The notes under the pieces are model-generated. The model saw only the letters and a program-made list of their open reading frames with translations. It had not been told where the DNA came from and did not search any database. From Pelomonas sp. Root1444 (GTDB lineage: Bacteria > Pseudomonadota > Gammaproteobacteria > Burkholderiales > Burkholderiaceae_C): 64,000 nt of DNA. Made by a program: the position numbers and the translations under genes. Below, in pieces: positions 1 through 64,000 of the stretch. Numbering within the stretch: the stretch's first letter is position 1; every line of letters begins with the position of its first letter. The DNA lies in assembly GCF_001426885.1 (NCBI RefSeq), contig NZ_LMFP01000013.1, positions 360,659 to 424,658 of the forward strand. The letters are read 5' to 3'.

Positions 1-198
1 GTAGCCGTCGTAGCGCGTCAGCCCCTTGCTCGTCGCGATCCACATGAACCCCGCTCGGTCCTGCGCGATCGCCGGCACCGAGTTCTGCGGCACGGCGACG
101 CTGCGGAATTGCACCTCCAGCGGGCCGGCGTCGGCCAGGGCCAGGCCCATGCCAAGGGCCGTCAACCAGGCCGCCAGGCCACGAACTAGGGGGTGCAT
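1..198 (-). CDS. N-terminus of an exported sensor with two-component regulator propeller repeat (partial)
   Basis: Only the first 66 residues are inside the window; the gene continues past the left edge. The start is an ATG followed by a hydrophobic stretch (residues about 6-22, ending in ALA) that reads as a signal peptide. After it come the segments VPQNSVPAIAQDRAGFMWIA and then TSKGLTRYDGY, which match the 'reg_prop' beta-propeller repeat found in periplasmic sensor regions of hybrid histidine kinases and diguanylate cyclases. The output domain is not visible, so whether it is a kinase, a GGDEF protein or another type cannot be told. It is transcribed leftwards and lies upstream in orientation of nothing else visible here. 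Confidence 0.6.
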   Translation of the reverse strand, partial: MHPLVRGLAAWLTALGMGLALADAGPLEVQFRSVAVPQNSVPAIAQDRAGFMWIATSKGLTRYDGY

Positions 199-318
199 GG
201 GGCGGCATCCTAAGCGGGCGATTCGCGCCTGACTGCCACCGGGGCCCGGCCGCGCCGCCGTTTCAGCGTTGCCCCTGCCGGCTCTCGTGAAACCCTTCGC
301 GGATCCGCCTTGCCCCGT

Positions 319-1002
<684 letters not shown>

Positions 1003-1005
1003 GGC

Positions 1006-2280
1006 TCAGTGGAGTTCGATGGACGGGGCGCCCGCAAAGGCGCGGTAGGGTGAGACGACGACCTGCTCGCCGGGCTGCAGGCCGCCCAGCACTTCGATGA
1101 CGCCGTCGGCGCGGCGGCCGAGTTGCAGCGGGCGGCGGTCGGCATGGCGGCCGTCGGCGGCCAGCACGAAGGCCCAGGCGCCGCCGGTGTCGGCGTAGAA
1201 GCCGGCGTCGGGCAGCAGCAGTGCCTGTTGCGTGTTGCCAAGCGTCAGGCGCACATCCAGGCCCTGGCCGACCTGCAGCGGCGGCGGCTCGGCATCGAAG
1301 GTGAGCTCGACGCTGAAGCGGCCGTCCTTCACCTGCGGGTCGATGCGGGCGACGTGCAGCGCGTGGTCGCGGCCGTCCTGCGTGAACCACGCAGCCAGGC
1401 CTTCGTGCACGCGGCCGAGGTGGTATTCGTCCAACCGCAGGTCCAGCTTGAAGCGGCCCAGGCTGTCCAGCCGTGCGATGCGCGTGCCGCTGCGCACGCT
1501 CTCGCCGACCTGCAGCGCGAGGCCCGTCACGCGGCCGGCCACCGGCGCGCGCACGGCCAGGCCTTCGCTGGCGGTGCGCATCGCGTCCAGCCGCCTGTTG
1601 AGGTCGGCCACGGCGCGCTGCATGGCCTGCACGGACTGCTCGCGCACGGCCAGCTCCTCGCGGCCGTCGGCCTGCTGCTGGGCGAACAGGCGTTCGGCCA
1701 TCGCGAGCTTGTCGGCCGAGTCCTCCAGCGCCGACGGCGACAGGAAGCCCTGCGCGGCCAGGCCGGCATTGCGCTGGTGCAGCCGGCGCACGCGCTCCAG
1801 CTCGAACTGGCCCTCCGTCAACGTGCGGCGCTGCAGGGCCTGCGCCTGCATCCACGCGGCACGCAACGTCGAGAAGTTGGCCAGCTGCTGCGCGGCCTCG
1901 CTGGAGCGTGCCATCAGTTCCTGCGCGCGCTGGGTGCTGTTGAGTACGACCAGCAGCTGGCCGGCCTCCACACGCGCGCCGTCCTTCACCAGCACCTGCT
2001 CGACGCGGCCGTCCTCGGTCGCGTCCAGCAGCACGGACTGCAGCGGCTGCGCCGTCGCGCGGCCGACGACGACGTCGCGGAACGGGCCGGTCTTGGCCGC
2101 GGCGATCTCCACGTCGGCGCGCGACACGGGCACACCGCGCGGCCAGTAGCGCAGCAGCAGCACTGCCCCCGCGAGTGCGACGGTCACCGCCAGCACGACC
2201 AGGCTGTAGCGCTTCGGTGCGGCCACGCGGCGGTCCATCGCGGCGCCGGAGATGTGCCTTTGATCGGCCATGTCGCTCAT
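1006..2280 (-). CDS. HlyD/MacA-like periplasmic adaptor subunit of ABC exporter
   Basis: The protein has 424 residues. A membrane anchor near residues 25-45 ([19 protein letters not shown]) is followed by a lipoyl-like/biotinyl half motif, a long coiled-coil hairpin rich in Ala, Gln and Arg (about 100-220), the second lipoyl half with [20 protein letters not shown], and beta-barrel and membrane-proximal domains. This is the standard order in membrane fusion proteins of MacAB-type systems. It would bridge the inner-membrane permease to an outer-membrane channel; no TolC-like gene is nearby. It lies between the permease and ATPase genes with short spacing. The start is uncertain between the first ATG and one 9 bp downstream. 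Confidence 0.85.
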
Positions 2281-2322
2281 CGCGCGCCCGGTGCCTCGGT
2301 GGCGAATGCGTTCATTGCCACA

Positions 2323-4785
2323 TCAACCCCGCAGCGCCTGCAGCGGCCGCAGCGCCAGCGCCGCGCGCAGGTGGCGGGCCACGGCGATGGCCGTGACGAC
2401 GGCCAGCAGCACGACCGACGCGAGCAGCACCCACAGCGACCCCGGCCCCACCGGTGCCCGTGCGACGAAGCCGCTGAGGTAGAGCTGCGTGACCCAGGCC
2501 GCCACCGGCAGCGCGACGACGCAGGCCGCGGCCAGCACGGCGGCGAACTCCTTGCCCAGCAGCCGTGCCACGGCGCCGGCCCCGGCGCCATGCAGCTTGC
2601 GCAGCACGATCTCGCGCTCGCGGCGGCGCAGCGTGTAGGCGGCCAGCGCGTAGATGCCCACGGCCGCCAGCAGCAGCGCCAGCGCGCCGGTCACGGCGAT
2701 GAGCTGGCCGAGGCGCACGTCCTCGGCCATCTTGCGGGCCTGCTGCTCGCGCACCGACAGCACCTGCGCCTGGGCGTCGGGCAGCGTCTGGTTGACGAGA
2801 TCGGCCAGCTTGCGGCGCGTCTCCGCCGGGTTGCGGCTGTGCACGCTGATGACACCGGAGCCGCGCTCGGTCACCGGCACCAGGATGTGCGGCATGGCCG
2901 GGCTGCGCGGGCCTTCGACCCGGATGTCGTCGATGACGGCGACGACCGTGACCGGCTTGCCGTCGTCGAGGATGGTCTGGCCGATGGCCGCCTCGGGGCT
3001 GGCAAAGCCCAGCGCCCGCACGGCGCTGCGGTCCAGCACGCCACCGTGCTGGGCCACCTCGGCGCGGTGGTCGGCCGACAGCCGGCCGGCCAGCAGGCGC
3101 ATGCCGTACACGTCCAGATAGCCCGGCGTGAAATTCGCGCCGTTGCGCAAGGCTAGGGCCTGCCCGCTGGGGCCGGTGTAGTCGATGTACCAATCGCCGA
3201 AGTCGCGCCCCGGCACGTCCTCGGACGCTGCTGCGGCCACGACCTCGGGCCAGGCCTGGATGCGCGCGAGCAGCGCCGTGGTCTGCGCCGGCCGTGTCTC
3301 CCACGGCAGGTCCACGGCCAGGCGGTTCTCCACCTCGAAACCGCGCGGCATGTCGGCGACGTGCCGGCTCTGCCAGGCCACCGTCAACGCCATCGCCGTG
3401 AACAGCGCGGCGGCGCCGAACTGCACCGTCGTCATCAGCCGGCGCAGCCAGCGGCTGGCCGCGCCCTCGCTGTGGCTGCGCCCGGCCAGCGACTCGGCGG
3501 GCCGCACGCGCAGCGCGATGTGCGTCAGCGGCAGCGCGCTCAACGCCGCGATGAGCACGCACAGCAGGCCGGTCAATGCCACCATGCCGGGGGCCAGCAC
3601 GGGCGCTTCAAAGAAGTGCTGCAGCAGCGCGGACAGCGGCGGCGTGCCCCACCAGGCCAGCAGCAACCCCAGCGCGCCGGCCAGCCCGGCCACGGCCAGC
3701 GCCTCGATGAAGAACTGCACCGCCAGCGCCGGCGCGCCGGCGCCCAGCGATTTGCGCAGGCCGATCTCGCGCTGGCGCCTGAGCGTGCGCACGCTCCACA
3801 GGTTGATGAAGTTGATGACGGCCAGCGCCAGCACGCCCGCCGCCGCGGCCGCCAGGCTGCCGAGCTGCAGGCGGCGCTGGCCGCTGCCGGCGCCGTGCAA
3901 GCCCAGGTCGGCCACCGGCAACGCGCGCAGCGTGGCGAAGGAGCCGCCGCCCTTCAGGAAATCGGCCGGCAGGCCCTTGGGCACGGGCTGGCTCTGCAAC
4001 AGGCGATCGGCCAGCGCACCCACCTGGGCGGCCGTGGCGCCGGGCTGCAGGCGGGCATAGAGATGGCCGTTGCCCCAGGTCCACATGCTGGCGCGCTCGA
4101 CATAGGCCTTGGCAGGCGGCGCGTTGAAACCGGCCAACGCCTCGTAGATGACCGATGAATTCAGGCTGGCCGAGGGCAGCACGGCCATGACGGTCAACGT
4201 CAGCTCCACCGACTGCGGCTGGCCGTTGTCCCCATCCACCGTGATCAGCGCGCTGACCGGCTTGCCGACGACCTGGGTCGTGCCGAACAGCTTGTTCGCA
4301 CCCACCTCCGTCAGCGCGATGCCTTCGGGCGCCGTCAGCGCGGCCTTCAGGTCGCCGGCGATGGGCCGCACGCCGAAAAGGGCTTCAAAGTCTGGGTCCA
4401 CCAGCGCCGTCGTCAGCCGCGCATGGTGGGTGGCGCCCTGGGCATCCACAGCGCGCGACAGCAGCGGCAGCGAGATGACGCGGCTCATCGCACCCACCGG
4501 CGCGCCGGTGTCGCGCAACGCCCGGCTCAGCGGCGTGTTGGGAACATGGCTCAGCCAGTCGCTGTGGCCGCCACCGGGCGAGCGCGTCTTCCACTCGAAC
4601 GCAATGAGGCGGTCGGCCTCGGGCAGGTGGGCATGCGGCCACAGCACGTCGCGCAGGAAGCCGACCGTCAGCAACGTGAGCGCCAGGCCCAGCGCCAGGC
4701 CGGCGATGACGAGGGCGGCGGGGCCGGGCTCGGCGCGCAGCTGGCGCCAGGCGCCGCGCCAAAGGGTGGTGGAAAGCAGGTTCAT
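2323..4785 (-). CDS. FtsX-fold ABC transporter permease (MacB-like, two FtsX domains)
   Basis: About 820 residues. An N-terminal transmembrane helix (LVIAGLALGLALTLLTVGFL) is followed by a large periplasmic MacB-PCD-like domain. A first FtsX core sits near residues 290-430, a second periplasmic domain follows, and the C-terminal FtsX core contains RREREIVLRKLHGAG, the cytoplasmic coupling motif; LRRQREIGLRKSLGAG in the first half is its duplicate. I chose the ATG at 4785 because the longer reading frame runs into the opposing response-regulator gene and its N-terminal extension has no family character. The initiator lies only about 13 bp from a candidate sigma-54 promoter, so the transcript may be nearly leaderless. 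Confidence 0.88.
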   Translation of the reverse strand: MNLLSTTLWRGAWRQLRAEPGPAALVIAGLALGLALTLLTVGFLRDVLWPHAHLPEADRLIAFEWKTRSPGGGHSDWLSHVPNTPLSRALRDTGAPVGAMSRVISLPLLSRAVDAQGATHHARLTTALVDPDFEALFGVRPIAGDLKAALTAPEGIALTEVGANKLFGTTQVVGKPVSALITVDGDNGQPQSVELTLTVMAVLPSASLNSSVIYEALAGFNAPPAKAYVERASMWTWGNGHLYARLQPGATAAQVGALADRLLQSQPVPKGLPADFLKGGGSFATLRALPVADLGLHGAGSGQRRLQLGSLAAAAAGVLALAVINFINLWSVRTLRRQREIGLRKSLGAGAPALAVQFFIEALAVAGLAGALGLLLAWWGTPPLSALLQHFFEAPVLAPGMVALTGLLCVLIAALSALPLTHIALRVRPAESLAGRSHSEGAASRWLRRLMTTVQFGAAALFTAMALTVAWQSRHVADMPRGFEVENRLAVDLPWETRPAQTTALLARIQAWPEVVAAAASEDVPGRDFGDWYIDYTGPSGQALALRNGANFTPGYLDVYGMRLLAGRLSADHRAEVAQHGGVLDRSAVRALGFASPEAAIGQTILDDGKPVTVVAVIDDIRVEGPRSPAMPHILVPVTERGSGVISVHSRNPAETRRKLADLVNQTLPDAQAQVLSVREQQARKMAEDVRLGQLIAVTGALALLLAAVGIYALAAYTLRRREREIVLRKLHGAGAGAVARLLGKEFAAVLAAACVVALPVAAWVTQLYLSGFVARAPVGPGSLWVLLASVVLLAVVTAIAVARHLRAALALRPLQALRG

Positions 4786-4797
4786 GGCGGCTCTTTT

Positions 4798-4813
4798 TGC
4801 AAGAGCCGGGCCA
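4798..4813 (-). promoter_or_regulatory. Candidate sigma-54 promoter for the ABC exporter operon
   Basis: On the minus strand the sequence is TGGCCCGGCTCTTGCA. It matches the -24/-12 consensus TGGCACG-N4-TTGCA with one change (C for A), with the GG and GC doublets at the correct spacing. It faces the permease gene, whose ATG begins 13 bp downstream. The divergent gene encodes an AAA+ sigma-54-type activator, which supports the reading. The very short predicted leader is unusual. Confidence 0.5.
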
Positions 4814-4855
4814 GGCGGTCTGCCCCGGGAGAACAAGGCCGCAAGGCACGCTGAA

Positions 4856-4871
4856 CGTCCGCTTGCGGACA
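4856..4871. promoter_or_regulatory. Operator-like inverted repeat, copy 1 (YGTCCG-N4-CGGACA)
   Basis: CGTCCGCTTGCGGACA is an inverted repeat with arms GTCCG/CGGAC. A near copy lies 23 bp away, centre to centre (about two helical turns). Both sit in the short gap between the divergent exporter operon and regulator operon, roughly 75-100 bp upstream of the predicted exporter start. That is the usual place for the binding sites of a sigma-54 activator dimer. Confidence 0.55.
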
Positions 4872-4878
4872 CTGGCAC

Positions 4879-4894
4879 TGTCCGCTTCCGGACA
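4879..4894. promoter_or_regulatory. Operator-like inverted repeat, copy 2 (TGTCCG-N4-CGGACA)
   Basis: TGTCCGCTTCCGGACA is the more perfect of two tandem inverted repeats, with 6-bp perfect arms. It ends 45 bp before the ATG of the response-regulator gene. It could therefore serve both activation of the exporter and autoregulation of the regulator pair. Confidence 0.55.
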
Positions 4895-4939
4895 CCGCCT
4901 TGCCCCGACTCCCGCGCACCCTTAGAGTCGCGCCCTCCC

Positions 4940-6224
<1,285 letters not shown>

Positions 6225-6235
<11 letters not shown>

Positions 6236-7385
6236 GCGCGCCCGCGTGGCGGCCGCGGCGCTGGTGCTCGCGGGCAGTGCGGCCGGCGCGGTCGCCACGC
6301 TGGACTCGCCGCGCCTGCTGGTCGCCTGTGTGCTGGCCGGGCTCATCGCCGCCGCCTTCGGCTGGGCCGCGCTGAGCCGCCTGGCCCATCAACCCAAGCC
6401 TTTGCCGCCGGAGCCGCCACCCGCGCCGCACCCCGACCTGGATGCCGCGCTGGAGCATGCGCCGCTGGCGCTGTGGCGCCTCGTCGCCGGCAGCCCGCCG
6501 CTGGCGCTGAATGCCGCCGCACGCCGGCTGATCGCGCCCGGCCGCGCCGTCGAGCCGGCCGCGCTGCTGGCGCTCGTGGACGCCGAGCCGGGCCGGCGTG
6601 TCGTCACGCTGCCCACCGAGCACGGCCAGGAGCGCGCCGTGCTGGCCGTCTCGGCGCTGACCGTGCAGGGCCAGGCCTGGCGGCTGGCGGCGCTGGCGCC
6701 CATCGAGTCGGAACTGGAAACCGAGACGCTGGTGGCCTGGCGCCAGCTGGTGCAGGTGCTGACGCACGAGATCATGAATTCGCTGACGCCGATCGCGTCG
6801 CTCGCGGCCAGCGCACCGGCGCTGCTGGCCGCGGGCGAGCGCGAGGAACTGGACGCGGCGCTGGCCACGCTGGCCCGCCGCGCCGCGCACCTGCAGGGTT
6901 TTGTGGAGCGCTACCGCAGCGTCAGCCAGCCGCCGGCGCCGACGCTGGCGGACGTGCCGCTGCTGCCGCTGCTGCAGGCGGTGCAGCGGCTGGTCGCGCC
7001 AGCGTGGGCCGAGGCCGGCGGCACGGTGGAGATCGCCGTCGAGCCGGCCAGCCTGGCGCTGCGCACCGACGCGGCCCAGCTGGAACAGGTGCTCATCAAC
7101 CTGGCGCAGAACGCGCTGCAGGCCTGTGCCGGCCGGCCTGCGCCGGTGCTGGTCGTCGAAGCGCGACTGAGCCGCGGCGCGCGGCTGCGGCTGACGGTCA
7201 GCGACAACGGCCCGGGCGTGGCGCCGGGGCTGGAGGGGCGCATCTTCACCCCCTTCTTCACGACGCGCGAAGGCGGCAGCGGCCTGGGGCTGGCCGTCGT
7301 GCGCCAGCTGGTGCACGGCCTGGGCGGCACGGTGCGGCATGCCAAGCGGCCGGGCGGCGGCGCGCGCTTCGTGCTGACGTTCTGA
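6225..7385 (+). CDS. Sensor histidine kinase, partner of the preceding regulator
   Basis: 386 residues. One or two N-terminal membrane segments (about 8-25 and 30-50) are followed by a short PAS-like region. The H-box LTHEIMNSLTPI places the phosphorylated His at 181. The N-box is NLAQNALQA, and the G-boxes are DNGPGV and GGSGLGLAVV. HEIMNSLTPIASL is typical of NtrB/NtrY-like kinases paired with sigma-54 activators. It starts inside the regulator gene (11-bp overlap), indicating translational coupling. There is almost no periplasmic loop, so the signal is probably sensed in the membrane or cytoplasm, perhaps the exporter's substrate or envelope stress; that is inference. Confidence 0.9.
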
Positions 7386-7540
7386 AGCCCCTCGCCCAAG
7401 GATGACCTTCGCCGGTCCCGCAGCCCCACGGAAGCCACGACGGAACTCGAAGCCCGACGCGTGCGAAGCCTGATATGCGGCATTCCTGCATGGCCGGGGC
7501 CACGGCCGGGTGATAGGCTGCTCGCTCTTACACCCCACGG

Positions 7541-8275
7541 ATGGAGTCGATGTTTCACGAATTGCAGGAGTTGCTGGGCGCCTACCTGATGCCGGTATTG
7601 ATCGCGATACCGCTGGCCATCATCGTGCTCATCGCCGCCTTCAAGCGTGACGACTACCGTCCGCCGCGCGAGTACACGCCGCCGCCGCGCCCGCCCGAAG
7701 GGACGCGCCGCACCGCGCAGCCACCGGTGGTGCTGCCGCCCCTGCCAGGCACGCCCGGCGCCGGCCCGTCCATGGCCAGCGCCTTCGTCACGGCGCCCAC
7801 GCCCACACCGATGCAGCCGCCCGCTGCCCCGGCAGCCGAGCCCGACGGCCCGGCCACCGTGCTGATCGCCGACGACTCCGCCGTCGTGCGCACCAAGCTG
7901 CGCCGCCTGCTGGAAGGCGCCGGCTTCGTCGTCGTGCAGGTCAACGACGGCAACGAGGCCCTCGCGCAGCTGGAAGAAAAACCCGAGATCGCCGTGCTGA
8001 TCACGGACCTCGAGATGCCCAACAAGGACGGCTTCGAGCTGATCGCCGACGTGCACGGCAGCCTGACCACCGAGGACCTGCCGGTCATCGCCATCACCGG
8101 CCACGACGAGCTGCACGGCCGCGTGGGCCAGATCGAAGGCGTGTACGGCATCTTCAAGAAGCCCTGGAACGACCGCGAGCTGCTCAAGCGCGTGGAGTCG
8201 CTGGTGCACTTGCGCACGGCCGCCTCGCGCCGCCAGCGCCGCGTGACGGACATGCGGGTTCCGCCGGGCGCCTGA
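7541..8275 (+). CDS. Membrane-anchored single-receiver response regulator
   Basis: About 244 residues. One N-terminal transmembrane helix (LMPVLIAIPLAIIVLIAAF) is followed by a Pro/Ala/Thr-rich linker (about 40-105) and a CheY-like receiver with DD, the phospho-acceptor Asp in ITDLEMPNKDGFEL, Thr in AITGH and Lys in FKKPW. There is no output domain after the receiver apart from a basic tail (RRQRRVTDMR). A second ATG 9 bp downstream, preceded by GGAG, may be the true start. Receivers tethered to the membrane through a Pro-rich linker are uncommon; the role is unknown. It stands alone, 155 bp after the kinase gene. Confidence 0.8.
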   Translation: MESMFHELQELLGAYLMPVLIAIPLAIIVLIAAFKRDDYRPPREYTPPPRPPEGTRRTAQPPVVLPPLPGTPGAGPSMASAFVTAPTPTPMQPPAAPAAEPDGPATVLIADDSAVVRTKLRRLLEGAGFVVVQVNDGNEALAQLEEKPEIAVLITDLEMPNKDGFELIADVHGSLTTEDLPVIAITGHDELHGRVGQIEGVYGIFKKPWNDRELLKRVESLVHLRTAASRRQRRVTDMRVPPGA

Positions 8276-8292
8276 AGCGAAACCGGCCTCGC

Positions 8293-8313
8293 CTTGCGGC
8301 ATCAAACCGCAAG
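8293..8313. terminator. Weak hairpin after the receiver gene
   Basis: CTTGCGG-CATCAAA-CCGCAAG gives a 7-bp perfect stem with a 7-nt loop 17 bp after the stop codon. No T-run follows, so intrinsic termination is doubtful. Confidence 0.25.
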
Positions 8314-8418
8314 CAGATCGCCCCTGCGGGCTGCTCGTGCCTACGGACGGCGATGTGCCTCTGACCCGTGGCAGGCTCTGGCACGCGGCCGCACGTCGCC
8401 GGCTGCCCGGGTCATCTG

Positions 8419-9510
8419 CTAGGTCGCCGATGCGATCCGTCCAAGCAAGGCCTCGATTTCGTCGCGTGGATATGGGGTACGTCTGTCTTCACTGTGCAGC
8501 TTGACGTAGAAGTCATTGACGATCGTGGCGATCCACGCATGGCGGTGAATGATCTCGGCCACGTTGGAAGGAATACCGGGGACGAGTTGATGCATTGCTT
8601 GACCCTGTGCGGCGGCACGCACCAATTCGAAACGATCCAGCGGGCTGTCTACCGCAGGCGCGAAGGCTTTTACCAACCCATTGACCCATTTGGCCAGTGC
8701 GTAGCCGCGGTCGAGGCTCGCGTTGTGGTGCAGGTAGCTCACTTCGTCTGCCGAAAGCGCAAAACGCGACGATGTGGCCAGGCCGAGGTCGGCGAAGTAC
8801 AGCCGTTGGCCATCGGTCAGGATGTTCCCGTGGTGGACATCGCCGTGGAGCAAACCCAATGAGTTCATCAATGGGATGTCGACGGTCAGGCCGCGCTCGA
8901 CCATCGCGAGCGCAGGCTCAATTGCCACCTTGCTGCGCGGAGTAATTTGGCGCTCCAGCCACGCACCGAGCGTCCACGGCACGTGCTCCAGAAAGAGCAT
9001 GAGGCTGGACTTGGCTTCAGCGAGCGCAACCAGGCGAGCCCGCATCGCGCCGGAGCCACCCCAATAGCTGGTCATGCGTTCAACGTCAGTCCATTCGACG
9101 GGTGGCGGTGCGGCTGCGGGGGACGACGGGCCGTCCAGCACACGCCAGTGGTACATCAGCGGAAAGCTCTCCAGCTGCTGCGACAGCACCCAGCCCGTCG
9201 TCATGACATTGGCGGCCAATTCGCGCCAGGCACCGAAACCTGCCGAGCCGACGTTGCGTTGGCAATACGTCGGAAGCCCGAAGAGGTTCGCCGTCGACAT
9301 CTGGTGTGCGGGGTGCAGCTCCAACTCGGTCAGCCGCAGACGCTTTGCGAACACCTGGTGTCCGGCGAGCGCAAAGGTCAGAGTGGTCCCGCCGATGCCC
9401 GACGCCAATTGCTCGGCTCCGTCCACCAGTTGAGCCAACTGCTGGTCACTTTGCAGGGCAAGCTCTGTCGAGAGGTGTGCAAATCGTGCAATGCGCTCAC
9501 GGTGGGTCAT
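8419..9510 (-). CDS. Protein-kinase-fold protein of unknown substrate
   Basis: 363 residues containing a full set of kinase-fold residues. There is a Gly/Thr-rich loop near 38-50, a Lys in VFAKRL (56), a Glu in WREL (97), the catalytic loop LLHGDVHHGN (221-229; Asp 224, Asn 229) and a metal-binding Asp in DLG (241). The HGDxHxGN pattern is shared by aminoglycoside/choline kinases, Rio/ABC1-type and some Ser/Thr kinases, so the substrate cannot be told. The G+C content is visibly lower than in neighbours and no operon partner is present, which suggests horizontal acquisition. No ribosome-binding site stands out before the ATG. Confidence 0.65.
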   Translation of the reverse strand: MTHRERIARFAHLSTELALQSDQQLAQLVDGAEQLASGIGGTTLTFALAGHQVFAKRLRLTELELHPAHQMSTANLFGLPTYCQRNVGSAGFGAWRELAANVMTTGWVLSQQLESFPLMYHWRVLDGPSSPAAAPPPVEWTDVERMTSYWGGSGAMRARLVALAEAKSSLMLFLEHVPWTLGAWLERQITPRSKVAIEPALAMVERGLTVDIPLMNSLGLLHGDVHHGNILTDGQRLYFADLGLATSSRFALSADEVSYLHHNASLDRGYALAKWVNGLVKAFAPAVDSPLDRFELVRAAAQGQAMHQLVPGIPSNVAEIIHRHAWIATIVNDFYVKLHSEDRRTPYPRDEIEALLGRIASAT

Positions 9511-9674
9511 CGAAGCGGTGGCGGAAGTTTGGAGCCGAAGCGAACGGCGCGCAGCCTAGCTGAACCGACCCGGGATCCATGCAGGCCCGTTGGCTTGAGT
9601 CAAACCGTCATGGCCTGAGACTCAAGGCTTCGATAGCAGTTGGCCTCGAACTCCGCAGGCGGCGGTGGCGCGCA

Positions 9675-11039
9675 TCAAGCCCGCGCCGGCAGCGCGCGCG
9701 GGCTGATGACGGCGGCCGCGGTGGCCAGTGCAAAGGCCAGCAGCAGCACGGGCAGCACCTGGCGCGTCGCGGGGTCGAACAGCAGGCCGGCGCCACCGAG
9801 GGCCGCGCTGCTGACCAGCGCGTCGCTGAGCTGCAGCGCCGATGAGTTGGCGCCCTGCTGCTCGGGCGGCGACAGCTGCAGCAGCAACACCGACAGCATC
9901 GGGAACGACAGGCCGATGCCCAGCCCCACGCCGACCCAGCCGGCCAGCGCGATCCAGGACGGCAGGGCAGTGACAAGCACTGGCACCATGACCACCGCCA
10001 GGCCCGCCGCCGCGATGGCGAAGCCGGTGGGCAGCAGGCGCCGCCGGGCAGCCTCACCCCGCACCCGCGCCTGCACCGCGCTGCCGATGCTCCAGGTCAC
10101 CGCGCCGGCGCTGAGCGCGATGCCCGCCTGCGTGAGGCTCCAGCCGAAGTGATGCGTCAGCAGCAGCGGCAGGAAGGCCTCGGCGCTGGCGAACGCGGCG
10201 GCGATGAAGCCGCGCAGCAGGATGACGCTGGGCAGGCCGCGCGCCGCCGCCAGCGTGCCGCGCGGCAGCAGCTGCCGTGCCGCGATGAAGGCGGCGGCCA
10301 GGCCCGCGGCGAACAGCAGGCCCGAGCCGGCGCCTTCCTGCTGGCTGGCGCCGTGCAGCATCAGCGCGCCGCCACTGGCCAGCACGGCCCAGCGCATGGC
10401 ACCCCAGCGCAGCGCCTCGCCGCTGCAGCCGCCCACGCGCTGGAGCGCCGGCAGCATCAGCAGCGCCGCCACCGGCACGACGGCCGCGACGGCGAGGAAC
10501 ACCGAGCGCCAGCCCATCAGGTGCACCAGGCCGGATGCGAGCGCCGGCCCGAGCAGGCCCGGCAGCACCCAGGCGCCGGCGAACATCGCGAACAGCTTGG
10601 GGTGCAGTGGCGCCGGCACGACCTTGCCGACGCCGACATACAGCGCCACGCCCAGCACGCCCGAGCCCAGGCCCTGCAACGCGCGGCCGAGCACCAGCAC
10701 GGCCATGGACGGCGCGAAGCCCGCCAGCAGCAGCCCGAGCAGGAATGCCGCCAGGCCCAGCAGCGACGCGCGGTATGGCCCGCGCTTGTCGCACAGCTGG
10801 CCGGCGGCCGTCATGCCGAGCACGGAGGTGGCCAGCGTGGCGCCAAAGGCCAGCGCATACAGCGGCAGGCCTTGCAGCGCCTCGGCCACGGCCGGCATCG
10901 CGGTCGCGACGGCAATGGCCTCGAAGGCGAGCATGGAGATGAGGGCCACGGCGCCGATGCAGGCGCCGCGGCGGCCGGGGGCGAAGAGGCTGGTGTCGGC
11001 GGCCGTGGCGGGCGCCTCGATGGGATCTGCGAGGTTCAT
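9675..11039 (-). CDS. MFS drug-efflux-type transporter
   Basis: About 454 residues with 12-14 predicted membrane helices. Recognisable major-facilitator motifs are GQLCDKRGPYRASLLG (motif A after helix 2), LVLGRALQGLGSG (motif B region, helix 4) and a motif-C-like WVLPGLLGPALASGLV in helix 5. The N-terminal features resemble the multidrug exporter (EmrB/QacA-like) branch. The ATG before NLADPIEAP is preferred; a longer TTG-initiated form would add 18 residues. The gene has its own promoter candidate with a 19-bp spacer of the MerR type, suggesting induction by a metal, drug or redox signal. It is divergent from the queuosine genes. Confidence 0.85.
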   Translation of the reverse strand: MNLADPIEAPATAADTSLFAPGRRGACIGAVALISMLAFEAIAVATAMPAVAEALQGLPLYALAFGATLATSVLGMTAAGQLCDKRGPYRASLLGLAAFLLGLLLAGFAPSMAVLVLGRALQGLGSGVLGVALYVGVGKVVPAPLHPKLFAMFAGAWVLPGLLGPALASGLVHLMGWRSVFLAVAAVVPVAALLMLPALQRVGGCSGEALRWGAMRWAVLASGGALMLHGASQQEGAGSGLLFAAGLAAAFIAARQLLPRGTLAAARGLPSVILLRGFIAAAFASAEAFLPLLLTHHFGWSLTQAGIALSAGAVTWSIGSAVQARVRGEAARRRLLPTGFAIAAAGLAVVMVPVLVTALPSWIALAGWVGVGLGIGLSFPMLSVLLLQLSPPEQQGANSSALQLSDALVSSAALGGAGLLFDPATRQVLPVLLLAFALATAAAVISPRALPARA

Positions 11040-11121
11040 GTCGGTGGCGCCCGGCCGCCGAGCCACCGGCCGCCCCTCGGGGACAGCGAGCAACGTGAGC
11101 GTGGGGGCAGTTGTTTCCTGA

Positions 11122-11152
11122 AGGCTAAAAGTTCAAGCTCACTTCAAGTCAA
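11122..11152 (-). promoter_or_regulatory. MerR/SoxR-type promoter candidate for the MFS gene
   Basis: On the minus strand TTGACT and TAGCCT are separated by 19 bp. The overlong spacer is the hallmark of promoters activated by MerR-family proteins. The spacer holds a CTTGAA element like the right half of SoxR/CueR-type sites; the left half matches less well. No MerR-family gene lies in this window. Confidence 0.45.
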
Positions 11153-11185
11153 GCGGGCAGGAAAGGCCCAGGGGACAATCGGGGC

Positions 11186-12280
11186 ATGTCCCTTTCCGTG
11201 TTGCACTGTGCCTCAGCCGGCTTCGAGTCGGCCTGCCGCATCCCTGCCCTGCCCGCCTCGCACCGCAGCCATGGGCTGCACGGCCACAGCTATTTCGCCA
11301 CGGTGCGCACGGCGCTGCCAGCTGGCTGGGCGGCCTTCCCGGGCGGCGAGGTGCAGGCGCTGCGGGTGCGCATGGCCGACACGGTCGCGCCGCTGGACCA
11401 TGCGCTGCTGAACGACTTCCTGCCCGAACCGACCGACGAGAATCTGGCGCGCTGGCTGCGCGGCCGCCTCGACGTGCCCGGCATCGTGCAGGTCGGTGTG
11501 CAGAGCACGACCCACAGCGGCGTGGACCTGGACGGCGTCGGCCACGCCCATGTGTGGCGCCGCTACCGCTTCCAGGCCGCGCACCAGCTGCCCCACGTGC
11601 CGGCCGGCCACCAGTGCGGCCGCATGCACGGCCATGGCTTCGAGGTCATCCTGCATGCCAACGCGGACCTGGGCGAGCGCGACCTCGCCATCGACTACGA
11701 CCAGCTGGACGAGGTCTGGGCGCCGCTGCATTTCGAGCTGAACTACCGCTGCCTGAACGACATCGACGGCCTGCACAACCCGACCAGCGAGAACATCTCG
11801 GCCTGGCTGTGGCAGCGCCTGAAGCCCGCGCTGCCGGAGCTGAGCTGGGTGACGGTCTACGAGACCGGCTCCAGCGGCGCGAACTTCAACGGCCAGAGCT
11901 ATCGCATCTGGAAGGAGATGACGCTCGACAGTGCCGTTCGCATGGCCGCCGCACCCACCGGCCACCCGCTGGCGGGCATCCACGGCCATACCTTCACCTT
12001 GCGGCTGCACCTGGCCGCGCCGCTGGACCAGGTGATGGGCTGGACGGTGGACTTCGGCGACGTGAAGGCGTTGTTCAACCCGATCTTCAAGCGGCTGGAC
12101 CACCACCCGCTGTACGAGATCGCCGGCCTGCCGGATGGCGACGCGGCGTCCATCGCGGCGTGGGTGCTGCGCGAGGGCGGCGGCTTGCTGCCGCAGATCG
12201 ACCGCGTGGACCTGTACGAGACGCGCGGCTCGGGGGCCATCGTCAGCCGCGCCGACTCCGAAGAATTGATCCCCGTATGA
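11186..12280 (+). CDS. queD: Three-domain 6-carboxytetrahydropterin synthase (QueD-like fusion)
   Basis: QueD converts dihydroneopterin triphosphate to 6-carboxytetrahydropterin in queuosine/7-deazaguanine synthesis. Usual QueD is about 120 residues; this protein has 364 and contains three consecutive PTPS/QueD repeats (about 6-120, 125-240, 245-355). Repeat 2 has the zinc ligands H133, H148, H150, catalytic Cys (CGRMHGH, C144) and E226, but its catalytic LDHH is LNYR (185-188). Repeats 1 and 3 keep LDH (70-72; 304-307) but lack the catalytic Cys and one zinc His (C17 and S28; V251 and L262). The composite active site is discussed in the findings. The stop overlaps queE by ATGA. Confidence 0.85.
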   Translation: MSLSVLHCASAGFESACRIPALPASHRSHGLHGHSYFATVRTALPAGWAAFPGGEVQALRVRMADTVAPLDHALLNDFLPEPTDENLARWLRGRLDVPGIVQVGVQSTTHSGVDLDGVGHAHVWRRYRFQAAHQLPHVPAGHQCGRMHGHGFEVILHANADLGERDLAIDYDQLDEVWAPLHFELNYRCLNDIDGLHNPTSENISAWLWQRLKPALPELSWVTVYETGSSGANFNGQSYRIWKEMTLDSAVRMAAAPTGHPLAGIHGHTFTLRLHLAAPLDQVMGWTVDFGDVKALFNPIFKRLDHHPLYEIAGLPDGDAASIAAWVLREGGGLLPQIDRVDLYETRGSGAIVSRADSEELIPV

Positions 12281-12906
12281 CGTACAGCGTTAAAGAACTC
12301 TTCTACACGCTGCAGGGCGAAGGCGCCCAGGCCGGACGCGCGGCGGTGTTCTGCCGCTTTGCCGGCTGCAACCTCTGGACCGGCCGCGAGCAGGACCGGG
12401 CGGCGGCGGTCTGCACGTTCTGCGACACCGACTTTGTTGGCACGGACGGCGAGGGCGGCGGCAAGTTCGCGACGGCGGATGCGCTGGCGGACGCGATTGC
12501 CAAGGCCTGGCCGGGCGGGGGGCGACCTTACGTGGTTTGCACGGGCGGCGAGCCGTTGCTGCAACTGGACACACCGCTGATCGATGCGTTGCACGCCCGC
12601 GGCTTCGAAGTCGCCGTCGAGACCAACGGCACGCAACCGGCACCGCCGGGACTGGACTGGATCTGCGTCAGCCCCAAGGCCGATGCGCCGCTGGTGCTGA
12701 CGTCGGGGCACGAGCTGAAGCTGGTCTATCCGCAGCCGCTGGCGCAACCCGAGCGGTTTGCCGCGCTCGACTTCCAGCATTTCTTTCTGCAGCCGATGGA
12801 CTCGGTGCTGCAGCGAGAACACACCAAGAGGGCAGTGGCCTACTGCATGCAACACCCGCAGTGGCGGTTGTCGGTGCAGATGCACAAGGTGGTGGGGATC
12901 GCGTGA
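12277..12906 (+). CDS. queE: 7-carboxy-7-deazaguanine synthase (radical SAM)
   Basis: 209 residues. QueE performs the radical-SAM ring contraction of 6-carboxytetrahydropterin to 7-carboxy-7-deazaguanine, the step after QueD. The cluster-binding cysteines are C31, C46 and C49, a CX14CX2C spacing as described for Burkholderia QueE instead of the usual CX3CX2C. Other family marks are FYTLQGEGAQAGR at the N-terminus, CTGGEPLLQ and VETNGT. The start codon overlaps the queD stop (ATGA), so the two are translationally coupled; queC, queF and tgt are not in the window. Confidence 0.93.
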   Translation: MTYSVKELFYTLQGEGAQAGRAAVFCRFAGCNLWTGREQDRAAAVCTFCDTDFVGTDGEGGGKFATADALADAIAKAWPGGGRPYVVCTGGEPLLQLDTPLIDALHARGFEVAVETNGTQPAPPGLDWICVSPKADAPLVLTSGHELKLVYPQPLAQPERFAALDFQHFFLQPMDSVLQREHTKRAVAYCMQHPQWRLSVQMHKVVGIA

Positions 12907-12943
12907 CAGCCAGTCCGCTGCTTGTCCGTCGCGCTGGAAATCA

Positions 12944-13288
12944 TCAAGCCCATGCCATCCCCCATTCGACGCGGACGTGCGGCTTGAGCTGAAGCTCGCA
13001 GGACCTGACGCTCTCGTCACTGAACCCGACCCGCAGCAGCTCCGTGGCGCCTGTGGACACGATTTCCCAACGGTTCACCCTCACGCAGTGCAGCCGCGCC
13101 CGCAGCAACTCGCCCTGCCACCACTCGAACGAAAACTCCCCTTCGTCCGGCGCCACGGTCGCGATGACGCGGTCGTCGCCGCGCCGCGTCGAGAACCTGG
13201 CGCCGTAGTGCCAACCGTCGGGATGGACCCATTCGGGCTCGGTCTCAAAGAAGGCCACGTGGTCGAGGAGCGTCGGTCTGTCGGTCAT
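12944..13288 (-). CDS. Conserved hypothetical protein, small soluble
   Basis: 114 residues with no signal peptide or membrane segment. It is rich in aromatic residues (EFSFEWWQGELLRARL) and looks like a compact beta-rich fold. I do not recognise the family. It lies between the convergent queE gene and a hairpin terminator behind ompW. Codon usage agrees with its neighbours, and the ATG is the only reasonable start; that it is a real gene rests on composition and on the absence of a better reading on the other strand. Confidence 0.5.
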   Translation of the reverse strand: MTDRPTLLDHVAFFETEPEWVHPDGWHYGARFSTRRGDDRVIATVAPDEGEFSFEWWQGELLRARLHCVRVNRWEIVSTGATELLRVGFSDESVRSCELQLKPHVRVEWGMAWA

Positions 13289-13340
13289 GATTGCCTGGGC
13301 GCGGTGAGACCGACTATGCCAACAAGCGGCGGCAAAGAAA

Positions 13341-13358
13341 AAGGGGCCGCGGCCCCTT
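13341..13358 (-). terminator. Intrinsic terminator of ompW (minus strand)
   Basis: AAGGGGCCGCGGCCCCTT is a perfect 18-bp palindrome. On the minus strand it is followed by a T-rich tract (TTTTTCTTT) and lies 20 bp after the ompW stop codon. Confidence 0.75.
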
Positions 13359-13378
13359 GTTGAACCATTGAAGCCCGA

Positions 13379-14056
13379 TCAGAACCGGTACCCCACGCCG
13401 AACTTGATCGACACCGGATCCAGCGTCGTCTCTATGGTCTGCCCGGTGGACAGCGAACCGGTCGTCTTGATGAAGGTCTTGGTGACGGACAAGCTGGCGG
13501 ACCAGTCCTTGGTCACGTTGTAGGCGGCGCCCAGTTCCAGCGTGGCACCGAGCCTGCTCTTCATGGACAGCGTGGTCGGGTTGCTGGCCGTGCCGCCGGT
13601 GATGCCGGACAGCACGGCCGTGGCGCGGGGCTTGAAGAAGTAGCCATAGGTCGGGCCCACGCCGACGAAGGGGCGGAAGGCGCTGCCGGCGTCGCCGAAG
13701 CGGTACTGGGCCAGCAGTGTCATCGGCAGCGACTTGACGGTGCCGAGCTTGCCCACGCCGTCGATCGCGCCCGCGCCGACGACGTCGTGCTTGAAGGGCG
13801 CGGCGATCGGCAGGTCGATGCTGATGTTGTCGGTCCAGTAGTAGGTGATGCCGCCGACGAAGGAGCTGGCCTTCTTCACGTCGACCTTGGTGCCAGCCAG
13901 GCTGGGCGCGGTCAGGTCACCGCTTTCGACCTGCGGCGTGATCTGCGCCGCGCCGCCGTAGACGACGACGCTGCCGGCGGATTGCGCAAAGGCAGCGCCG
14001 CTGGCGAGAAGGGCGATCGAGGCTGCGGCACCGAGGAGGAGCTTGGTTTTCTTCAT
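13379..14056 (-). CDS. ompW: OmpW-family outer membrane beta-barrel protein
   Basis: 225 residues. A Lys-rich signal peptide (MKKTKLLLGAAASIALLASGAAFAQ) is cleaved after AFAQ. The mature protein has alternating amphipathic strands ending in KFGVGYRF with the C-terminal Phe required for BAM-dependent insertion. The pattern GITYYWTDNISIDLPIAAPF and FRPFVGVGPTYGYFF is typical of the OmpW family of eight-stranded barrels, thought to pass small hydrophobic molecules. A good hairpin terminator follows. It is 30 bp from the end of the next leftward gene but probably has its own promoter. Confidence 0.88.
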   Translation of the reverse strand: MKKTKLLLGAAASIALLASGAAFAQSAGSVVVYGGAAQITPQVESGDLTAPSLAGTKVDVKKASSFVGGITYYWTDNISIDLPIAAPFKHDVVGAGAIDGVGKLGTVKSLPMTLLAQYRFGDAGSAFRPFVGVGPTYGYFFKPRATAVLSGITGGTASNPTTLSMKSRLGATLELGAAYNVTKDWSASLSVTKTFIKTTGSLSTGQTIETTLDPVSIKFGVGYRF

Positions 14057-14086
14057 GGGTGGTCTCCGGATGGGGTGCGGCGCGGC

Positions 14087-15250
14087 TTACAGCCAGCCCT
14101 TGGTGGCCAGCGATTTGCCGATCAACTGCTGCGTCAGCTGGTGGCCGTACGGCGTGGGGTGGAAGCCGTCAGAGAAGGCGTAGGTCTTCCACCAGTCGTT
14201 GCCGGTCACGCCGGTGGGTGGCGCGGCGGACAGGGCGGTGGCCGTGCAGGCCGGGAAGTTGTAGGTGGGCAGGCCATCGCCGCCCACGCCGGCGATGGGG
14301 CAGGCCGGCGTCTTCACGTTGGTGATGCCGAACTGCGCCGGCGTGGCGACCTGGTCCTGGAAGGCCTTGTAGAAATCGATCAGCACGACGCGCTCGTCGG
14401 TGCCGACCTTGGCCGCGAGCTGGGTGTTGTAGGCGGTCATCCAGCCCTGGAAGGTGGATTGCGCCGCGGCACGGGCGGTGGCGCCGGCCGTGCCGCCGCC
14501 ATTGGCAGCGGCGATGCTGTCCAGCACCAGCTGGAAACGCGGCGTGTAGGTGACGTCGGGGATGTTGAGCAGCACGACATGGGTGGCGCCCTTGTCCAGC
14601 ACGTTGGCCTTGATGGCCGCGTAGAACTTGTCGGCCAGCGCCGTCATGTAGGTTGCGCCGAGGCCCGCAGTGCCGGCGGCGCCGCCGGCCAGGCCGGTGC
14701 CGATCTGCGTGGGCGTGAGCAGCGTGCCGAGCAGGCCGCGGTAGGCGGCAGCGGCGTCACGCGGGATGTTCAGGTAGACGCCGACAAGGTCGGCCGCATC
14801 GTTGCCGCCGCCGTCGATGATGACGAGGTCGGTCGCCGTGAAGCTGCCGGTGGCCGCAAAGGTCGCCATCTGCGTGCCGATGTTCAACGGGTTGGTCGGC
14901 AGCACGCTGGTGTGCGTGATGCGGCCACCACCGATGGCGTAGTTCGTGCAGCCGGCCGCCGGGTTGACGCCGAAGGTCGTCGCGCCGGTGGCGGCGTAAT
15001 ACGGGCAGAGCGTCTTGCCGTAGTTGGCGGCGACGCGCTCGGCGTAGATCAGGTTGTCGGGGCTCTGGACGGTGAACTTGTAGCCGAAGGTGCCGCTGTC
15101 CTGGATGCTGTCGCCGAAGACCTTGACCGAGGTGATGTTGACCTGCGGCGTCGTGTCCGCAGTTTCACCGCCACCGCCGCAGCCGGCCACGAGCAGGCTG
15201 CCCAACAACGCCGCCGAGGCTGTGGCGATCCGGGTGAGAAAGGGTTTCAT
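14087..15250 (-). CDS. SGNH/GDSL-family esterase lipoprotein
   Basis: 387 residues. The signal peptide carries a lipobox SLLVAGC followed by a Gly-rich spacer, so it is probably anchored in the outer membrane. GDSL block I is VFGDSIQDSG (catalytic Ser), block III contains GGGNDAAD, and block V is SDGFHPTPYGHQ with the catalytic Asp and His. These place it among the GDSL esterases/lipases. A GGAG ribosome-binding site precedes the ATG at 15250; a longer in-frame extension upstream lacks one. Its substrate is unknown. It is transcribed towards ompW. Confidence 0.88.
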   Translation of the reverse strand: MKPFLTRIATASAALLGSLLVAGCGGGGETADTTPQVNITSVKVFGDSIQDSGTFGYKFTVQSPDNLIYAERVAANYGKTLCPYYAATGATTFGVNPAAGCTNYAIGGGRITHTSVLPTNPLNIGTQMATFAATGSFTATDLVIIDGGGNDAADLVGVYLNIPRDAAAAYRGLLGTLLTPTQIGTGLAGGAAGTAGLGATYMTALADKFYAAIKANVLDKGATHVVLLNIPDVTYTPRFQLVLDSIAAANGGGTAGATARAAAQSTFQGWMTAYNTQLAAKVGTDERVVLIDFYKAFQDQVATPAQFGITNVKTPACPIAGVGGDGLPTYNFPACTATALSAAPPTGVTGNDWWKTYAFSDGFHPTPYGHQLTQQLIGKSLATKGWL

Positions 15251-15420
15251 CGTTGTCTCCAGGGCGACACGCGCGGCCGGCGCATCGCAGTCAATTCGGG
15301 ACGGCAACTCTAGCGGTTGCTTTTTAGTACGGTCGTTCGTTTTTCCCCTGAGTGCGCGTAAAGAAAGTCACGCGCAAGGAAGCCGCAAAGTCTGTGGACG
15401 GCGCTGGGATAAGCGGCCAG

Positions 15421-15429
15421 TTATCCACA
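15421..15429 (+). promoter_or_regulatory. Perfect DnaA box
   Basis: TTATCCACA equals the strong DnaA-box consensus. Together with a near-box 119 bp away it suggests DnaA-ATP regulation or titration here. Confidence 0.5.
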
Positions 15430-15539
15430 GCGCGGCGCCGATTTGCGAAGTTGTACCCAAACGCCAGTGCCGCCGTACCGGGCCTGGCGCACAGGCTTGT
15501 GCGCCGGTCAAGCGCTTGCGGCGTAAGGACTTTTTGCCC

Positions 15540-15548
15540 TTGTCCACA
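15540..15548 (+). promoter_or_regulatory. DnaA-box-like site (one mismatch)
   Basis: TTGTCCACA differs at one position from the consensus TTATCCACA. It lies 75 bp before the start of the MazG-like gene. Confidence 0.35.
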
Positions 15549-15622
15549 GCGCAGGGCGCCCTCTACGACCACTACCACCTTGAAATCTTGAACACCATCT
15601 GGAATACAGAAGACACTTCCCC

Positions 15623-15937
15623 ATGGACATTCCGACCCTGCAGCAGCGCCTGCGCCAGTTCGCTGCCGACCGCGACTGGCAGCCCTACCAGACCCCCAAG
15701 AACCTGGCGATGGCCATGACGGTGGAGGCCGCCGAGCTGCTGGAAATCTTCCAGTGGCTGACGCCGGAGCAGTCCCTCGACCTCAGCGATGACCAGCGCC
15801 GCCATCTCGGCGAGGAACTGTCCGATGTGCTGCTGTACCTGGTGCAGATCGCCGACCATGGCGGCGTCGACCTGGATGCGGCCGTCGAGCGCAAGCTGGC
15901 GATGAATGCCATCAAGCATCCGGCCAAGAAGTCTTGA
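15623..15937 (+). CDS. MazG-like nucleotide pyrophosphohydrolase (DCTPP1/RS21-C6 type)
   Basis: 104 residues, all helical. The metal-binding motif EAAELLEIFQW (ExxxE) and the second acidic pair in EELSDVLLYLVQIAD (ExxD) define the all-alpha NTP pyrophosphatase fold. The similarity pattern is closest to small dCTPase (DCTPP1-like) enzymes that sanitise non-canonical dNTPs to dNMP plus pyrophosphate. It is followed 10 bp later by a DnaQ-like exonuclease, so both may serve nucleotide-pool and replication fidelity. DnaA-box-like sites lie upstream. Confidence 0.85.
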   Translation: MDIPTLQQRLRQFAADRDWQPYQTPKNLAMAMTVEAAELLEIFQWLTPEQSLDLSDDQRRHLGEELSDVLLYLVQIADHGGVDLDAAVERKLAMNAIKHPAKKS

Positions 15938-15947
15938 GGAGGGCTGC

Positions 15948-16694
15948 ATGGAAACCATCGCCGTCATCGACTTCGAGACGACCGGCCTCGGGCCCACGAG
16001 CGGCGGGCGGGCCACCGAGATCGCCGCCGTGCTGGTTCGCAACGGCGCGGTGGTCGATGCCTGGAGCAGCCTGATGAACAGCGGCGCCTGGGTGCCGCCC
16101 TACATCCAGGCGCTGACCGGCATCACCAACGAGATGCTGGCGGGCGCACCGGACTCGGCGAGCGTCATGCGCGAACTGGCGCACTTCACTGCCGGCTGCC
16201 CGCTGGTGGCGCATAACGCGGCCTTCGACCGGGGCTTCTGGCAAGCCGAGATGTCTCGTGCCGCGCTCCCGCCCGACCCGGCGCACGAGTTCGCCTGCAC
16301 CGTGCTGCTGTCGCGCCGGCTCTGGCCCGAGGCCAGCAGCCATTCGCTGGGCGAGATGACGCGCTTTCACGACATCCGCTTCAGCGGCCGCGCCCACCGG
16401 GCGATGGCCGACGCGCGCGTGACGGCCGAGCTGCTGCTGAAAGTGCGGGTCGAGATCGCGCAGCGGTTTGCGATGGATCTGGGTGACGTCGAGGTCAACC
16501 ATGCGCTGCTGGCGCAGCTGCAACGCACGCCACTGCGCTGGCTCAGGCGCGGCCTCGTCGAGCATGTGAAAGCGCACCGGGCGACGGCTGAGGTACAGGA
16601 AAAATTTCTGTCAAGAGCTGACGCCGCAGGCTTGGACAAGGACAATCGCGCCCTTTCGTCCCCGTGCCATTGCCCAAGAGTTCCATGTCCGTGA
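15948..16694 (+). CDS. DnaQ-like 3'-5' exonuclease (DEDDh)
   Basis: 248 residues. ExoI motif VIDFETTGLG, ExoII in LVAHNAAFDRGF and ExoIII HRAMADARVTAELL (the H of DEDDh followed by the last Asp) give a complete active site. The family includes the DNA polymerase III epsilon subunit and stand-alone proofreading-type exonucleases. I start it at the ATG after a strong GAGGAGG ribosome-binding site, 10 bp downstream of the MazG-like gene. The C-terminal 60 residues are not part of the nuclease core. Its end overlaps the start of the following GNAT gene by 10 bp. Confidence 0.85.
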   Translation: METIAVIDFETTGLGPTSGGRATEIAAVLVRNGAVVDAWSSLMNSGAWVPPYIQALTGITNEMLAGAPDSASVMRELAHFTAGCPLVAHNAAFDRGFWQAEMSRAALPPDPAHEFACTVLLSRRLWPEASSHSLGEMTRFHDIRFSGRAHRAMADARVTAELLLKVRVEIAQRFAMDLGDVEVNHALLAQLQRTPLRWLRRGLVEHVKAHRATAEVQEKFLSRADAAGLDKDNRALSSPCHCPRVPCP

Positions 16695-17203
16695 TCCAGG
16701 TTCGCCCCGCCACCCTGCGCGATGCCAAGGCCATCGCCGAGATCCATGTCGCTGCCAGCCAGGATGCCTACAAGGCCTTGCTGCCGGCCGCCGCCCTGGA
16801 TGCGATGTCGGTGCAGAAGCGCCAGGCCTTCTGGCGCGAGGCCATCGACCTCTGCGAGCCGCAAGTCATCGTCGCCCATCTGGACAACAAGATCATGGGC
16901 TTCGCCGGCTTCGACCGTTCACGCGACAAGGGCACGCCGGCCACGACCGGCGAGGTCTGGGCGATGTTTGCCGACCCGGTGCACTGGGACAAGGGCGTGG
17001 GCCTGGCGCTGTGGGATGCCACGCGCGACGGCCTGCAGGAAGAAGGCTGCACCAAGGCCACGCTGTGGTGCTACCTGCGCAACGAACGCGCCCTGCGCTT
17101 CTTCGAGCTGGCCGGCTTCAAGCGCGAGCTGGGCAGCGCCCGCACGACGGAAGTCGGCGGCGCACGGGTCGAAGAGATCCGCCTGCACCGCTCGTTGGTC
17201 TGA
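16685..17203 (+). CDS. GNAT-family N-acetyltransferase
   Basis: 172 residues. The N-terminal IQVRPATLRDAKAIAEIHVAA, the central GEVWAMFADPVHWDKGVGLALWDATRD (acetyl-CoA loop, a variant of Q/RxxGxG/A) and the C-terminal CYLRNERALRFFELAGFKRE are classical GNAT signatures. The acceptor is unknown. The ATG before SVIQVRP has an AAGAG ribosome-binding site; a start 21 bp upstream is possible. A strong bidirectional terminator follows. Confidence 0.82.
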   Translation: MSVIQVRPATLRDAKAIAEIHVAASQDAYKALLPAAALDAMSVQKRQAFWREAIDLCEPQVIVAHLDNKIMGFAGFDRSRDKGTPATTGEVWAMFADPVHWDKGVGLALWDATRDGLQEEGCTKATLWCYLRNERALRFFELAGFKRELGSARTTEVGGARVEEIRLHRSLV

Positions 17204-17223
17204 ACGACCCAGCACGAAGGAAC

Positions 17224-17246
17224 AAAGCGCCCCTCGGGGCGCTTTT
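17224..17246. terminator. Bidirectional intrinsic terminator
   Basis: AAAGCGCCCC-TC-GGGGCGCTTTT gives a 10-bp perfect stem flanked by A and T tracts. It serves the GNAT gene on the plus strand and the HNH-like gene on the minus strand. Confidence 0.85.
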
Positions 17247-17269
17247 CGATGGGGTCAGCGGCGCAGGCC

Positions 17270-18313
17270 TCAAGCCGCGTAGCCGCCTGTGTTCAATGCC
17301 CAGCCGTCGGTGGCGTCGTCATGACGTTGCACATGCACGGGGCTGAGCTTCTTGGCGGCAGCACGTTCCACGAGGTTCTCGGCCTGCGCGGGCGTCAGCT
17401 GCAGCGCGAAGCGCGTCCAGCGCTTCTGCACCAGCGGCAGGGCCCAGGCGTCCTCTAGCGCCCAACGGATGTGATGCGGCTCCTGCAGTTCGTTGGCGGC
17501 CAGAACGCGCGGCGCCAGGGCCAGCACGAAACGGTTGAAGTCGGTTCGCAGTGGGTCCGTCGGCAGCAGGGCTTCCAGGCGGCTCAGCCGGGCACTCCAG
17601 CCGGGCGTGGCAAGCTGGCGCGTGACCAGCGCCTGCAGCGCCTGGATGGGGTTGAAGAGGCGCAGCCGGTTTGGCGGCAGCACGTGTAGCGGGATCTGCG
17701 CAGCGTCCTCATGGCTCAACGGCGTGACGAAGCTGGCCAGCACCGCCAGGCGCCGCCATTCGGCCTCCGCCAGGCCACCGATGCGGGTGATGGGCCCAGA
17801 GGCGCAGCTGCCGGCCATTCCGTTCAACGCGGCATGGTCGCGTGAACCCTTGGCCTGGTTGGCGCGGCGGCTCATGACGGCAAGGTTGCCGGCGGCATAG
17901 CCGGCGTCGTCACGGACGCGGTCGATGGAGCGGTTGGTGTCGTCGAGCGGTTCGCGCGAAATGGGGCAATGGCTGGTATCGAGCTGAGCCAGGTGATGTG
18001 GCGTCAGCTGGATGTCTTCGAAGCTGCGGCCGCGGGCCCAGGCGTGGGTGCGCAGGCTCAGCCATTGTTCGACCTGCGGGCTGGCGGGCGCGCGCACCGG
18101 GCGGCCACGGCTGGCCAGCCAGCCGCGCTGCAGCGGCGACTGCGGGTAGAGGTGGCCGATGGGCGGCGTCACGCCGTGCAGCGCGTAGTCACGGCCCAGG
18201 GCCAGGCCGGTGCGCTCGTGGGCGCTGACGCTGGCGGGCGCGTCGATCAGTCCCAGGTCGAACTGGACGAGGGCGGGGCGGGCATTGGCTTGGGCATTGA
18301 GGACGGCTTGCAT
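17270..18313 (-). CDS. HNH-like motif protein of unknown function
   Basis: 347 residues. Most of the protein is unfamiliar, but residues about 116-155 contain CPISREPL, then SIDRVRDDAGYAAGNLAVMS and RRANQAKG. This matches the core of phage-type HNH endonucleases (CP.t..., Sid.vdp..GY..gN..v.s...N..K), including the Asp, Asn and Asn positions (D131, N143, N152). A second zinc-ligand Cys pair is not evident. AGGAG precedes the ATG. It is divergent from a WYL regulator across a 120-bp gap with an inverted repeat. Its function could be DNA cleavage or merely an HNH-derived fold. Confidence 0.6.
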   Translation of the reverse strand: MQAVLNAQANARPALVQFDLGLIDAPASVSAHERTGLALGRDYALHGVTPPIGHLYPQSPLQRGWLASRGRPVRAPASPQVEQWLSLRTHAWARGRSFEDIQLTPHHLAQLDTSHCPISREPLDDTNRSIDRVRDDAGYAAGNLAVMSRRANQAKGSRDHAALNGMAGSCASGPITRIGGLAEAEWRRLAVLASFVTPLSHEDAAQIPLHVLPPNRLRLFNPIQALQALVTRQLATPGWSARLSRLEALLPTDPLRTDFNRFVLALAPRVLAANELQEPHHIRWALEDAWALPLVQKRWTRFALQLTPAQAENLVERAAAKKLSPVHVQRHDDATDGWALNTGGYAA

Positions 18314-18370
18314 GTCGAGCTCCTGGATTGAGAGGCACGCCGTGGAGTCGCGGGCCTTGCATGCAGTCTG

Positions 18371-18386
18371 TGAGCCGGGTGGCTCA
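18371..18386. promoter_or_regulatory. Operator-like inverted repeat between HNH-like and WYL genes
   Basis: TGAGCC-GGGT-GGCTCA has perfect 6-bp arms and a 4-bp centre. It sits in the divergent promoter gap and is a plausible site for the adjacent WYL regulator. Confidence 0.4.
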
Positions 18387-18433
18387 TGAGATGATCCATC
18401 TCGAAACCACTGTGAATATTTTCAGCACCCGCC

Positions 18434-19420
18434 ATGGACCGCACCGAACGCTTCTACAAGATCGAGCACCTGATCCGCACCCGCGGCTGTGTGTCGTTTG
18501 CCGACCTGATCGAGGCCTTGGAGGTGTCGCCTGCCACGCTGAAGCGCGACCTGGCCTATCTGCGCGAGCGGCTGGACGCTCCCATCGAGTACGACGCCGG
18601 TGCCAACGGCTACCGCTTCGGCCAGCAGTGGCGTGGCGGCAAGCACGAGCTGCCGGGGGTGTGGTTCAACGAGGCGGAACTGCATGCGCTGCTCACCATG
18701 CAGCAGATGCTGGCCGGCCTGGACGAGCAGGGCGTCGTCGGCCGCCACCTGCAGCCGATGTTCGACAAGATCACTGGCATGCTGGGCGTGGACCAGGGCG
18801 AGGCGCAGGAGTTGCGCCGCCGCGTCAAGCTGATCGGCACGGCGCGGCGGCGCATCGCCAGCGACAGCTTCGAGACCGTCGGCAGCGCCGTCGTCAAGCG
18901 CAAGCGCCTGGCCATCCGCTACCGCAAGAAGTCCGGCGCCGGCGAGGTCAGCGAGCGTGAGTTGTCGCCACAGCGGCTGGTGCATCACCGTCATGCCTGG
19001 TACCTGGATGCCTTTTGCCACCAGAGCGAGGGCCTGCGACGCTTTGCGCTGGACGGCATTGAGGCCGCGACGATGCTGGACGTACCCGCGCAGGCCCTGG
19101 CGCTGGACGTGCTGGAGGCCGAGCTGGATCGCGGCTACGGCATCTTTGCCGGCGGCACGCCGCGCGAGGCCGAGCTGCTGTTCAGCCCGGAGGCGGCGGC
19201 CTGGGTGTCGCGCGAGGAATGGCATCCGGCGCAGCGCAGCGAGTTCCTGCCCGATGGCCGCTGGCGCTTGCAGCTGCCGTATGTGGATGACACCGAACTG
19301 TTGATGGACCTGCTGCGCCACGCCGGCCAGGTTGAGGTCGTCGCGCCGGCGGCGTTGCGCGAGGCGTTTGCCGCGCGGCTGCGGCAGGCCGCCAAATCCC
19401 TAGATGTCGGGCAGGCATGA
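18434..19420 (+). CDS. WYL-domain transcriptional regulator (DeoR-like HTH)
   Basis: 328 residues. The N-terminal winged helix (about 5-55) reads FYKIEHLIRTRGCVSFADL then SPATLKRDLAYLRERL. A central WYL domain (about 150-220) contains LSPQRLVHHRHAWYLDAFC, and the C-terminal WCX region is about 240-320. WYL proteins bind nucleic acid or nucleotides and often control defence or DNA-damage genes. The divergent partner is the HNH-like protein, which is the obvious target candidate. No frameshift or missing domain is seen. Confidence 0.88.
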   Translation: MDRTERFYKIEHLIRTRGCVSFADLIEALEVSPATLKRDLAYLRERLDAPIEYDAGANGYRFGQQWRGGKHELPGVWFNEAELHALLTMQQMLAGLDEQGVVGRHLQPMFDKITGMLGVDQGEAQELRRRVKLIGTARRRIASDSFETVGSAVVKRKRLAIRYRKKSGAGEVSERELSPQRLVHHRHAWYLDAFCHQSEGLRRFALDGIEAATMLDVPAQALALDVLEAELDRGYGIFAGGTPREAELLFSPEAAAWVSREEWHPAQRSEFLPDGRWRLQLPYVDDTELLMDLLRHAGQVEVVAPAALREAFAARLRQAAKSLDVGQA

Positions 19421-19484
19421 CGGGACCGCGCAGCGCAAAGGGGGTAGGCTGGCCGCGTGTATCCCCTTGATCGAGGAGCTGGCG

Positions 19485-19793
19485 ATGAGTGACGCAACCC
19501 AGGCAAAGGAAAAGTTGGCGGCGGACTTTCGTGCCGTGATGGACGACATCGATGCGCTGATGACGGCCACGACCAACAAGGCGGATGGCGAGGCCAAGGC
19601 CTTGCGCTCGCGCATCCGCGACCGGCTCGATGGCGCGAAGGACAAGCTGCTGGATGCCCAGCATGAAACCGTGCAGCGCGCCAAGGAAGCCGCGACGGCC
19701 ACCGACGACTACGTGCACGCCAACCCGTGGCAGGCCATCGGCGCGGCGGCCGCGGTAGGGCTGGCCCTGGGCGTGCTGATCGGCCGCCGTTGA
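19485..19793 (+). CDS. DUF883 / ElaB-YqjD-family inner-membrane protein
   Basis: 102 residues. A long amphipathic helical region (Lys/Ala/Asp-rich, about 1-75) is followed by NPWQAIGAAAAVGLALGVLIGRR, the C-terminal membrane anchor typical of YqjD/ElaB. In E. coli such proteins tether stationary-phase ribosomes to the membrane. A GAGGAGCT ribosome-binding site fixes the ATG. Expression in stationary phase is expected from the family; no sigma-S promoter could be verified by eye. Confidence 0.88.
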   Translation: MSDATQAKEKLAADFRAVMDDIDALMTATTNKADGEAKALRSRIRDRLDGAKDKLLDAQHETVQRAKEAATATDDYVHANPWQAIGAAAAVGLALGVLIGRR

Positions 19794-19831
19794 GCCCTGC
19801 GGGGCATTTCAGCGAGGCCAAGGAGCCCGTT

Positions 19832-20413
19832 TCAGTCTTCGGCGTCCAGCCTCTTCATGCGCTCGCTCTGCCAATAGACATCGTCACCGCCCAGCCCGTC
19901 GAGGTTGGCGCGGTTCAGCACGCGGCTCAGCACGAAGAGCAGGTCGGACAGTCGGTTCAGGTACTGGCGCGGTGCGGCGCGGATGGCCTCCGTGCCGGCC
20001 AGCGTGATGACCGTGCGCTCGGCGCGCCGGGCGATGGTGCGGCAGACATGGGCGATGGCCGCGCTGCGCGTGCCGGCCGGCAGGATGAACTCCTTCAGCC
20101 GCGGCAGATGCTCGTTGTGGTGGGCGAGCGCCTCGTCCAGGCGCAGCACGGCGGCGTCCTTCAGCAGCTCGCCGCCGGGCCAGGACAGCTCGCCGCCGAG
20201 GTTGAAGAGCTCGTGCTGGATGGTGACCAGCAGTTCGCGGACGTCGCCGGGCAGCGGCTCGGCCAGCAGCAGCCCGAGGTTGGAATTGAGCTCGTCGACA
20301 TCGCCCATGGCCTGCACGCGCAGGTGATCCTTGGGGACGCGGCTGCCGTCCGACAGGCCGGTGGTGCCGTCGTCGCCGGTGCGGGTGGCGATCTGTGAGA
20401 GTCTGTTGCCCAT
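19832..20413 (-). CDS. PduO-type cob(I)alamin adenosyltransferase
   Basis: 193 residues. The enzyme adenosylates cob(I)alamin from ATP to make coenzyme B12. Family motifs are the N-terminal ATP site TRTGDDGTTGLSDGSRVPKD, GDVDELNS, the central AAIAHVCRTIARRAER and the C-terminal YLNRLSDLLFVLSRVLN. Length and motif order are complete. No other cobalamin genes lie nearby; it is the first gene upstream of a tiny membrane protein in the same direction. Confidence 0.93.
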   Translation of the reverse strand: MGNRLSQIATRTGDDGTTGLSDGSRVPKDHLRVQAMGDVDELNSNLGLLLAEPLPGDVRELLVTIQHELFNLGGELSWPGGELLKDAAVLRLDEALAHHNEHLPRLKEFILPAGTRSAAIAHVCRTIARRAERTVITLAGTEAIRAAPRQYLNRLSDLLFVLSRVLNRANLDGLGGDDVYWQSERMKRLDAED

Positions 20414-20456
20414 GAGCAGCTTTGCGTGGCGGTGAGGCCCGCATTGTGCTCAGGGA

Positions 20457-20633
20457 TCAGGACTCGCCCAGGGGGTCATGCTCGGCCATTTTGGGCGGTG
20501 GCGGCTGGTCGGGCCGTGGCGTGCCGATGAAGAGCTCGCGCCAGCGCGCGGCAAACATGTCGAAGCGCACGGCGCCGAGCACGATCAGCACGGCGGCGGC
20601 AATCAACACCAGCCAGGTCAGGGTCGGGTCCAT
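20457..20633 (-). CDS. Small single-pass membrane protein
   Basis: 58 residues with one N-terminal transmembrane helix (LVLIAAAVLIVLGAVRFDMF) and a Pro-rich polar tail ending in PPPPKMAEHDPLGES. GGGAG precedes the ATG at 20633; a longer frame upstream has no ribosome-binding site. It is 43 bp upstream of the cobalamin adenosyltransferase gene in the same direction. The function is unknown; I do not recognise a named family. Confidence 0.55.
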   Translation of the reverse strand: MDPTLTWLVLIAAAVLIVLGAVRFDMFAARWRELFIGTPRPDQPPPPKMAEHDPLGES

Positions 20634-20721
20634 ACAGGTCTCCCGGGGTCGCTGTGAGGCGATCCTGTCACCATGCACGGGTCACTGCAAGACAATCTTG
20701 ATCCGCCCCGTGGAGCCGCCC

Positions 20722-22131
20722 ATGAACGCGCCCGATCACCACTTCCCGCCCGCCCTCCCGCTGCCAACCGAAATGCTGGATGCGCTGCGCGCCGCATTCG
20801 CCGAGCGTTGCTCGACGGCACTGGCCGTGCGCGAGCAGCATGGCCGCGATGAATCCGTCTTCGACGTGCCGCCGCCGCAGGCGGTGGTCTTCGCCGAGAG
20901 CGAGGCGGAGGTCGCGCGCGTGGTGGCCTTGTGCGCGCAACACCGCGTGCCGGTCATCCCCTATGGCGCGGGCTCGTCGCTGGAAGGCCATCTGCTGGCC
21001 GTACGGGGCGGCATCAGCCTGGACGTGTCGCGCATGAACGGCATCCTGCGCATCGACGCCGAGGACCTGACGGTCACCGTGCAGCCCGGCGTCACGCGCA
21101 AGGCGCTGAACGAGGCACTGAAGCACGAGGGCCTGTTCTTCCCGATCGACCCGGGCGCCGACGCGAGCCTGGGCGGCATGGCCGCCACGCGGGCCAGCGG
21201 TACGAACGCCGTGCGCTACGGCACGATGCGCGAGAACGTGCTGGGGCTGCGCTTCGTGAGCGCGAACGGCGAAGTCGTGCGGACCGGCTCGCGCGCGAAG
21301 AAGAGCAGTGCCGGCTACGACCTGACGCGCCTGCTGATCGGCAGTGAAGGCACGCTGGGCGTCATCACCGAGCTGACGGTCAAGGTGCACCCGCTGCCCG
21401 AGGCCGTGTCGGCGGCGGTCTGCTTCTTCCCCAGCATCGACGCGGCGGTGCGCACGGCGATGCAAGTCATCCAGATCGGCGTGCCCATCGCCCGCTGTGA
21501 GCTGCTGGACGCGAACGCCATCCGCGCGGTCAACGCACATGACAAGTTAGGCCTGACGGAAGCACCCATGCTGCTGATGGAGTTCCACGGCAGCGAGGCC
21601 GGCGTGGCCGAGCAGGCGGCGGCCGTGCAGGAGCTTGCGGCGGATCATGGCGGCGAAGCCTTCGAATGGGCCACCACGCCGGAGGCTCGCACACGGCTGT
21701 GGACGGCGCGCCACCATGCCTACCTGTCCGGCCTGCAGATGCGCCCCGGCTGCCGCGCGGTGACGACGGACACCTGCGTGCCCATCTCGCGGCTGGCCGA
21801 GAACATCAATGCGTCCATCGCCGAGGTGGAGGCCGCCGGCCTGCCCTACTTCATTGTGGGCCATGTGGGCGACGGCAACTTCCACATGGCCTACCTGCTG
21901 GACCCGGCCCAGCCCGAGGAACTGGCGACGGCCGAGCGGCTGAGCGCGCAGATGGTGGCGCGGGCAATTGCACTCGAAGGCACCTGCACGGGCGAGCACG
22001 GGATCGGCTTGCACAAGCAGGGGTTCCTGCGCGACGAGACCGGCGACGAGGCGGTGGCGGTGATGCGCGCGGTGAAGGCGGCGATGGACCCGTTGGGGAT
22101 ACTGAATCCCGGCAAGATCTTTGTGAACTGA
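20722..22131 (+). CDS. FAD-linked D-2-hydroxyacid (D-lactate) dehydrogenase, GlcD/Dld type
   Basis: 469 residues. The PP-loop FAD-binding domain contains VIPYGAGSSLEGHLL and DPGADASLGGMAATRASGTNAVRYGTM. The C-terminal cap has VGHVGDGNFHMAY and CTGEHGIGLHKQGFL and ends LNPGKIFVN. These are standard for FAD-binding oxidases of the GlcD/D-lactate dehydrogenase family that pass electrons to cytochrome c or quinone. The ATG with TGGAG upstream is used; a much longer upstream frame is non-coding. A VOC-family gene follows 14 bp later and may be co-transcribed. Confidence 0.9.
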   Translation: MNAPDHHFPPALPLPTEMLDALRAAFAERCSTALAVREQHGRDESVFDVPPPQAVVFAESEAEVARVVALCAQHRVPVIPYGAGSSLEGHLLAVRGGISLDVSRMNGILRIDAEDLTVTVQPGVTRKALNEALKHEGLFFPIDPGADASLGGMAATRASGTNAVRYGTMRENVLGLRFVSANGEVVRTGSRAKKSSAGYDLTRLLIGSEGTLGVITELTVKVHPLPEAVSAAVCFFPSIDAAVRTAMQVIQIGVPIARCELLDANAIRAVNAHDKLGLTEAPMLLMEFHGSEAGVAEQAAAVQELAADHGGEAFEWATTPEARTRLWTARHHAYLSGLQMRPGCRAVTTDTCVPISRLAENINASIAEVEAAGLPYFIVGHVGDGNFHMAYLLDPAQPEELATAERLSAQMVARAIALEGTCTGEHGIGLHKQGFLRDETGDEAVAVMRAVKAAMDPLGILNPGKIFVN

Positions 22132-22145
22132 AAGAAGGAAACAGC

Positions 22146-22538
22146 GTGTTCAACCACATCATGGTCGGCAGCAACGACATCGAACGCAGCAAGCGCTTCT
22201 ACGACGCGGTGCTGGCCGTGCTGGGCGCACCGGCGGGCTTTCCCAACACGGCGCCGTCCGGCCACCAGCGGGTGTTCTACCGCCATGCGGGCAACAGCTT
22301 CGGCATCAGCCAGCCCATCAACGGCGAGCCGGCCTGCCATGCGAACGGTGGCACGATCGGCTTCAAGTGCGAATCGGCCGAGCAGGTGAAGGCGTTCCAT
22401 GACGCGGCCGTGGCGCATGGCGGCCAGTCCATCGAAGAGCCGCCGGGCCTGCGCGATGGTTCCCTGGGCCCGATGCACCTGGCCTATGTACGCGACCCCG
22501 ACGGCAACAAGCTGTGCGCGGTCTACCGCGTCAAGTAG
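22146..22538 (+). CDS. VOC/glyoxalase-superfamily protein
   Basis: 130 residues starting with GTG after AGAAGGAAA. The paired beta-alpha-beta-beta-beta motifs are visible: FNHIMVGSNDIERSKRFYDAVLAVLG at the N-terminus and MHLAYVRDPDGNKLCAVYR at the C-terminus, with metal ligands H4 and a C-terminal Glu position replaced by Cys. It resembles bleomycin-resistance/glyoxalase-like proteins of unknown substrate. It follows the D-2-hydroxyacid dehydrogenase gene closely, so a role in 2-oxo or methylglyoxal-type metabolism is possible. Confidence 0.85.
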   Translation: MFNHIMVGSNDIERSKRFYDAVLAVLGAPAGFPNTAPSGHQRVFYRHAGNSFGISQPINGEPACHANGGTIGFKCESAEQVKAFHDAAVAHGGQSIEEPPGLRDGSLGPMHLAYVRDPDGNKLCAVYRVK

Positions 22539-22547
22539 CCCATGAAA

Positions 22548-22569
22548 AACGCCGCCCGAGGGCGGCGTT
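22548..22569. terminator. Terminator between VOC gene and TonB receptor
   Basis: AACGCCGCCC-GA-GGGCGGCGTT is a 10-bp perfect stem. On the minus strand it is followed by TTTTTC, 22 bp after the receptor stop, so it mainly terminates the receptor gene; it can also close the plus-strand genes. Confidence 0.75.
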
Positions 22570-22590
22570 CCTGTCGTCGGCAGACGGTCT

Positions 22591-24810
22591 TCAGAACATC
22601 GCCTTGAACTGCACGCCGTACGTGCGCGGGTCGTTGATGAAGCCGGTCAGGTTGTTGAAGTCGATGCCACCCGTGACGCGGACCTGGTTGGTCAGGTTGC
22701 GCACGAAGCCGGCGGCCTCGTACTTGCCGTTGCCCCAGATGTAGCCCGCGCGCAGGCCGCCTTCGGTCAGGCTCTTGCCGGTGAACTCGGTGGCCTCGTA
22801 CAGGAAGAAGTTGACCTTGGAGCGGTACGCCCAGTCGGTGTAGACGTAGACCTCGTCGCCGCTGGCCAGCGGGATGCTGTAGCGGGCGGTCAGGTTGGCC
22901 GTCCACTTGGGCGCGTTGGGCAGCGGGTTGCCGTCCACCATCGCGTTGCCGTTGACGATGGGGTCCAGCACCGTCGGGTAGGTCCTGGGCTGTCCGAACG
23001 GCGCCGTGTTGAGCGAGCCGCCCGGCGGCACGCCGAGGCCGGCGTCCTTGATCTTCGTGTTGTTCAGCGAGCCGCCGAACGTGACCAGGAAGTCCGGCGT
23101 GATCAGCGCTTCCAGGTTCAGTTCGGCACCGCTGCCGGTGGCCTTCTGCGCGTTGAGCAGGCGGGTGGCGTTGTTGCTGCCGCCGACCGCGGTGAGCTGC
23201 AGGTCCTTGACGGTGTAGGTGAACAGCGAGCCCGACAGGCGCAGCGTGCGCTTGAGCAGTTCGCTCTTGAAGCCGATCTCGTAGGAGTTCACGCTCTCCG
23301 GGCCGGCTTGCGACTGGCCCGCGAAGGCCGATGCGTTCTGCATGGACGACGCGCGGAAGCCGTTGGCATAGCGCGCGTAGAGGTTGGTCGTCGCGTCCAG
23401 CTTGTAGGTGGCGGACAGGTCGCCGCTCCACTTGCCGTCGTCCGTGCTGGCGGTGGTGCCAGCGGAGGTGTTGAACCCGCCGGAGCCGGCGTGGGTCGTG
23501 GACAGGTCCTTCTTGTCCTTCGTGTAGCGCAGGCCGCCGCGCAGCGTGATGTCCTTGCTGACGGCGTAGTTCACCGAACCGAACGCAGCCCAGGCCTTGT
23601 TGGTCTGCGCGGTGTAGATGTGATCGACGTCGGCGTGGGTCGTCGTGTCGTAGCCGATGTTGTCTATCGTGTACTTCTCGTCGAAGGCATACATGCCGGC
23701 CTGCCAGCTCAGCGGGCTGCTGGTGTTGGACTCCAGGCGGACTTCCTGCGTCAGCTGGCGGTGGCCGTTCATGCCGCTGCCGGTCTCGGACTGGAAGGGG
23801 ATGCCGGGCGCGCCCGGCACGCCGCCGTCGATGTCGCCGCGCGACAGCGGCTTCACGTGCTCGTAGCCGGTGATCGAGTAGATGTTGACGCCGTCCAGCG
23901 ACCACTTCAGGCGCAGGCTGCCGCCGCTCTGCTTCAACGTCTGCGCGTTGACGCCGTTGAAGGCGACGGTGTCGTTGCTGAAGCCGTCGGCCAGGTCGTT
24001 CGTGCCACGCTTGATGGCGTTGGCACGGAACAGGCGCGGGCTGCCGTCCAGGTCACGGAAGTGCACATTGGCCAGCGCGCTGAACTGCTTGTGCGGCTCG
24101 TACAGCACCTGGGCGCGCACGGCGCTGTCGCGGTAGCCTTCGGTCTTGGGCGTGGCGGCGTTGGCAGCCGTGTTGTCCACCCAGTCGCTGCGGCGCTGGG
24201 TCTGCGCGGAGATGCGGGCGGCCCAGTCGTCGGACAGTGGCAGGTTGGCGGCACCTTCGAGGTTGAGGGTGCCGAAGTTGCCGATGGTGGCGCTGACGTA
24301 GCCGTCCCGCTTCTGGCTCGGCTTGACGGAGTCGAACTTGACGACGCCGGCCGGCGTGTTGCGGCCGAACAGCGTGCCCTGGGGGCCGGCCACCACTTCC
24401 ACCGCGGCGGTGTCGAAGATGGGGAAGCCCTTCAGGATGGGGTTCTCCTGGATCACGTCGTCGACGATGACGCTGACGGGTTGCGAGGCGTTGAGACGGA
24501 AGTCGGTGTTGCCGTAGCCGCGGATGTAGAAGCGCGGGAAGGCGCGGCCGAAGCTGGACTCGATGTTCAGGCTGGGCACGCGGCCGGACAGGAAGCGCAG
24601 GTCCTGGCCGCCGGAGGCCAGCACGTCGAGCCGCTCGCCGCTGATCTTGGAGACGGCGTTCGGCACGTCCTTGATGTTCTCGGCACGGCGCTCGGCCGTG
24701 ATGACGACGGTTTCGAGCTGGCTGCGGTCTTTGGCCGGCGTTTCTTGGGCCAGGGCAGGCAGGGCGGTGCTCAGGGCGAGGGCCAGGAGGCTGAGGCGCG
24801 GTACGTTCAT
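22591..24810 (-). CDS. TonB-dependent outer membrane receptor
   Basis: 739 residues. A signal peptide (MNVPRLSLLALALSTALPALAQ) is followed by the TonB box ETVVITA and the plug domain with VSVIVDDVIQENPILKGF and VVAGPQGTLFGRNTPAGVV. A 22-strand barrel ends in FKAMF with terminal Phe. The plug lacks a FecA-type N-terminal signalling domain. QGTLFGRNT is frequent in receptors for carbohydrates or aromatic/plant compounds as well as siderophores, so the ligand is open. The ATG at 24810 begins a clean signal peptide; GGAG lies 12 bp upstream. It is divergent from the beta-lactamase gene across 290 bp in which I see no further gene. Confidence 0.9.
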   Translation of the reverse strand: MNVPRLSLLALALSTALPALAQETPAKDRSQLETVVITAERRAENIKDVPNAVSKISGERLDVLASGGQDLRFLSGRVPSLNIESSFGRAFPRFYIRGYGNTDFRLNASQPVSVIVDDVIQENPILKGFPIFDTAAVEVVAGPQGTLFGRNTPAGVVKFDSVKPSQKRDGYVSATIGNFGTLNLEGAANLPLSDDWAARISAQTQRRSDWVDNTAANAATPKTEGYRDSAVRAQVLYEPHKQFSALANVHFRDLDGSPRLFRANAIKRGTNDLADGFSNDTVAFNGVNAQTLKQSGGSLRLKWSLDGVNIYSITGYEHVKPLSRGDIDGGVPGAPGIPFQSETGSGMNGHRQLTQEVRLESNTSSPLSWQAGMYAFDEKYTIDNIGYDTTTHADVDHIYTAQTNKAWAAFGSVNYAVSKDITLRGGLRYTKDKKDLSTTHAGSGGFNTSAGTTASTDDGKWSGDLSATYKLDATTNLYARYANGFRASSMQNASAFAGQSQAGPESVNSYEIGFKSELLKRTLRLSGSLFTYTVKDLQLTAVGGSNNATRLLNAQKATGSGAELNLEALITPDFLVTFGGSLNNTKIKDAGLGVPPGGSLNTAPFGQPRTYPTVLDPIVNGNAMVDGNPLPNAPKWTANLTARYSIPLASGDEVYVYTDWAYRSKVNFFLYEATEFTGKSLTEGGLRAGYIWGNGKYEAAGFVRNLTNQVRVTGGIDFNNLTGFINDPRTYGVQFKAMF

Positions 24811-25100
24811 CAAACAACGACTCCAGAAAGAAAAACGGCCCCCATTGCAGGGCCGGCGGCGATTGTGCGGACCGCGCCGGGCCGCAACGGCGTTCGCGCC
24901 GGTGTTGTTGCGCAAGTCTGACGGGATGGTCAGTTTCTAGACGGGCGCCCCTGGTGCGGCTGCACCAGCCCTGAGGCGGCGCGCACCAGAACGCGGCATG
25001 CCGCGTCGGTCGAAAGCGCGCGGCCTTCTCGCTTGTCCGCCGGGTGACGCGGCCCCGCTGGGCGCATGCCGCCAGCAACGATGACCGCAGAATGGCGCGC

Positions 25101-25973
25101 ATGATGCAACGTCGTTCTTCCCTCACCCTGCTCGCCGGGCTCGCCGGCATGACGTGGACCACCGCCGCGCACGCCGGGCCGTCTGCCGGCTTTGCCGCGC
25201 TGGAGCGCCGCGTGGGCGGCCGGCTCGGCTTCTTCGCGCTGGACACCGGCAGCGGCCGCACGCTGGCGCACCGCGCCGACGAACGCTTTGCGACGGCGTC
25301 CACCTTCAAGATCCTCCTCGCCGCGCGCGTGGCCCACGGCGTGGACACCGGGCGCTGGCGCTGGGACGACGAAGTGCCGCTGCAGGCGAGCGACCGCGTG
25401 GCGCACGCCCCCGCGTTCGACCGCCTGCTGCCGCGCGGCCGTGCGACGCTGGCCGAGCTGGTGCAGGGCATCGTCGTCGAGAGCGACAACCCCTGCGCCA
25501 ACCTGCTGCTGCGCCGCTGTTGCGACGCGCCAGCGGGGCTGACGGCCTGGCTGCGCGAGCAAGGCGACACCGTCACGCGGCTGGACCGCTGGGAGCTGGC
25601 GCTGAACGAGAACGCGCCCGGCGACCCGCGCGACACCAGCACGCCGCGCGCGTTCGCCACCACGCTGCAGCACCTGCTGCTGGGCCGTGGCCTCAAGCGG
25701 GCCAGCCAGGCACGGCTGTGGGCCGACATGCAGGCCTCGCGCACGGGCCTGGAGCGCCTGCGCGCCGGCGTGCCCGGTGCGGACTGGCGGGTGCTGGACA
25801 AGACCGGCACCGGCAACCGCGGCGCCGTCAACGACGTGGCGCTGGTCTTCCCGCCGCACGGCCGCGCGCCCTGGGTGGTCGCGGCCTTCCAGTCGGGCTC
25901 GGGGGCGCCCACCGACGACTTGTCGGCCGTGCACGCGGACGTGATGCGACGGCTCGTCCAGACCTGGGCCTGA
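25101..25973 (+). CDS. Class A beta-lactamase
   Basis: 290 residues with a signal peptide ending AHA. All class A landmarks are present: STFK (S67/K70, nucleophile and base), SDN (128-130), an omega loop RLDRWELALN with the deacylating Glu (165), and KTG (234-236). The mature size is normal. It hydrolyses penicillins and probably some cephalosporins in the periplasm; the spectrum cannot be read off. An adjacent AmpR/PenR-type LysR regulator, usual for related Burkholderia enzymes, is absent. Alternative ATGs lie 9 bp upstream and 3 bp downstream. The AraC-type gene begins 3 bp after the stop. Confidence 0.92.
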   Translation: MMQRRSSLTLLAGLAGMTWTTAAHAGPSAGFAALERRVGGRLGFFALDTGSGRTLAHRADERFATASTFKILLAARVAHGVDTGRWRWDDEVPLQASDRVAHAPAFDRLLPRGRATLAELVQGIVVESDNPCANLLLRRCCDAPAGLTAWLREQGDTVTRLDRWELALNENAPGDPRDTSTPRAFATTLQHLLLGRGLKRASQARLWADMQASRTGLERLRAGVPGADWRVLDKTGTGNRGAVNDVALVFPPHGRAPWVVAAFQSGSGAPTDDLSAVHADVMRRLVQTWA

Positions 25974-25975
25974 CC

Positions 25976-26875
25976 ATGGCCGACAACGCCAGCCGCCGGC
26001 AGTACGAGGCGCGCATGCACCGCGTGCAGGCCCACATCGACCGCCACTTGGACGCGCCGCTGGACCTGGAGGCGCTGGCCGCCGTCGCGCACTTCTCGCC
26101 CTACCATTTCCACCGCCTCTTCCTGGCCTGGACCGGCCAGACGCTGGGCGATTACCTGGCGCGCCGCCGGCTGGAAAAGGCGGCGCAACGGCTGCGCGGC
26201 CAGCCGGATTCCACCGTGCTGAGCATCGCGCTCAGCGTGGGCTACGGCTCTGCGGAGGCCTTCTCGCGCGCCTTCAAGGCGCGTTTCGGCCTGCCGCCTG
26301 CGCAATGGCGCAATCACGATCAGGCCGATAGCAATCTCGATCAAGCCGGCGCCGCGCCCGACGCGGAACATGGCCTCTTCCGCAACCCCGGCGAAGGAGA
26401 TCCCGTGAACGTCCGCCTCATCGACCGCTCCCCCGTGCGCATGGGCTATCTGCGCTACCAAGGCGCCTATGGCCCTGCCCTCGGCCGCTTCTGGGCCGAG
26501 ACCTTCAACCCCTGGCTGGCGACGCAGAACCTTGGGGCCGTGTCGCGCTTCGGCATCAGCCATGACGACCCCAGCCTCGTGCCACCCGAGCAATGCCGCT
26601 ACGACTGCGGCGTGGCCGTGCCGCCCGACTGGGTGCCCAACGGCGGCGCTCTCGTCACCGAGCTGCCCGGCGGCCGCTATGCCGCGCTGGACTTCGAAGG
26701 CACCGCCGCCGACATCGGCGCGGCCTGGCAGGCCATGATGGGCCGCTGGCTGCCCGGCAGCGGCCTGCAGCTGGATGCGCGGCCTTGCTTCGAGCACTAC
26801 GGGCCAGCGGCGAAGTTCGACTACCGCACCGGGGTGTTCGACTGCGAGCTGTGCATCCCCGTCGCGCCGCTGTGA
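25976..26875 (+). CDS. AraC-family regulator with GyrI-like ligand-binding domain
   Basis: 299 residues. The N-terminal double HTH (about 10-115) contains LEALAAVAHFSPYHFHRLF and LSIALSVGYGSAEAFSRAFKARFG. The C-terminal GyrI/SbmC-like domain (about 145-299) contains VRMGYLRYQGAYGPALGRFW and ends ELCIPV. This is the Rob/BmrR-like arrangement in which the domain binds hydrophobic drugs. It starts 3 bp after the beta-lactamase stop, so the two are co-transcribed. Whether it regulates the beta-lactamase or the downstream GyrI-like protein is inference. Confidence 0.88.
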   Translation: MADNASRRQYEARMHRVQAHIDRHLDAPLDLEALAAVAHFSPYHFHRLFLAWTGQTLGDYLARRRLEKAAQRLRGQPDSTVLSIALSVGYGSAEAFSRAFKARFGLPPAQWRNHDQADSNLDQAGAAPDAEHGLFRNPGEGDPVNVRLIDRSPVRMGYLRYQGAYGPALGRFWAETFNPWLATQNLGAVSRFGISHDDPSLVPPEQCRYDCGVAVPPDWVPNGGALVTELPGGRYAALDFEGTAADIGAAWQAMMGRWLPGSGLQLDARPCFEHYGPAAKFDYRTGVFDCELCIPVAPL

Positions 26876-26898
26876 CGACGGCTGCCGGCTTGGAAAGG

Positions 26899-27498
26899 AT
26901 GGACTTCAAGAAAACGCTGAAGCCTTTCTATCAAGCGTCCGCGATGCGCATCGCCGAGGTCGACGTGCCGGAGATGAACTACCTGATGATCGACGGCAGT
27001 GGCGACCCGAACACGTCGAGCGGGTATGCGCAGGCGGTCGAGGCGCTGTTCTCCGTGTCGTACACCGCGAAATTCATGGCCAGGCAGGGGCCGCAAGCCG
27101 TTGACTACGCGGTCATGCCGCTGGAAGGCCTGTGGTGGGCGGAGGACCTGTCGGCCTTTGCGATGAACGACCGGCGCGGCTGGCAATGGACCATGATGGT
27201 GATGCAGCCGCCCATCGTCACGGCTGAGCTGCTTGCGCAGGCGATCAGCGCCGTGCAGCGAAAGAAGAACCTGCCAGGCTTGCAGAAGCTGCGTGTGTCC
27301 GCGTTCGCGGAAGGCAGATGCGCCCAGGTGCTGCACGTCGGCCCGTTCACCGAGGAAGGGCCGACCATCGAGCGGCTGCACCGCTTCATCACGGCCAAAG
27401 GTGCGCTGCGCGGCAAGCACCACGAGATCTATCTCTCGGACATCCGGCGTGCGGCGCCTGCGAACTGGAAGACCATCGTTCGCCAGCCCATGGCCTGA
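26899..27498 (+). CDS. GyrI-like small-molecule-binding domain protein
   Basis: 199 residues, soluble. It begins MDFKKTLKPFYQASAMRIAEVDVPEMNYLMIDGSGDPN; MNYLMIDGSGDP and the C-terminal LHVGPFTEEGPTIERLH and KHHEIYLSDIRR are characteristic of stand-alone GyrI-like proteins (the YdeI/Lin2189 type). These bind or hydrolyse cytotoxic cyclopropanoids or other drugs in known cases. It follows the AraC gene by 23 bp in the same direction, making a regulator plus binder pair likely. Confidence 0.82.
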   Translation: MDFKKTLKPFYQASAMRIAEVDVPEMNYLMIDGSGDPNTSSGYAQAVEALFSVSYTAKFMARQGPQAVDYAVMPLEGLWWAEDLSAFAMNDRRGWQWTMMVMQPPIVTAELLAQAISAVQRKKNLPGLQKLRVSAFAEGRCAQVLHVGPFTEEGPTIERLHRFITAKGALRGKHHEIYLSDIRRAAPANWKTIVRQPMA

Positions 27499-27580
27499 CG
27501 GCGACGCTTCGTTGCGCGCCTAAGCATCGCCGCCGGATGGCGGTGCACAGTGCGGTTCATTGCCACAAGGAGCCGCCGCC

Positions 27581-27892
27581 ATGCCCGCCATCACCTGCTT
27601 CATCCGCTACGAACTGGACCCGCTGCAGCGCGAGGCCTTCCGTGAGTACGCCCAGGCCTGGGGCCGCATCATTCCGCGCCTGGGCGGCCGGCTGCTGGGC
27701 TACTGGCTGCCGTGGGAGGGCACGAATTACGAGGCCTGGGGCCTGGTGGGCTTCGACTCGCTGGCCGACTACGAGGCCTACCGTGCACGACTGAAGGCCG
27801 ACCCCGAGGCGCGCGCCAACTTCGAGTTGGCGCAGAAGCGGAGCTTCATCCTGCGCGAGGAACGCACTTTCTGTGAGGATGTCCAGCCATGA
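27581..27892 (+). CDS. NIPSNAP-family protein
   Basis: 103 residues. [33 protein letters not shown] and the central [25 protein letters not shown] are typical of bacterial NIPSNAP-domain (dimeric ferredoxin-like fold) proteins. An AAGGAG ribosome-binding site sits before the ATG. It overlaps the next gene by ATGA and is the first of three tightly packed genes with an ABM monooxygenase-like protein and an ArsR regulator. Biochemical function is unknown. Confidence 0.82.
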
Positions 27893-28212
27893 TCGCCGTC
27901 ATCTTCGAAGTGCAACCCACGGCCGAGGGCCGCCAGGCCTACCTCGACCACGCCGCCGCGCTGAAGCCGCTGCTGGAGCGCATGGAGGGCTTCATCTCGG
28001 TGGAGCGCTTCCAGAGCCTCACCGCACCGGACAAGCTGCTGTCGCTGTCCTTCTGGCGCGACGAGGCCGCCGTGCGCGGCTGGCGTGAAATGGAGCGCCA
28101 CCGCGAGGCCCAGGCGGCCGGCCGCAGCGGGTTGTTTGCGGACTACCGGCTGCGCGTGGCCCACGTCGTGCGCGACTACGGGCTGAACGAGCGCGAGCAG
28201 GTGCCGAGGTGA
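27889..28212 (+). CDS. Antibiotic-biosynthesis-monooxygenase-like (ABM) protein
   Basis: 107 residues, ferredoxin-like fold. [21 protein letters not shown], the helix [17 protein letters not shown] and [21 protein letters not shown] are standard for small ABM-domain proteins, which act as quinol or heme-handling monooxygenases or have unknown roles. The start overlaps the NIPSNAP stop (ATGA) and its own stop overlaps the following GTG start, so all three are translationally coupled. Confidence 0.85.
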
Positions 28213-28934
28213 GCGCCGAACCGCGCCTGGCCCGCGTCGCCGCGGCGATCGCCGACCCGACACGGGCGCGTGTGCTGGCGCGGCTGCTGGACGGCCGCCT
28301 GCACACGGCGGGCGAGCTGGCGGCGCATGCGGGCGTGAGCGCGGCGACGATGTCGGCGCACCTGAAGCTGCTCGTCGACGAAGGCCTGGCGCGCGTGCGG
28401 CCGCAGGGGCGGCACCGCTACTTCGGCCTGGCGGACGGCGACGTAGCGCACGCGCTGGAGGCGCTGCTGCGCGTGGCGGACGGGCGTGATGCCGAACCCG
28501 CGGCCGACCTGCGCCGCTGGCAGAAGCCGGAGATGCGCGGGCTTCGGCATGCGCGCAGCTGCTACGGCCATCTGGCCGGCGAGCTGGGCGTGCGTTGGCG
28601 CGAGACGCTGCTGGCCAAGGGCTGGGTGAAGGCGACGCCGGATGGGCGTTATGAACTCAGCGAAGCGGGCCGTGAGGCGCTGGCGCAGCTGACGCCGGAG
28701 GGCTTTGCGCAGTCGGGGCGAGCCCTCTACGACTGCGTGGACTGGTCCGAACGGCGCGATCACTTCGCCGGGCCATTGGCCGTGGCCTGGCTGGAAGCGA
28801 TGTTGGCGCAGGGCTGGCTGCGGCGCGTGGAGGGCTCGCGCGAACTGGGCTTGACGCCGCGAGGGCGGCTGGCCCTGACGGACCGCATCTTCAGTGACGT
28901 GCCTATTGCCAATCGCGAGCCGGCGCCGCTTTAG
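28209..28934 (+). CDS. ArsR-family winged-helix regulator
   Basis: 241 residues with GTG start overlapping the preceding stop (GTGA). The N-terminal winged helix (about 5-85) reads LARVAAAIADPTRARVLARLLDG, AGELAAHAGVSAATMSAHLKLLVDEGL and GRHRYFGL. The long C-terminal region (about 100-240) is not metal-sensing; it has RGLRHARSCYGHLAGELGV and an extra winged-helix-like segment, as in the larger ArsR proteins linked to monooxygenase genes. No CxC metal-binding motif is present. It probably controls its own three-gene operon. Confidence 0.85.
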   Translation: MSAEPRLARVAAAIADPTRARVLARLLDGRLHTAGELAAHAGVSAATMSAHLKLLVDEGLARVRPQGRHRYFGLADGDVAHALEALLRVADGRDAEPAADLRRWQKPEMRGLRHARSCYGHLAGELGVRWRETLLAKGWVKATPDGRYELSEAGREALAQLTPEGFAQSGRALYDCVDWSERRDHFAGPLAVAWLEAMLAQGWLRRVEGSRELGLTPRGRLALTDRIFSDVPIANREPAPL

Positions 28935-29013
28935 GCCTGGCTTTGTTGGCATAGTGCGCCGCTGCGATCGCAGCAGCCTTGCGGCGTCGCCGGCTCAACT
29001 CGGAGGATGAAAA

Positions 29014-29337
29014 ATGAATGCAGTCCTGGAAGGACAAATGGTGTATTGCCGAGGCTGCGGCAAGCAGATCCACGCCACCGCGTTGACTTGCCCGAACTGT
29101 GGCGCGCCTCAATCGGTGCAGGGGGTGTCGGACAAGAAGATCCTTCCGGCGTTTCTGCTGTGCTTCTTCGTGGGCTTCCTGGGGGTGCACCGCTTCTATG
29201 TCGGCAAGATCGGCACCGGTGTCCTGCAGATCCTGACCTTCGGGGGTCTGGGCATCTGGGTGCTGATCGACTTCATCATGATCCTGGTGAGCGCCTTCAC
29301 CGACAAGCAAGGCCGCAAACTCACCCAGTGGACATGA
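29014..29337 (+). CDS. TM2-domain protein with N-terminal zinc ribbon
   Basis: 107 residues. Residues 12-31 hold CRGCGKQI and CPNCG, a two-CxxC zinc ribbon. The C-terminal TM2 domain has two membrane helices (LPAFLLCFFVGFLGVHRFYVGK and GVLQILTFGGLGIWVLIDFIMIL), including the conserved G.HRFY and the Asp of the TM2 turn. Similar proteins are common in bacteria and have no assigned role. It has GGAGGA upstream and is a single-gene unit. Confidence 0.88.
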   Translation: MNAVLEGQMVYCRGCGKQIHATALTCPNCGAPQSVQGVSDKKILPAFLLCFFVGFLGVHRFYVGKIGTGVLQILTFGGLGIWVLIDFIMILVSAFTDKQGRKLTQWT

Positions 29338-29412
29338 CAGCAGGCTCGGCCGTTCATGGTGTTCGCCCGTGAGGGCGGTCCCGCAGAGAATGGAATCACT
29401 GGGAGCGAGAAG

Positions 29413-30066
29413 ATGATCAAGCCGATGTGGATGGCCGCTTTGGCCCTGGGTTCGATGCCCGCGCTGGCGGCCGGCGCGTTGGACCCTTATCCGGTGTCCG
29501 TGTGGACGCGGGTGCTGTTCGGTGTGGACGGCAAGCCGGTCGAGTACACGGTGGTCGACGAGCCAAAGTACCCCGCCAAGTTCGTGGAGAACGTGAAGGT
29601 GCGCGTAGCGCAGGCAACGATCCAGCCGCCGCTGGTGGATGGCAAGCCGGTCACGCTGCGCTCGGGCGTCGAGATGCGGTTCACCGTGACGCCGAACGCC
29701 GACGGCGGTGGCTCGGTACGGGTCGACGGGCTGTCGGTGGGGCCGATTCCCATCCAGAGGTCTTTGGCTAGCTACCCGGCCGACATCGCTGCAAACGGTG
29801 GCTGGGAAGGGCAGGTGCTCGGCGTCTGCACGGTGGGCGTTCTTGGCCGCTGCAAGACGGTCGACGTGGTCGCGCAACCAGGAATGCCGGAAAGCGTGCG
29901 GCGCTATGCCAAGGCGTCGCTGGACGGCTGGGTGTTCGAGCCTCAGCAGGTCGATGGCAAGGCTGTCGAGTCGGAATACCGCCTGCTGATGTACCTCAAC
30001 ACGATGGACACCACACCGGAGGACTTCCGGCAGGACAAGTTCGAGCGGCTGCTGAAGAAGAAGTGA
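29413..30066 (+). CDS. Exported protein with two TonB-C-like segments
   Basis: 217 residues with a short signal peptide (MIKPMWMAALALGSMPALAAGA). The C-terminal part, VVAQPGMPESVRRYAKASLDGWVFEPQQVDGKAVES then YRLLMYL, has the spacing of TonB C-terminal domains (about W.F.PA..dGk.v.......f.f). There is no proline-rich spacer or membrane anchor of a real TonB, so it is more likely a periplasmic protein with a TonB-C-like fold. The ATG at 29413 gives the signal peptide; GAGAAG precedes it. It converges with spoVR. Confidence 0.6.
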   Translation: MIKPMWMAALALGSMPALAAGALDPYPVSVWTRVLFGVDGKPVEYTVVDEPKYPAKFVENVKVRVAQATIQPPLVDGKPVTLRSGVEMRFTVTPNADGGGSVRVDGLSVGPIPIQRSLASYPADIAANGGWEGQVLGVCTVGVLGRCKTVDVVAQPGMPESVRRYAKASLDGWVFEPQQVDGKAVESEYRLLMYLNTMDTTPEDFRQDKFERLLKKK

Positions 30067-30106
30067 GCCGGTCGCGCCCGCGGCCGGCCAGCGTTTGAAG
30101 CTGGCG

Positions 30107-31708
30107 TCAGCTGTGCTGCGCCGGCACGTTCCAGCGCCGTGTCACGTCGCCCTTGCCGTTGACGCTTTCCAGGTTGACCGCGAAGCCCCACAACCGGCCG
30201 ACGTGCTTGAGCACCTCTTGCGCGCTGTCGTGCAGCGGGCGGTTGAGGTGTTGCACGTGGCGCAGCGTGAGCGACCGGTCGCCGCGCAGGTTGACGTTCC
30301 AGACCTGGATGTTGGGCTCGCGCGTGGACAGGTCGTACTGGCGCGACAGCGCCTGGCGCAGGTGGCGGTAGCCGCCTTCGTCGTGGATGGCGGAGATCTC
30401 GTACTCGCTCTTGGTCTCATCGTCGAGGATGGAGAAGAGCCGGAAGTCGCGCATGATCTTCGGGCTGAGGTACTGGCCTATGAAGCTCTCGTCCTTGAAG
30501 TTGCGCATCGCGTGGTCCAGCGTGGGCAGCCAGTCGCTGCCGGCGATGTCGGGGAACCAGTCGCGGTCTTCGTCGGTGGGGTTCTCGCAGATGCGCTTGA
30601 TGTCGGTGTACATCGCGAAGCCCAACGCATACGGGTTGAGATTGGCCCCGGGGTGCTGGTAGACGACGTTGGTGTGGGACTTGAGCCACTCGATCATCAT
30701 GCCGTCCGACAGGTAGCCGTCGTCGTACATCTGGTTGAGCAGCCGGTGGTGCCAGAAGGTGGCCCAGCCTTCGTTCATGACCTGGGTCTGGCGCTGCGGA
30801 TAGAAGTACTGCGCGATCTTGCGCACGATGCGCACGACCTCGCGCTGCCAGGGCTCCAGCAGCGGCGCATTCTTCTCGATGAAGTACAGCAGGTTCTCCT
30901 GCGGCTCTTCAGGGAAGCGGCGGCTTTCGGCGGCTTCGTCCGGGCGGTCCGGCTTCTTGGGCAGCGTGCGCCACAGGTCGTTGACCTGCAGCTGCGCGTG
31001 CTGCTCGCGGTCCTTCAGGCGCGCGCGCTCCTCGGCGAGCGACAGCTTGGCGGGGCGGCGGTAGCGGTCCACGCCATGGTTCATCAGCGCATGGCAGCTG
31101 TCCAGCAGCGTCTCGACGGCGTCCAGGCCATAGCGCTCCTCGCAGTCGGCAACGTAGTTCTTGGCGTAGACGAGGTAGTCGATGATGGACGAGGCATCCG
31201 TCCACATGCGGAACAGGTAGTTGCCCTTGAAGAAGCTGTTGTGCCCATAGCAGGCGTGGGCGATGACCAGGGCCTGCATGGCCAGCGTGTTCTCCTCCAT
31301 CAGGTAGGCGATGCAGGGGTCGGAGTTGATGACGATCTCGTAGGCCAGGCCCATCTGGCCGCGCTTGTAGTTGCGCTCGGTGCTGATGAACTCCTTGCCG
31401 TAGCTCCAGTGCCGGTAGTTGACCGGCATGCCCACGGAGGCATAGGCGTCCATCATCTGCTCGGCGGTGATGACCTCGAGCTGGTTGGCATACGTGTCCA
31501 GGCCGAAGCGCTCGGCCGTGTTCTTGATGACGGTGTGGTACTCGTCGATGAGCTCGAAGCTCCAGTCGTTGGGCGAGGGCAGCGGCTGGCTGGGGCGCTT
31601 GTCGAGCGGCTTCATGCGCTGCAGCGGCTGGCGCTGGCGGCGGTCGGCCATGCCGGCCGGCGGCGTGGCGGTGCGCTCGTGGTGGCGGCGGTCTTCCTTG
31701 CTGCTCAT
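30107..31708 (-). CDS. spoVR: SpoVR/YcgB-family protein
   Basis: 533 residues. NDWSFELIDEYHTVIKNTAERFGLDTYANQLEVITAEQMMDAY, HWSYGKEFISTERNYKRG and HACYGHNSFFKGNYLF are hallmarks of the SpoVR family, originally a Bacillus spore-cortex protein and called YcgB in enterobacteria. Its biochemical role is unknown. It is the last gene of a prkA-yeaH-spoVR set transcribed leftwards, an arrangement conserved in many non-sporulating proteobacteria and linked to starvation and sigma-S. An internal Met at 31615 is an alternative start, but GAGGGG precedes the longer one. Confidence 0.92.
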   Translation of the reverse strand: MSSKEDRRHHERTATPPAGMADRRQRQPLQRMKPLDKRPSQPLPSPNDWSFELIDEYHTVIKNTAERFGLDTYANQLEVITAEQMMDAYASVGMPVNYRHWSYGKEFISTERNYKRGQMGLAYEIVINSDPCIAYLMEENTLAMQALVIAHACYGHNSFFKGNYLFRMWTDASSIIDYLVYAKNYVADCEERYGLDAVETLLDSCHALMNHGVDRYRRPAKLSLAEERARLKDREQHAQLQVNDLWRTLPKKPDRPDEAAESRRFPEEPQENLLYFIEKNAPLLEPWQREVVRIVRKIAQYFYPQRQTQVMNEGWATFWHHRLLNQMYDDGYLSDGMMIEWLKSHTNVVYQHPGANLNPYALGFAMYTDIKRICENPTDEDRDWFPDIAGSDWLPTLDHAMRNFKDESFIGQYLSPKIMRDFRLFSILDDETKSEYEISAIHDEGGYRHLRQALSRQYDLSTREPNIQVWNVNLRGDRSLTLRHVQHLNRPLHDSAQEVLKHVGRLWGFAVNLESVNGKGDVTRRWNVPAQHS

Positions 31709-31756
31709 GTCAGCCCCTCGCTCGACGGGAAGGTCGGCCGGCCCTGCGTGCGGAAT

Positions 31757-33037
31757 TCATGCGGGCGCCCCTTCCTTCTTGAACAGGTCACGGAAGACCG
31801 GGTAGATCTCCGACGCCTCGACCGCCTTGCGCATCGCGAAGTGGCGCACGTCCTCGGAGAGCTTCTGGTACTCCTCCCAGAGGTTCTGCTCCGGCTCGGC
31901 CACCTGCACGTAGGCGAAATAGCGGCACAGCGGCAGCAGCTTGTCGGCCAGCAGCTCGCGGCAGCGGCCGCTGTCGTGGTGCCAGTTGTCGCCGTCGCTG
32001 GCCTGGGCGCCGTAGATGTTCCACTCGGTTGGCGAGTAGCGCTCCTTGATGATCTGCTCCATCAGCACCAGCGCGCTGGACACGACCGTGCCCCCGGTCT
32101 CGGTGGCGTGGAAGAAGTTCTGCTCGTCGACCTCCTGCGCCTGCGTGTGGTGGCGGATGAAGACGACGTCGATCTTCTCGTAGTGCCGCGTCAGGAACAG
32201 GTAGAGCAGGATGAAGAAGCGCTTGGCGAGGTCCTTGCGGCCTTCGTCCATGGAGCCGGACACGTCCATCAGGCAGAACATGACGGCGCGCGTCGTCGGC
32301 ACGGGGATGCGCACGCGGGCGCGGAAGCGCAGGTCGATGGGGTCGAGGAAGGGGATGGCCTCGATGCGCTGGCGCAGGTGCGCGATGCGTTCACGCGTCT
32401 CCAGCAGCAGGCGCGGCGTTTCGGGGCGGTCTTCCTTCAGCAGCTCCTGCTCGCGGGCTTCGAGCTCGTGCAGCTCGCGGCGCTTGTCCATGCCGAGCGC
32501 GATGCGCCGGCCCAGGGCGCCGCGCATGGAGCGCACCACATGCAGGTTGGTGGGCGTGCCATCGGAGACGAAGCCGGCGCGCTGGCTGCGCCATTCCGGC
32601 GTGTCGGCCAATGTCGTGCGGGCGAGGTTGGGCAGGGCCAGGTCGTCGAAGAAGACCTGCATGAATTCTTCCTTGGTGAGGTGGAAGACGAAGTCGTCCT
32701 CTCCCTCGCCCTGGTCGCTGGCCTGGCCGCCACCCCCGCCGCCGCCCTGCCCGCCCTTGGGCTTGGCGATGCGGTCGCCCTTCACATACTCCTGGTTGCC
32801 CGGCCGCACGACCTCGCGCACGCCGCCGTCGCCATGGCCAAAGACCGGCTCGGTGAGGTCCTTCTTGGGGATGTGCACATCCTCGCCACGCTCCATGTCC
32901 CGGATGCCACGGCCGTCGACCGCGCGCTTGACCGCCTCGCGGATCTGCTCCTTGTGGCGGCGCAGGAAGCGCTCACGGTTGCCGATGGACTTGTTCTTGC
33001 CGGACAGCCGTCGGTCGATGATCTGCTGGAGGGACAT
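31757..33037 (-). CDS. yeaH: YeaH/YhbH-family protein (DUF444, von Willebrand A-like)
   Basis: 426 residues. The N-terminus IDRRLSGKNKSIGNRERFLRR is diagnostic of the family. A Gly-rich low-complexity linker (about 94-110) precedes the vWA-like domain with MIDAS-type DVSGSMD (258-264). The C-terminus is rich in aromatic residues, LCRYFAYVQV and EPEQNLWEEYQKLSE. It is encoded directly after prkA (14 bp) and before spoVR. Together with PrkA it is thought to act in nutrient-stress signalling; the molecular mechanism is unknown. Confidence 0.93.
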   Translation of the reverse strand: MSLQQIIDRRLSGKNKSIGNRERFLRRHKEQIREAVKRAVDGRGIRDMERGEDVHIPKKDLTEPVFGHGDGGVREVVRPGNQEYVKGDRIAKPKGGQGGGGGGGQASDQGEGEDDFVFHLTKEEFMQVFFDDLALPNLARTTLADTPEWRSQRAGFVSDGTPTNLHVVRSMRGALGRRIALGMDKRRELHELEAREQELLKEDRPETPRLLLETRERIAHLRQRIEAIPFLDPIDLRFRARVRIPVPTTRAVMFCLMDVSGSMDEGRKDLAKRFFILLYLFLTRHYEKIDVVFIRHHTQAQEVDEQNFFHATETGGTVVSSALVLMEQIIKERYSPTEWNIYGAQASDGDNWHHDSGRCRELLADKLLPLCRYFAYVQVAEPEQNLWEEYQKLSEDVRHFAMRKAVEASEIYPVFRDLFKKEGAPA

Positions 33038-33051
33038 GCCTCACCGCCTAT

Positions 33052-34974
33052 TCAGCTGGACTTGCGAACCCTCAAATACCACTCGCACAACAGCCGCACC
33101 TGCTTGGCCGTGTAGCCCTTGTCCACCATGCGCTGCACGAAGTTCTCGTGCTTCTTGGCGTCCTCGGCGCTGGCCTTGGCGTTGAAGCTGATGACGGGCA
33201 GCAGCTCCTCGGTGTTGGAGAACATCTTCTTCTCGATGACGGTGCGCAGCTTCTCGTAGCTGGTCCACAGCGGGTTCTTGCCGGCGTTGTTGGCGCGCGC
33301 GCGCAGCACGAAGTTCACGATCTCGTTGCGGAAGTCCTTGGGGTTGGAGATGCCCGCCGGTTTCTCGATCTTCTCCAGCTCGGCGTTCAGCGCCACGCGG
33401 TCGAAGACTTCACCGGTGTCGGTGTCGCGGTACTCCTGGTCCTGGATCCAGTAGTCGGCGTAGGTCACGTAGCGGTCGAAGATGTTCTGGCCGTACTCGC
33501 TGTAGCTCTCCAGGTAGGCGGTCTGGATCTCCTTGCCGATGAACTCGGCGTAGCGCGGCGACAGCTGTTCCTTGATGAAGCCGACGTACTTCTCCTCCAG
33601 CTCCTTGGGGAACTGCTCGCGCTCGATCTGCTGCTCCAGCACATACATCAGGTGCACGGGGTTGGCGGCCACCTCCGAGCTGTCGAAGTTGAAGACCTTG
33701 GACAGGATCTTGTACGCGAAGCGCGTGCTGATGCCGCTCATGCCCTCGTCGACGCCGGCGTAGTCGCGGTACTCCTGGTAGCTCTTGGCGCGCGGGTCGG
33801 TGTCCTTGAGGTTCTCGCCGTCATAGATCTGCATCTTGCTGAACAGCGATGAGTTCTCCGGCTCCTTCAGGCGCGTGAGCACCGCGAACTGGCTCATCAT
33901 CTTCAGCGTGCCCGGTGCGCACTTGGCCTCGGCCAGCGACGAGCCGCGGATCAGCTTCTCGTAGATCTTGACCTCCTCGCTGACGCGCAGGCAGTACGGC
34001 ACCTTGACGATGTAGACGCGGTCGAGGAAAGCCTCGTTGTTCTTGTTGTTGCGGAAGGTCTTCCACTCACTCTCGTTGCTGTGCGCGAGGATGATGCCGT
34101 CGAAGGGGATGGCGCCGAAGCCCTCGGTACCCTTGTAGTTGCCTTCCTGCGTGGCGGTCAGCAGCGGGTGCAGCACCTTGATCGGCGCCTTGAACATTTC
34201 GACGAACTCGAGCAGGCCCTGGTTGGCCAGGCACAGGCCGCCGGAGTAGCTGTAGGCGTCGGGGTCGTCCTGGGCATAGGTCTCGAGCTTGCGGATGTCG
34301 ACCTTGCCGACCAGCGAGCTGATGTCCTGGTTGTTCTCGTCGCCCGGCTCGGTCTTGGCCACGCCGAGTTGCTTGAGCACGCTGGGGTAGCGTTTGACGA
34401 CCTTGAACTTGCGGATGTCGCCGCCGAACTCGTCCAGCCGCTTGACCGCCCAGGGGCTGAGGATGCGGTTCAGGTAGCGGCGCGGGATGCCGTAGTCGCG
34501 CTCCAGCAGCGGGCCGTCCTCCGTCGGGTCGAACAGCCCCAGCGGCGACTCGTTGACCGGCGAGCCAGCGAGCGCATAGAAGGGCACATGCTCCATCAGC
34601 TGCTTGAGCCGTTCGGCAATGGAGCTCTTGCCCCCGCCCACCGGGCCCAGCAGATAGAGGATCTGCTTCTTTTCCTCCAGGCCCTGCGCGGCGTGCCGGA
34701 AGTAGGAGACCACCTGCTCGATGGCCTCTTCAAGCCCATAGAACTCGGCGAACGCCGGGTAGATCTTGATGGTCTTGTTGGCGAACAGGCGCGACAGCCG
34801 CGGGTCATTCCGCGTGTCGAGCATCTGCGGCTCGCCGATGGCCTGCAGCATGCGCTCGGCAGCTGTGGCGTAGGCCAAAGGGTTCTTCTTGCACTCCGCG
34901 AGGTAGTCCTCCAGCGAGAGCTCCTCGACCTTGCTGCGCTCGAAGCGCGCTGAGAAATGGCTGATGACGTCCAT
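33052..34974 (-). CDS. prkA: PrkA (YeaG) AAA+ serine protein kinase
   Basis: 640 residues. A PrkA AAA+ N-terminal domain has Walker A GPVGGGKS (110-117), and the C-terminal PrkA kinase-like domain follows. LYLLGPVGGGKSSIAERLK, YSGGLCLANQGLLEFVEMFKAPIKVLHPLLTATQE-type text and FDGIILAHSNESEW are family signatures. The ATG at 34974 has an AGGAGG ribosome-binding site and begins MDVISHFSARFERSKVEE, matching known N-termini; the longer frame runs into the non-coding gap. It heads the prkA-yeaH-spoVR operon. The usual sigma-S dependence in relatives could not be confirmed by eye. Confidence 0.95.
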   Translation of the reverse strand: MDVISHFSARFERSKVEELSLEDYLAECKKNPLAYATAAERMLQAIGEPQMLDTRNDPRLSRLFANKTIKIYPAFAEFYGLEEAIEQVVSYFRHAAQGLEEKKQILYLLGPVGGGKSSIAERLKQLMEHVPFYALAGSPVNESPLGLFDPTEDGPLLERDYGIPRRYLNRILSPWAVKRLDEFGGDIRKFKVVKRYPSVLKQLGVAKTEPGDENNQDISSLVGKVDIRKLETYAQDDPDAYSYSGGLCLANQGLLEFVEMFKAPIKVLHPLLTATQEGNYKGTEGFGAIPFDGIILAHSNESEWKTFRNNKNNEAFLDRVYIVKVPYCLRVSEEVKIYEKLIRGSSLAEAKCAPGTLKMMSQFAVLTRLKEPENSSLFSKMQIYDGENLKDTDPRAKSYQEYRDYAGVDEGMSGISTRFAYKILSKVFNFDSSEVAANPVHLMYVLEQQIEREQFPKELEEKYVGFIKEQLSPRYAEFIGKEIQTAYLESYSEYGQNIFDRYVTYADYWIQDQEYRDTDTGEVFDRVALNAELEKIEKPAGISNPKDFRNEIVNFVLRARANNAGKNPLWTSYEKLRTVIEKKMFSNTEELLPVISFNAKASAEDAKKHENFVQRMVDKGYTAKQVRLLCEWYLRVRKSS

Positions 34975-35439
34975 GCCGACCTCCTGCGGTTTGAACTCCA
35001 CGCAGGCCGCAGGCACGATCCGTGCCCGAGGAACTGGGGGGTTCTGATCGCGCCTCAACTGCAAGGCGTCATCAGAACTCTCCGTCCGGTGAGCCCACAA
35101 CAGCTTGCTGCCGCGGACCACGCATCCATCTCAAGAATAAGCCGCCACACGACCACCAACAAACCAGCTTCGCGTTCGGTTGACAGGGTGCCGGGCCAGC
35201 ATACGCCCGCGCCCTGGGCAAGACCTGGCACTTCTCGGCCAAACCACACGAACATGGGGGCCTTGTGGTGCGTCGCAGACAGGCCCTCGGTGAAGAACTG
35301 TTGAGCGCGCAGCAAGGCGCTGTGCAACACGCGGCGGCGCCGCCGCGCACCCTAGTGTTGAGCGCGTGCGAGGGTGCCCGTTGTCAGACGCCGCCGCATT
35401 GCGAGCGCCTGACTGAGTGCCGCGCTGCGCCTGCGAGGT
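34975..35439. other. Intergenic region between parB and prkA
   Basis: A 465-bp gap holding the prkA promoter region and the end of the parB transcription unit. It contains a 16-bp G+C palindrome GCGGCGGCGCCGCCGC (35331-35346), a repeat of TTGAGCGCG (35300 and 35357 area) and a 9-bp stem with one mismatch near 35383-35413. I found no convincing gene, tRNA or -24/-12 promoter. Confidence 0.5.
35383..35413 (-). terminator. Possible terminator of parB unit
   Basis: GTCAGACGC and GCGCCTGAC pair over 9 bp with one A-C mismatch around a 13-nt loop, 27 bp after the parB stop. There is no T-run, so it is only a weak candidate. Confidence 0.25.
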
Positions 35440-36333
35440 TCAGCCGCCGCGCAGCTTGTCGAGGATGCCGGACAGCGCGTCCAGCGAGTCGAAGTGGATG
35501 GCCAGCTCGCCGCTCTGGCCGCCGCGCTTGCTGCGCTTCTTCACGCGCACCTCGACGCTCGCGCCGAGGGCGTCGGCCAGCTCCTCCTCCAGCCGCAGCA
35601 CGTCGCGGCTCTTGTCGCCCTTCACACGCAGCAGCGGTGTCTGGCGGGCGGCGCCCTGCTGTTTGGCGACCAGCTTCTCGGCCTCGCGCACGCTGAGTTT
35701 CTTGGCTGCGATCTCGGTGGCCGTCGTGATCTGCGTGGCGCCGTCCAGCGGCAGCAGCGCGCGCGCATGGCCCATGTCGAGGTCGCCGGCCATCAGCATG
35801 TTCTGCACCGGCGCCGAAAGGTTCAACAGCCGCAGCAGGTTCGATGCGGCGCTGCGCGAACGACCGACGGCCTGGGCCGCCTGCTCGTGCGTCAGCCCGA
35901 ACTCGTCGGTCAGGCGCTTGAGGCCTTGCGCTTCTTCCAGCGGGTTGAGGTCCTCGCGCTGGATGTTCTCGATCAGCGCCATCGCGGCCGCCGATTCGTC
36001 GGGCACCGCCTTGACCAGCACCGGCACCTCGCGCAGACCGGCAAGCTTTGCGGCACGGAAGCGCCGTTCGCCGGCAATGATCTCGTAATTCACACCGCCG
36101 TTCGGCGTGATCGGGCGCACGAGGATGGGCTGCATGATGCCCTGCGCCTTGATGCTCTCGGCCAGCTCGTACAGCGAGCCCTCGTCCATGCGCGTGCGCG
36201 GCTGGTATTTGCCGGCCTGCAGCTGTTCGAGCTTGAGGGTGGAGGGCAAGTCGGTGGCGGGTGCCTCACTGACTTTGGGGCCCAGCAGGGCTTCCAGGCC
36301 GAGGCCGAGGCCTTTGGGTTTCTTCGTTGCCAT
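35440..36333 (-). CDS. parB: Chromosome-partitioning protein ParB
   Basis: 297 residues. The N-terminus MATKKPKGLGLGLEALLG is the ParA-contact segment. The ParB/CTPase domain has Y/F-QPR (KYQPRTRM), GERRFRA (88-94) and ENIQREDLNPLEEA (122-135). The HTH LTHEQAAQAVGRSRSAASNLLRL (about 147-169) binds parS, and the C-terminal dimer domain is basic. It is the last gene of its unit, 16 bp after a small hydrolase gene. parA is 11 kb away instead of adjacent, while parS-like palindromes are at 48.5-49.6 kb. Confidence 0.96.
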   Translation of the reverse strand: MATKKPKGLGLGLEALLGPKVSEAPATDLPSTLKLEQLQAGKYQPRTRMDEGSLYELAESIKAQGIMQPILVRPITPNGGVNYEIIAGERRFRAAKLAGLREVPVLVKAVPDESAAAMALIENIQREDLNPLEEAQGLKRLTDEFGLTHEQAAQAVGRSRSAASNLLRLLNLSAPVQNMLMAGDLDMGHARALLPLDGATQITTATEIAAKKLSVREAEKLVAKQQGAARQTPLLRVKGDKSRDVLRLEEELADALGASVEVRVKKRSKRGGQSGELAIHFDSLDALSGILDKLRGG

Positions 36334-36349
36334 GGGGGCGGATTGTCAG

Positions 36350-36880
36350 TCAGAGGCCGAGCAGCAGCTCCCGGCCCTCCGGCCAGTCGCCCAGGCCGGA
36401 GTCTGCATTCAGATGGCCCCGCGGCCCGGCCATGACGACGCTGGCGCCCCAGTCCGCCGCCATCTGCGCGCTGCGCTCCGGCGTGGCGTACGGGTCGTCG
36501 CTGCTGATGACGGCGATGCTGGGGAAGGGCAGGCGCGAACGGCGGATCGGGCGCCAACCGTGCAGCTGCGGCGGCATGTCCGCGCGCTCGGTGTCGGGCG
36601 GGGCGACCAGCAGGGCGCCAGCGACGCGGGCGGTGTGCCGCGAATGCTCGGCCCAGGCCGCGACGAGCTGGCAGCCCAGCGAATGCGCGGCCAGCAGGGC
36701 CGGCATCTCGATCTCCAGCAGCACTTCGTCCAGCCGCGCCATCCAGTCGCCGCGGCGCGGCCAGTCCCAATCGTGCTGCGTCACGCGCTGGTCGCCATAC
36801 AGCGACTCCCAGCGGCTTTGCCAATGGCCGGGGCCGGAGTTCTGCCAGCCCGGCAGAAGCAGTACACGTCGGTCCTTCAT
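36350..36880 (-). CDS. RBBP9/YdeN-type serine hydrolase
   Basis: 176 residues. VLLLPGWQNSGPGHWQSRWE is the RBBP9/YdeN N-terminal signature. The nucleophile elbow is AAHSLGC (Ser 67), the acid is in VISSDDPYATPE and the His is in GPRGHLNADSGLGDWPEG. Substrates of this family are mostly unknown. The gene is directly upstream of parB in the same direction; such a small hydrolase between parA and parB is what I recall from related Burkholderiales, which supports the idea that parA moved away or that DNA was inserted here. Confidence 0.88.
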   Translation of the reverse strand: MKDRRVLLLPGWQNSGPGHWQSRWESLYGDQRVTQHDWDWPRRGDWMARLDEVLLEIEMPALLAAHSLGCQLVAAWAEHSRHTARVAGALLVAPPDTERADMPPQLHGWRPIRRSRLPFPSIAVISSDDPYATPERSAQMAADWGASVVMAGPRGHLNADSGLGDWPEGRELLLGL

Positions 36881-36925
36881 CGTTTTCCCTTATCCTTCCT
36901 GGCTGAATTTTGCTTGGAGCTGGGC

Positions 36926-37873
36926 ATGACTTATCGCGTGTTTGTGGACGGCCAGGAAGGCACGACCGGTCTGCGCATTCACGAGTACCTCGCGGCGCGG
37001 GCCGACATCGAGGTGCTGAAGATCGACGCCGACAAGCGCAAGGACCCGGCCGAGCGCTCGCGCCTGCTGAATGCCGCCGACGTGGCCTTCCTGTGCCTGC
37101 CCGATGCGGCGTCGCGCGAGGCGGCGTTCATGATCAACAACCCGCACACCTGCCTCATCGACGCCAGCACCGCGCACCGCACGGCGCCGGGCTGGGTGTT
37201 CGGCCTGCCGGAGCTGGCGCGCGGCCAGCGCGGCGCCATCCAGGCCAGCAAGCGCATCTCCAACCCCGGCTGCCACTCCAGCGCCTTCATCCTGGGCGTG
37301 CGCCCGCTGGTGGACGCCGGCCTGCTGCCGGCCGATGCGGCGGTGAGCGCCACCTCCATCACCGGCTACTCGGGTGGCGGCAAATCCATGATCGCCGAGT
37401 ACGAACAGCAGCCGCTGCCCGCCCACCTCCAGGCCCCGCGGCCCTACGGCCTGGGGCTCAAGCACAAGCACCTGCCGGAGATGATGGCCCACACCGGCCT
37501 GGCGAACCCGCCGGTGTTCATGCCCATCGTGAGCAGCTTCTACAAGGGCCTGGCCGTCAGCGTGCCGCTGCAGCTGAGCCAGTTCAAGCCCGGCACGACG
37601 CCCGAGCAGGTGCAGGCCGCGCTGGCCGCGCACTACGAGGGCGAACGCTTCATCAGCGTGAAGCCGCTGCGCGACGCGGCCGCGCTGGAGGCCGGCTTCT
37701 TCGACGTGCAGGCCTGCAACGACACCAACCGCGTGGACATCTTCGTGTTCGCTTCTGACACACAGGTGCTGCTCATCACGCGCCTGGACAACCTCGGCAA
37801 GGGCGCCAGCGGCGCGGCCGTGCAGAGCATGAACGTGCACCTGGGCGTCGAGGAAAGCCTCGGCCTGATCTGA
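36926..37873 (+). CDS. argC: N-acetyl-gamma-glutamyl-phosphate reductase, short (type 2) form
   Basis: 315 residues. ArgC makes N-acetylglutamate semialdehyde in arginine biosynthesis. The N-terminus VFVDGQEGTTGLRIHEYL is the Rossmann start of the short-type enzyme (about 310 residues). The catalytic Cys is C116 in SNPGCHSSAF, and GLKHKHLPEM holds the substrate histidines. TTGGAG precedes the ATG. It is divergent from the hydrolase-parB unit across 45 bp. The other arg genes are not here, as is common in this order. Confidence 0.95.
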   Translation: MTYRVFVDGQEGTTGLRIHEYLAARADIEVLKIDADKRKDPAERSRLLNAADVAFLCLPDAASREAAFMINNPHTCLIDASTAHRTAPGWVFGLPELARGQRGAIQASKRISNPGCHSSAFILGVRPLVDAGLLPADAAVSATSITGYSGGGKSMIAEYEQQPLPAHLQAPRPYGLGLKHKHLPEMMAHTGLANPPVFMPIVSSFYKGLAVSVPLQLSQFKPGTTPEQVQAALAAHYEGERFISVKPLRDAAALEAGFFDVQACNDTNRVDIFVFASDTQVLLITRLDNLGKGASGAAVQSMNVHLGVEESLGLI

Positions 37874-37946
37874 GCGTCAAACGTGGCGTTGCGCATCGGC
37901 GCAGCGTCGCGATACTGCGGGCCGTCTTCATGAGCAAGGAGGGCCC

Positions 37947-40403
37947 GTGAGCACATCCGGCAGAGCGCCGAAAGGGACGCCGAGGAAGAACGGCAAGCCG
38001 CAGCCCGAGCACGAGCTGCTGCTGCCCGGCGTGCACATCGCCAGCGCGGGCAATGCGCTCGGCGTGCCGCTGGCCGCGGTGGACGACCGCTCGCGCCAGA
38101 GCATGGCCCAGCAGGCCTTGCGCTGGACCTATGTGCTGCGTTCCCGCCAGCGCTGGGTGCGCGAGGCCAAGGTGCGCGAGCAGCACCAGCTCGAGGCCGC
38201 CGAGACGCTGAAGGCGCTGGGCCTGAGCACGGCGCAGGTGCGCGCGCTGAGCGAGGCGTCGACGCTGGTGGTGCGCGTGCCTTACCGGCACGAGGCCATC
38301 CTGTGGGAGGGGCGCATCTTCCCGTGGGAGTACGTGCTGGCGGCGGCCACGCGCGAGCAGCGCCGCGCCGCCGTGGGCAAGCCGCGGCCGTTGACCATCA
38401 TCCGCGAGCTGCAGGTGCAGCACGAGGTGGAGGGGCGCTGGCAGCCCATGCCGCGCGACGCGGTGGTCTTTCCGTCGTGGAAGGACTTGCGCGTGCTGTT
38501 CGTCAACGCGCTGCCGCTGGAGCTGTGCGAGCGCTGGACGGTGGACGCCGAGCTGAAGAACCTCGCCGCGGCGCTGCCCAAGGAGGTGCCGGCGCCGCGG
38601 GTGCTGAACTACCCGAGCCTCGCGGAGCTGAGTGCCGAGCTGAAGGCGCGGCCGCCGCACCTGCTGCACTTCGCCGGCATGGACAGCCACCAGGGCCTGC
38701 GCGAGCTGGGCACGCTGGTGGGCAAGTCGGCGCTGGTGGAGGCGCCCGAGTCTGACGCGGCCGATGCGCCCTGCCAGGTTCAGCCGATCGACGAGCTGCT
38801 GGCCGACTCGCGCCGCGTGCTGGACGGCCTGCTGCTGCGCGGCGCCGAGGGCTATCCGCGCCTGGTGCATGCGCAGGCGCTGGCGACGGCGGTGGCCGAG
38901 GCGGTGGGCAAGACACCGCCCTACCTGACGACGCTGAACGTGTGGAACAGCGCGGCGCGGCTGGCGCCGATGCTGATCACCGAGGGCGCGTCGCGGGCGG
39001 CGCTGGGCTTCCAGGACGCCTTCGACGACTCGCTGGCGGAGTACGCGCTGACGCAGCTGCTGCGCCACCTGTTCGCGGGCGGGTTCGACCTGCCGGCGGC
39101 CTTCACCAGCGTCTGGGAAGAGGTGCGGGCGCTGCCGGAATCGGTGGATGCGACCGGCGTGACGCTGTGGCTGGACGGCCCGGTGTTCGTCGATCCGACC
39201 GTGCGCGCGGCCCACGAGGCCCGGGCCCGCGGGCTGGCGATGGCCAAGGCCGATGTCGCGGCGCCGGAGTCGGCATCGGCGGTGGTGCGCTGCGAGGTCG
39301 AGCCCTTCCCGGAGCTGAACTACGCGGTGCTGCACAACGCCCAGCCGCTGTTCAAGCGCTTCGTGCTGAGTTGCGACAACCCCGGCCGCGCCGCGCCGCT
39401 GGACGTGGAGGTGGCCGTGCACATGGGCGCCGAGGTGGCGCGCTTCCAGCGCCGCGTGCGGCTGCGCCAGGTGCGCGAGAAGCTCACCGACAAGATCCAC
39501 GTGCCGTTGACGGCGGAGGTCGCGCGCAGCGTGCACGAGGCGATCAACACCAGCCTCGTCGTCAGCGTGCGCCAGGACGACGAGCTGCTGTACCACGACA
39601 GCCATCGCCTGCGCCTGCTGCCGGTGGATCAGTGGCGCGACAACCGTCGCGACGGCCGTTGGCTGCCGTCCTTCGTGCTGCCGCGCGACCCGGCGGTGCT
39701 GGACGCCGTGTCCATGGCGCGCCGCTACAACCGCGTGCTGCGCGACGACCCGACGGCAGGCTTCGACGGCTACCAGTGCGTGCGCGACGACGCCATCGAC
39801 GAGGAAGCGCTGCGCGGCGTGGACCGGCAGGTGGAGGCCTTGTGGGCGACGCTGCTGCACGACTGGCGGCTGGGCTACATCAACCCACCGCCCAGCTACA
39901 GCGGCGAGCTGGACTCGCAGCGGCTGCGCGTGCCGTCCATGGTGCTGGCCGAGCGTGCCGGCACCTGCATCGACCTGGCGCTGCTGTTCGCGGCCTGCCT
40001 GGAGCTGGTGGACATCTACCCGGTCGTGTTTTTGCTCGAAGGCCATGCGCTGCCGGGCTGGTGGCGGCACCGCAGCTTCCAGGAGGAGTACCAGCGCATG
40101 GGCGCGGCCAACTACAGCGAGGTGGTGCAGGCCGACGCCGGCGGCAGCTCGGCCGCGAATGCGCAGGTGGTGAGCTGGCATGCCGGCAAGGCCAGCTGGG
40201 CGGAGGTGCGGCGCTGGGTGCGCGAGCGCAAGCTGGTGCCCATCGAGACGGTGCGCTTGACGGAGCACTGCGGCTTCATCGAGGCCATCGAGGCGGGCGT
40301 GCAGGCGTTGGCCGAGCGCAGCGACTACGACTCGATGCTGGACATCGTCACCGCCCGCCAGGCCCAGGTCACGCCGCTGCCGCTGCTCAAGGAGCGGTCA
40401 TGA
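37947..40403 (+). CDS. Degenerate CHAT-like / Ig-like / transglutaminase-like protein
   Basis: 818 residues, no signal peptide or membrane helix. Residues about 150-390 look like a CHAT (caspase-like) domain: HLLHFAGMDSHQG (His 241) and LTTLNVWNSAARLAPMLITEGASRAALGFQDAFDDS, where the usual Cys of LNxCxS is absent. Residues about 445-565 resemble the Ig-like module, and about 570-790 the transglutaminase-like module, that begin large DUF4011/AAA_11 helicases: LGYINPPPSYSG, RAGTCIDLALLFAACLE (Cys 674), FLLEGHALPGWW (His 700) and VPIETVRLTE (Glu 767). No helicase follows. It overlaps the next gene by ATGA. These are remembered pattern matches, not search results. It may belong to a defence or conflict system. 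Confidence 0.6.
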   Translation: MSTSGRAPKGTPRKNGKPQPEHELLLPGVHIASAGNALGVPLAAVDDRSRQSMAQQALRWTYVLRSRQRWVREAKVREQHQLEAAETLKALGLSTAQVRALSEASTLVVRVPYRHEAILWEGRIFPWEYVLAAATREQRRAAVGKPRPLTIIRELQVQHEVEGRWQPMPRDAVVFPSWKDLRVLFVNALPLELCERWTVDAELKNLAAALPKEVPAPRVLNYPSLAELSAELKARPPHLLHFAGMDSHQGLRELGTLVGKSALVEAPESDAADAPCQVQPIDELLADSRRVLDGLLLRGAEGYPRLVHAQALATAVAEAVGKTPPYLTTLNVWNSAARLAPMLITEGASRAALGFQDAFDDSLAEYALTQLLRHLFAGGFDLPAAFTSVWEEVRALPESVDATGVTLWLDGPVFVDPTVRAAHEARARGLAMAKADVAAPESASAVVRCEVEPFPELNYAVLHNAQPLFKRFVLSCDNPGRAAPLDVEVAVHMGAEVARFQRRVRLRQVREKLTDKIHVPLTAEVARSVHEAINTSLVVSVRQDDELLYHDSHRLRLLPVDQWRDNRRDGRWLPSFVLPRDPAVLDAVSMARRYNRVLRDDPTAGFDGYQCVRDDAIDEEALRGVDRQVEALWATLLHDWRLGYINPPPSYSGELDSQRLRVPSMVLAERAGTCIDLALLFAACLELVDIYPVVFLLEGHALPGWWRHRSFQEEYQRMGAANYSEVVQADAGGSSAANAQVVSWHAGKASWAEVRRWVRERKLVPIETVRLTEHCGFIEAIEAGVQALAERSDYDSMLDIVTARQAQVTPLPLLKERS

Positions 40404-41746
40404 GCCACCCGCTATGGCGCGCGGCGCGCGAGCAGCTCAGTGAACCGGCGCCGGACCGCGGCGAGGAGGCCCGTGCTTCCATCCAGCAGCGCCGCCGCCG
40501 CGGCTACGAGGCCGCGCGCGACGATGGCCGCGCCGCCGTGCGGCTGGTGCGCGACGACGGGCTGCTGCGCTGGGTCTACGAGCCGCCGGCACGGGAGCGC
40601 GGCGGCGGCGCGCGGCGCAGCTGGCGCGCCGTGGGGCTGGACCCGCGCGAGACGGTCGAGCGCATCGCCTTCCCCGCGCTGGGCGTCAATGCGGTCACCG
40701 CAGGCCTGCAGAAGCTGGACGTACGGCTGAACCCGGTGCTCGGCGGCATGCAGCCCACGGACGGGCTGCGCCGCTGGGACGGGACGCACTGGGCGCCGCT
40801 GCCGGCCGGCTTCCTGAGCGGGCTGGCGGGGCGCGTGCTGGTGCTGGTGCACGGCACCTTCAGTGCCAGCGCCATGTATGCCCGGGAGTTCGCCGCGACG
40901 GCCGACGGCGAGGCGCTGTTCGAACGCCTGACGCGCGCGGGCGATCGTTATGCCGCGGTGCTGGCCTTCGACCACCCGACGCTCAGCGTCGCGCCCTGGC
41001 TGAACGCGCTGGCGCTTCGCGACGCGCTGGCCGCCTGCACCGCGGAGCTGGACTTCGTCGGCCACAGCCGCGGCGGCCTCGTCATCGCCTGGCTGCTGCG
41101 GCTGGCGCCGGCGTTGCCGGTGCGCCAGGCGCTGTTCGTCGGCTCGCCGCTGGCCGGCACGTCACTCGCCGCGCCGGACAAGATCCGCCAGGCGCTGGAC
41201 ACGCTGGCCAGCATCGCCGACGTGCTGGCCGAGGGCGCCGTGCGCACGGGCCGGTTGATGCCGGGCCTGGAGCCGCTGTCGCTTGGGGTGGCGGGCCTGG
41301 CCTGCGTGTTGGGCAAGGTGCTGCAGCTGGGCTCGCGCCTGCCGCTGGCCGACGCGGCCGTGGGCCTGGTGCCGGGCCTGCTGGCCCAGGGGCGCGTGGC
41401 CAACAACCTGGAGCTGGCGCAGCTGTGGCCGCTGCAGGGGCCGGCGGCCGGCGTGGACGTGCGGGCCATCGGCGGCAGCTTCCAGCCCAGCGAAGTGCAC
41501 GAGCCGCTGTGGAAGCTGTGGAAGCGCGTCACGAACCTCAAAGGCCAGGCGATGTACCACGGCGCCGACCTGATCTTCGACCAGCCCAACGACCTGGTCG
41601 TCGACAGCGCCGCGATGAACCGGCTGGGCAGCCAGCTGCTGGTGGCGCCGCACTGGGAGGACCTGGGCCCCAGCGCCGAGACGCACCACACCAACTACTT
41701 CCAGGATGCGCGGGTGCTGAACTGGCTGGACCGGCGCCTGCGCTGA
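40400..41746 (+). CDS. PGAP1/lipase-like alpha/beta hydrolase partner of the CHAT-like protein
   Basis: 448 residues. An N-terminal alpha-rich region (about 1-140) precedes the hydrolase core: VLVLVHGTFS (oxyanion loop, about 147-155), nucleophile DFVGHSRGGLV (Ser 223), acid in QPNDLVVDS (Asp 398 or 402) and a His in ETHHTNYF (429/430). The G-H-S-R-G-G elbow and VGSPLAGTSLA are like PGAP1/lecithin-acyltransferase-type lipases. No signal peptide is present, so it acts in the cytoplasm. It overlaps the upstream gene by 4 bp, which indicates translational coupling and a shared function: a predicted lipase effector with a protease-like partner. Confidence 0.7.
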   Translation: MSHPLWRAAREQLSEPAPDRGEEARASIQQRRRRGYEAARDDGRAAVRLVRDDGLLRWVYEPPARERGGGARRSWRAVGLDPRETVERIAFPALGVNAVTAGLQKLDVRLNPVLGGMQPTDGLRRWDGTHWAPLPAGFLSGLAGRVLVLVHGTFSASAMYAREFAATADGEALFERLTRAGDRYAAVLAFDHPTLSVAPWLNALALRDALAACTAELDFVGHSRGGLVIAWLLRLAPALPVRQALFVGSPLAGTSLAAPDKIRQALDTLASIADVLAEGAVRTGRLMPGLEPLSLGVAGLACVLGKVLQLGSRLPLADAAVGLVPGLLAQGRVANNLELAQLWPLQGPAAGVDVRAIGGSFQPSEVHEPLWKLWKRVTNLKGQAMYHGADLIFDQPNDLVVDSAAMNRLGSQLLVAPHWEDLGPSAETHHTNYFQDARVLNWLDRRLR

Positions 41747-41756
41747 GGCTGCGGCG

Positions 41757-42413
41757 TCAGACCGGCTGCCGGTAGCGCTGGCCCTTGAAGCGCAGCACCA
41801 GTTCGCGCGGGCCGATCTGCTCCAGCACCAGGTCGGCGCCGAGCTTGGCGCCTTCGCGCAGCACCTCGCCGTTGACGATCACCATGCGGCTGGCCGGGTC
41901 GTCGGAGTAGACCGAGCCGCTGATCGCCAGCTTGGGCAGTTCCCGGCGCGTGCTTTCCGGCAGTTCGGCCAGGCGCGGGATGCGGGCTTCGGGCGCTGGG
42001 GCGGGAGGGGGCGGCACCGGCACGGGTGCCGGCTTGGCTGCGGCCGCCGTGCCCGGCGGAGGTGGGGGCGCGAGGTAGGGGGAGTCTGCTGCCGCGGGCT
42101 GCGGTGGTGGCGGGCTGGCGACCGGTGGCGTCACCGTCGGTGCGCTGGGCGCGGTGGCGAGCGGTGCAGGTGCAGGAACAGGGGGCGACGCCGGCGGCGC
42201 GGCGTCCTGCGGGCCGCTGGCCCACCAGCTGCCGGCGCCGATGCCGGCCAGCAGCAACAGGCCGCTGCCCGCCCAGGGCAGCCAGCGGCGCCGGCCCGCG
42301 GCCCCTCGGGCTTCGCGGCCGGGCAGGGGCTGGGTGTGCAGGCCCGGCACCTGGCCGCGCTCGCGTTCGCGATCGGCTTCGGCCCGGCGCAGGGCGTCAA
42401 GGATGTAGGACAT
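41757..42413 (-). CDS. gspB: GspB-like general secretion assembly protein
   Basis: 218 residues. SYILDALRRAEADRERERG at the N-terminus is the GspB/PulB/ExeB cytoplasmic motif. One membrane helix (WLPWAGSGLLLLAGIGAGSWW), a long Pro/Ala-rich periplasmic linker (about 70-145) and the GspB C-terminal domain (LAISGSVYSDDPASRMVIVNGEVLREG) follow. GspA/GspB help assemble the type II secretin through the cell wall. It lies 6 bp after the gspA-like gene; no other type II secretion genes are in the window. Confidence 0.85.
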   Translation of the reverse strand: MSYILDALRRAEADRERERGQVPGLHTQPLPGREARGAAGRRRWLPWAGSGLLLLAGIGAGSWWASGPQDAAPPASPPVPAPAPLATAPSAPTVTPPVASPPPPQPAAADSPYLAPPPPPGTAAAAKPAPVPVPPPPAPAPEARIPRLAELPESTRRELPKLAISGSVYSDDPASRMVIVNGEVLREGAKLGADLVLEQIGPRELVLRFKGQRYRQPV

Positions 42414-42419
42414 GGCGGT

Positions 42420-44105
42420 TCAGTCGGTCGTGGGGTCCAGCTTCGGCTCGGCGACGCCGGCAACCCGGTTGACCAGCATCAGCGTGATGGGGCCGACGCG
42501 GCCGTCCGGCTGCAGGCCCTGGCTGGCCTGGAAGGCTTGAACCTGGCGGCTCAACTCGGGCCAGCTCGGTGGCGCGGAGGCGGCCGCGCCGGGGGCGGCC
42601 AGGCCCGGCACGCGGGCCAGCTGGGCCGCCAGCCAGCCGCGCAACGGGCCGCTGTTGTCCGCCCGGCTGGCGTAGCCCGGCGGCACGCGCCAGAAGGTGG
42701 CGAACTCGCCGCGCCAGGCCCCCGCCAGCTCCTGCAGCTCGACGCGGCGCGGCGCGCCGTCCACCCACAGCGTGGCCTGCTGGCCGTCCAGCCCCACCAG
42801 CGCGGCCAGGGCGGGCGGCTGGCCGGGGCGGCGCAGCGTGAGCAGCACCGGGCGGTCGATCAGGCGGATCACCGACAGGCTGCCGCTGGTGCTGCGGTAG
42901 CACTGCAGGCCGCGCTGGGCGGCGACGGCGCAGGGGTCGGCCTGGGCCGGCAGCGGCAAGCCCCAGGCTTTGGCCAGCGCCGCCCAGGCGTCGTCGTCGC
43001 GCGGCGTCCAGTCGGCCAGCTGCAGCGGCTGTGCCTCGGGCGGCCCGGCGCGGCCGGCGGCCGAGGCCGGCTGGGAAGCCGCACTCGCGGCCAGCGTGAC
43101 GGCCGACGCGGCGCTCGCCGGAGACGACGCGGCACTCGCGGCCGTGGCCACCGCGGCGCCGGCCGCGCCGCCGCGCCCGGGCGACGGCCGCTGCAGGGCC
43201 CAGGTCAGCCCGGCGCCGGCCATGGCCGCAGCCAGCACGACCAGGCTGATGCCGATCGGGTCCGGCCGGCGGCGGCGGCGTGCCGCGGGGCGCTGCGCGT
43301 CGAACACCTCGGCCGCGGCCTGGCGCACGATCGCCGGCGTGATCAGCGCCTGGCCGCCGGCATAGCCGCCCAGCAGCGCGCGGTCGCACAGCAGGTTGAT
43401 GCGGCGCGGCACGCCGCGGGTGAGCTGGTGGATCAGGCGCAGCGCGGCGCGGTCGAAGGGCAGCGCGCCGGTGAGGCCAGCCACGGTCAGGCGGTGGCGG
43501 ATGTACTGCGCCGTCTCGGCCTCGGACAGCGCGCCCAGGTGAAAGCGCGCGATGACGCGCTGCGCCAGCTGCTCCAGTTCGGGCCGGGCCAGCATGCCGC
43601 GCAGCTCGGGCTGGCCGATCAGCACCACCTGCAGCAGCTTGCGCTCGGTCGTCTCCAGGTTGGTCAGCAGGCGCAGCTGCTCCAGCACGTCGGCCGAGAG
43701 GTTCTGCGCCTCGTCGATGATGAGCACGTTGTTGCGGCCCGCCGCGTGCTGCGCCAGCAGGAAGGCGTTCAGTGGGTCGACATAGTCCTTCACCGTCAGC
43801 GCGCCCGCCGGCACCGGGACGTGGAATTCGTCGCAGATGGCCTGCAGCAGCTCGGGGACGGTGAGCTTGGGGTTGAAGATGTAGGCGACGTTGCAGTTCG
43901 CCGGGATCTGCTCCAGGAAGCAGCGGCAGACGGTGGTCTTGCCGGCCCCGATCTCGCCGGTCAGCAGCACGAAGCCGCCGCCGCCGTCCAGCCCATACAG
44001 CAGGTGGGCCAGCGCCTCGCGGTGGCGCTCGCTCATGAACAGGTAGTGCGGGTCCGGCGCGATCGAGAACGGCGCTTGTTTCAAGCCGAAGAAGGGCGCG
44101 TACAT
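42420..44105 (-). CDS. gspA: GspA/ExeA-like AAA+ ATPase with peptidoglycan-binding domain
   Basis: 561 residues. The N-terminus MYAPFFGLKQAPFSIAPDPHYLFMSERHREALAHL is the ExeA signature. Walker A is GEIGAGKT (50-57) and Walker B NVLIIDEAQNL. After the AAA+ part (about 1-270) come a basic stretch RRRRRPDP, a membrane helix (GISLVVLAAAMAGAGLTWAL), an Ala/Ser-rich linker and a C-terminal peptidase-C39-like/PG_binding_1 domain (QAFQASQGLQPDGRVGPITLMLVN). Together with GspB it would open peptidoglycan for the type II secretin. The ATG at 44105 is chosen; the longer frame overlaps the OmpA-like gene. Confidence 0.88.
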   Translation of the reverse strand: MYAPFFGLKQAPFSIAPDPHYLFMSERHREALAHLLYGLDGGGGFVLLTGEIGAGKTTVCRCFLEQIPANCNVAYIFNPKLTVPELLQAICDEFHVPVPAGALTVKDYVDPLNAFLLAQHAAGRNNVLIIDEAQNLSADVLEQLRLLTNLETTERKLLQVVLIGQPELRGMLARPELEQLAQRVIARFHLGALSEAETAQYIRHRLTVAGLTGALPFDRAALRLIHQLTRGVPRRINLLCDRALLGGYAGGQALITPAIVRQAAAEVFDAQRPAARRRRRPDPIGISLVVLAAAMAGAGLTWALQRPSPGRGGAAGAAVATAASAASSPASAASAVTLAASAASQPASAAGRAGPPEAQPLQLADWTPRDDDAWAALAKAWGLPLPAQADPCAVAAQRGLQCYRSTSGSLSVIRLIDRPVLLTLRRPGQPPALAALVGLDGQQATLWVDGAPRRVELQELAGAWRGEFATFWRVPPGYASRADNSGPLRGWLAAQLARVPGLAAPGAAASAPPSWPELSRQVQAFQASQGLQPDGRVGPITLMLVNRVAGVAEPKLDPTTD

Positions 44106-44167
44106 GGGGCGGCAGGATAACCACTGCGCCGGGCCGCGCCGCCCTTGGCCTGAACCGTTGCGCGACG

Positions 44168-45181
44168 CTATTGCGCCACCAGCTCCACGCGGCGGTTGCG
44201 AGCCCGCCCGGCCTCCTCGCCGTTGCCGGCCACCGGCGCCAGGCTGGCCAGGCCCTTGGGCACCAGGCGCTTGGCATCGACCTTGTAGGGCGCCGCAGCC
44301 AGCGCCGCGACGACGGCCTGGGCGCGGGCGAGGCTCAACTTCTCGTTGGCCTCGAAGCCGCCGACGTTGTCGGTGTGGCCGACGATCCAGGCCTTCAGCG
44401 CGGGCTGGCTCTTCAGCAGCTCGGCCATCGCCTCCAGCTGGGCCTTGGACTCGGGCTTGAGCTCGGTCTTGCCGGTGTCGAAGAACAGACCCGTCAGTGT
44501 GACGCGGCCCTCGGCCGCCAGGCCGGCCTGCATCGCGGCCGGGTCGACGCTGACCTGGCCGGTCTCCATGGCCTTGGGTTCGACGACTTCGAGGTAGGTG
44601 GCGACGAGGCCGGTGGTTGCGTTGGCGGCCACCGAGTTGTAGAGCAGCACGGTGGCTTCCTGCCCCGGCTTGCCGAGCGTGCCGACGAGCATGCGGCCGT
44701 CCTCGGCGGACAGCGCCGACGTCAGGCTGTAGCGGCTGCCGGTGGGCGTGTCGACGTCGCCCTTGGCCCAGGTCATGCCCTTGTTGGGCTCGCTGGTCTT
44801 CCACCACGCGAAGTAGAGGTCGGCGCAGTTGCGCTCGCACGAGAAGCGCTTCTTGAAGCCGGCGGCGTTGAGCGCCTGCTCGTAGTTGCGCCACACCTCC
44901 AGCGCGGACTTGCCGCGCGGCGCGATGTAGACCGTGCGCGTGACCTTGCCTTCGAGGTTGAGCAGCTCCGTGAACTGGCGCTTGTCCGCCTTGGACAGCT
45001 CGGCGCTGGCGGGCACGACGGCGGCGTCCCAACTGGAGACGCGCTGGCCGGCTAGCCAGGAGCCGGCGAAGCGCTTGATGAGCGGGTGGTCGGCGGCGCC
45101 GGGCAGGTCGGAGACGGGCTTGTCGGCGGCGAAGCTGGCGGTGGCGGCCAGCAGCGTGGCGATGGCGGCGATGAGCTTCAT
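44168..45181 (-). CDS. OmpA-family protein with DUF4892-like N-terminus (copy 1)
   Basis: 337 residues with signal peptide MKLIAAIATLLAATASFA. Residues about 20-215 are a DUF4892-like domain (PGAADHPLIKRFAGSWL, VEPKAMETGQV). The C-terminal OmpA/MotB peptidoglycan-binding domain (about 225-337) contains LFFDTGKTELKPESKAQL, IVGHTDNVGGFEANEKLSLARAQAVV and NRRVEL. It probably tethers the envelope to the cell wall. A clear paralogue lies 24 bp upstream in the same direction, so the two arose by tandem duplication. Confidence 0.85.
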   Translation of the reverse strand: MKLIAAIATLLAATASFAADKPVSDLPGAADHPLIKRFAGSWLAGQRVSSWDAAVVPASAELSKADKRQFTELLNLEGKVTRTVYIAPRGKSALEVWRNYEQALNAAGFKKRFSCERNCADLYFAWWKTSEPNKGMTWAKGDVDTPTGSRYSLTSALSAEDGRMLVGTLGKPGQEATVLLYNSVAANATTGLVATYLEVVEPKAMETGQVSVDPAAMQAGLAAEGRVTLTGLFFDTGKTELKPESKAQLEAMAELLKSQPALKAWIVGHTDNVGGFEANEKLSLARAQAVVAALAAAPYKVDAKRLVPKGLASLAPVAGNGEEAGRARNRRVELVAQ

Positions 45182-45205
45182 GATTCGGTTGGATAGGGCG
45201 TTAGG

Positions 45206-46234
45206 TTATTGCAGCACCATCTCGACGCGGCGGTTCTTCGCGCGGCCGTCTTCGCTGCCGTTGGCGGCCACGGGCGCGAAGTTGGCGACGCCGCGCGCCT
45301 GCAGCCGGTTGGCCGCGATGCCGCGCTGCGCCAGCGCCGCCACCACCGACTGGGCGCGGCCCTGGCTCAGCGCGAGGTTGGCGTCGATGCTGCCGACGTT
45401 GTCGGTGTGGCCGACGATGAGCACCTTCAGCGCCGGCTGGGCCTTCAGCACGGCGGCCATCTGGTCCAGCTGCTTGCCGCTTTCGGGCTTGATGTCGGTT
45501 TTGCCGGTGTCGAAGAGCAGGCCGTACAGCGCCACCTTGCCCTCGGCCTGCAGGCCCTGGCCGATGGCCTTGGCATCGACCGTGACCTGGCCGGTGGGCA
45601 TGGCCTTGGGCTCGACGATCTCGATGTAGGTCGCGGCACGGTTCGTGTGCTCGTTCTCGGCCATGGACGTGAACAGCAGCAGGTTCAGCGTGCGGCCGCC
45701 GCTGGTGAGGGTGCCGACCGTCATGCGGGCCTGGTCGTAGCTGAGCGCCATCGGCAGGGCCCAGGTGCTGCCGCGGTGCGCACTGTCCGCGGCGGGCAGG
45801 TCGCCCTCGGCCCAGCGCATGCCCTTGCCGCGCTCGTAGCCGTCGATGGCGAAGTAGGCCTTGGTGCAGCCTTGGGCTTCGCTCTCGCAGCCCCAGGTGG
45901 GCTTGAAGCCGGCGGCAGTGAGCGCCTGCTGGTAGTTGCGGAACACCTCCAGCGGGCTCTTGCCCAGCGGCGCGAGGTAATACAGGCGCGTGACCTTGCC
46001 CTCGACGTTGACCGGGCGGTTGAACTTGTCTTCGGTCTTCGAGACGCCACTGGCGTCGGGGAAGCTGCGCTGCTCCCACTCCTGCTGCGCGTAGCCGACA
46101 AGCAGGCTGCCGGTGAAGCGCTTGAGGACGGGATGGTCGGCGCTACCCGGGACGTCGGCCTTCGGGGCGTCGGCTTGCGCGGTGGCAACGGTCAGGGAGG
46201 CCAGCAGGGCGAGGGCGGTGCGGGTCAGCGTCAT
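45206..46234 (-). CDS. OmpA-family protein with DUF4892-like N-terminus (copy 2)
   Basis: 342 residues with signal peptide MTLTRTALALLASLTVATAQA. The domain order is the same as its neighbour: DUF4892-like (PGSADHPVLKRFTGSLLVGYAQQEWEQ, VEPKAMPTGQV), then OmpA C-terminal (LLFDTGKTDIKPESGKQL, IVGHTDNVGSIDANLALSQGRAQSVV, NRRVEM). The ATG at 46234 gives the signal peptide; the longer upstream frame runs into the GNAT gene's leader and is not coding. It is the upstream gene of the tandem pair. Confidence 0.85.
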   Translation of the reverse strand: MTLTRTALALLASLTVATAQADAPKADVPGSADHPVLKRFTGSLLVGYAQQEWEQRSFPDASGVSKTEDKFNRPVNVEGKVTRLYYLAPLGKSPLEVFRNYQQALTAAGFKPTWGCESEAQGCTKAYFAIDGYERGKGMRWAEGDLPAADSAHRGSTWALPMALSYDQARMTVGTLTSGGRTLNLLLFTSMAENEHTNRAATYIEIVEPKAMPTGQVTVDAKAIGQGLQAEGKVALYGLLFDTGKTDIKPESGKQLDQMAAVLKAQPALKVLIVGHTDNVGSIDANLALSQGRAQSVVAALAQRGIAANRLQARGVANFAPVAANGSEDGRAKNRRVEMVLQ

Positions 46235-46337
46235 GTGGGCGGCGTCGAATGAGAGGCACGATGTTGACGCAGCCACCGCGCCGGCCCGCGTCGCGGCCGA
46301 CCTGCAAACGTGGGAGCCGAAAGCGGTGACGACGCCT

Positions 46338-47084
46338 TCAGGCCAGCTCGGTCTCGGGGCTGCGGTAGTGGTAGCGGTAGGCGAAGACGAAGCCCAGGCG
46401 CGCGTAGAGCCGCTGGGCGACGCTGTTGTCGCTGCCCACCTGCAGGTAGGCCTGGCGCGCGCCCTGGGCGTGGGCCAGCGCGAGCAGCGCGCGGCACAGG
46501 CGCTCGGCATGGCCGTGGCGCGGCACGGCCGAGAAGACGTCGTAGAGGCCCACGATGTCGTCGTCGACAACCATCTGGCCACAGGCCAGCAGCGCGCCGC
46601 CGGCGTCGTTCAGCGCGAAGCCCTGGTAGGTGACCGGGGCGTTAGCAATGCGCTCCGCATGGGCGGCGATGGCCGTGCTGGAGGAGCCGCGCAAGGCGCC
46701 GACGACGGCGGCGTAGGCGGGCGCATCGAGGGCCTGGAGGGCAGCGGGTGCGGGCTCGGGCGTGAGCCGGTCCAGCACCATCACATCGGCCGCGTCGAAC
46801 ACGCCCCAGCCCTTGGCGGCGAGGCGCGCGTCCAGGTCGGCCGGCTGGCTCCACGGCGTCACGCGGATGGCCAGCGGCAGGCCGGCGGCGTCGTAGGCCT
46901 GCTGGCAGCGGGCGAGCAGGTCGTCCAGCGGCAGCGTGCCCTGGTGCAGCGCGTTGATGCAGCGCGAGCGCTTGGCCTTGCCGGGCGACAGCCGGATCAG
47001 CCAGCCGTCGATGTCGGCCTGCTGGGGCGGGGCGCTGGCGTCGAGGCCGGCCATTTCGGCGCGCAGGGCAAGGGCGTCAAGCAT
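46338..47084 (-). CDS. GNAT-family acetyltransferase (two-half type)
   Basis: 248 residues. The N-terminal half (about 1-115) is a degenerate acetyltransferase-like region (DGWLIRLSPGKAKRSRCINAL) as in the YjdJ/DUF4081-like acetyltransferases. The C-terminal half has the true GNAT core: GLYDVFSAVPRHGHAERLCRALLALAHAQGARQAYLQVGSDNSVAQRLYARLGFVFAYRYHYR. Its ATG lies inside the end of the upstream GNAT gene (8-bp overlap), so they are coupled. Substrate unknown. Confidence 0.82.
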   Translation of the reverse strand: MLDALALRAEMAGLDASAPPQQADIDGWLIRLSPGKAKRSRCINALHQGTLPLDDLLARCQQAYDAAGLPLAIRVTPWSQPADLDARLAAKGWGVFDAADVMVLDRLTPEPAPAALQALDAPAYAAVVGALRGSSSTAIAAHAERIANAPVTYQGFALNDAGGALLACGQMVVDDDIVGLYDVFSAVPRHGHAERLCRALLALAHAQGARQAYLQVGSDNSVAQRLYARLGFVFAYRYHYRSPETELA

Positions 47085-47616
47085 TGGCGTCGAGCAGGGT
47101 GGAAGGATTGCGCCAGATGCAGCGCCATTCGGGCAGGCAGACACCACCGAAAGGCGGCGTCGTGCCGGGGTCGATGAACTCGGCGCCCATGCGCGCATAG
47201 AAGCGCTTGGCGGGCTCGTTCTGGTCCAGCACCCACAGGTGCAGCGGCAGGGTGTGCGCCGGCCCCAGCTCGCGGACGACGGCCTGCAGCAGCCGGCGGC
47301 CGATGCCACCGCCCTTCAGCTCTGGGTGGACGTGCAGGTTGTCGACCAGCGTGCCGCAGACGGGGTCGTGGCCAGGCAGCACGTAGGCGAAGCCGATCAG
47401 CCGGCCCGAAGCGTCTTCGGCGACGATGCCGAAGGCGGACGTGACCGGCGAGGTTTGCAGGCGCTCACGCCAGACGGCCCGGCGGTCGGCGAAGACGTCG
47501 TGGTCGAGGAAGCTGTCCGGCACGATGCCGCGGTAGGCGCTGCGCCAGCTGGTGGCGTGCAGGTCGGCGACTGCGTCGGCATCGCTGTCTTGCATCGGCC
47601 TCAGCGTCACGCTCAT
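47077..47616 (-). CDS. GNAT-family N-acetyltransferase
   Basis: 179 residues. [37 protein letters not shown], the acetyl-CoA loop [23 protein letters not shown] and [18 protein letters not shown] are textbook GNAT motifs. It begins 4 bp within the end of parA (ATGA), so it is translationally coupled to parA and may share its promoter. In an intact par locus parB would be expected near this position. Confidence 0.87.
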
Positions 47617-48386
47617 CGCATCGTCTCGATCCGCCGCACCATCTCCTTGGCGAAGTCGACGAAGGCCACCGCGCCCTTGGAGCTGGGGTCGAACACCACA
47701 CCGGGCAGGCCGTAGCTCGGCGCCTCGGCCAGGCGGACGTTGCGCGGGATGACCGTGTCGAAGACCTTGTTGCCGAAGTGGGCCTTGAGCTGGTCACTGA
47801 CCTGCTGCTGCAGCGTGATGCGCGGGTCGAACATGACGCGCAGCAGGCCGATGATCTGCAGGTCAGGGTTCAGGTTGGCGTGGATCTGCTTGATGGTGTT
47901 GACCAGGTCGGTCAGGCCTTCCAGCGCGAAGTACTCGCACTGCATCGGCACGATGACGCCATGGGCGCAGCACAGGCCGTTCAGCGTCAACATCGACAGC
48001 GACGGCGGGCAGTCGATGAGGATGAAGTCGTAGTCCTTGCCGGCGTCTGCCAGCGCCGCCTTCAGCCGCGCCTCGCGGCGCTCCAGTGCGACCAGGTCCA
48101 CCTCCGCGCCGGCCAATTCGCGGTTGGCACCCAGGACGTCATAGCCGGCTTTCTCGGCGCGGGCCTTGGCCTCGGGCAGCGAGGCGGATTCCAGCAGCAC
48201 GTCGTAGACGGTCAACTCCAGCTTGCGCTTGTCGATGCCCGAGCCCATCGTCGCGTTGCCTTGCGGGTCCAGGTCGACGACGAGGACGCGCTGGCCGATC
48301 TGCGCCAGGCCGGCGGCGAGGTTGACGGTGGTGGTGGTCTTGCCGACGCCGCCCTTCTGGTTGGCGATGCAGAAAATCTTGGCCAT
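47613..48386 (-). CDS. parA: Chromosome-partitioning ATPase ParA (Soj)
   Basis: 257 residues. It is a deviant-Walker-A ATPase: KGGVGKTTT (11-19, with both signature lysines K11 and K16), [14 protein letters not shown] (Walker A') and [16 protein letters not shown] (Walker B). The length is that of chromosomal Soj-type proteins without an N-terminal HTH. It drives origin segregation together with ParB on parS. It is the third gene of mnmG-rsmG-parA, 76 bp after rsmG, and overlaps a GNAT gene at its end. parB is 11 kb away. Confidence 0.96.
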
Positions 48387-48462
48387 GGGTTCCAGTTTTC
48401 GACTACCGGCATCGTACCGGCGAGAGGGCGGGTCGACCCTCGGGCGCGACCCGTGAGTCAGC

Positions 48463-49085
48463 TCAGCGAGGGCGCATCCACACGATGCAGCGCTGGGCAT
48501 CCAGGCCCGGGACGGCCAGTTGTTCCACGTGAAACACGTCCACGTCGGCAGGCAGCGCGGCCATCTCGTCGGCGGGGTGCTGCCCCTTCATGGCCATCCA
48601 CACCGCACCCTCGGCGAGGTGCTGGCGAGTCAGGCGGGTGAAGTCGACCAGGGACGCGAAGGCGCGCGAGGTGATGACACCGAACGGCTCGGTCTCCAGC
48701 GCTTCGACGCGGCTGTGCACGCCGTGCAGGTTGGGCAGCTTCAGCTCGGCCGCGACCTGCTGGATGAACGTCGCCTTCTTGGCGACGGCATCCACGCAGC
48801 TGACGTCGGTCTCAGGGAAGCAGATCGCAATGACGACGCCCGGCAGCCCACCGCCCGCACCAACGTCCATCAATCGGGCCGGCGCGCCGTGGCGCTTCAG
48901 GGGCGCGACGACGGAGAGGCTGTCCACCAGGTGGTGGCTCAGCATCTGCGCCGGGTCACGCACGGCGGTCAGGTTGTAGACCTTGTTCCACTTCTGCAGC
49001 AGGGCCAGGTAGGCCAGCAGCTGGTCGAGTTGGGAGTCGTTGAGTTCGAGGCCGAGTTCGGTGGCGGCCGCTTGGAGGGCGTCCC

Positions 49086-49089
<4 letters not shown>
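48463..49089 (-). CDS. rsmG: 16S rRNA (guanine527-N7)-methyltransferase RsmG
   Basis: 208 residues. It methylates G527 in the 530 loop of 16S rRNA using SAM; loss gives low-level streptomycin resistance in other bacteria. Motifs: [30 protein letters not shown], the SAM loop [15 protein letters not shown] (GAGGGLPG about 77-84) and [10 protein letters not shown]. The ATG overlaps the mnmG stop (ATGA). A parS-like palindrome lies in its 3' part, encoding DVFHVEQL. Confidence 0.95.
48521..48536. promoter_or_regulatory. parS-like site in rsmG (15/16 match)
   Basis: TGTTCCACGTGAAACA differs from the parS consensus TGTTTCACGTGAAACA at one base. It is within the coding sequence of rsmG and 140 bp upstream of parA; ParB should bind here. 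Confidence 0.75.
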
Positions 49090-51035
<1,946 letters not shown>

Positions 51036-51089
51036 CTCGATCCTGGAAAGAACGCAGGCCCGCGCGAGGGCTCGGGCAAACCCCGAATT

Positions 51090-51854
51090 TTACGAAGCGG
51101 CTGTGGATAAGTCATCCGACGATTTCTCGGGCGCGAGCGCCACGCGCAGGCCGCCGAGGGCAGGTGAACGGTCGGCCGTCACGGCCCAACCCTGCAGGGC
51201 GGCGATGCGCTTCACGATGGACCAACCCAGGCCGCTGCCCGGAGCCGCGGCGTCCGCGCGCCGCAGGTGGTGGACGTGGACCTCGATGGCATTGCTGTCC
51301 ACCTCCTGGCCCCAGGCATAGAGCTGCGCCTCCAGCTGCTCGCGGCTCAGCACGCGGCCGGCCTGGCGCAGCAGCAGGGCCAGTAGGTCGAACTCGCGCG
51401 CCGACAGCGCGACCTCGGCGCCCGCCTGCGTCACGCGGCGGGTGGCAGGATCCAGTGCGACGTCCCGCCACGCCAGTTGCTCCTGCTGCTGGCCGTGGGC
51501 GCGCCGCACCAACGCCCGCAGCCGCGCGCCCAGCTCGAACAAATCCACCGGCTTGACGACATAGTCGTCGGCGCCGCCGTCCAGGCCGCGGATGCGGTCG
51601 GGCACGGCGTCGCGGGCGGTCAGCACCAGCACGGGCACCGTGCAGCCGGCCGCGCGGGCGCGCGCCAGCGCCTGCAGCCCGTCCAGCCGGGGCAGGCCCA
51701 GGTCGAGCACGGCCGCGGCATAGGGCGCGGCGCGCAGCTCGCGTTCGGCGGCCTCGCCGTCGCGCACCCAGTCCACCTGGAAGCCCTGTTGGCGCAGGCC
51801 CGCGCGCAGGCCGTCGCCCAGCAGCGGGTCGTCTTCGGCGAGCAGGATGCGCAT
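51090..51854 (-). CDS. OmpR-type response regulator fused to a histidine-kinase tail (probable deletion hybrid)
   Basis: 254 residues. Residues 1-199 are a QseB/TctD-like regulator: acidic DD (8-9), phospho-acceptor D51, K101 in VVKPVD, and a winged helix with SAREFDLLALLLRQAGRVLSREQLE and SNAIEVHVHHLRR. At residue 199-200 the protein switches to ADAAAPGSGLGWSIVKRIAAL and then SPALGGLRVAL, which is the G2-box end of a QseC-like sensor kinase. The wing and C-terminal strands of the DNA-binding domain (the usual IRTVRGVGY) and about 90% of the kinase are missing. A deletion between the two adjacent genes explains this. Probably non-functional or altered in DNA binding. A perfect DnaA box lies in its last codons. 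It follows the cytochrome b gene by 7 bp. Confidence 0.8.
   Translation of the reverse strand: MRILLAEDDPLLGDGLRAGLRQQGFQVDWVRDGEAAERELRAAPYAAAVLDLGLPRLDGLQALARARAAGCTVPVLVLTARDAVPDRIRGLDGGADDYVVKPVDLFELGARLRALVRRAHGQQQEQLAWRDVALDPATRRVTQAGAEVALSAREFDLLALLLRQAGRVLSREQLEAQLYAWGQEVDSNAIEVHVHHLRRADAAAPGSGLGWSIVKRIAALQGWAVTADRSPALGGLRVALAPEKSSDDLSTAAS
51102..51110 (-). promoter_or_regulatory. Perfect DnaA box upstream of mnmG
   Basis: TGTGGATAA (TTATCCACA on the minus strand) lies 67 bp upstream of the mnmG ATG, inside the 3' end of the hybrid regulator gene. It could couple the mnmG-rsmG-parA operon to DnaA. Confidence 0.5.
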
Positions 51855-51861
51855 CGTCTCG

Positions 51862-52593
51862 TCAGTCGTCGTCGTGGTCCCGTTCGCGATGATGCCGCCC
51901 TTCACCATGCGTTTGGCCGTGCGCTGCCTCGCCGGCATCGCGCCAGGGCGAGGCCGGCCCCAGGCTCCAGGCCCAGAAGCCCAGCACGGCGACGAGCAGC
52001 GCAGCGGCCAGGCCGCGGTGCATGGCCCGCGTCGGCGGCGTGCCGGCCGGCACGGCCTTGCGGCCGGTCAGCATCGCCGGCACGAGCCGGTCGCGCGCCA
52101 GCCAGCTCGTCAGCAGCACCGCGGCCACATGCATGCCCACCAGCAGCAGCAGCCCGTTGGCCAGCGTCTCATGCACCTCCTCCCAGGCCTCGCCGCCCTG
52201 CCAGGCCAGCCAGCCGCTGCCGGCTGCCAGCAGGCCGGTCGCGATCAGCGCCAGCACCGCCCAGCCACCTGCCGGGTTGTGGCCGGCATGCGGCCGCGCC
52301 CGGCCCGCCAGCAGCTCGCGCAGGTGCGCAACCACGGCGGCCGGCCCGCGCACGAAGCTCGCGAAGCGTGCCGGCGGCGTGCCGACGAAGCCCCACAGCA
52401 GCCGCAGCGCCATCGCGCCGGCCAGCGTCAGGCCGAAGCTGATGTGCACGGCCCGCCAGCCATAGGCCTCGGCGGTCAGCCAGGCGCCGACCACGCTCAG
52501 CGCCATCAGCCCGTGCAGCAGGCGCACCGGTGCGTCCCACAGCGGCTGCGTGACGGGGGTGGACGGGGCGGTGTCGGTCGAAGGCGAGGTCAT
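51862..52593 (-). CDS. Cytochrome b561-type membrane protein (Ni/Fe-hydrogenase b-type fold)
   Basis: 243 residues with four membrane helices plus a His-rich tail. LWDAPVRLLHGLMALSVVGAWL and VHISFGLTLAGAMALRLLWGFVGT contain heme-ligand histidines; GMHVAAVLLTSWLARDRLVPAMLTGRK has the last one. The C-terminus HGQTHGEGRHHRERDHDDD is His/Asp-rich and may bind metal. An AGGAG ribosome-binding site precedes the ATG. In relatives I recall a cytochrome c, this cytochrome b, then an OmpR-type regulator and kinase; the two-component part here is the truncated hybrid. It is divergent from a Crp-type gene. Confidence 0.85.
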   Translation of the reverse strand: MTSPSTDTAPSTPVTQPLWDAPVRLLHGLMALSVVGAWLTAEAYGWRAVHISFGLTLAGAMALRLLWGFVGTPPARFASFVRGPAAVVAHLRELLAGRARPHAGHNPAGGWAVLALIATGLLAAGSGWLAWQGGEAWEEVHETLANGLLLLVGMHVAAVLLTSWLARDRLVPAMLTGRKAVPAGTPPTRAMHRGLAAALLVAVLGFWAWSLGPASPWRDAGEAAHGQTHGEGRHHRERDHDDD

Positions 52594-52700
52594 GACGGCT
52601 CCTGATGCGAATGCCGCCATGCTGACGGGCCCGGCTTAGTGCTGGCTGAAGCCGCATGCGTTCCGGCCGCCGAGGGCGCGCGCCGTGCTGCAATCGGGCC

Positions 52701-53339
52701 ATGCCTTTTCCGCCCGACCCCGCCCTGGCGCCGCTGGCCGAACTGGCCCGCCGGGCCCGCCCCCTGCGCGTGCCCGCCGGCACGCGGCTGTTCGAGGCCG
52801 GCCAGCCCTGCCCGGGCTTTCCCATCGTCGACGCGGGCTGCGTGCGCGTGTCGCTGGCCTCGCCGGACGGCCGCCAGATGGAGCTCTACCGCGTCGAGCC
52901 GGGGGAGGTCTGCGTCGTGTCGGCCACCTGCCTGTTTGCGCATCGCGTGGCCACCGCGCAAGGCGAGGCACGCACCGAGACCGCGCTGCGACTCGTCAGC
53001 CCGGCCGACTTCGAGGCCGTCTGCGAGCGCGACCCGCTGCTGCGCCGCTACGTGATGGGGCTGATGGCCGAGCGCCTGGCCGACCTGATGGCGCTGGTCG
53101 AGGCCGTGGCCTTCCAGCGGCTGGACCAGCGCCTGGCCGCCTTGCTGGGCGCGCGCGGCCCGCGGCTCGCCGCCACCCACCAGCAGCTGGCCGACGAGCT
53201 GGGCACGGTGCGCGAGATCGTCAGCCGGCTGCTGCGCCGCTTCGAGCGCGATGGCCTGGTGCGCCTCGGGCGCGAGCGCATCGAGGTGGTCAGCGCTGCC
53301 GGCCTGCAGCGGGTTTGCGCTGGCGCAAGCGTTGTGTGA
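52701..53339 (+). CDS. Crp/Fnr-family transcriptional regulator
   Basis: 212 residues. A cNMP-binding-like beta-roll (about 10-110) precedes the dimer helix and a C-terminal HTH with THQQLADELGTVREIVSRLLRRFERDGLV. The recognition helix has R171-E172-x3-R176, the RExxxR pattern by which E. coli CRP reads TGTGA. The protein is Cys-rich in the sensor domain (C37, C47, C71, C77, C108), so redox or metal sensing is possible, but the FNR cysteine arrangement is absent. A TGTGA-N6-TCACC palindrome overlaps its stop codon and precedes the next gene. It has the common Crp length. Confidence 0.87.
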   Translation: MPFPPDPALAPLAELARRARPLRVPAGTRLFEAGQPCPGFPIVDAGCVRVSLASPDGRQMELYRVEPGEVCVVSATCLFAHRVATAQGEARTETALRLVSPADFEAVCERDPLLRRYVMGLMAERLADLMALVEAVAFQRLDQRLAALLGARGPRLAATHQQLADELGTVREIVSRLLRRFERDGLVRLGRERIEVVSAAGLQRVCAGASVV

Positions 53340-53350
53340 CCGCGGTCACC
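53335..53350. promoter_or_regulatory. CRP-type operator candidate TGTGA-N6-TCACC
   Basis: TGTGACCGCGGTCACC contains a perfect 14-bp palindrome GTGACCGCGGTCAC and matches the CRP consensus TGTGA-N6-TCACA in all but the last base. It overlaps the stop codon of the Crp-type gene and lies 58 bp upstream of the DUF2892 gene. Confidence 0.55.
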
Positions 53351-53407
53351 GACAGGCCGGCCGCCCCGGCGCAGCATGCAAGCCATCGCAACCCGAGGAG
53401 AAGCAAG

Positions 53408-53602
53408 ATGTTCAAGACCAATGTCGGCGGCCTGGACCGCGGTGCGCGCATCGCAGCCGGCCTCGCGCTGCTGGGCCTGGCGGTGACCGGCAGCATCGGC
53501 GCCTGGGGCTACATCGGCCTGGTGCCGCTGGCCACCGGCCTGATGGGCAGCTGCCCGCTGTACGCGCTGTTCGGCTTCAGCACCTGCCCGCGCAAGTCCT
53601 GA
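53408..53602 (+). CDS. DUF2892/YgaP-like small membrane protein
   Basis: 64 residues. [25 protein letters not shown] is the DUF2892 signature, followed by two membrane helices with [17 protein letters not shown] between and after them. Related domains form the membrane part of YgaP rhodaneses. The two Cys in [13 protein letters not shown] are conserved in this family. GAGGAG precedes the ATG. It sits just downstream of a CRP-type operator and may be the target of the preceding regulator. Confidence 0.88.
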
Positions 53603-53627
53603 GGCGCGTGGGCGGGACAATGCCGGC

Positions 53628-53915
53628 ATGGCCTTGTCCCAGCCCTCGACATCCCCCGCCTGCCGCCCCCGGTGCGCCGCCTGCTGCATCGCCCCGTCGA
53701 TCAGCTCGCCCATCCCCGGCCACCCTGGCGGCAAGCCGGCCGGTGTGCGCTGCGTGCAGCTGGACGACGAAGACCGCTGCCGCCTCTTCGGCCGGCCCGA
53801 GCGGCCGGCGGTGTGCGGCTCGCTGGCGCCGCACGCGGAGATGTGCGGTGACAGCCGCGAGCAGGCCATGCACTGGCTGGGATGGATGGAGCGCGAGACG
53901 GCGCCAGGCGGCTAG
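53628..53915 (+). CDS. YkgJ/UPF0153-family Cys-cluster protein
   Basis: 95 residues. Cys-rich pattern CRPRCAACC near 12-20, then [29 protein letters not shown] and [17 protein letters not shown], the zinc- or iron-binding Cys motif of the YkgJ family. The function of the family is unknown. It is 25 bp after the DUF2892 gene and 32 bp before a solute-receptor gene in the same direction. Confidence 0.85.
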
Positions 53916-53947
53916 AGTCGGGTGGTCCGCCGCTGCCACCCACCGCC

Positions 53948-54916
53948 ATGACCGACCCACGACGCCGCCTGTTGTTGCTGTCCTCCTGCGGCCTGGCGCT
54001 GCCCAGCCTGGCCGACGGCCCCTGGCCCAGCCGCGCCATCCGCCTGCTCGTGCCGTTCGCACCGGGCGGCAGCAGTGAAATCGTCGCGCGCACCGTCGCG
54101 GCCGAGCTGACCAAGTCGCTCGGCCAGACCATGTACGTCGAGAACAAACCCGGCGGCGCCGGCAACGTGGCCATGGCCGAGGTGGCCCGCGCGGACGACC
54201 AGCACACCCTCGTGCTGGGCCACATCGGCACGCTGGCCGTGAACCCCTACATCTTCGACAAGCTGCCCTACGACCCGGTCAAGGACTTCCGCCCGGTCAC
54301 GCTGCTGGCCAAGGTGCCAAGCCTGTACGTCGTCCACCCGGACCTGCCGGTGAAGACGCTGCAGGAGTTCGTCGCCTACGCGCGCAAGCGCCCGGGGCAG
54401 CTGAACTACGGCTCGGCCGGCAACGGCAGCGCCGGCCACCTGGCCATGGAGTACCTGAAGATGGCGGCCAACCTCTTCATGCTGCACGTGCCCTACCGCG
54501 GCACCGGCCCGCAACTGACCGACCTGCTGGCGGGCCGGCTGGAGGCTGCTTCCGTGGGCGCGCCGGCCGTCATGCAGTTCATCAAGGCCGGCAAGCTGCG
54601 CTGCCTGGCCACCGGCTCGCGCGAGCGCCTGCCCCAGCTGCCCGACGTGCCGACCGTGGCCGAGCAGGGCTTCCCCGGCTTCGAGATGACGCAGTGGTAC
54701 GGTCTGCTGGCGCCATCCAGCATGGCGCAGGCCTCGGTCGACAAGCTCGCCGTCGAGGCGGCCAAGGCCATCCGTTCGGTGGGTGCGAAGGAGCGCCTGG
54801 GCGCCGACTCGGCCGAGGCCGTCGGCAACACGCCGGCCCAGTTCGCCGCCTTCATCGCGCAGGAGCAGCAGCGCTGGAAGCCCGTCATCCAGCGGGCCAA
54901 GGTCAAGCCCGATTGA
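53948..54916 (+). CDS. Bug-family (tripartite tricarboxylate transporter) solute receptor
   Basis: 322 residues. A signal peptide (RRRLLLLSSCGLALPSLA) is followed by WPSRAIRLLVPFAPGGSSEIVARTVA, the Bug signature, then NKPGGAGNVAMAEVARA and YGSAGNGSAGHLAMEYLKM. The Asp-directed carboxylate pocket motifs are conserved, so the ligand is probably an organic acid. TctA/TctB membrane partners are absent nearby, as for most Bug receptors in Burkholderiales. The ATG at 53948 gives the best signal peptide; a longer upstream frame lies over the YkgJ-like gene's end. Confidence 0.92.
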   Translation: MTDPRRRLLLLSSCGLALPSLADGPWPSRAIRLLVPFAPGGSSEIVARTVAAELTKSLGQTMYVENKPGGAGNVAMAEVARADDQHTLVLGHIGTLAVNPYIFDKLPYDPVKDFRPVTLLAKVPSLYVVHPDLPVKTLQEFVAYARKRPGQLNYGSAGNGSAGHLAMEYLKMAANLFMLHVPYRGTGPQLTDLLAGRLEAASVGAPAVMQFIKAGKLRCLATGSRERLPQLPDVPTVAEQGFPGFEMTQWYGLLAPSSMAQASVDKLAVEAAKAIRSVGAKERLGADSAEAVGNTPAQFAAFIAQEQQRWKPVIQRAKVKPD

Positions 54917-55127
54917 GCCGCCACGCCGCCCCGCGGCCCAGGCGGGCGCGCCAGGCCTGGGCGCGCGGGTGGTCCCAGTACTTGTCGAAGAAGTAGTGCA
55001 GCACCGTGTTGGCCAGCGGCTCGATGAAGGTGACCGCGCCGGCCACCGCGATGCTGCCGGTCAGGGCGTAGGTGACCGTGAACGAGGTGCCCAGGTGCAG
55101 GATGCCGAAGCTGACGGCCTTGGCCAT
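54903..55127 (-). CDS. DUF2061-family small membrane protein
   Basis: 74 residues from the internal ATG (a TTG-initiated form would add 11). KAVSFGILHLGTSFTVTYALTGSIAVAGAVTFIEPLANTVLHYFFDKYW is the DUF2061 domain with two membrane helices and conserved EPL and HYF-DKYW. It overlaps the end of the Bug-receptor gene on the other strand by 14 bp. The role is unknown; a Fur-box-like sequence is upstream. Confidence 0.85.
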   Translation of the reverse strand: MAKAVSFGILHLGTSFTVTYALTGSIAVAGAVTFIEPLANTVLHYFFDKYWDHPRAQAWRARLGRGAAWRLNRA

Positions 55128-55159
55128 GTTGTCTATCGCCCGAGTGAATCGAATAGTCA

Positions 55160-55178
55160 AATGCTAATGATTCTTATC
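55160..55178. promoter_or_regulatory. Fur-box-like A+T-rich site
   Basis: AATGCTAATGATTCTTATC matches the 19-bp Fur consensus at 12 positions and is an A+T island in very G+C-rich DNA. It lies 33 bp upstream of the DUF2061 ATG and 50 bp before the next plus-strand gene. This is a weak call. Confidence 0.35.
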
Positions 55179-55228
55179 ACCGGTAGCCAATCGCTTGCGG
55201 CTATCCCCGCGATCGGCGCTGCCCGGTC

Positions 55229-55723
55229 ATGACGCCGGCCGCGACCCCGCTGCCTCCGCACAGCCTGCTGGCACAACTGGCCGAGCAGCGCGGCGCGTTT
55301 GCCGACGCCTACACGCTGCACCTGCCGCGCGCCGTCACGCTGGCCGAGTTCGTCGAAGCCTTCTACACGACGCGGCTGTTCAAGGTCGAGCGCGTGCTGC
55401 TCGCGCTGCTCGGCAAGCCGTCCAGCGACGCGATGGCGCGAGCCCTGGCGCGCGACGAGGGCGAACGGCTGGCCGTCTGGACCGTCGAGGCGCGCCGCCC
55501 GGATGAGTTGCTGATGCACGAGGACAGCGGCGCCACGCGCTCCTGGTTCAAGGTCGAGGCGGGCGGGGGCGCCACGACGCTGTGGTTCGGCTCGGCCGTC
55601 GTGCCGCGCCGCCGCGGGCCGGGCGGCGAGGCGCGCTTCAGCGGGGTGTTCCACGCGCTGCTGGGCTTTCACCGCTGGTACTCGCGCGCGCTCCTCAAGG
55701 CTGCCGCGCGAAGGTTAGGTTAG
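55229..55723 (+). CDS. Conserved hypothetical protein, soluble
   Basis: 164 residues with no signal peptide. The sequence LPRAVTLAEFVEAFYTTRLFKVERVLLALLGKPSSD, WTVEARRPDELLMHE, RSWFKVEAG and LLGFHRWYSRALLKAAARRL looks like a small START/SRPBCC-type ligand-binding fold often found in Burkholderiales; I do not recall a characterised member. The start at the ATG gives a Pro-rich leader. It converges with a lipoprotein gene, whose end it overlaps by 4 bp. Confidence 0.6.
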   Translation: MTPAATPLPPHSLLAQLAEQRGAFADAYTLHLPRAVTLAEFVEAFYTTRLFKVERVLLALLGKPSSDAMARALARDEGERLAVWTVEARRPDELLMHEDSGATRSWFKVEAGGGATTLWFGSAVVPRRRGPGGEARFSGVFHALLGFHRWYSRALLKAAARRLG

Positions 55724-56235
55724 GGCCTGGTGCCCGGGCCGCTGATCTTCTCGGTGACCGCCTGCTTGCTCCCGAGATCCTCGATCCACACCTCGCAGGC
55801 ATCGGCGGCGATGCGGCCGGTGACGACGTAGCGTCGGCCCTCCGCCGGCGTGAAGTCCACCTCGCCCACCGTGCGGCAGTGCGGGTGGGACAGCCCCAGC
55901 ACCGGCGAGGCGTATTGCGTCGCGGCCTGCAGCCTCACGCGCGCGGGGCCCAGCGGCAGCTCGTTGGTCAGCGCCACCGGCGTGACCGTCATGCCGCTGC
56001 CCTGGCCGGCGCGCGTGGTGGCCACGCTGCTGCTGGCCAGGCGGCGCCCGTCGGCCTGCGTCATCTCGAAGACATGCAGCTGCTGCGGGCTGACGGCCAC
56101 CACCTGGTCGGCGACGTTCGCCGTCGGGCCGGTGTAGTCGGCCGGGGTGGCGGGTTCGAAGGCGCTGAAGCTCTTGAAGCTGGTGCAGCCGGACAGCGAC
56201 AGTGCCGTGGCCGCCAGGAAGGCGATGCGTTTCAT
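55720..56235 (-). CDS. Small lipoprotein of unknown function
   Basis: 171 residues with signal peptide and lipobox LSLSGC (Cys 17). The mature part contains VADQVVAVSPQQLHVFEMTQADGRRLASSS and a C-terminal VDFTPAEGRRYVVTGRIAADACEVWIEDLGSKQ. The latter resembles the beta-rich end of small envelope lipoproteins of uncharacterised function; no enzyme motif is seen. It lies 12 bp after the ABC-2 permease gene in the same direction, so it could be part of that exporter's operon. Confidence 0.7.
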   Translation of the reverse strand: MKRIAFLAATALSLSGCTSFKSFSAFEPATPADYTGPTANVADQVVAVSPQQLHVFEMTQADGRRLASSSVATTRAGQGSGMTVTPVALTNELPLGPARVRLQAATQYASPVLGLSHPHCRTVGEVDFTPAEGRRYVVTGRIAADACEVWIEDLGSKQAVTEKISGPGTRP

Positions 56236-56247
56236 GCGGCGCGCAGC

Positions 56248-57411
56248 TTACCGCGCCACCGCCGCGCGCATCGACCGCGCCACGTAAACCAGCGCCACGG
56301 CCGCGAGGCCGAAGCCGATGACGACGCCCGGCAGCACCTGGCTCCAGCGCAGCGCCTCGCCCTTCAGCACGGCCAGCATCAGCGTGTTTTGGGCCAGGCC
56401 GGGCACCCACAGGTACCAGGGCGCGTCGCCACCCGGGTTCAGCAGGCTCACCATCGGCGCCAGGCTGACGGCGGTGATGACCAGCGTGCTGCTGGCCTGC
56501 GCCTCCTTGAAGGTCTTGGAGCGGATGGCCAGCGCCATCAGCAGGGCCGACAGTCCGGCCGCCAGCGGGATCTGCAGCAGCCAGAAGGCCAGCACCTCGC
56601 CGGTGCCGAACTGGAACATCGCCTGCAGGCTGTCGCTCTGCAGCAGCCACTGCGCCGGCACGAAGCTCAAGCTCGCCAGCAGCGCCACCGCCATGCCCAG
56701 CAGCGCGACAGCGCCCCACTTGCCGGCCACGATGGCGCCGTGCGGCGCGGGGTTCATCAGCAGCGGTTCCAGCGACCCGCGCTCGCGTTCGCCGGCGGTG
56801 CTGTCCAGCGCCGCGGTCAAGGCGCCGTACAGCACGGCCATGATGATGAACATCGGGATGATGCTGGTCAGCCGCGCCGCGCGTGCCTGCGCGCTGGCGA
56901 GGTCGCGCTCCTCGATGTCTATGGGTTCCAGCAGTTCGATGGACACGCCGCGCATCGCCAGGTTCAGCGCCGAGCGCTCGCGGTTGAAGCTCCACAGCAG
57001 GCCCTTGATGGCGCCGATGCCGGCGCTGGCGCGCTGGTTGGCGCTGTCGCCGACGATCTCCACCGTCGGGGCCTCGCCTTGCAGCAGCTTGGCCTCGAAG
57101 TCCGCCGGCACGACGAGCACCGGCTCCAGCAGCGTCGTGGCGCGCAGCCGCGCCTCGTAGTCGCTGGGCGCGGCCTTGATGGTGTAGGTCTGGCGCTCGA
57201 TGAAGTTCTTCAGCGTCGGCGCGTTGTCGATGCCGACGGCCATCAGCTCGCGGCGTTCGGCGCGGGCCTCGAACGACGCGATCAGGCCCGACAGCGCGGC
57301 CAGCAGCAGCGGTCCCATCAACACGGCGGGGATGAGGATGCGCAGCAGCGTGCGGCGGTCGCGCAGCGCGTCGGCCAGTTCTTTTGCAAAGACGATCCAA
57401 GCGTGCTTCAT
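56248..57411 (-). CDS. ABC-2 type permease (NatB-like)
   Basis: 387 residues. A first membrane helix near 23-46, a large periplasmic domain, then five C-terminal helices. TRLTSIIPMFIIMAVLYGALTAALDSTAGERERGSLEPLLMNP is the ABC-2 coupling region typical of NatB-like permeases. It would form an exporter with the ATPase encoded immediately upstream (4-bp overlap). NatAB-type transporters export Na+ or drugs in Bacillus; the substrate here is unknown. Confidence 0.88.
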   Translation of the reverse strand: MKHAWIVFAKELADALRDRRTLLRILIPAVLMGPLLLAALSGLIASFEARAERRELMAVGIDNAPTLKNFIERQTYTIKAAPSDYEARLRATTLLEPVLVVPADFEAKLLQGEAPTVEIVGDSANQRASAGIGAIKGLLWSFNRERSALNLAMRGVSIELLEPIDIEERDLASAQARAARLTSIIPMFIIMAVLYGALTAALDSTAGERERGSLEPLLMNPAPHGAIVAGKWGAVALLGMAVALLASLSFVPAQWLLQSDSLQAMFQFGTGEVLAFWLLQIPLAAGLSALLMALAIRSKTFKEAQASSTLVITAVSLAPMVSLLNPGGDAPWYLWVPGLAQNTLMLAVLKGEALRWSQVLPGVVIGFGLAAVALVYVARSMRAAVAR

Positions 57412-58190
57412 GCCGCGACCTCCTCGGGGAACGCGAGCTTCACGAAGGCATCCTCGAAGCGGTGCTCACCCGCCTGTTCGAGCAGCGCCGGCACGCTGCC
57501 ATGCGCCACGCTGCGGCCGTGCGACACGACCACGACCTCGTCGCAGAGGTGCTCCACCTCCTGCATGATGTGGGTCGAGAAGACGATGCATTTGCTGCCG
57601 CCCGCGGGGCTGCGCAGCCATCGCAAGGCCTCGCGCAGGGCGCGCGTGGCCAGCACGTCCAGGCCGTTGGTCGGTTCGTCCAGCACGATGTTGGCGGGGT
57701 CGTGCACGAGGGCGCGCGCCAGCGCGGTCTTCATGCGCTCTCCCTGGCTGAAGCCCTCGGCGCGGCGGTCCAGGATGGACTGCATCTCCAGCAGGCGGGC
57801 CAGCTCCTCGGCGCGCGCGTTGGCGGCTTCCGGTGCCATGCCCTGCAGGCGGCCGTAGTAGGCGATGTTCTCGCGCGCGCTCAGGCGCGGGTACAGGCCG
57901 TGCGCATCACCCAGGATGCCCATGCGGGCCAGGGCTTGCAGCGGCGCGTTCTTCACGACGATGCCGTCGCAGGCGATGTGGCCGCTGTCCGGCGCGAACA
58001 GCCCGCCCAGCATGCGCAGCGTCGTCGTCTTGCCCGCGCCGTTGGCGCCCAGCAGGCCGGTGATGCGGCCGTTGGCGGCCGTCAGGCTCACGCCCTGCAC
58101 CGCATGCACGACCTTCTTGGCGCCACGCTTGAACAGGCCGGCGCCCGTGCGCGTGGAAAACTGTTTGTGAACGTCCTGGATCTCGATCAT
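57408..58190 (-). CDS. ABC transporter ATPase (NatA-like)
   Basis: 260 residues. Walker A GANGAGKT (48-55), signature FSQGERMKTALARAL (LSGGQ-like variant FSQGE) and Walker B IVLDEPTNGLD. Y/H-switch STHIM. The FSQGE signature is typical of NatA/CcmA-type ATPases. It overlaps the permease gene at one end and the S33-peptidase gene at the other, each by 4 bp, giving a tight three-gene operon (peptidase, ATPase, permease). Confidence 0.9.
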   Translation of the reverse strand: MIEIQDVHKQFSTRTGAGLFKRGAKKVVHAVQGVSLTAANGRITGLLGANGAGKTTTLRMLGGLFAPDSGHIACDGIVVKNAPLQALARMGILGDAHGLYPRLSARENIAYYGRLQGMAPEAANARAEELARLLEMQSILDRRAEGFSQGERMKTALARALVHDPANIVLDEPTNGLDVLATRALREALRWLRSPAGGSKCIVFSTHIMQEVEHLCDEVVVVSHGRSVAHGSVPALLEQAGEHRFEDAFVKLAFPEEVAA

Positions 58191-59659
58191 TGGGCAGGCC
58201 CTCCCTGCACGGGCTGGAAAGCGGGCGGGCGGGGGATGCGGGTCGCGCAGGCCGCGTCCTGCGGCAGCGCCTCCGCGTCGGTCTTGGCGTCGATGAAGCG
58301 GAACATCACGTCGCGCATGCAGCCCACCGCCATCACGCCATGGCCGGCCTCCGGCACGACGAGGTGCTGCACGCGCGCCGGCTGGCCGGCGCCCAGCGCC
58401 TTGGCGACGCGCTCGCCGTGGCGTGCCGGCGTGGCGGGGTCGGCGCCGCCGCTCAACAGCAGCACCGGGCTGGGCGCCGGCGGCACCTTGTAGAAGTCCG
58501 CCGGCACGTCGCCGCGGGGCCAGGTCTTGCATATGCGGGCGTACATGTCGGCGTCGACGTTGCGGAAGTCCGTACCGGGCGTGTCGGTCGCCTGCGCCAG
58601 CCGCGGCATGTCCTCCGCGCAGACGACGGAGAAGTGCATGCCCATCGCCAGCTTCATGCCCTTGCCGCTGCCGAAGGCCGTCGTCAGGCCGAACAGGCCG
58701 TCGAAGCGCCCGTCCCGCGCGGCGGCCTGGATGGCCGCGGGCAGGGCGGCGGCCAGCGCCGGCTGGTAGAGCGGCCCGCGCACGGCGCGCAGCAGCAGCT
58801 CGCGGTCGACAGTGAAGTGCTCGGGCACGCCCGTCAGCGGCTGCTGCACCGTCACCGCGCGGGGCAGGGAGGCCAGCAGCTTGGCCCAGTCGGCGCGCAG
58901 CTGCGGGTGGGTCTTGGCATGGGCGTCGAAGAGCTTGTCCAGCGCCGCCTGGCCGTCCGTCGAGAAGCTGGCGGGCAGCACCATGTCCGGCGGCGCGACG
59001 CCATCGATGAGGGTGCGCCGCACCTGGGCCGGGAACTGGCGCAGGTACTCCAGCGCCGCACGCGTGCCGTAGCTGCCGCCGATGAGGTTCCACTGCGGCA
59101 CGTCCAACGCCTGTCGCACGGCCTCCATGTCCTGCATCGCGATCGTCGTCGTGAAGAAGCGCAGGCCGCCGTCCTGGCCGTAGGGGAGTTTTTCCAGCGT
59201 CGCGCGGCAGGCGTCCAGGCGGCGCATCTGCGCGGCGGTGTCGAGCTGCTCGGTGATGGGCAGCTTGCTGTCGTCGGGGCATTCCAGCGGTGCCGACAGG
59301 CCGGTGCCGCGCTGGTCGACGAAGACCAGGTCGCGCCGGTTGTTCAGCCGCGAGAGCCGCTGCAGCACGCGCGGCGCCACCTTGATGGCGCTCTGCCCGG
59401 GGCCGCCGGCCAGCATCAGCACGGCGTCGGGCTGCTTGTTGCGCGCCATCGCCGGCACGACCAGGTAGTGGATGGTGATCTTCACGCCGTCCGGCCGCGC
59501 CGGGTCCAGCGGGCGCTGCAGGCTGCCGCACAGCAACTCGTTGGGGATGCCCTCGATGCGGCAGGGCTTCAGCGGCGCTGCCGCCATCGCCGTGCCGCAC
59601 AGGCCGGCCGTCGTCAGGAGCACCAGCAGGCCTCCGCGCCAATCACGCATGCCGTTCAC
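58187..59659 (-). CDS. Exported S33-family peptidase/esterase (SlpD/TAP-like)
   Basis: 490 residues with signal peptide (LLVLLTTAGLCGTAMAAA). Alpha/beta hydrolase fold: oxyanion LAGGPGQS (85-90), DLVFVDQRGTG, nucleophile LIGGSYGTRAA (Ser 196), acid in LLSGGADPATPARHGERV and His in PEAGHGVM. The TAP C-terminal-type region indicates tripeptidyl aminopeptidase or proline-iminopeptidase-like activity in the periplasm. It heads the operon with the NatAB-like exporter. ATG at either residue 1 or 4 is possible. Confidence 0.87.
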   Translation of the reverse strand: MNGMRDWRGGLLVLLTTAGLCGTAMAAAPLKPCRIEGIPNELLCGSLQRPLDPARPDGVKITIHYLVVPAMARNKQPDAVLMLAGGPGQSAIKVAPRVLQRLSRLNNRRDLVFVDQRGTGLSAPLECPDDSKLPITEQLDTAAQMRRLDACRATLEKLPYGQDGGLRFFTTTIAMQDMEAVRQALDVPQWNLIGGSYGTRAALEYLRQFPAQVRRTLIDGVAPPDMVLPASFSTDGQAALDKLFDAHAKTHPQLRADWAKLLASLPRAVTVQQPLTGVPEHFTVDRELLLRAVRGPLYQPALAAALPAAIQAAARDGRFDGLFGLTTAFGSGKGMKLAMGMHFSVVCAEDMPRLAQATDTPGTDFRNVDADMYARICKTWPRGDVPADFYKVPPAPSPVLLLSGGADPATPARHGERVAKALGAGQPARVQHLVVPEAGHGVMAVGCMRDVMFRFIDAKTDAEALPQDAACATRIPRPPAFQPVQGGPAQ

Positions 59660-59773
59660 TTGTCGTCGTTGGAATGGCGTGCAGTATGCGGCGCGGCCCG
59701 CGGCGGCCGCACCCGCCGCGGGCGACCGGCACGGGCGGCCGCATGAGCGGCAGGAAACGTGGGGCCAGCGGCG

Positions 59774-60466
59774 TCAGCCGGCGCGCGCCACCACCAGGCG
59801 CGCCAGCGCGGCCGTCGCGTCGACGACCGGCAGGCCGCAGGCCGCGGCGTCCAGCACCAGCGGGATCTCCGTGCAGCCCAGCACCAGGGCCGCCGCGCCG
59901 CGCTGGCGCAAGGCGCGCGCCGCATCCGCCAGCAGCGCCTGGCCGTCCTGCAGCTGGCCGGCCTTCACGGCCTCGATGCCGGGCATGACCAGCGTCAGCA
60001 TCTCGCCGGCGGTCGGCAGCAGCCACTGCACCGGCGGCGTCTCGGCCAGGCGGCGGTTGATGTAGAGGCCCGACGCGATGGTGGCGTCGGTGGCCAGCAG
60101 GCCCACGCGCGCTTGGGCGCCGGCCAGCGCCAGCGCCTCGTGCAGCGCCGCGTCGACGAGATGCAGCATCGGCCGCTGCAGCTGCTCCTGCACCTCCTCG
60201 AACCACAGGTGCGCCGTGTTGCAAGGCATGACGATCAGGTCCGCGCCGGCCGATGCCAGCCGCCGGCCGCAGGCGACGATGGCCGCCAGCGGCGAGCCCC
60301 CCTCGCCGCGGAAGGCGGCCGTGCGGTCGGGGATCTGCGGCACGCAGCTGACGATCATCGGCACATGGTCCTGGTCGCGCGCGGCGGGTGTGGCGTCCAG
60401 CACCTTGCGCATGAAATCGATCGTGGCCAGCGGGCCCATGCCACCGAGGACGCCTACGACCTCCAT
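59774..60466 (-). CDS. Aspartate/glutamate racemase-family protein
   Basis: 230 residues. VVGVLGGMGPLATIDFMRK is the start of the family. The two catalytic cysteines are in IVMPCNTAH and LVLGCTEIP. Overall pattern fits YgeA-like amino-acid racemases (aspartate, glutamate or broad-specificity). It lies 156 bp after an amino-acid-binding-protein gene in the same direction, across a hairpin-rich spacer, so the two may form an operon that handles D- and L-acidic amino acids. The ATG before EVVGVLGG is used; upstream extensions run into the spacer. Confidence 0.9.
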   Translation of the reverse strand: MEVVGVLGGMGPLATIDFMRKVLDATPAARDQDHVPMIVSCVPQIPDRTAAFRGEGGSPLAAIVACGRRLASAGADLIVMPCNTAHLWFEEVQEQLQRPMLHLVDAALHEALALAGAQARVGLLATDATIASGLYINRRLAETPPVQWLLPTAGEMLTLVMPGIEAVKAGQLQDGQALLADAARALRQRGAAALVLGCTEIPLVLDAAACGLPVVDATAALARLVVARAG

Positions 60467-60536
60467 GTCACCGGACCCATGCAACGCATGAAACTTGCGG
60501 GCCGAGCGCCGGGCCGCTCCCAAGCCGGACCGCGCT

Positions 60537-60573
60537 GGCGATGTGCTTGCCGGTCGATCCGGCAAACATCGCC
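60537..60573. repeat. Large hairpin between SBP and racemase genes
   Basis: Arms of 15 bp (8+7) separated by a 2-nt bulge (GGCGATGT, then TTGCCGG, pairing with CCGGCAA and ACATCGCC) around the loop TCGAT. It is the third of three consecutive hairpins met by transcription going leftwards. Confidence 0.65.
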
Positions 60574-60588
60574 GTCCCCGCGGGGGAC
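60574..60588. repeat. Short G+C hairpin in the same spacer
   Basis: GTCCCC-GCG-GGGGAC, a 6-bp perfect stem immediately beside the large hairpin. Confidence 0.5.
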
Positions 60589-60591
60589 CGG

Positions 60592-60607
60592 CCAAGGTAC
60601 TCCTTGG
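60592..60607. repeat. Short hairpin after the SBP gene
   Basis: CCAAGG-TACT-CCTTGG, a 6-bp perfect stem, 16 bp after the stop codon of the solute-binding-protein gene on the minus strand. Confidence 0.5.
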
Positions 60608-60622
60608 ACGAGGGGCGCCATG

Positions 60623-61510
60623 TCACACCGCGGGCTTGTCGGAGAGCTGCTTGAGGTTGTCGCGCAGCTCCGGGCTCATCGGCGCATTCAGGTTGATGCC
60701 GCGCGGCGGGATGGGCGACAGGAACCACTTCTTGTAGAGCGCCTCGAACTCGCCGCTCTTCATCAGCGCGGCGACGGTGTCGTCCACCAGCTTCTTGAAG
60801 GCCGGGTCGTCCTTGCGCAGCATGATGGCGTAGGGCTCCACCTGCAGCGGCTCGCCGACGATGGCCAGCGCCGCGGGGTCGGGGCTGCTGGCGCGCAGGC
60901 CGAACAGCAGGATGTCGTCCATGCCGAAGGCGTCGGCGCGCTCCTGCTGCACCAGCAACGCCGATTCGGCATGGTCCTTGGCGCCCAGCAGCTCGAAGCC
61001 CAGGTCGCGCTCGGCATTGACCTTGCGCAGCACCTGGAAGTTGGTGGTGCCGACGGTGGACACCACCCGCTTGCCCTTCAGGTCGGCGAGGGCGCGCACC
61101 GGCGAGCCCGCCTTCACGAGCAGCCGCGTGCCGGTGTAGAAGTAGTTGACCGAGAACGCGACCTGCTTGCTGCGCGCGGTGTTGTTGGTCGTCGAGCCGC
61201 ATTCGATGTCCACCGTGCCGTTCATCAGCAGCGGGATGCGGTTCTGCGACGTGACGGCCTGCGTGGCCACCTGCAGGTCGGCGCGGCCGGTGGCCTTCTT
61301 CACCTGCTCGACGATGCGGCCGCAGATCTCCCAGCCGAAGCCGGTGGGCTTGGTGTCCGCGCCGAGGTAGGAGAAGGGGATGGAGGATTCGCGATAGGCC
61401 AGCGTGATGGTGCCCGAGGCCTTGGCCTTGTCGAGCGTGCCGGGTTCGGCGTGCGCGCCCATGCAGGCCAGGCAGGCGAGGGCGGCTGCGGCGGTGGCGG
61501 AGTGCTTCAT
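60623..61510 (-). CDS. Amino-acid ABC transporter periplasmic binding protein (glutamate/aspartate-like)
   Basis: 295 residues with signal peptide MKHSATAAAALACLACMGAHA. SBP_bac_3 domain: ITLAYRESSIPFSYLGADTKPTGFGWEICGRIV, LMNGTVDIECGSTTNNTARSKQVAFSVNYF and LADLKGKRVVSTVGTTN are those of GltI/DEBP-like acidic-amino-acid receptors. The membrane permease and ATPase subunits are absent, so it is an orphan receptor or uses remote partners. It is divergent from a LysR regulator, its probable controller. Confidence 0.9.
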   Translation of the reverse strand: MKHSATAAAALACLACMGAHAEPGTLDKAKASGTITLAYRESSIPFSYLGADTKPTGFGWEICGRIVEQVKKATGRADLQVATQAVTSQNRIPLLMNGTVDIECGSTTNNTARSKQVAFSVNYFYTGTRLLVKAGSPVRALADLKGKRVVSTVGTTNFQVLRKVNAERDLGFELLGAKDHAESALLVQQERADAFGMDDILLFGLRASSPDPAALAIVGEPLQVEPYAIMLRKDDPAFKKLVDDTVAALMKSGEFEALYKKWFLSPIPPRGINLNAPMSPELRDNLKQLSDKPAV

Positions 61511-61609
61511 GGAGGTCCTCGGTGCGGTGCGTTGATCGGATGCCTGAATGCTAGGAAAACGCGCGGCCGCCGTGCATCGCGTTTGACCGGCAGTTCATAA
61601 GGCGGCCTA

Positions 61610-62503
61610 ATGAACGCCGCCATGAGGATCAAGCACGTCGAAGTCTTCCACGCCGTCATGCTGACCGGCAGCGTCGGCGCCGCGGCGAAGCTGCTGCACG
61701 TCACGCAGCCCGCCATCACGCAGACGCTGCAGCACGCCGAGCTGCAGCTGGGCTACGCCCTCTTCACGCGCCAGAAGCGCCGCCTGGTGCCCACGCGCGA
61801 GGCCCAGGCCCTCTACCCCGAGGTGCAGGCGTTGATGCTGCAGCTGGAGTCGCTGCGCCGCATGGCCTCGGCGCTGCGCGAGGGCCAGGACAGCCCGTTC
61901 CGCATCCTCATCGTGCCGTCGCTGGCGGTGCGCGCGCTGCCGGACGCGCTGCGCATCTTCCGCAAGGCGCACGCCGGCATGGAGGTCGCGGTGCGCACGC
62001 TGCATTCCAACGACATCGCCCGCGCCATGGCGCTGCAGGAGGCCGACGTGGGCATCGTCTACGGCAAGCTGTCGCACCCCGCGCTGCAGGACGAGCTGGT
62101 GGCCACCGGCCGGCTGGTTTGCGTGTCCGCGCGCAAGACGCGCGCCGACAAGCGCACGACGGTGACGCTGCAGGAGGTGCTGCGCGAGCCCTTCATCCGC
62201 ATCGACGAGCGCGACCCGCTGGGCGCCGTGCTGGCCGACCACTGGTCACGCCTGGGCCTCACCGCCAAGGCCGGCATGACGGTGCAGACGCATCACATCG
62301 CCATGGTCATGGCCGAGCAGGGCTTCGGCCCGGCCATCATCGACTCGTTCACGGCGCAGGCCTCGACGGGCGAGAGCTTGCAGGTGCGCACGCTGCTGCC
62401 CGAGGTGCCGGTGGAGGTGCGCGCCGTGCAGCCGCAGGGGCTGCGCTCGCCGCGGCCGGTGGCGGACTTCATCAAGGCCTTCCGGCAGGTGATCGCCGCT
62501 TAG
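61610..62503 (+). CDS. LysR-family transcriptional regulator
   Basis: 297 residues. The N-terminal HTH contains IKHVEVFHAVMLTGSVGAAAKLLHVTQPAITQTLQHAELQLGYALFTR. The effector domain (about 95-297) has the periplasmic-binding fold. The start is at the first ATG; one 12 bp downstream is equally plausible. It is divergent from the solute-binding-protein gene with a 99-bp gap, the classic arrangement for a LysR regulator and its target, and its end overlaps the thioredoxin-fold gene on the other strand by 4 bp. Confidence 0.9.
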   Translation: MNAAMRIKHVEVFHAVMLTGSVGAAAKLLHVTQPAITQTLQHAELQLGYALFTRQKRRLVPTREAQALYPEVQALMLQLESLRRMASALREGQDSPFRILIVPSLAVRALPDALRIFRKAHAGMEVAVRTLHSNDIARAMALQEADVGIVYGKLSHPALQDELVATGRLVCVSARKTRADKRTTVTLQEVLREPFIRIDERDPLGAVLADHWSRLGLTAKAGMTVQTHHIAMVMAEQGFGPAIIDSFTAQASTGESLQVRTLLPEVPVEVRAVQPQGLRSPRPVADFIKAFRQVIAA

Positions 62504-64000
62504 GCCTTCGCTTTGAACAGCCCCTGGCAGGCCGACCGGGCCTTGGCGTCGCTGCCATCGAGCTTGCCGCAGACGCCGTCGAGCTGGGCCTTGAGCCGGC
62601 CCACGGCGGCCGCCTGGGCCGGGGTCTTGTTCCAGTCGCCCAGCAGCGTCGCGACCTTCTTCAGCGAGCGCTCGCTGCGCTCGTAAAACGCGCCGGGGTC
62701 CTTCTCGGCCTCGGCGAACAGCTGGGCCGCGGCCTTCTCGATGCGTGGCGCGTCCTCGGGCGACAGCTCCACCAGCGCGGCCAGGTAGCTCGACCCCCAT
62801 TGCAGCCGCGTGGCCGGGCCCTCACTCTTGTTGAAGGCCTCTTCATACCAGCGCAGCGCGTCCGCCTTGCGGCTCTGCTTCCTGGCGTTGCCGCCCAGCT
62901 GGCTCATCAGGTAGTAGGGCGAGTGGCTGCGCGCCAGCGCCGACTTCAGCAGCTCGTCGCTCTCGGTCCACAGCCCCGCGCGGCCCAGCAGGTAGGCGGC
63001 CTGCGTGACGACGGCCTGGCGCTCGAAGCCGTCGGTGATCTCGCGGTTGGCCTTGGTGGCCTGGTCACGCGCCTCCACCAACAAGGCGGCGGGGATGGTC
63101 TTGGGATGCGGCTCGTCCTTGGCCGCGTCCAGCCGGGCCAGCTCGATGCGGGCCTGCAGCGCATTCAGGCGGTCGGCGCGCGACAGCGTGGCGTCCTCGT
63201 TGAGCCGCTTCAGCGCGGTGTCGAACTCGGCGACGAGCTGGCTGCGCGCCGCGCCGGCGGCCGGCGCCAGCGCCTTGGCGAGGTCGGGCGCCTCGTTGCT
63301 CAGCACGTCCATCTGGGCCCGCGCCTGGGCGGCGTCGGCCAGCACGGCGCGCAGCCGCGGCAGCTGCGCGGGGTCGGCGGCCTTGCCCTCGGCCAGCGCA
63401 CCGATGGACTTCAGCCACAGGCGTGTGGTCGTCTCGCGGTCGGCGCCCTCGCTGGCCTTGGCCAACTGCGCCAGCGTGGCGGCGCGTTCGGCCATCGGCA
63501 GCAGTTGTTGCTCGTCCGTCTCCCAGCCGTAGAAGCCCAGCAGCCGCCACTCGTTGGCGCCCAGCTTCCTGCCCGCCTTGGCGTCCGCCAGCACCGCCTT
63601 GACCGGGCGACCGCTGGACAGGCCCATCTGCAGCACCTTCATGACCTGGGCCGCGTCGGCCTCGCCGGGCAGGCGCGTGATCTCGCTGCCGTTGGGGTTG
63701 AAGAGGATCAGCGTCGGATAGCCGCGCACCTTGAAGCGCGTGCCCAGCTTCTGCGCGCCGGGCGCGTCGCCGTCGATGCCCACGGCCACGAAGGCCTTGC
63801 TCTGCTCGATGAAGTCCGCGCGGTTGAACAGCGTTGCTTTGAGCTGGTTGCAGGGCGGGCACCACTTGGCGCCCCAGTACAGCAGCACGGGCTTCTTCTC
63901 GGCCTTGGCCTGGACGAAGGCGCGGTCGATGTCGGCATCCGCTTCGGCGGCCTGCCAGGACACGCCCGAGGAGGTGCTGAGGGCGTGGGCGGTGGGTGTG
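62500..64000 (-). CDS. Exported thioredoxin-fold protein with helical repeat region (5' truncated by window edge)
   Basis: At least 500 residues are visible; the start lies beyond the right edge, and the first visible residues (TPTAHALSTSSGV) look like the end of a signal peptide. A thioredoxin domain follows with active-site WGAKWCPPCNQLK, and the cis-Pro in RGYPTLILFN. The remaining about 380 residues are alpha-helical and Ala/Leu-rich with repeated elements like tetratricopeptide repeats (LRWYEEAFNKSEGPATRLQWGSSYLAALVEL). Related proteins act in periplasmic disulfide or folding control. No partner gene is seen. The converging LysR gene overlaps its end by 4 bp. Confidence 0.85.
   Translation of the reverse strand, partial: TPTAHALSTSSGVSWQAAEADADIDRAFVQAKAEKKPVLLYWGAKWCPPCNQLKATLFNRADFIEQSKAFVAVGIDGDAPGAQKLGTRFKVRGYPTLILFNPNGSEITRLPGEADAAQVMKVLQMGLSSGRPVKAVLADAKAGRKLGANEWRLLGFYGWETDEQQLLPMAERAATLAQLAKASEGADRETTTRLWLKSIGALAEGKAADPAQLPRLRAVLADAAQARAQMDVLSNEAPDLAKALAPAAGAARSQLVAEFDTALKRLNEDATLSRADRLNALQARIELARLDAAKDEPHPKTIPAALLVEARDQATKANREITDGFERQAVVTQAAYLLGRAGLWTESDELLKSALARSHSPYYLMSQLGGNARKQSRKADALRWYEEAFNKSEGPATRLQWGSSYLAALVELSPEDAPRIEKAAAQLFAEAEKDPGAFYERSERSLKKVATLLGDWNKTPAQAAAVGRLKAQLDGVCGKLDGSDAKARSACQGLFKAKA

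Follow-up and report, generated by a model that had tools for sequence, protein, structure and literature searches.

Gene pair A-B and its flanks

The window (the whole stretch of 64,000 nucleotides that was analysed) was found to possess two genes, here called A and B, at positions 37947-40403 (+) and 40400-41746 (+), which encode proteins of 818 and 448 amino acids respectively. The start codon of A is GTG with AAGGAGGG directly 5' of it, and the junction between the two genes is an ATGA overlap. A Pfam scan of the flanks identified ParB on one side (35440-36333, -) and a ParA-type ATPase on the other (47613-48500, -), in agreement with a sequence-only reading of this DNA which had described a coupled pair situated amid parts of a par locus. 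The features of the pair are as follows:

37936-37943 (+), Shine-Dalgarno-like AAGGAGGG 5' of gene A (from sequence)
37947-40403 (+), gene A, 818 aa: N-terminal region, pseudo-CHAT, Ig-like and transglutaminase-like parts
38064-38471 (+), A residues 40-175, N-terminal region ahead of the CHAT core; 34% mean pairwise identity
38472-39221 (+), A residues 176-425, predicted CHAT (caspase-like) fold without catalytic residues
38667-38684 (+), A residues 241-246, HFAGMD, which aligns with CHAT HFxGHG (alignment, 62 rows)
38934-38951 (+), A residues 330-335, LNVWNS, which aligns with CHAT LNACES; residue 333 is Trp (alignment, 62 rows)
39279-39632 (+), A residues 445-562, Ig-like module common to DUF4011-type helicases
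39633-40400 (+), A residues 563-818, transglutaminase-like domain
39966-39968 (+), A C674, predicted nucleophile (62/62 rows)
40044-40046 (+), A H700 (62/62 rows)
40245-40247 (+), A E767, predicted acid (62/62 rows)
40389-40394 (+), Shine-Dalgarno-like AAGGAG of gene B, within the 3' end of gene A (from sequence)
40400-41746 (+), gene B, 448 aa, DUF7379 alpha/beta-hydrolase
41066-41068 (+), B S223, nucleophile within GHSRGG (63/63 rows)
41174-41383 (+), B residues 259-328, helical insert (lid-like)
41591-41593 (+), B D398, predicted acid (62/62 rows with a letter there)
41687-41689 (+), B H430 (62/62 rows with a letter there)

Predicted domains of the two proteins

The Pfam scan of A gave no match, with CHAT (PF12770) absent even at E values up to 10. 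The family profile of A, when compared with PDB sequences, had one significant match, the SAVED-CHAT protease 8TL0 (E 1.4e-6). Foldseek analysis of the predicted structure of A (pLDDT 85.4, pTM 0.86) likewise returned only five matches below E 0.001, all of them 8TL0 chains (best E 3.3e-7) with low TM-scores of about 0.21/0.35, and hhalign of the CHAT region against three active CHAT domains gave probabilities of 96-98%. The CHAT-like region proposed for A was thus recovered by profile comparison as well as by structure prediction, the check which had been suggested for a caspase-like fold. No SAVED domain was identified in A in any of the scans made, Pfam and NCBIfam included.

The position of the catalytic Cys (333) is occupied by Trp in the A of the window and by Cys in only 5 of 62 aligned rows. 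The loss of this residue had been noted from the sequence, and stands; the catalytic His is missing from all 62 rows as well (position 245 being F in 20, V in 19, M in 11, C in 6, I in 4, and L in 2). On the basis of alignment and model, A is predicted to carry a caspase-like CHAT fold from which both catalytic residues are gone.

The transglutaminase-like (TG-like) domain of A has the Cys-His-acid order of the transglutaminase-like superfamily, with C674, H700, and E767 invariant in 62/62 aligned homologues, a count to be read with the caveat that the 72 A loci were collected by two motifs just ahead of the TG core, a search biased towards copies whose TG region is conserved. The three residues are also kept in three loci found through B alone (G178, G154, and G527). 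The TG core (residues 563-720) is the slowest-evolving part of A with a mean pairwise identity of 57%, compared with 33-36% for the other four parts (35% for residues 721-818). Homology to transglutaminases is weak outside the triad: Pfam gave no transglutaminase match for A, transglutaminase 2 appeared with Foldseek only at E 0.07-0.08, and hhalign of the TG region against 16 Transglut_core proteins gave a P value of 1.3e-4 and a probability of 53% (controls, 0.7). The Cys-His-Glu triad proposed earlier is intact in the aligned sequences and looks catalytically working. The same reading had held that this Ig-like/TG-like pair normally begins DUF4011-type helicases, and the NCBIfam scan bears this out, with A matching positions 1-240 of 1903 of antiphage_ProA (NF058533) at E 7.3e-46 (156.3 bits, the family cut-off being 1500). 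The Cys, His, and Glu motifs were kept in 8/8 DUF4011-type helicase proteins read.

Protein B was assigned to DUF7379 (PF24096) with 87.9 bits against a Pfam cut-off of 33. The serine of its triad, S223, is present in 63/63 rows, and D398 and H430 are each present in 62/62 of the rows with a letter there, which upholds the full Ser-Asp-His core that had been read from the sequence. B is predicted to be a lipase-like hydrolase with an intact triad, its likeness to lipases being confined to the fold and catalytic core. Residues 288-330 are hydrophobic family-wide (mean Kyte-Doolittle 1.14), and a linker around residues 69-80 has low confidence. No signal peptide was evident by eye, again as proposed, and B is probably cytoplasmic. 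A full-text literature search on DUF7379 found no paper.

Linkage, spread and neighbourhood of the pair

In 61 of 72 loci, gene B follows A on the same strand at a distance of no more than 200 bases, and in one it lies upstream; a strong B is missing from the other 10, six being without B, two at contig ends, and two with a fragment only. Among 399 genomes of the order, all four near-full-length B matches have A adjoining. The distances of A and B are correlated (r 0.776 in 31 thinned loci; 0/2000 permutations as high), a correlation also expected from the shared descent of adjoining genes. A and B are one unit, side by side and diverging in step, as the earlier proposal of a two-gene unit had it. 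Six of 10 Bradyrhizobium loci have A divided into separate dead-CHAT and Ig-TG genes, the break lying where these two parts meet, with an ATG/TGA overlap in each case. A few loci have other partners, but evidence for partner swapping is weak: among the six loci without B, only the L131 CHAT passes its Pfam cut-off, metallopeptidase-like, caspase-like, and hydrolase-like neighbours falling short of theirs, and in L107 a HEAT-like gene is interposed between hydrolase and A. Candidate fused sensor domains upstream in L100 and L113 (>1000 open codons) were rejected, as they look like a GC-rich reading of other genes.

The pair is spread over several bacterial phyla (among the 72 A loci). On the tree the phylum labels are clustered, with 9 changes compared with a shuffled mean of 15.4, and there are supported cross-phylum nestings. 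A phylum-wide search with the A profile matched 40/398 genomes, with limited sensitivity because two candidates were scored per genome; among the matches listed, only the A of the window is full-length, the rest covering the Ig-TG or the CHAT part. Within the genus, the pair is present in 14 of 20 genomes, in the loci seen always at a single chromosomal site; such commonness at one place fits a stable accessory function. In the Roseateles clade, 13 loci have the same par-side flank. In four of these, A shares 44-56% identity with that of the window, whereas the adjoining ArgC-like protein shares 91-92%; the identity of B in two of the four is 72-74%.

No family in PADLOC-DB 2.0.0 matched A or B. 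At E 1e-5, 21 PADLOC families were matched by the 115 of 240 near neighbours scanned (one member each) and 42 by the 115 of 140 far neighbours scanned (the 25 listed having three members each, mostly kinase-type), so that matches were no commoner near the pair than far from it; the neighbour genes come from a simple ORF caller and include some antisense artefacts. A recurrent defence neighbour was not seen in the clusters of 53/72 loci inspected by eye or among the 25 listed of 103 Pfam families. A scan of viral contigs for A only, requiring one of three TG-region motifs, found no relative, and no plasmid or phage copy covered 80% of A, one phage record matching residues 447-812 only. A position universally beside housekeeping genes had been named as an argument against defence. 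The surveyed neighbourhoods were ordinary but varied, so the defence reading is not overturned on this ground. No paper on the A-B pair was found among open-licence papers.

Possible roles and relation to known systems

Ten of the 11 long B-like proteins opened also contain, within one chain, a CHAT domain whose His and Cys motifs are both intact, the CHAT of L216 (nearly identical to L214) being assigned by motif only; the other, L066, has no CHAT. The TG profile of A matched none of the 11 at E 10. One of them, L208, is a close relative of B (E 2.2e-58) from a genome whose A has no adjoining B. These fusions, the precedent of caspase-hydrolase pairs, the other partners, the spread over phyla, and a par-site identity below that of flanking genes would favour a conflict role, and a role in defence is plausible. 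It is quite possible, if a little short of probable, that A and B form a co-inherited effector unit in which the CHAT has turned scaffold or sensor while the TG-like domain has taken over catalysis.

The pseudo-CHAT of A may have lost cutting and kept binding (to a trigger, to B, or to a substrate), with the Ig-like module joining it to the TG-like protease. On a trigger, the TG-like domain could process B or a protein restraining B, and B might then hydrolyse lipid (of membranes, in the sequence-only reading) or another ester so that the cell stops. Such an arrangement could have arisen from an older hydrolase-CHAT pair in which the protease half was replaced, the CHAT staying as scaffold and the TG-like domain catalysing. 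The full proposal, an immune-effector protease swap giving a two-gene, lipid-attacking self-destruct switch with a dead CHAT as sensor or scaffold and a TG-like protease which DUF4011-type defence helicases also have, is tentative and somewhat unlikely. If true, it would show how a pseudo-protease originates and is maintained in a bacterial effector system, and how catalysis is handed between two thiol-protease folds. It would also connect the Ig-TG module of DUF4011-type helicases (antiphage_ProA) with a small system of two genes in which assays are far easier, and provide DUF7379 with a role that can be tested, as hydrolase arm in systems of the caspase-like kind.

Several other explanations have to be considered. 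The pair could be a stable non-immune accessory, with A a regulated protease or scaffold and B an esterase or lipase, serving homeostasis of the lipids or the envelope, or else turnover under stress. The ordinary, non-recurrent neighbours without defence-gene enrichment, the par-side flank shared by 13 Roseateles-clade loci, the clustered phylum labels, and the absence of a viral copy (in a motif-limited scan) or full-length plasmid copy are all consistent with this. However, the cross-phylum nestings, the divergence of A beside a well-conserved ArgC-like protein in four of those 13 loci, the six of 20 genus genomes from which the pair is missing, the few loci with other partners, and a hydrolase-CHAT architecture common to conflict systems argue against it, and we regard it as unlikely.

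A toxin-antitoxin-like arrangement would have B as a toxic hydrolase and A mainly as its neutraliser: B would be held by the dead CHAT, while the TG-like domain would tune the stability of A itself. Tight coupling with A first and correlated divergence agree with this, as does the possible use of a dead enzyme domain as a binding module. It is nevertheless improbable given the large size of A and its fully conserved catalytic triad, the catalytic residues retained by the CHAT partner in fused relatives, and the six of 72 loci with A but no adjoining B. Finally, the TG-like domain may modify or ligate proteins (by transamidation, deamidation, or as an amidase) rather than cut them, so that a target is marked for B or the cell. 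The transglutaminase-like fold family spans both protein cutting and protein modification or ligation, and the same domain is the N-terminal module of DUF4011-type helicases; this role is considered very improbable.

As for the effector unit, the pair resembles parts of bacterial self-destruct systems, and is here called a variant of caspase/hydrolase conflict pairs. According to PMC7159879, an alpha/beta-hydrolase gene as a rule adjoins the caspase domains of VMAP-class MoxR-vWA conflict systems; TG-like peptidases are rare in these ternary systems, and among the caspases that occupy the vWA effector position about 70% are inactive. Neither MoxR nor vWA genes were identified by Pfam among ten window genes around A-B, and none was seen to recur elsewhere (53/72 loci by eye; 25 listed of 103 Pfam families, 115/240 near neighbours). 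Compared with that account, the pair is alike in that a hydrolase adjoins a caspase-superfamily domain (61/72 loci), and differs in that dead caspase-like and intact TG-like domains are united in one protein, A.

The nearest solved structures to the CHAT region of A are SAVED-CHAT 8TL0, which forms filaments, and Craspase/Csx29. Both are active CHAT proteases of CRISPR-linked pathways, whereas A is without both catalytic residues. The DUF4011/DUF3320-type helicases (antiphage_ProA) have an Ig-like and TG-like N-terminal module with Cys-His-Glu motifs, as in A, but A ends at 818 aa without the helicase part. The DUF7379-CHAT fusions (among them L065, L208, and Ruegeria pomeroyi WP_051420469.1) combine the hydrolase family of B and the CHAT fold of A in one polypeptide. 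In these fusions the His and Cys motifs are kept (10/10), whereas the CHAT of A is dead, is encoded by a separate gene, and is fused to Ig-TG.

The coupled genes and their genomic setting

The window was found to possess two coupled genes, A and B, whose coordinates and flanks place them between parts of the par locus, as the sequence-only reading had it.

Features of the A-B locus
35440-36333, minus strand: ParB (Pfam), one flank of A-B
about 36926-37873, plus strand: ArgC-like gene adjoining A-B, a semialdehyde dehydrogenase by Pfam which we take to be ArgC
37947-40403, plus strand: gene A, 818 aa, GTG start, AAGGAGGG upstream of the start
40400-41746, plus strand: gene B, 448 aa, start within the stop of A (ATGA), AAGGAG upstream
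47613-48500, minus strand: ParA-type ATPase (Pfam), other flank

On the minus strand beyond B, a T2SSB (GspB-like) gene adjoins an AAA_22 ATPase (41757 to about 44120), presumably a GspA/ExeA-GspB pair, and two OmpA-domain proteins stand in tandem (44168-46582), the second with DUF4892; matches to the latter two also occur between B and parA in several related loci.

A scan of genome contigs gave 72 A loci, by record titles from Pseudomonadota, Planctomycetota, Acidobacteriota, Gemmatimonadota, Myxococcota and Verrucomicrobiota, and the closest homologue of A among the matches listed was that of Pelomonas sp. Root405 (91%), placing the source genome with Roseateles/Pelomonas. Sixty-two of the 72 have a strong B, scoring 100 bits or more, which lies downstream within 200 bases on the same strand in 61 and upstream in one (L123); L118 and L141 hold only a fragment of B, L090 and L124 are at or near a contig end, and six loci have no B near A. 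Of these six, L091 has near A a metallopeptidase weakly resembling M36, L097 a protein weakly resembling caspases and L107, one gene away, another weakly matched alpha/beta-hydrolase, each below the Pfam cut-off. L131 has a CHAT protein that weakly matches nSTAND, in L140 (12470-17431, Verrucomicrobiaceae) A is followed by WXG100 and FtsK/SpoIIIE-type genes that form a type VII secretion-like set, and nothing is evident near A in L130. All four near-full-length B matches in 399 order genomes have A adjacent. Distances of A and B were correlated (r 0.776 after thinning the 55 shared loci to 31; none of 2000 permutations reached this value), some correlation being predicted by shared descent alone. 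In six Bradyrhizobium loci A is split into two genes between pseudo-CHAT (the CHAT-like part) and Ig-TG (the Ig-like and transglutaminase-like parts), and in each the ATG of the downstream gene overlaps the stop codon of the upstream one; A is unsplit in Bradyrhizobium L116, L119, L121 and L122. A-B is inherited as a unit with separable modules.

By eye, an alike gene lies directly upstream of A in both Verrucomicrobia loci (L131:1041-2447 and L140:8402-9769, the latter copy having no Pfam match). Three related loci from Gammaproteobacteria (L103:7659-8609, L107:8346-9783, and L106 of the same cluster) carry a second, different alpha/beta-hydrolase close to A, followed in L107 by a HEAT-like protein. 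In Pelomonas sp. Root1237 a C-terminal segment of B is partially repeated after B (L056:6993-7109, L081:13494-13739).

Full-length A was detected in 6 of 150 family genomes (split across two contigs in one), with nine further genomes matching within residues 415-711 only; of the 20 genus genomes, 14 have it, counting the source genome. Thirteen Roseateles-clade loci retain the ParB/hydrolase/ArgC side and have A within about 2 kb after ArgC; in these, identity to the window is 44-91% for A, 46-87% for B, 86-93% for ArgC and 80-89% for the small hydrolase. For L079, L081, L082 and L086, A is 44-56% identical as against 91-92% for ArgC, with B at 72-74% in two and 46% in the other two. Five of the six genus-mates lacking A have a matching ArgC, and the far side is visible in four of these: three (L151-L153) have just a few ordinary genes ahead of parA, and L150 (genome G541) has, besides other genes, a weakly SLATT/DUF4231-like protein and then a DUF4062 protein (6297-9767). 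The argC-parA interval may be an accessory-gene spot.

In a FastTree tree, L098 (Planctomycetota) groups with L110 (Lysobacteraceae), and L123 (Gemmatimonadota) with L121/L122 of Bradyrhizobium, each at 100% local support. Phylum labels are clustered (9 changes; minimum possible 5, shuffled mean 15.4), which speaks against much transfer, and single transfers are uncertain owing to long branches and metagenome bins.

Domains of the A and B proteins

Pfam gave no significant match for A. A profile of 62 A homologues had one significant match among PDB sequences, the SAVED-CHAT protease 8TL0 (E 1.4e-6), and the AlphaFold model (pLDDT 85.4, pTM 0.86) had five Foldseek matches below E 0.001, all 8TL0 chains (E 3.3e-7 to 1.1e-6); the low TM-scores (0.20-0.21 by query, 0.33-0.36 by target) indicate that the match is local. 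Csx29, Craspase, caspase-4/-11 and separase followed at E 0.005-0.12, interspersed with unrelated proteins, the anti-sigma factor DdvA among them. By hhalign, the region matched CHAT domains of three fusion proteins with probabilities of 96.2% (local) and 97.7% (global). The proposed loss of the catalytic Cys was confirmed (LNVWNS vs LNACES; Cys in 5 of 62 aligned rows), and the His is gone too (HFAGMD vs HFxGHG; 0 of 62). Proteins of ~1035 aa weakly matching this part (L209:1747-4860, L210:5270-8377) seemingly miss both residues (HLVGP, SGRD), have a P-loop and repeats thereafter, and are perhaps another dead-CHAT family.

The A alignment comprises the window and 61 of the 72 loci, 10 split, truncated or partial loci having been excluded beforehand; loci outside it include L090, L102, L131-L136, L137, L138 and L141. 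The predicted TG triad is intact, C674, H700 and E767 being identical in 62/62 rows; the loci were selected on two motifs immediately preceding the TG core, which biases the set toward copies whose TG region is conserved. Pairs of homologues share on average 34% identity in the N-terminal, 33% in the CHAT-like and 36% in the Ig-like part, and 57% (residues 563-720) and 35% (721-818) in the TG part. The suggested resemblance of the Ig-like/TG-like pair to the start of DUF4011 helicases also held: residues 458-710 match positions 1-240 of 1903 of NCBIfam antiphage_ProA (E 7.3e-46; 156 bits, below the cut-off of 1500), and the Cys, His and Glu motifs are kept in 8/8 DUF4011-type proteins read. 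Against 16 Transglut_core proteins the hhalign match was modest (P 1.3e-4, probability 53%; two control regions 0.7).

B is a DUF7379 protein (Pfam, 87.9 bits vs cut-off 33). Its AlphaFold model (pLDDT 83.4, pTM 0.78) matched bacterial lipases best in Foldseek (E 1e-6, TM about 0.35/0.51). The full Ser-Asp-His core expected for B is invariant (S223 in 63/63 rows; D398 and H430 in 62/62 rows with a letter at the position), and residues 288-330 of a helical insert are hydrophobic throughout the family (mean 1.14).

Defence context and proposed mechanism

PADLOC had no match for A or B, and its matches among near neighbours of A-B were not above those among far neighbours. No recurrent defence family was seen near A in neighbour clusters inspected by eye or in the best 25 of 103 Pfam families, and a motif-limited scan of viral contigs found no A relative. 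Plasmid records matching A numbered 74, mostly annotated DUF3320/DUF4011 among the matches listed and none covering > 80% of A; the one plasmid match to B was the Ruegeria pomeroyi fusion (L211, below).

The mechanism put forward from the sequence stands in its dead CHAT, intact TG-like and hydrolase triads and unit organization; defence enrichment was not found among the near neighbours, and defence and lipid attack stay suppositions. Pseudo-CHAT would act as scaffold or sensor, proteolysis by the TG-like domain as switch, and B as effector on an ester or lipid substrate, with growth arrest or death as the outcome; we give this scheme slightly less than an even chance. A conflict role is the leading guess on the precedent of VMAP proteins, whose caspase-superfamily domains are reported always to lie beside an alpha/beta-hydrolase gene (PMC7159879). 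The same source describes TG-like peptidases as rare in the VMAP context and about 70% of vWA effector-position caspases as inactive, a figure not for the VMAP position (PMC7159879).

Comparison with DUF7379-CHAT fusions

Eleven long proteins with a B-like hydrolase were examined.

Long B-like hydrolase proteins
L065: 1141 aa
L067, L068, L212-L216: 1825-2040 aa
L208: 1345 aa
L211: 966 aa (R. pomeroyi)
L066: 770 aa

CHAT was identified in 10 of the 11, eight by Pfam, L211 by record annotation and motif, and L216, nearly identical to L214, by motif; L066 has no Pfam domain but DUF7379. L208 (B profile E 2.2e-58) is from the same genome as L130, the locus in which A lacks an adjacent B. The CHAT profile of A matches three of the 11 (best L065, E 1.5e-12) and its TG profile none at E 10. 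In L066 (5839-8151, minus strand) the place of CHAT is taken by an N-terminal region whose HExxE-like motif resembles that of a metallopeptidase, and an AAA-type ATPase gene lies near the fusion in L065:1-534 (by eye) and L211:8362-11322 (annotation).

The DUF7379-CHAT fusions keep both His and Cys motifs in 10/10 cases, whereas the CHAT of A has the His in 0/62 and the Cys in 5/62 rows. A bolder reading, a protease swap within an immune effector in which CHAT became scaffold or sensor and the TG-like domain took over catalysis, seems to us rather unlikely.
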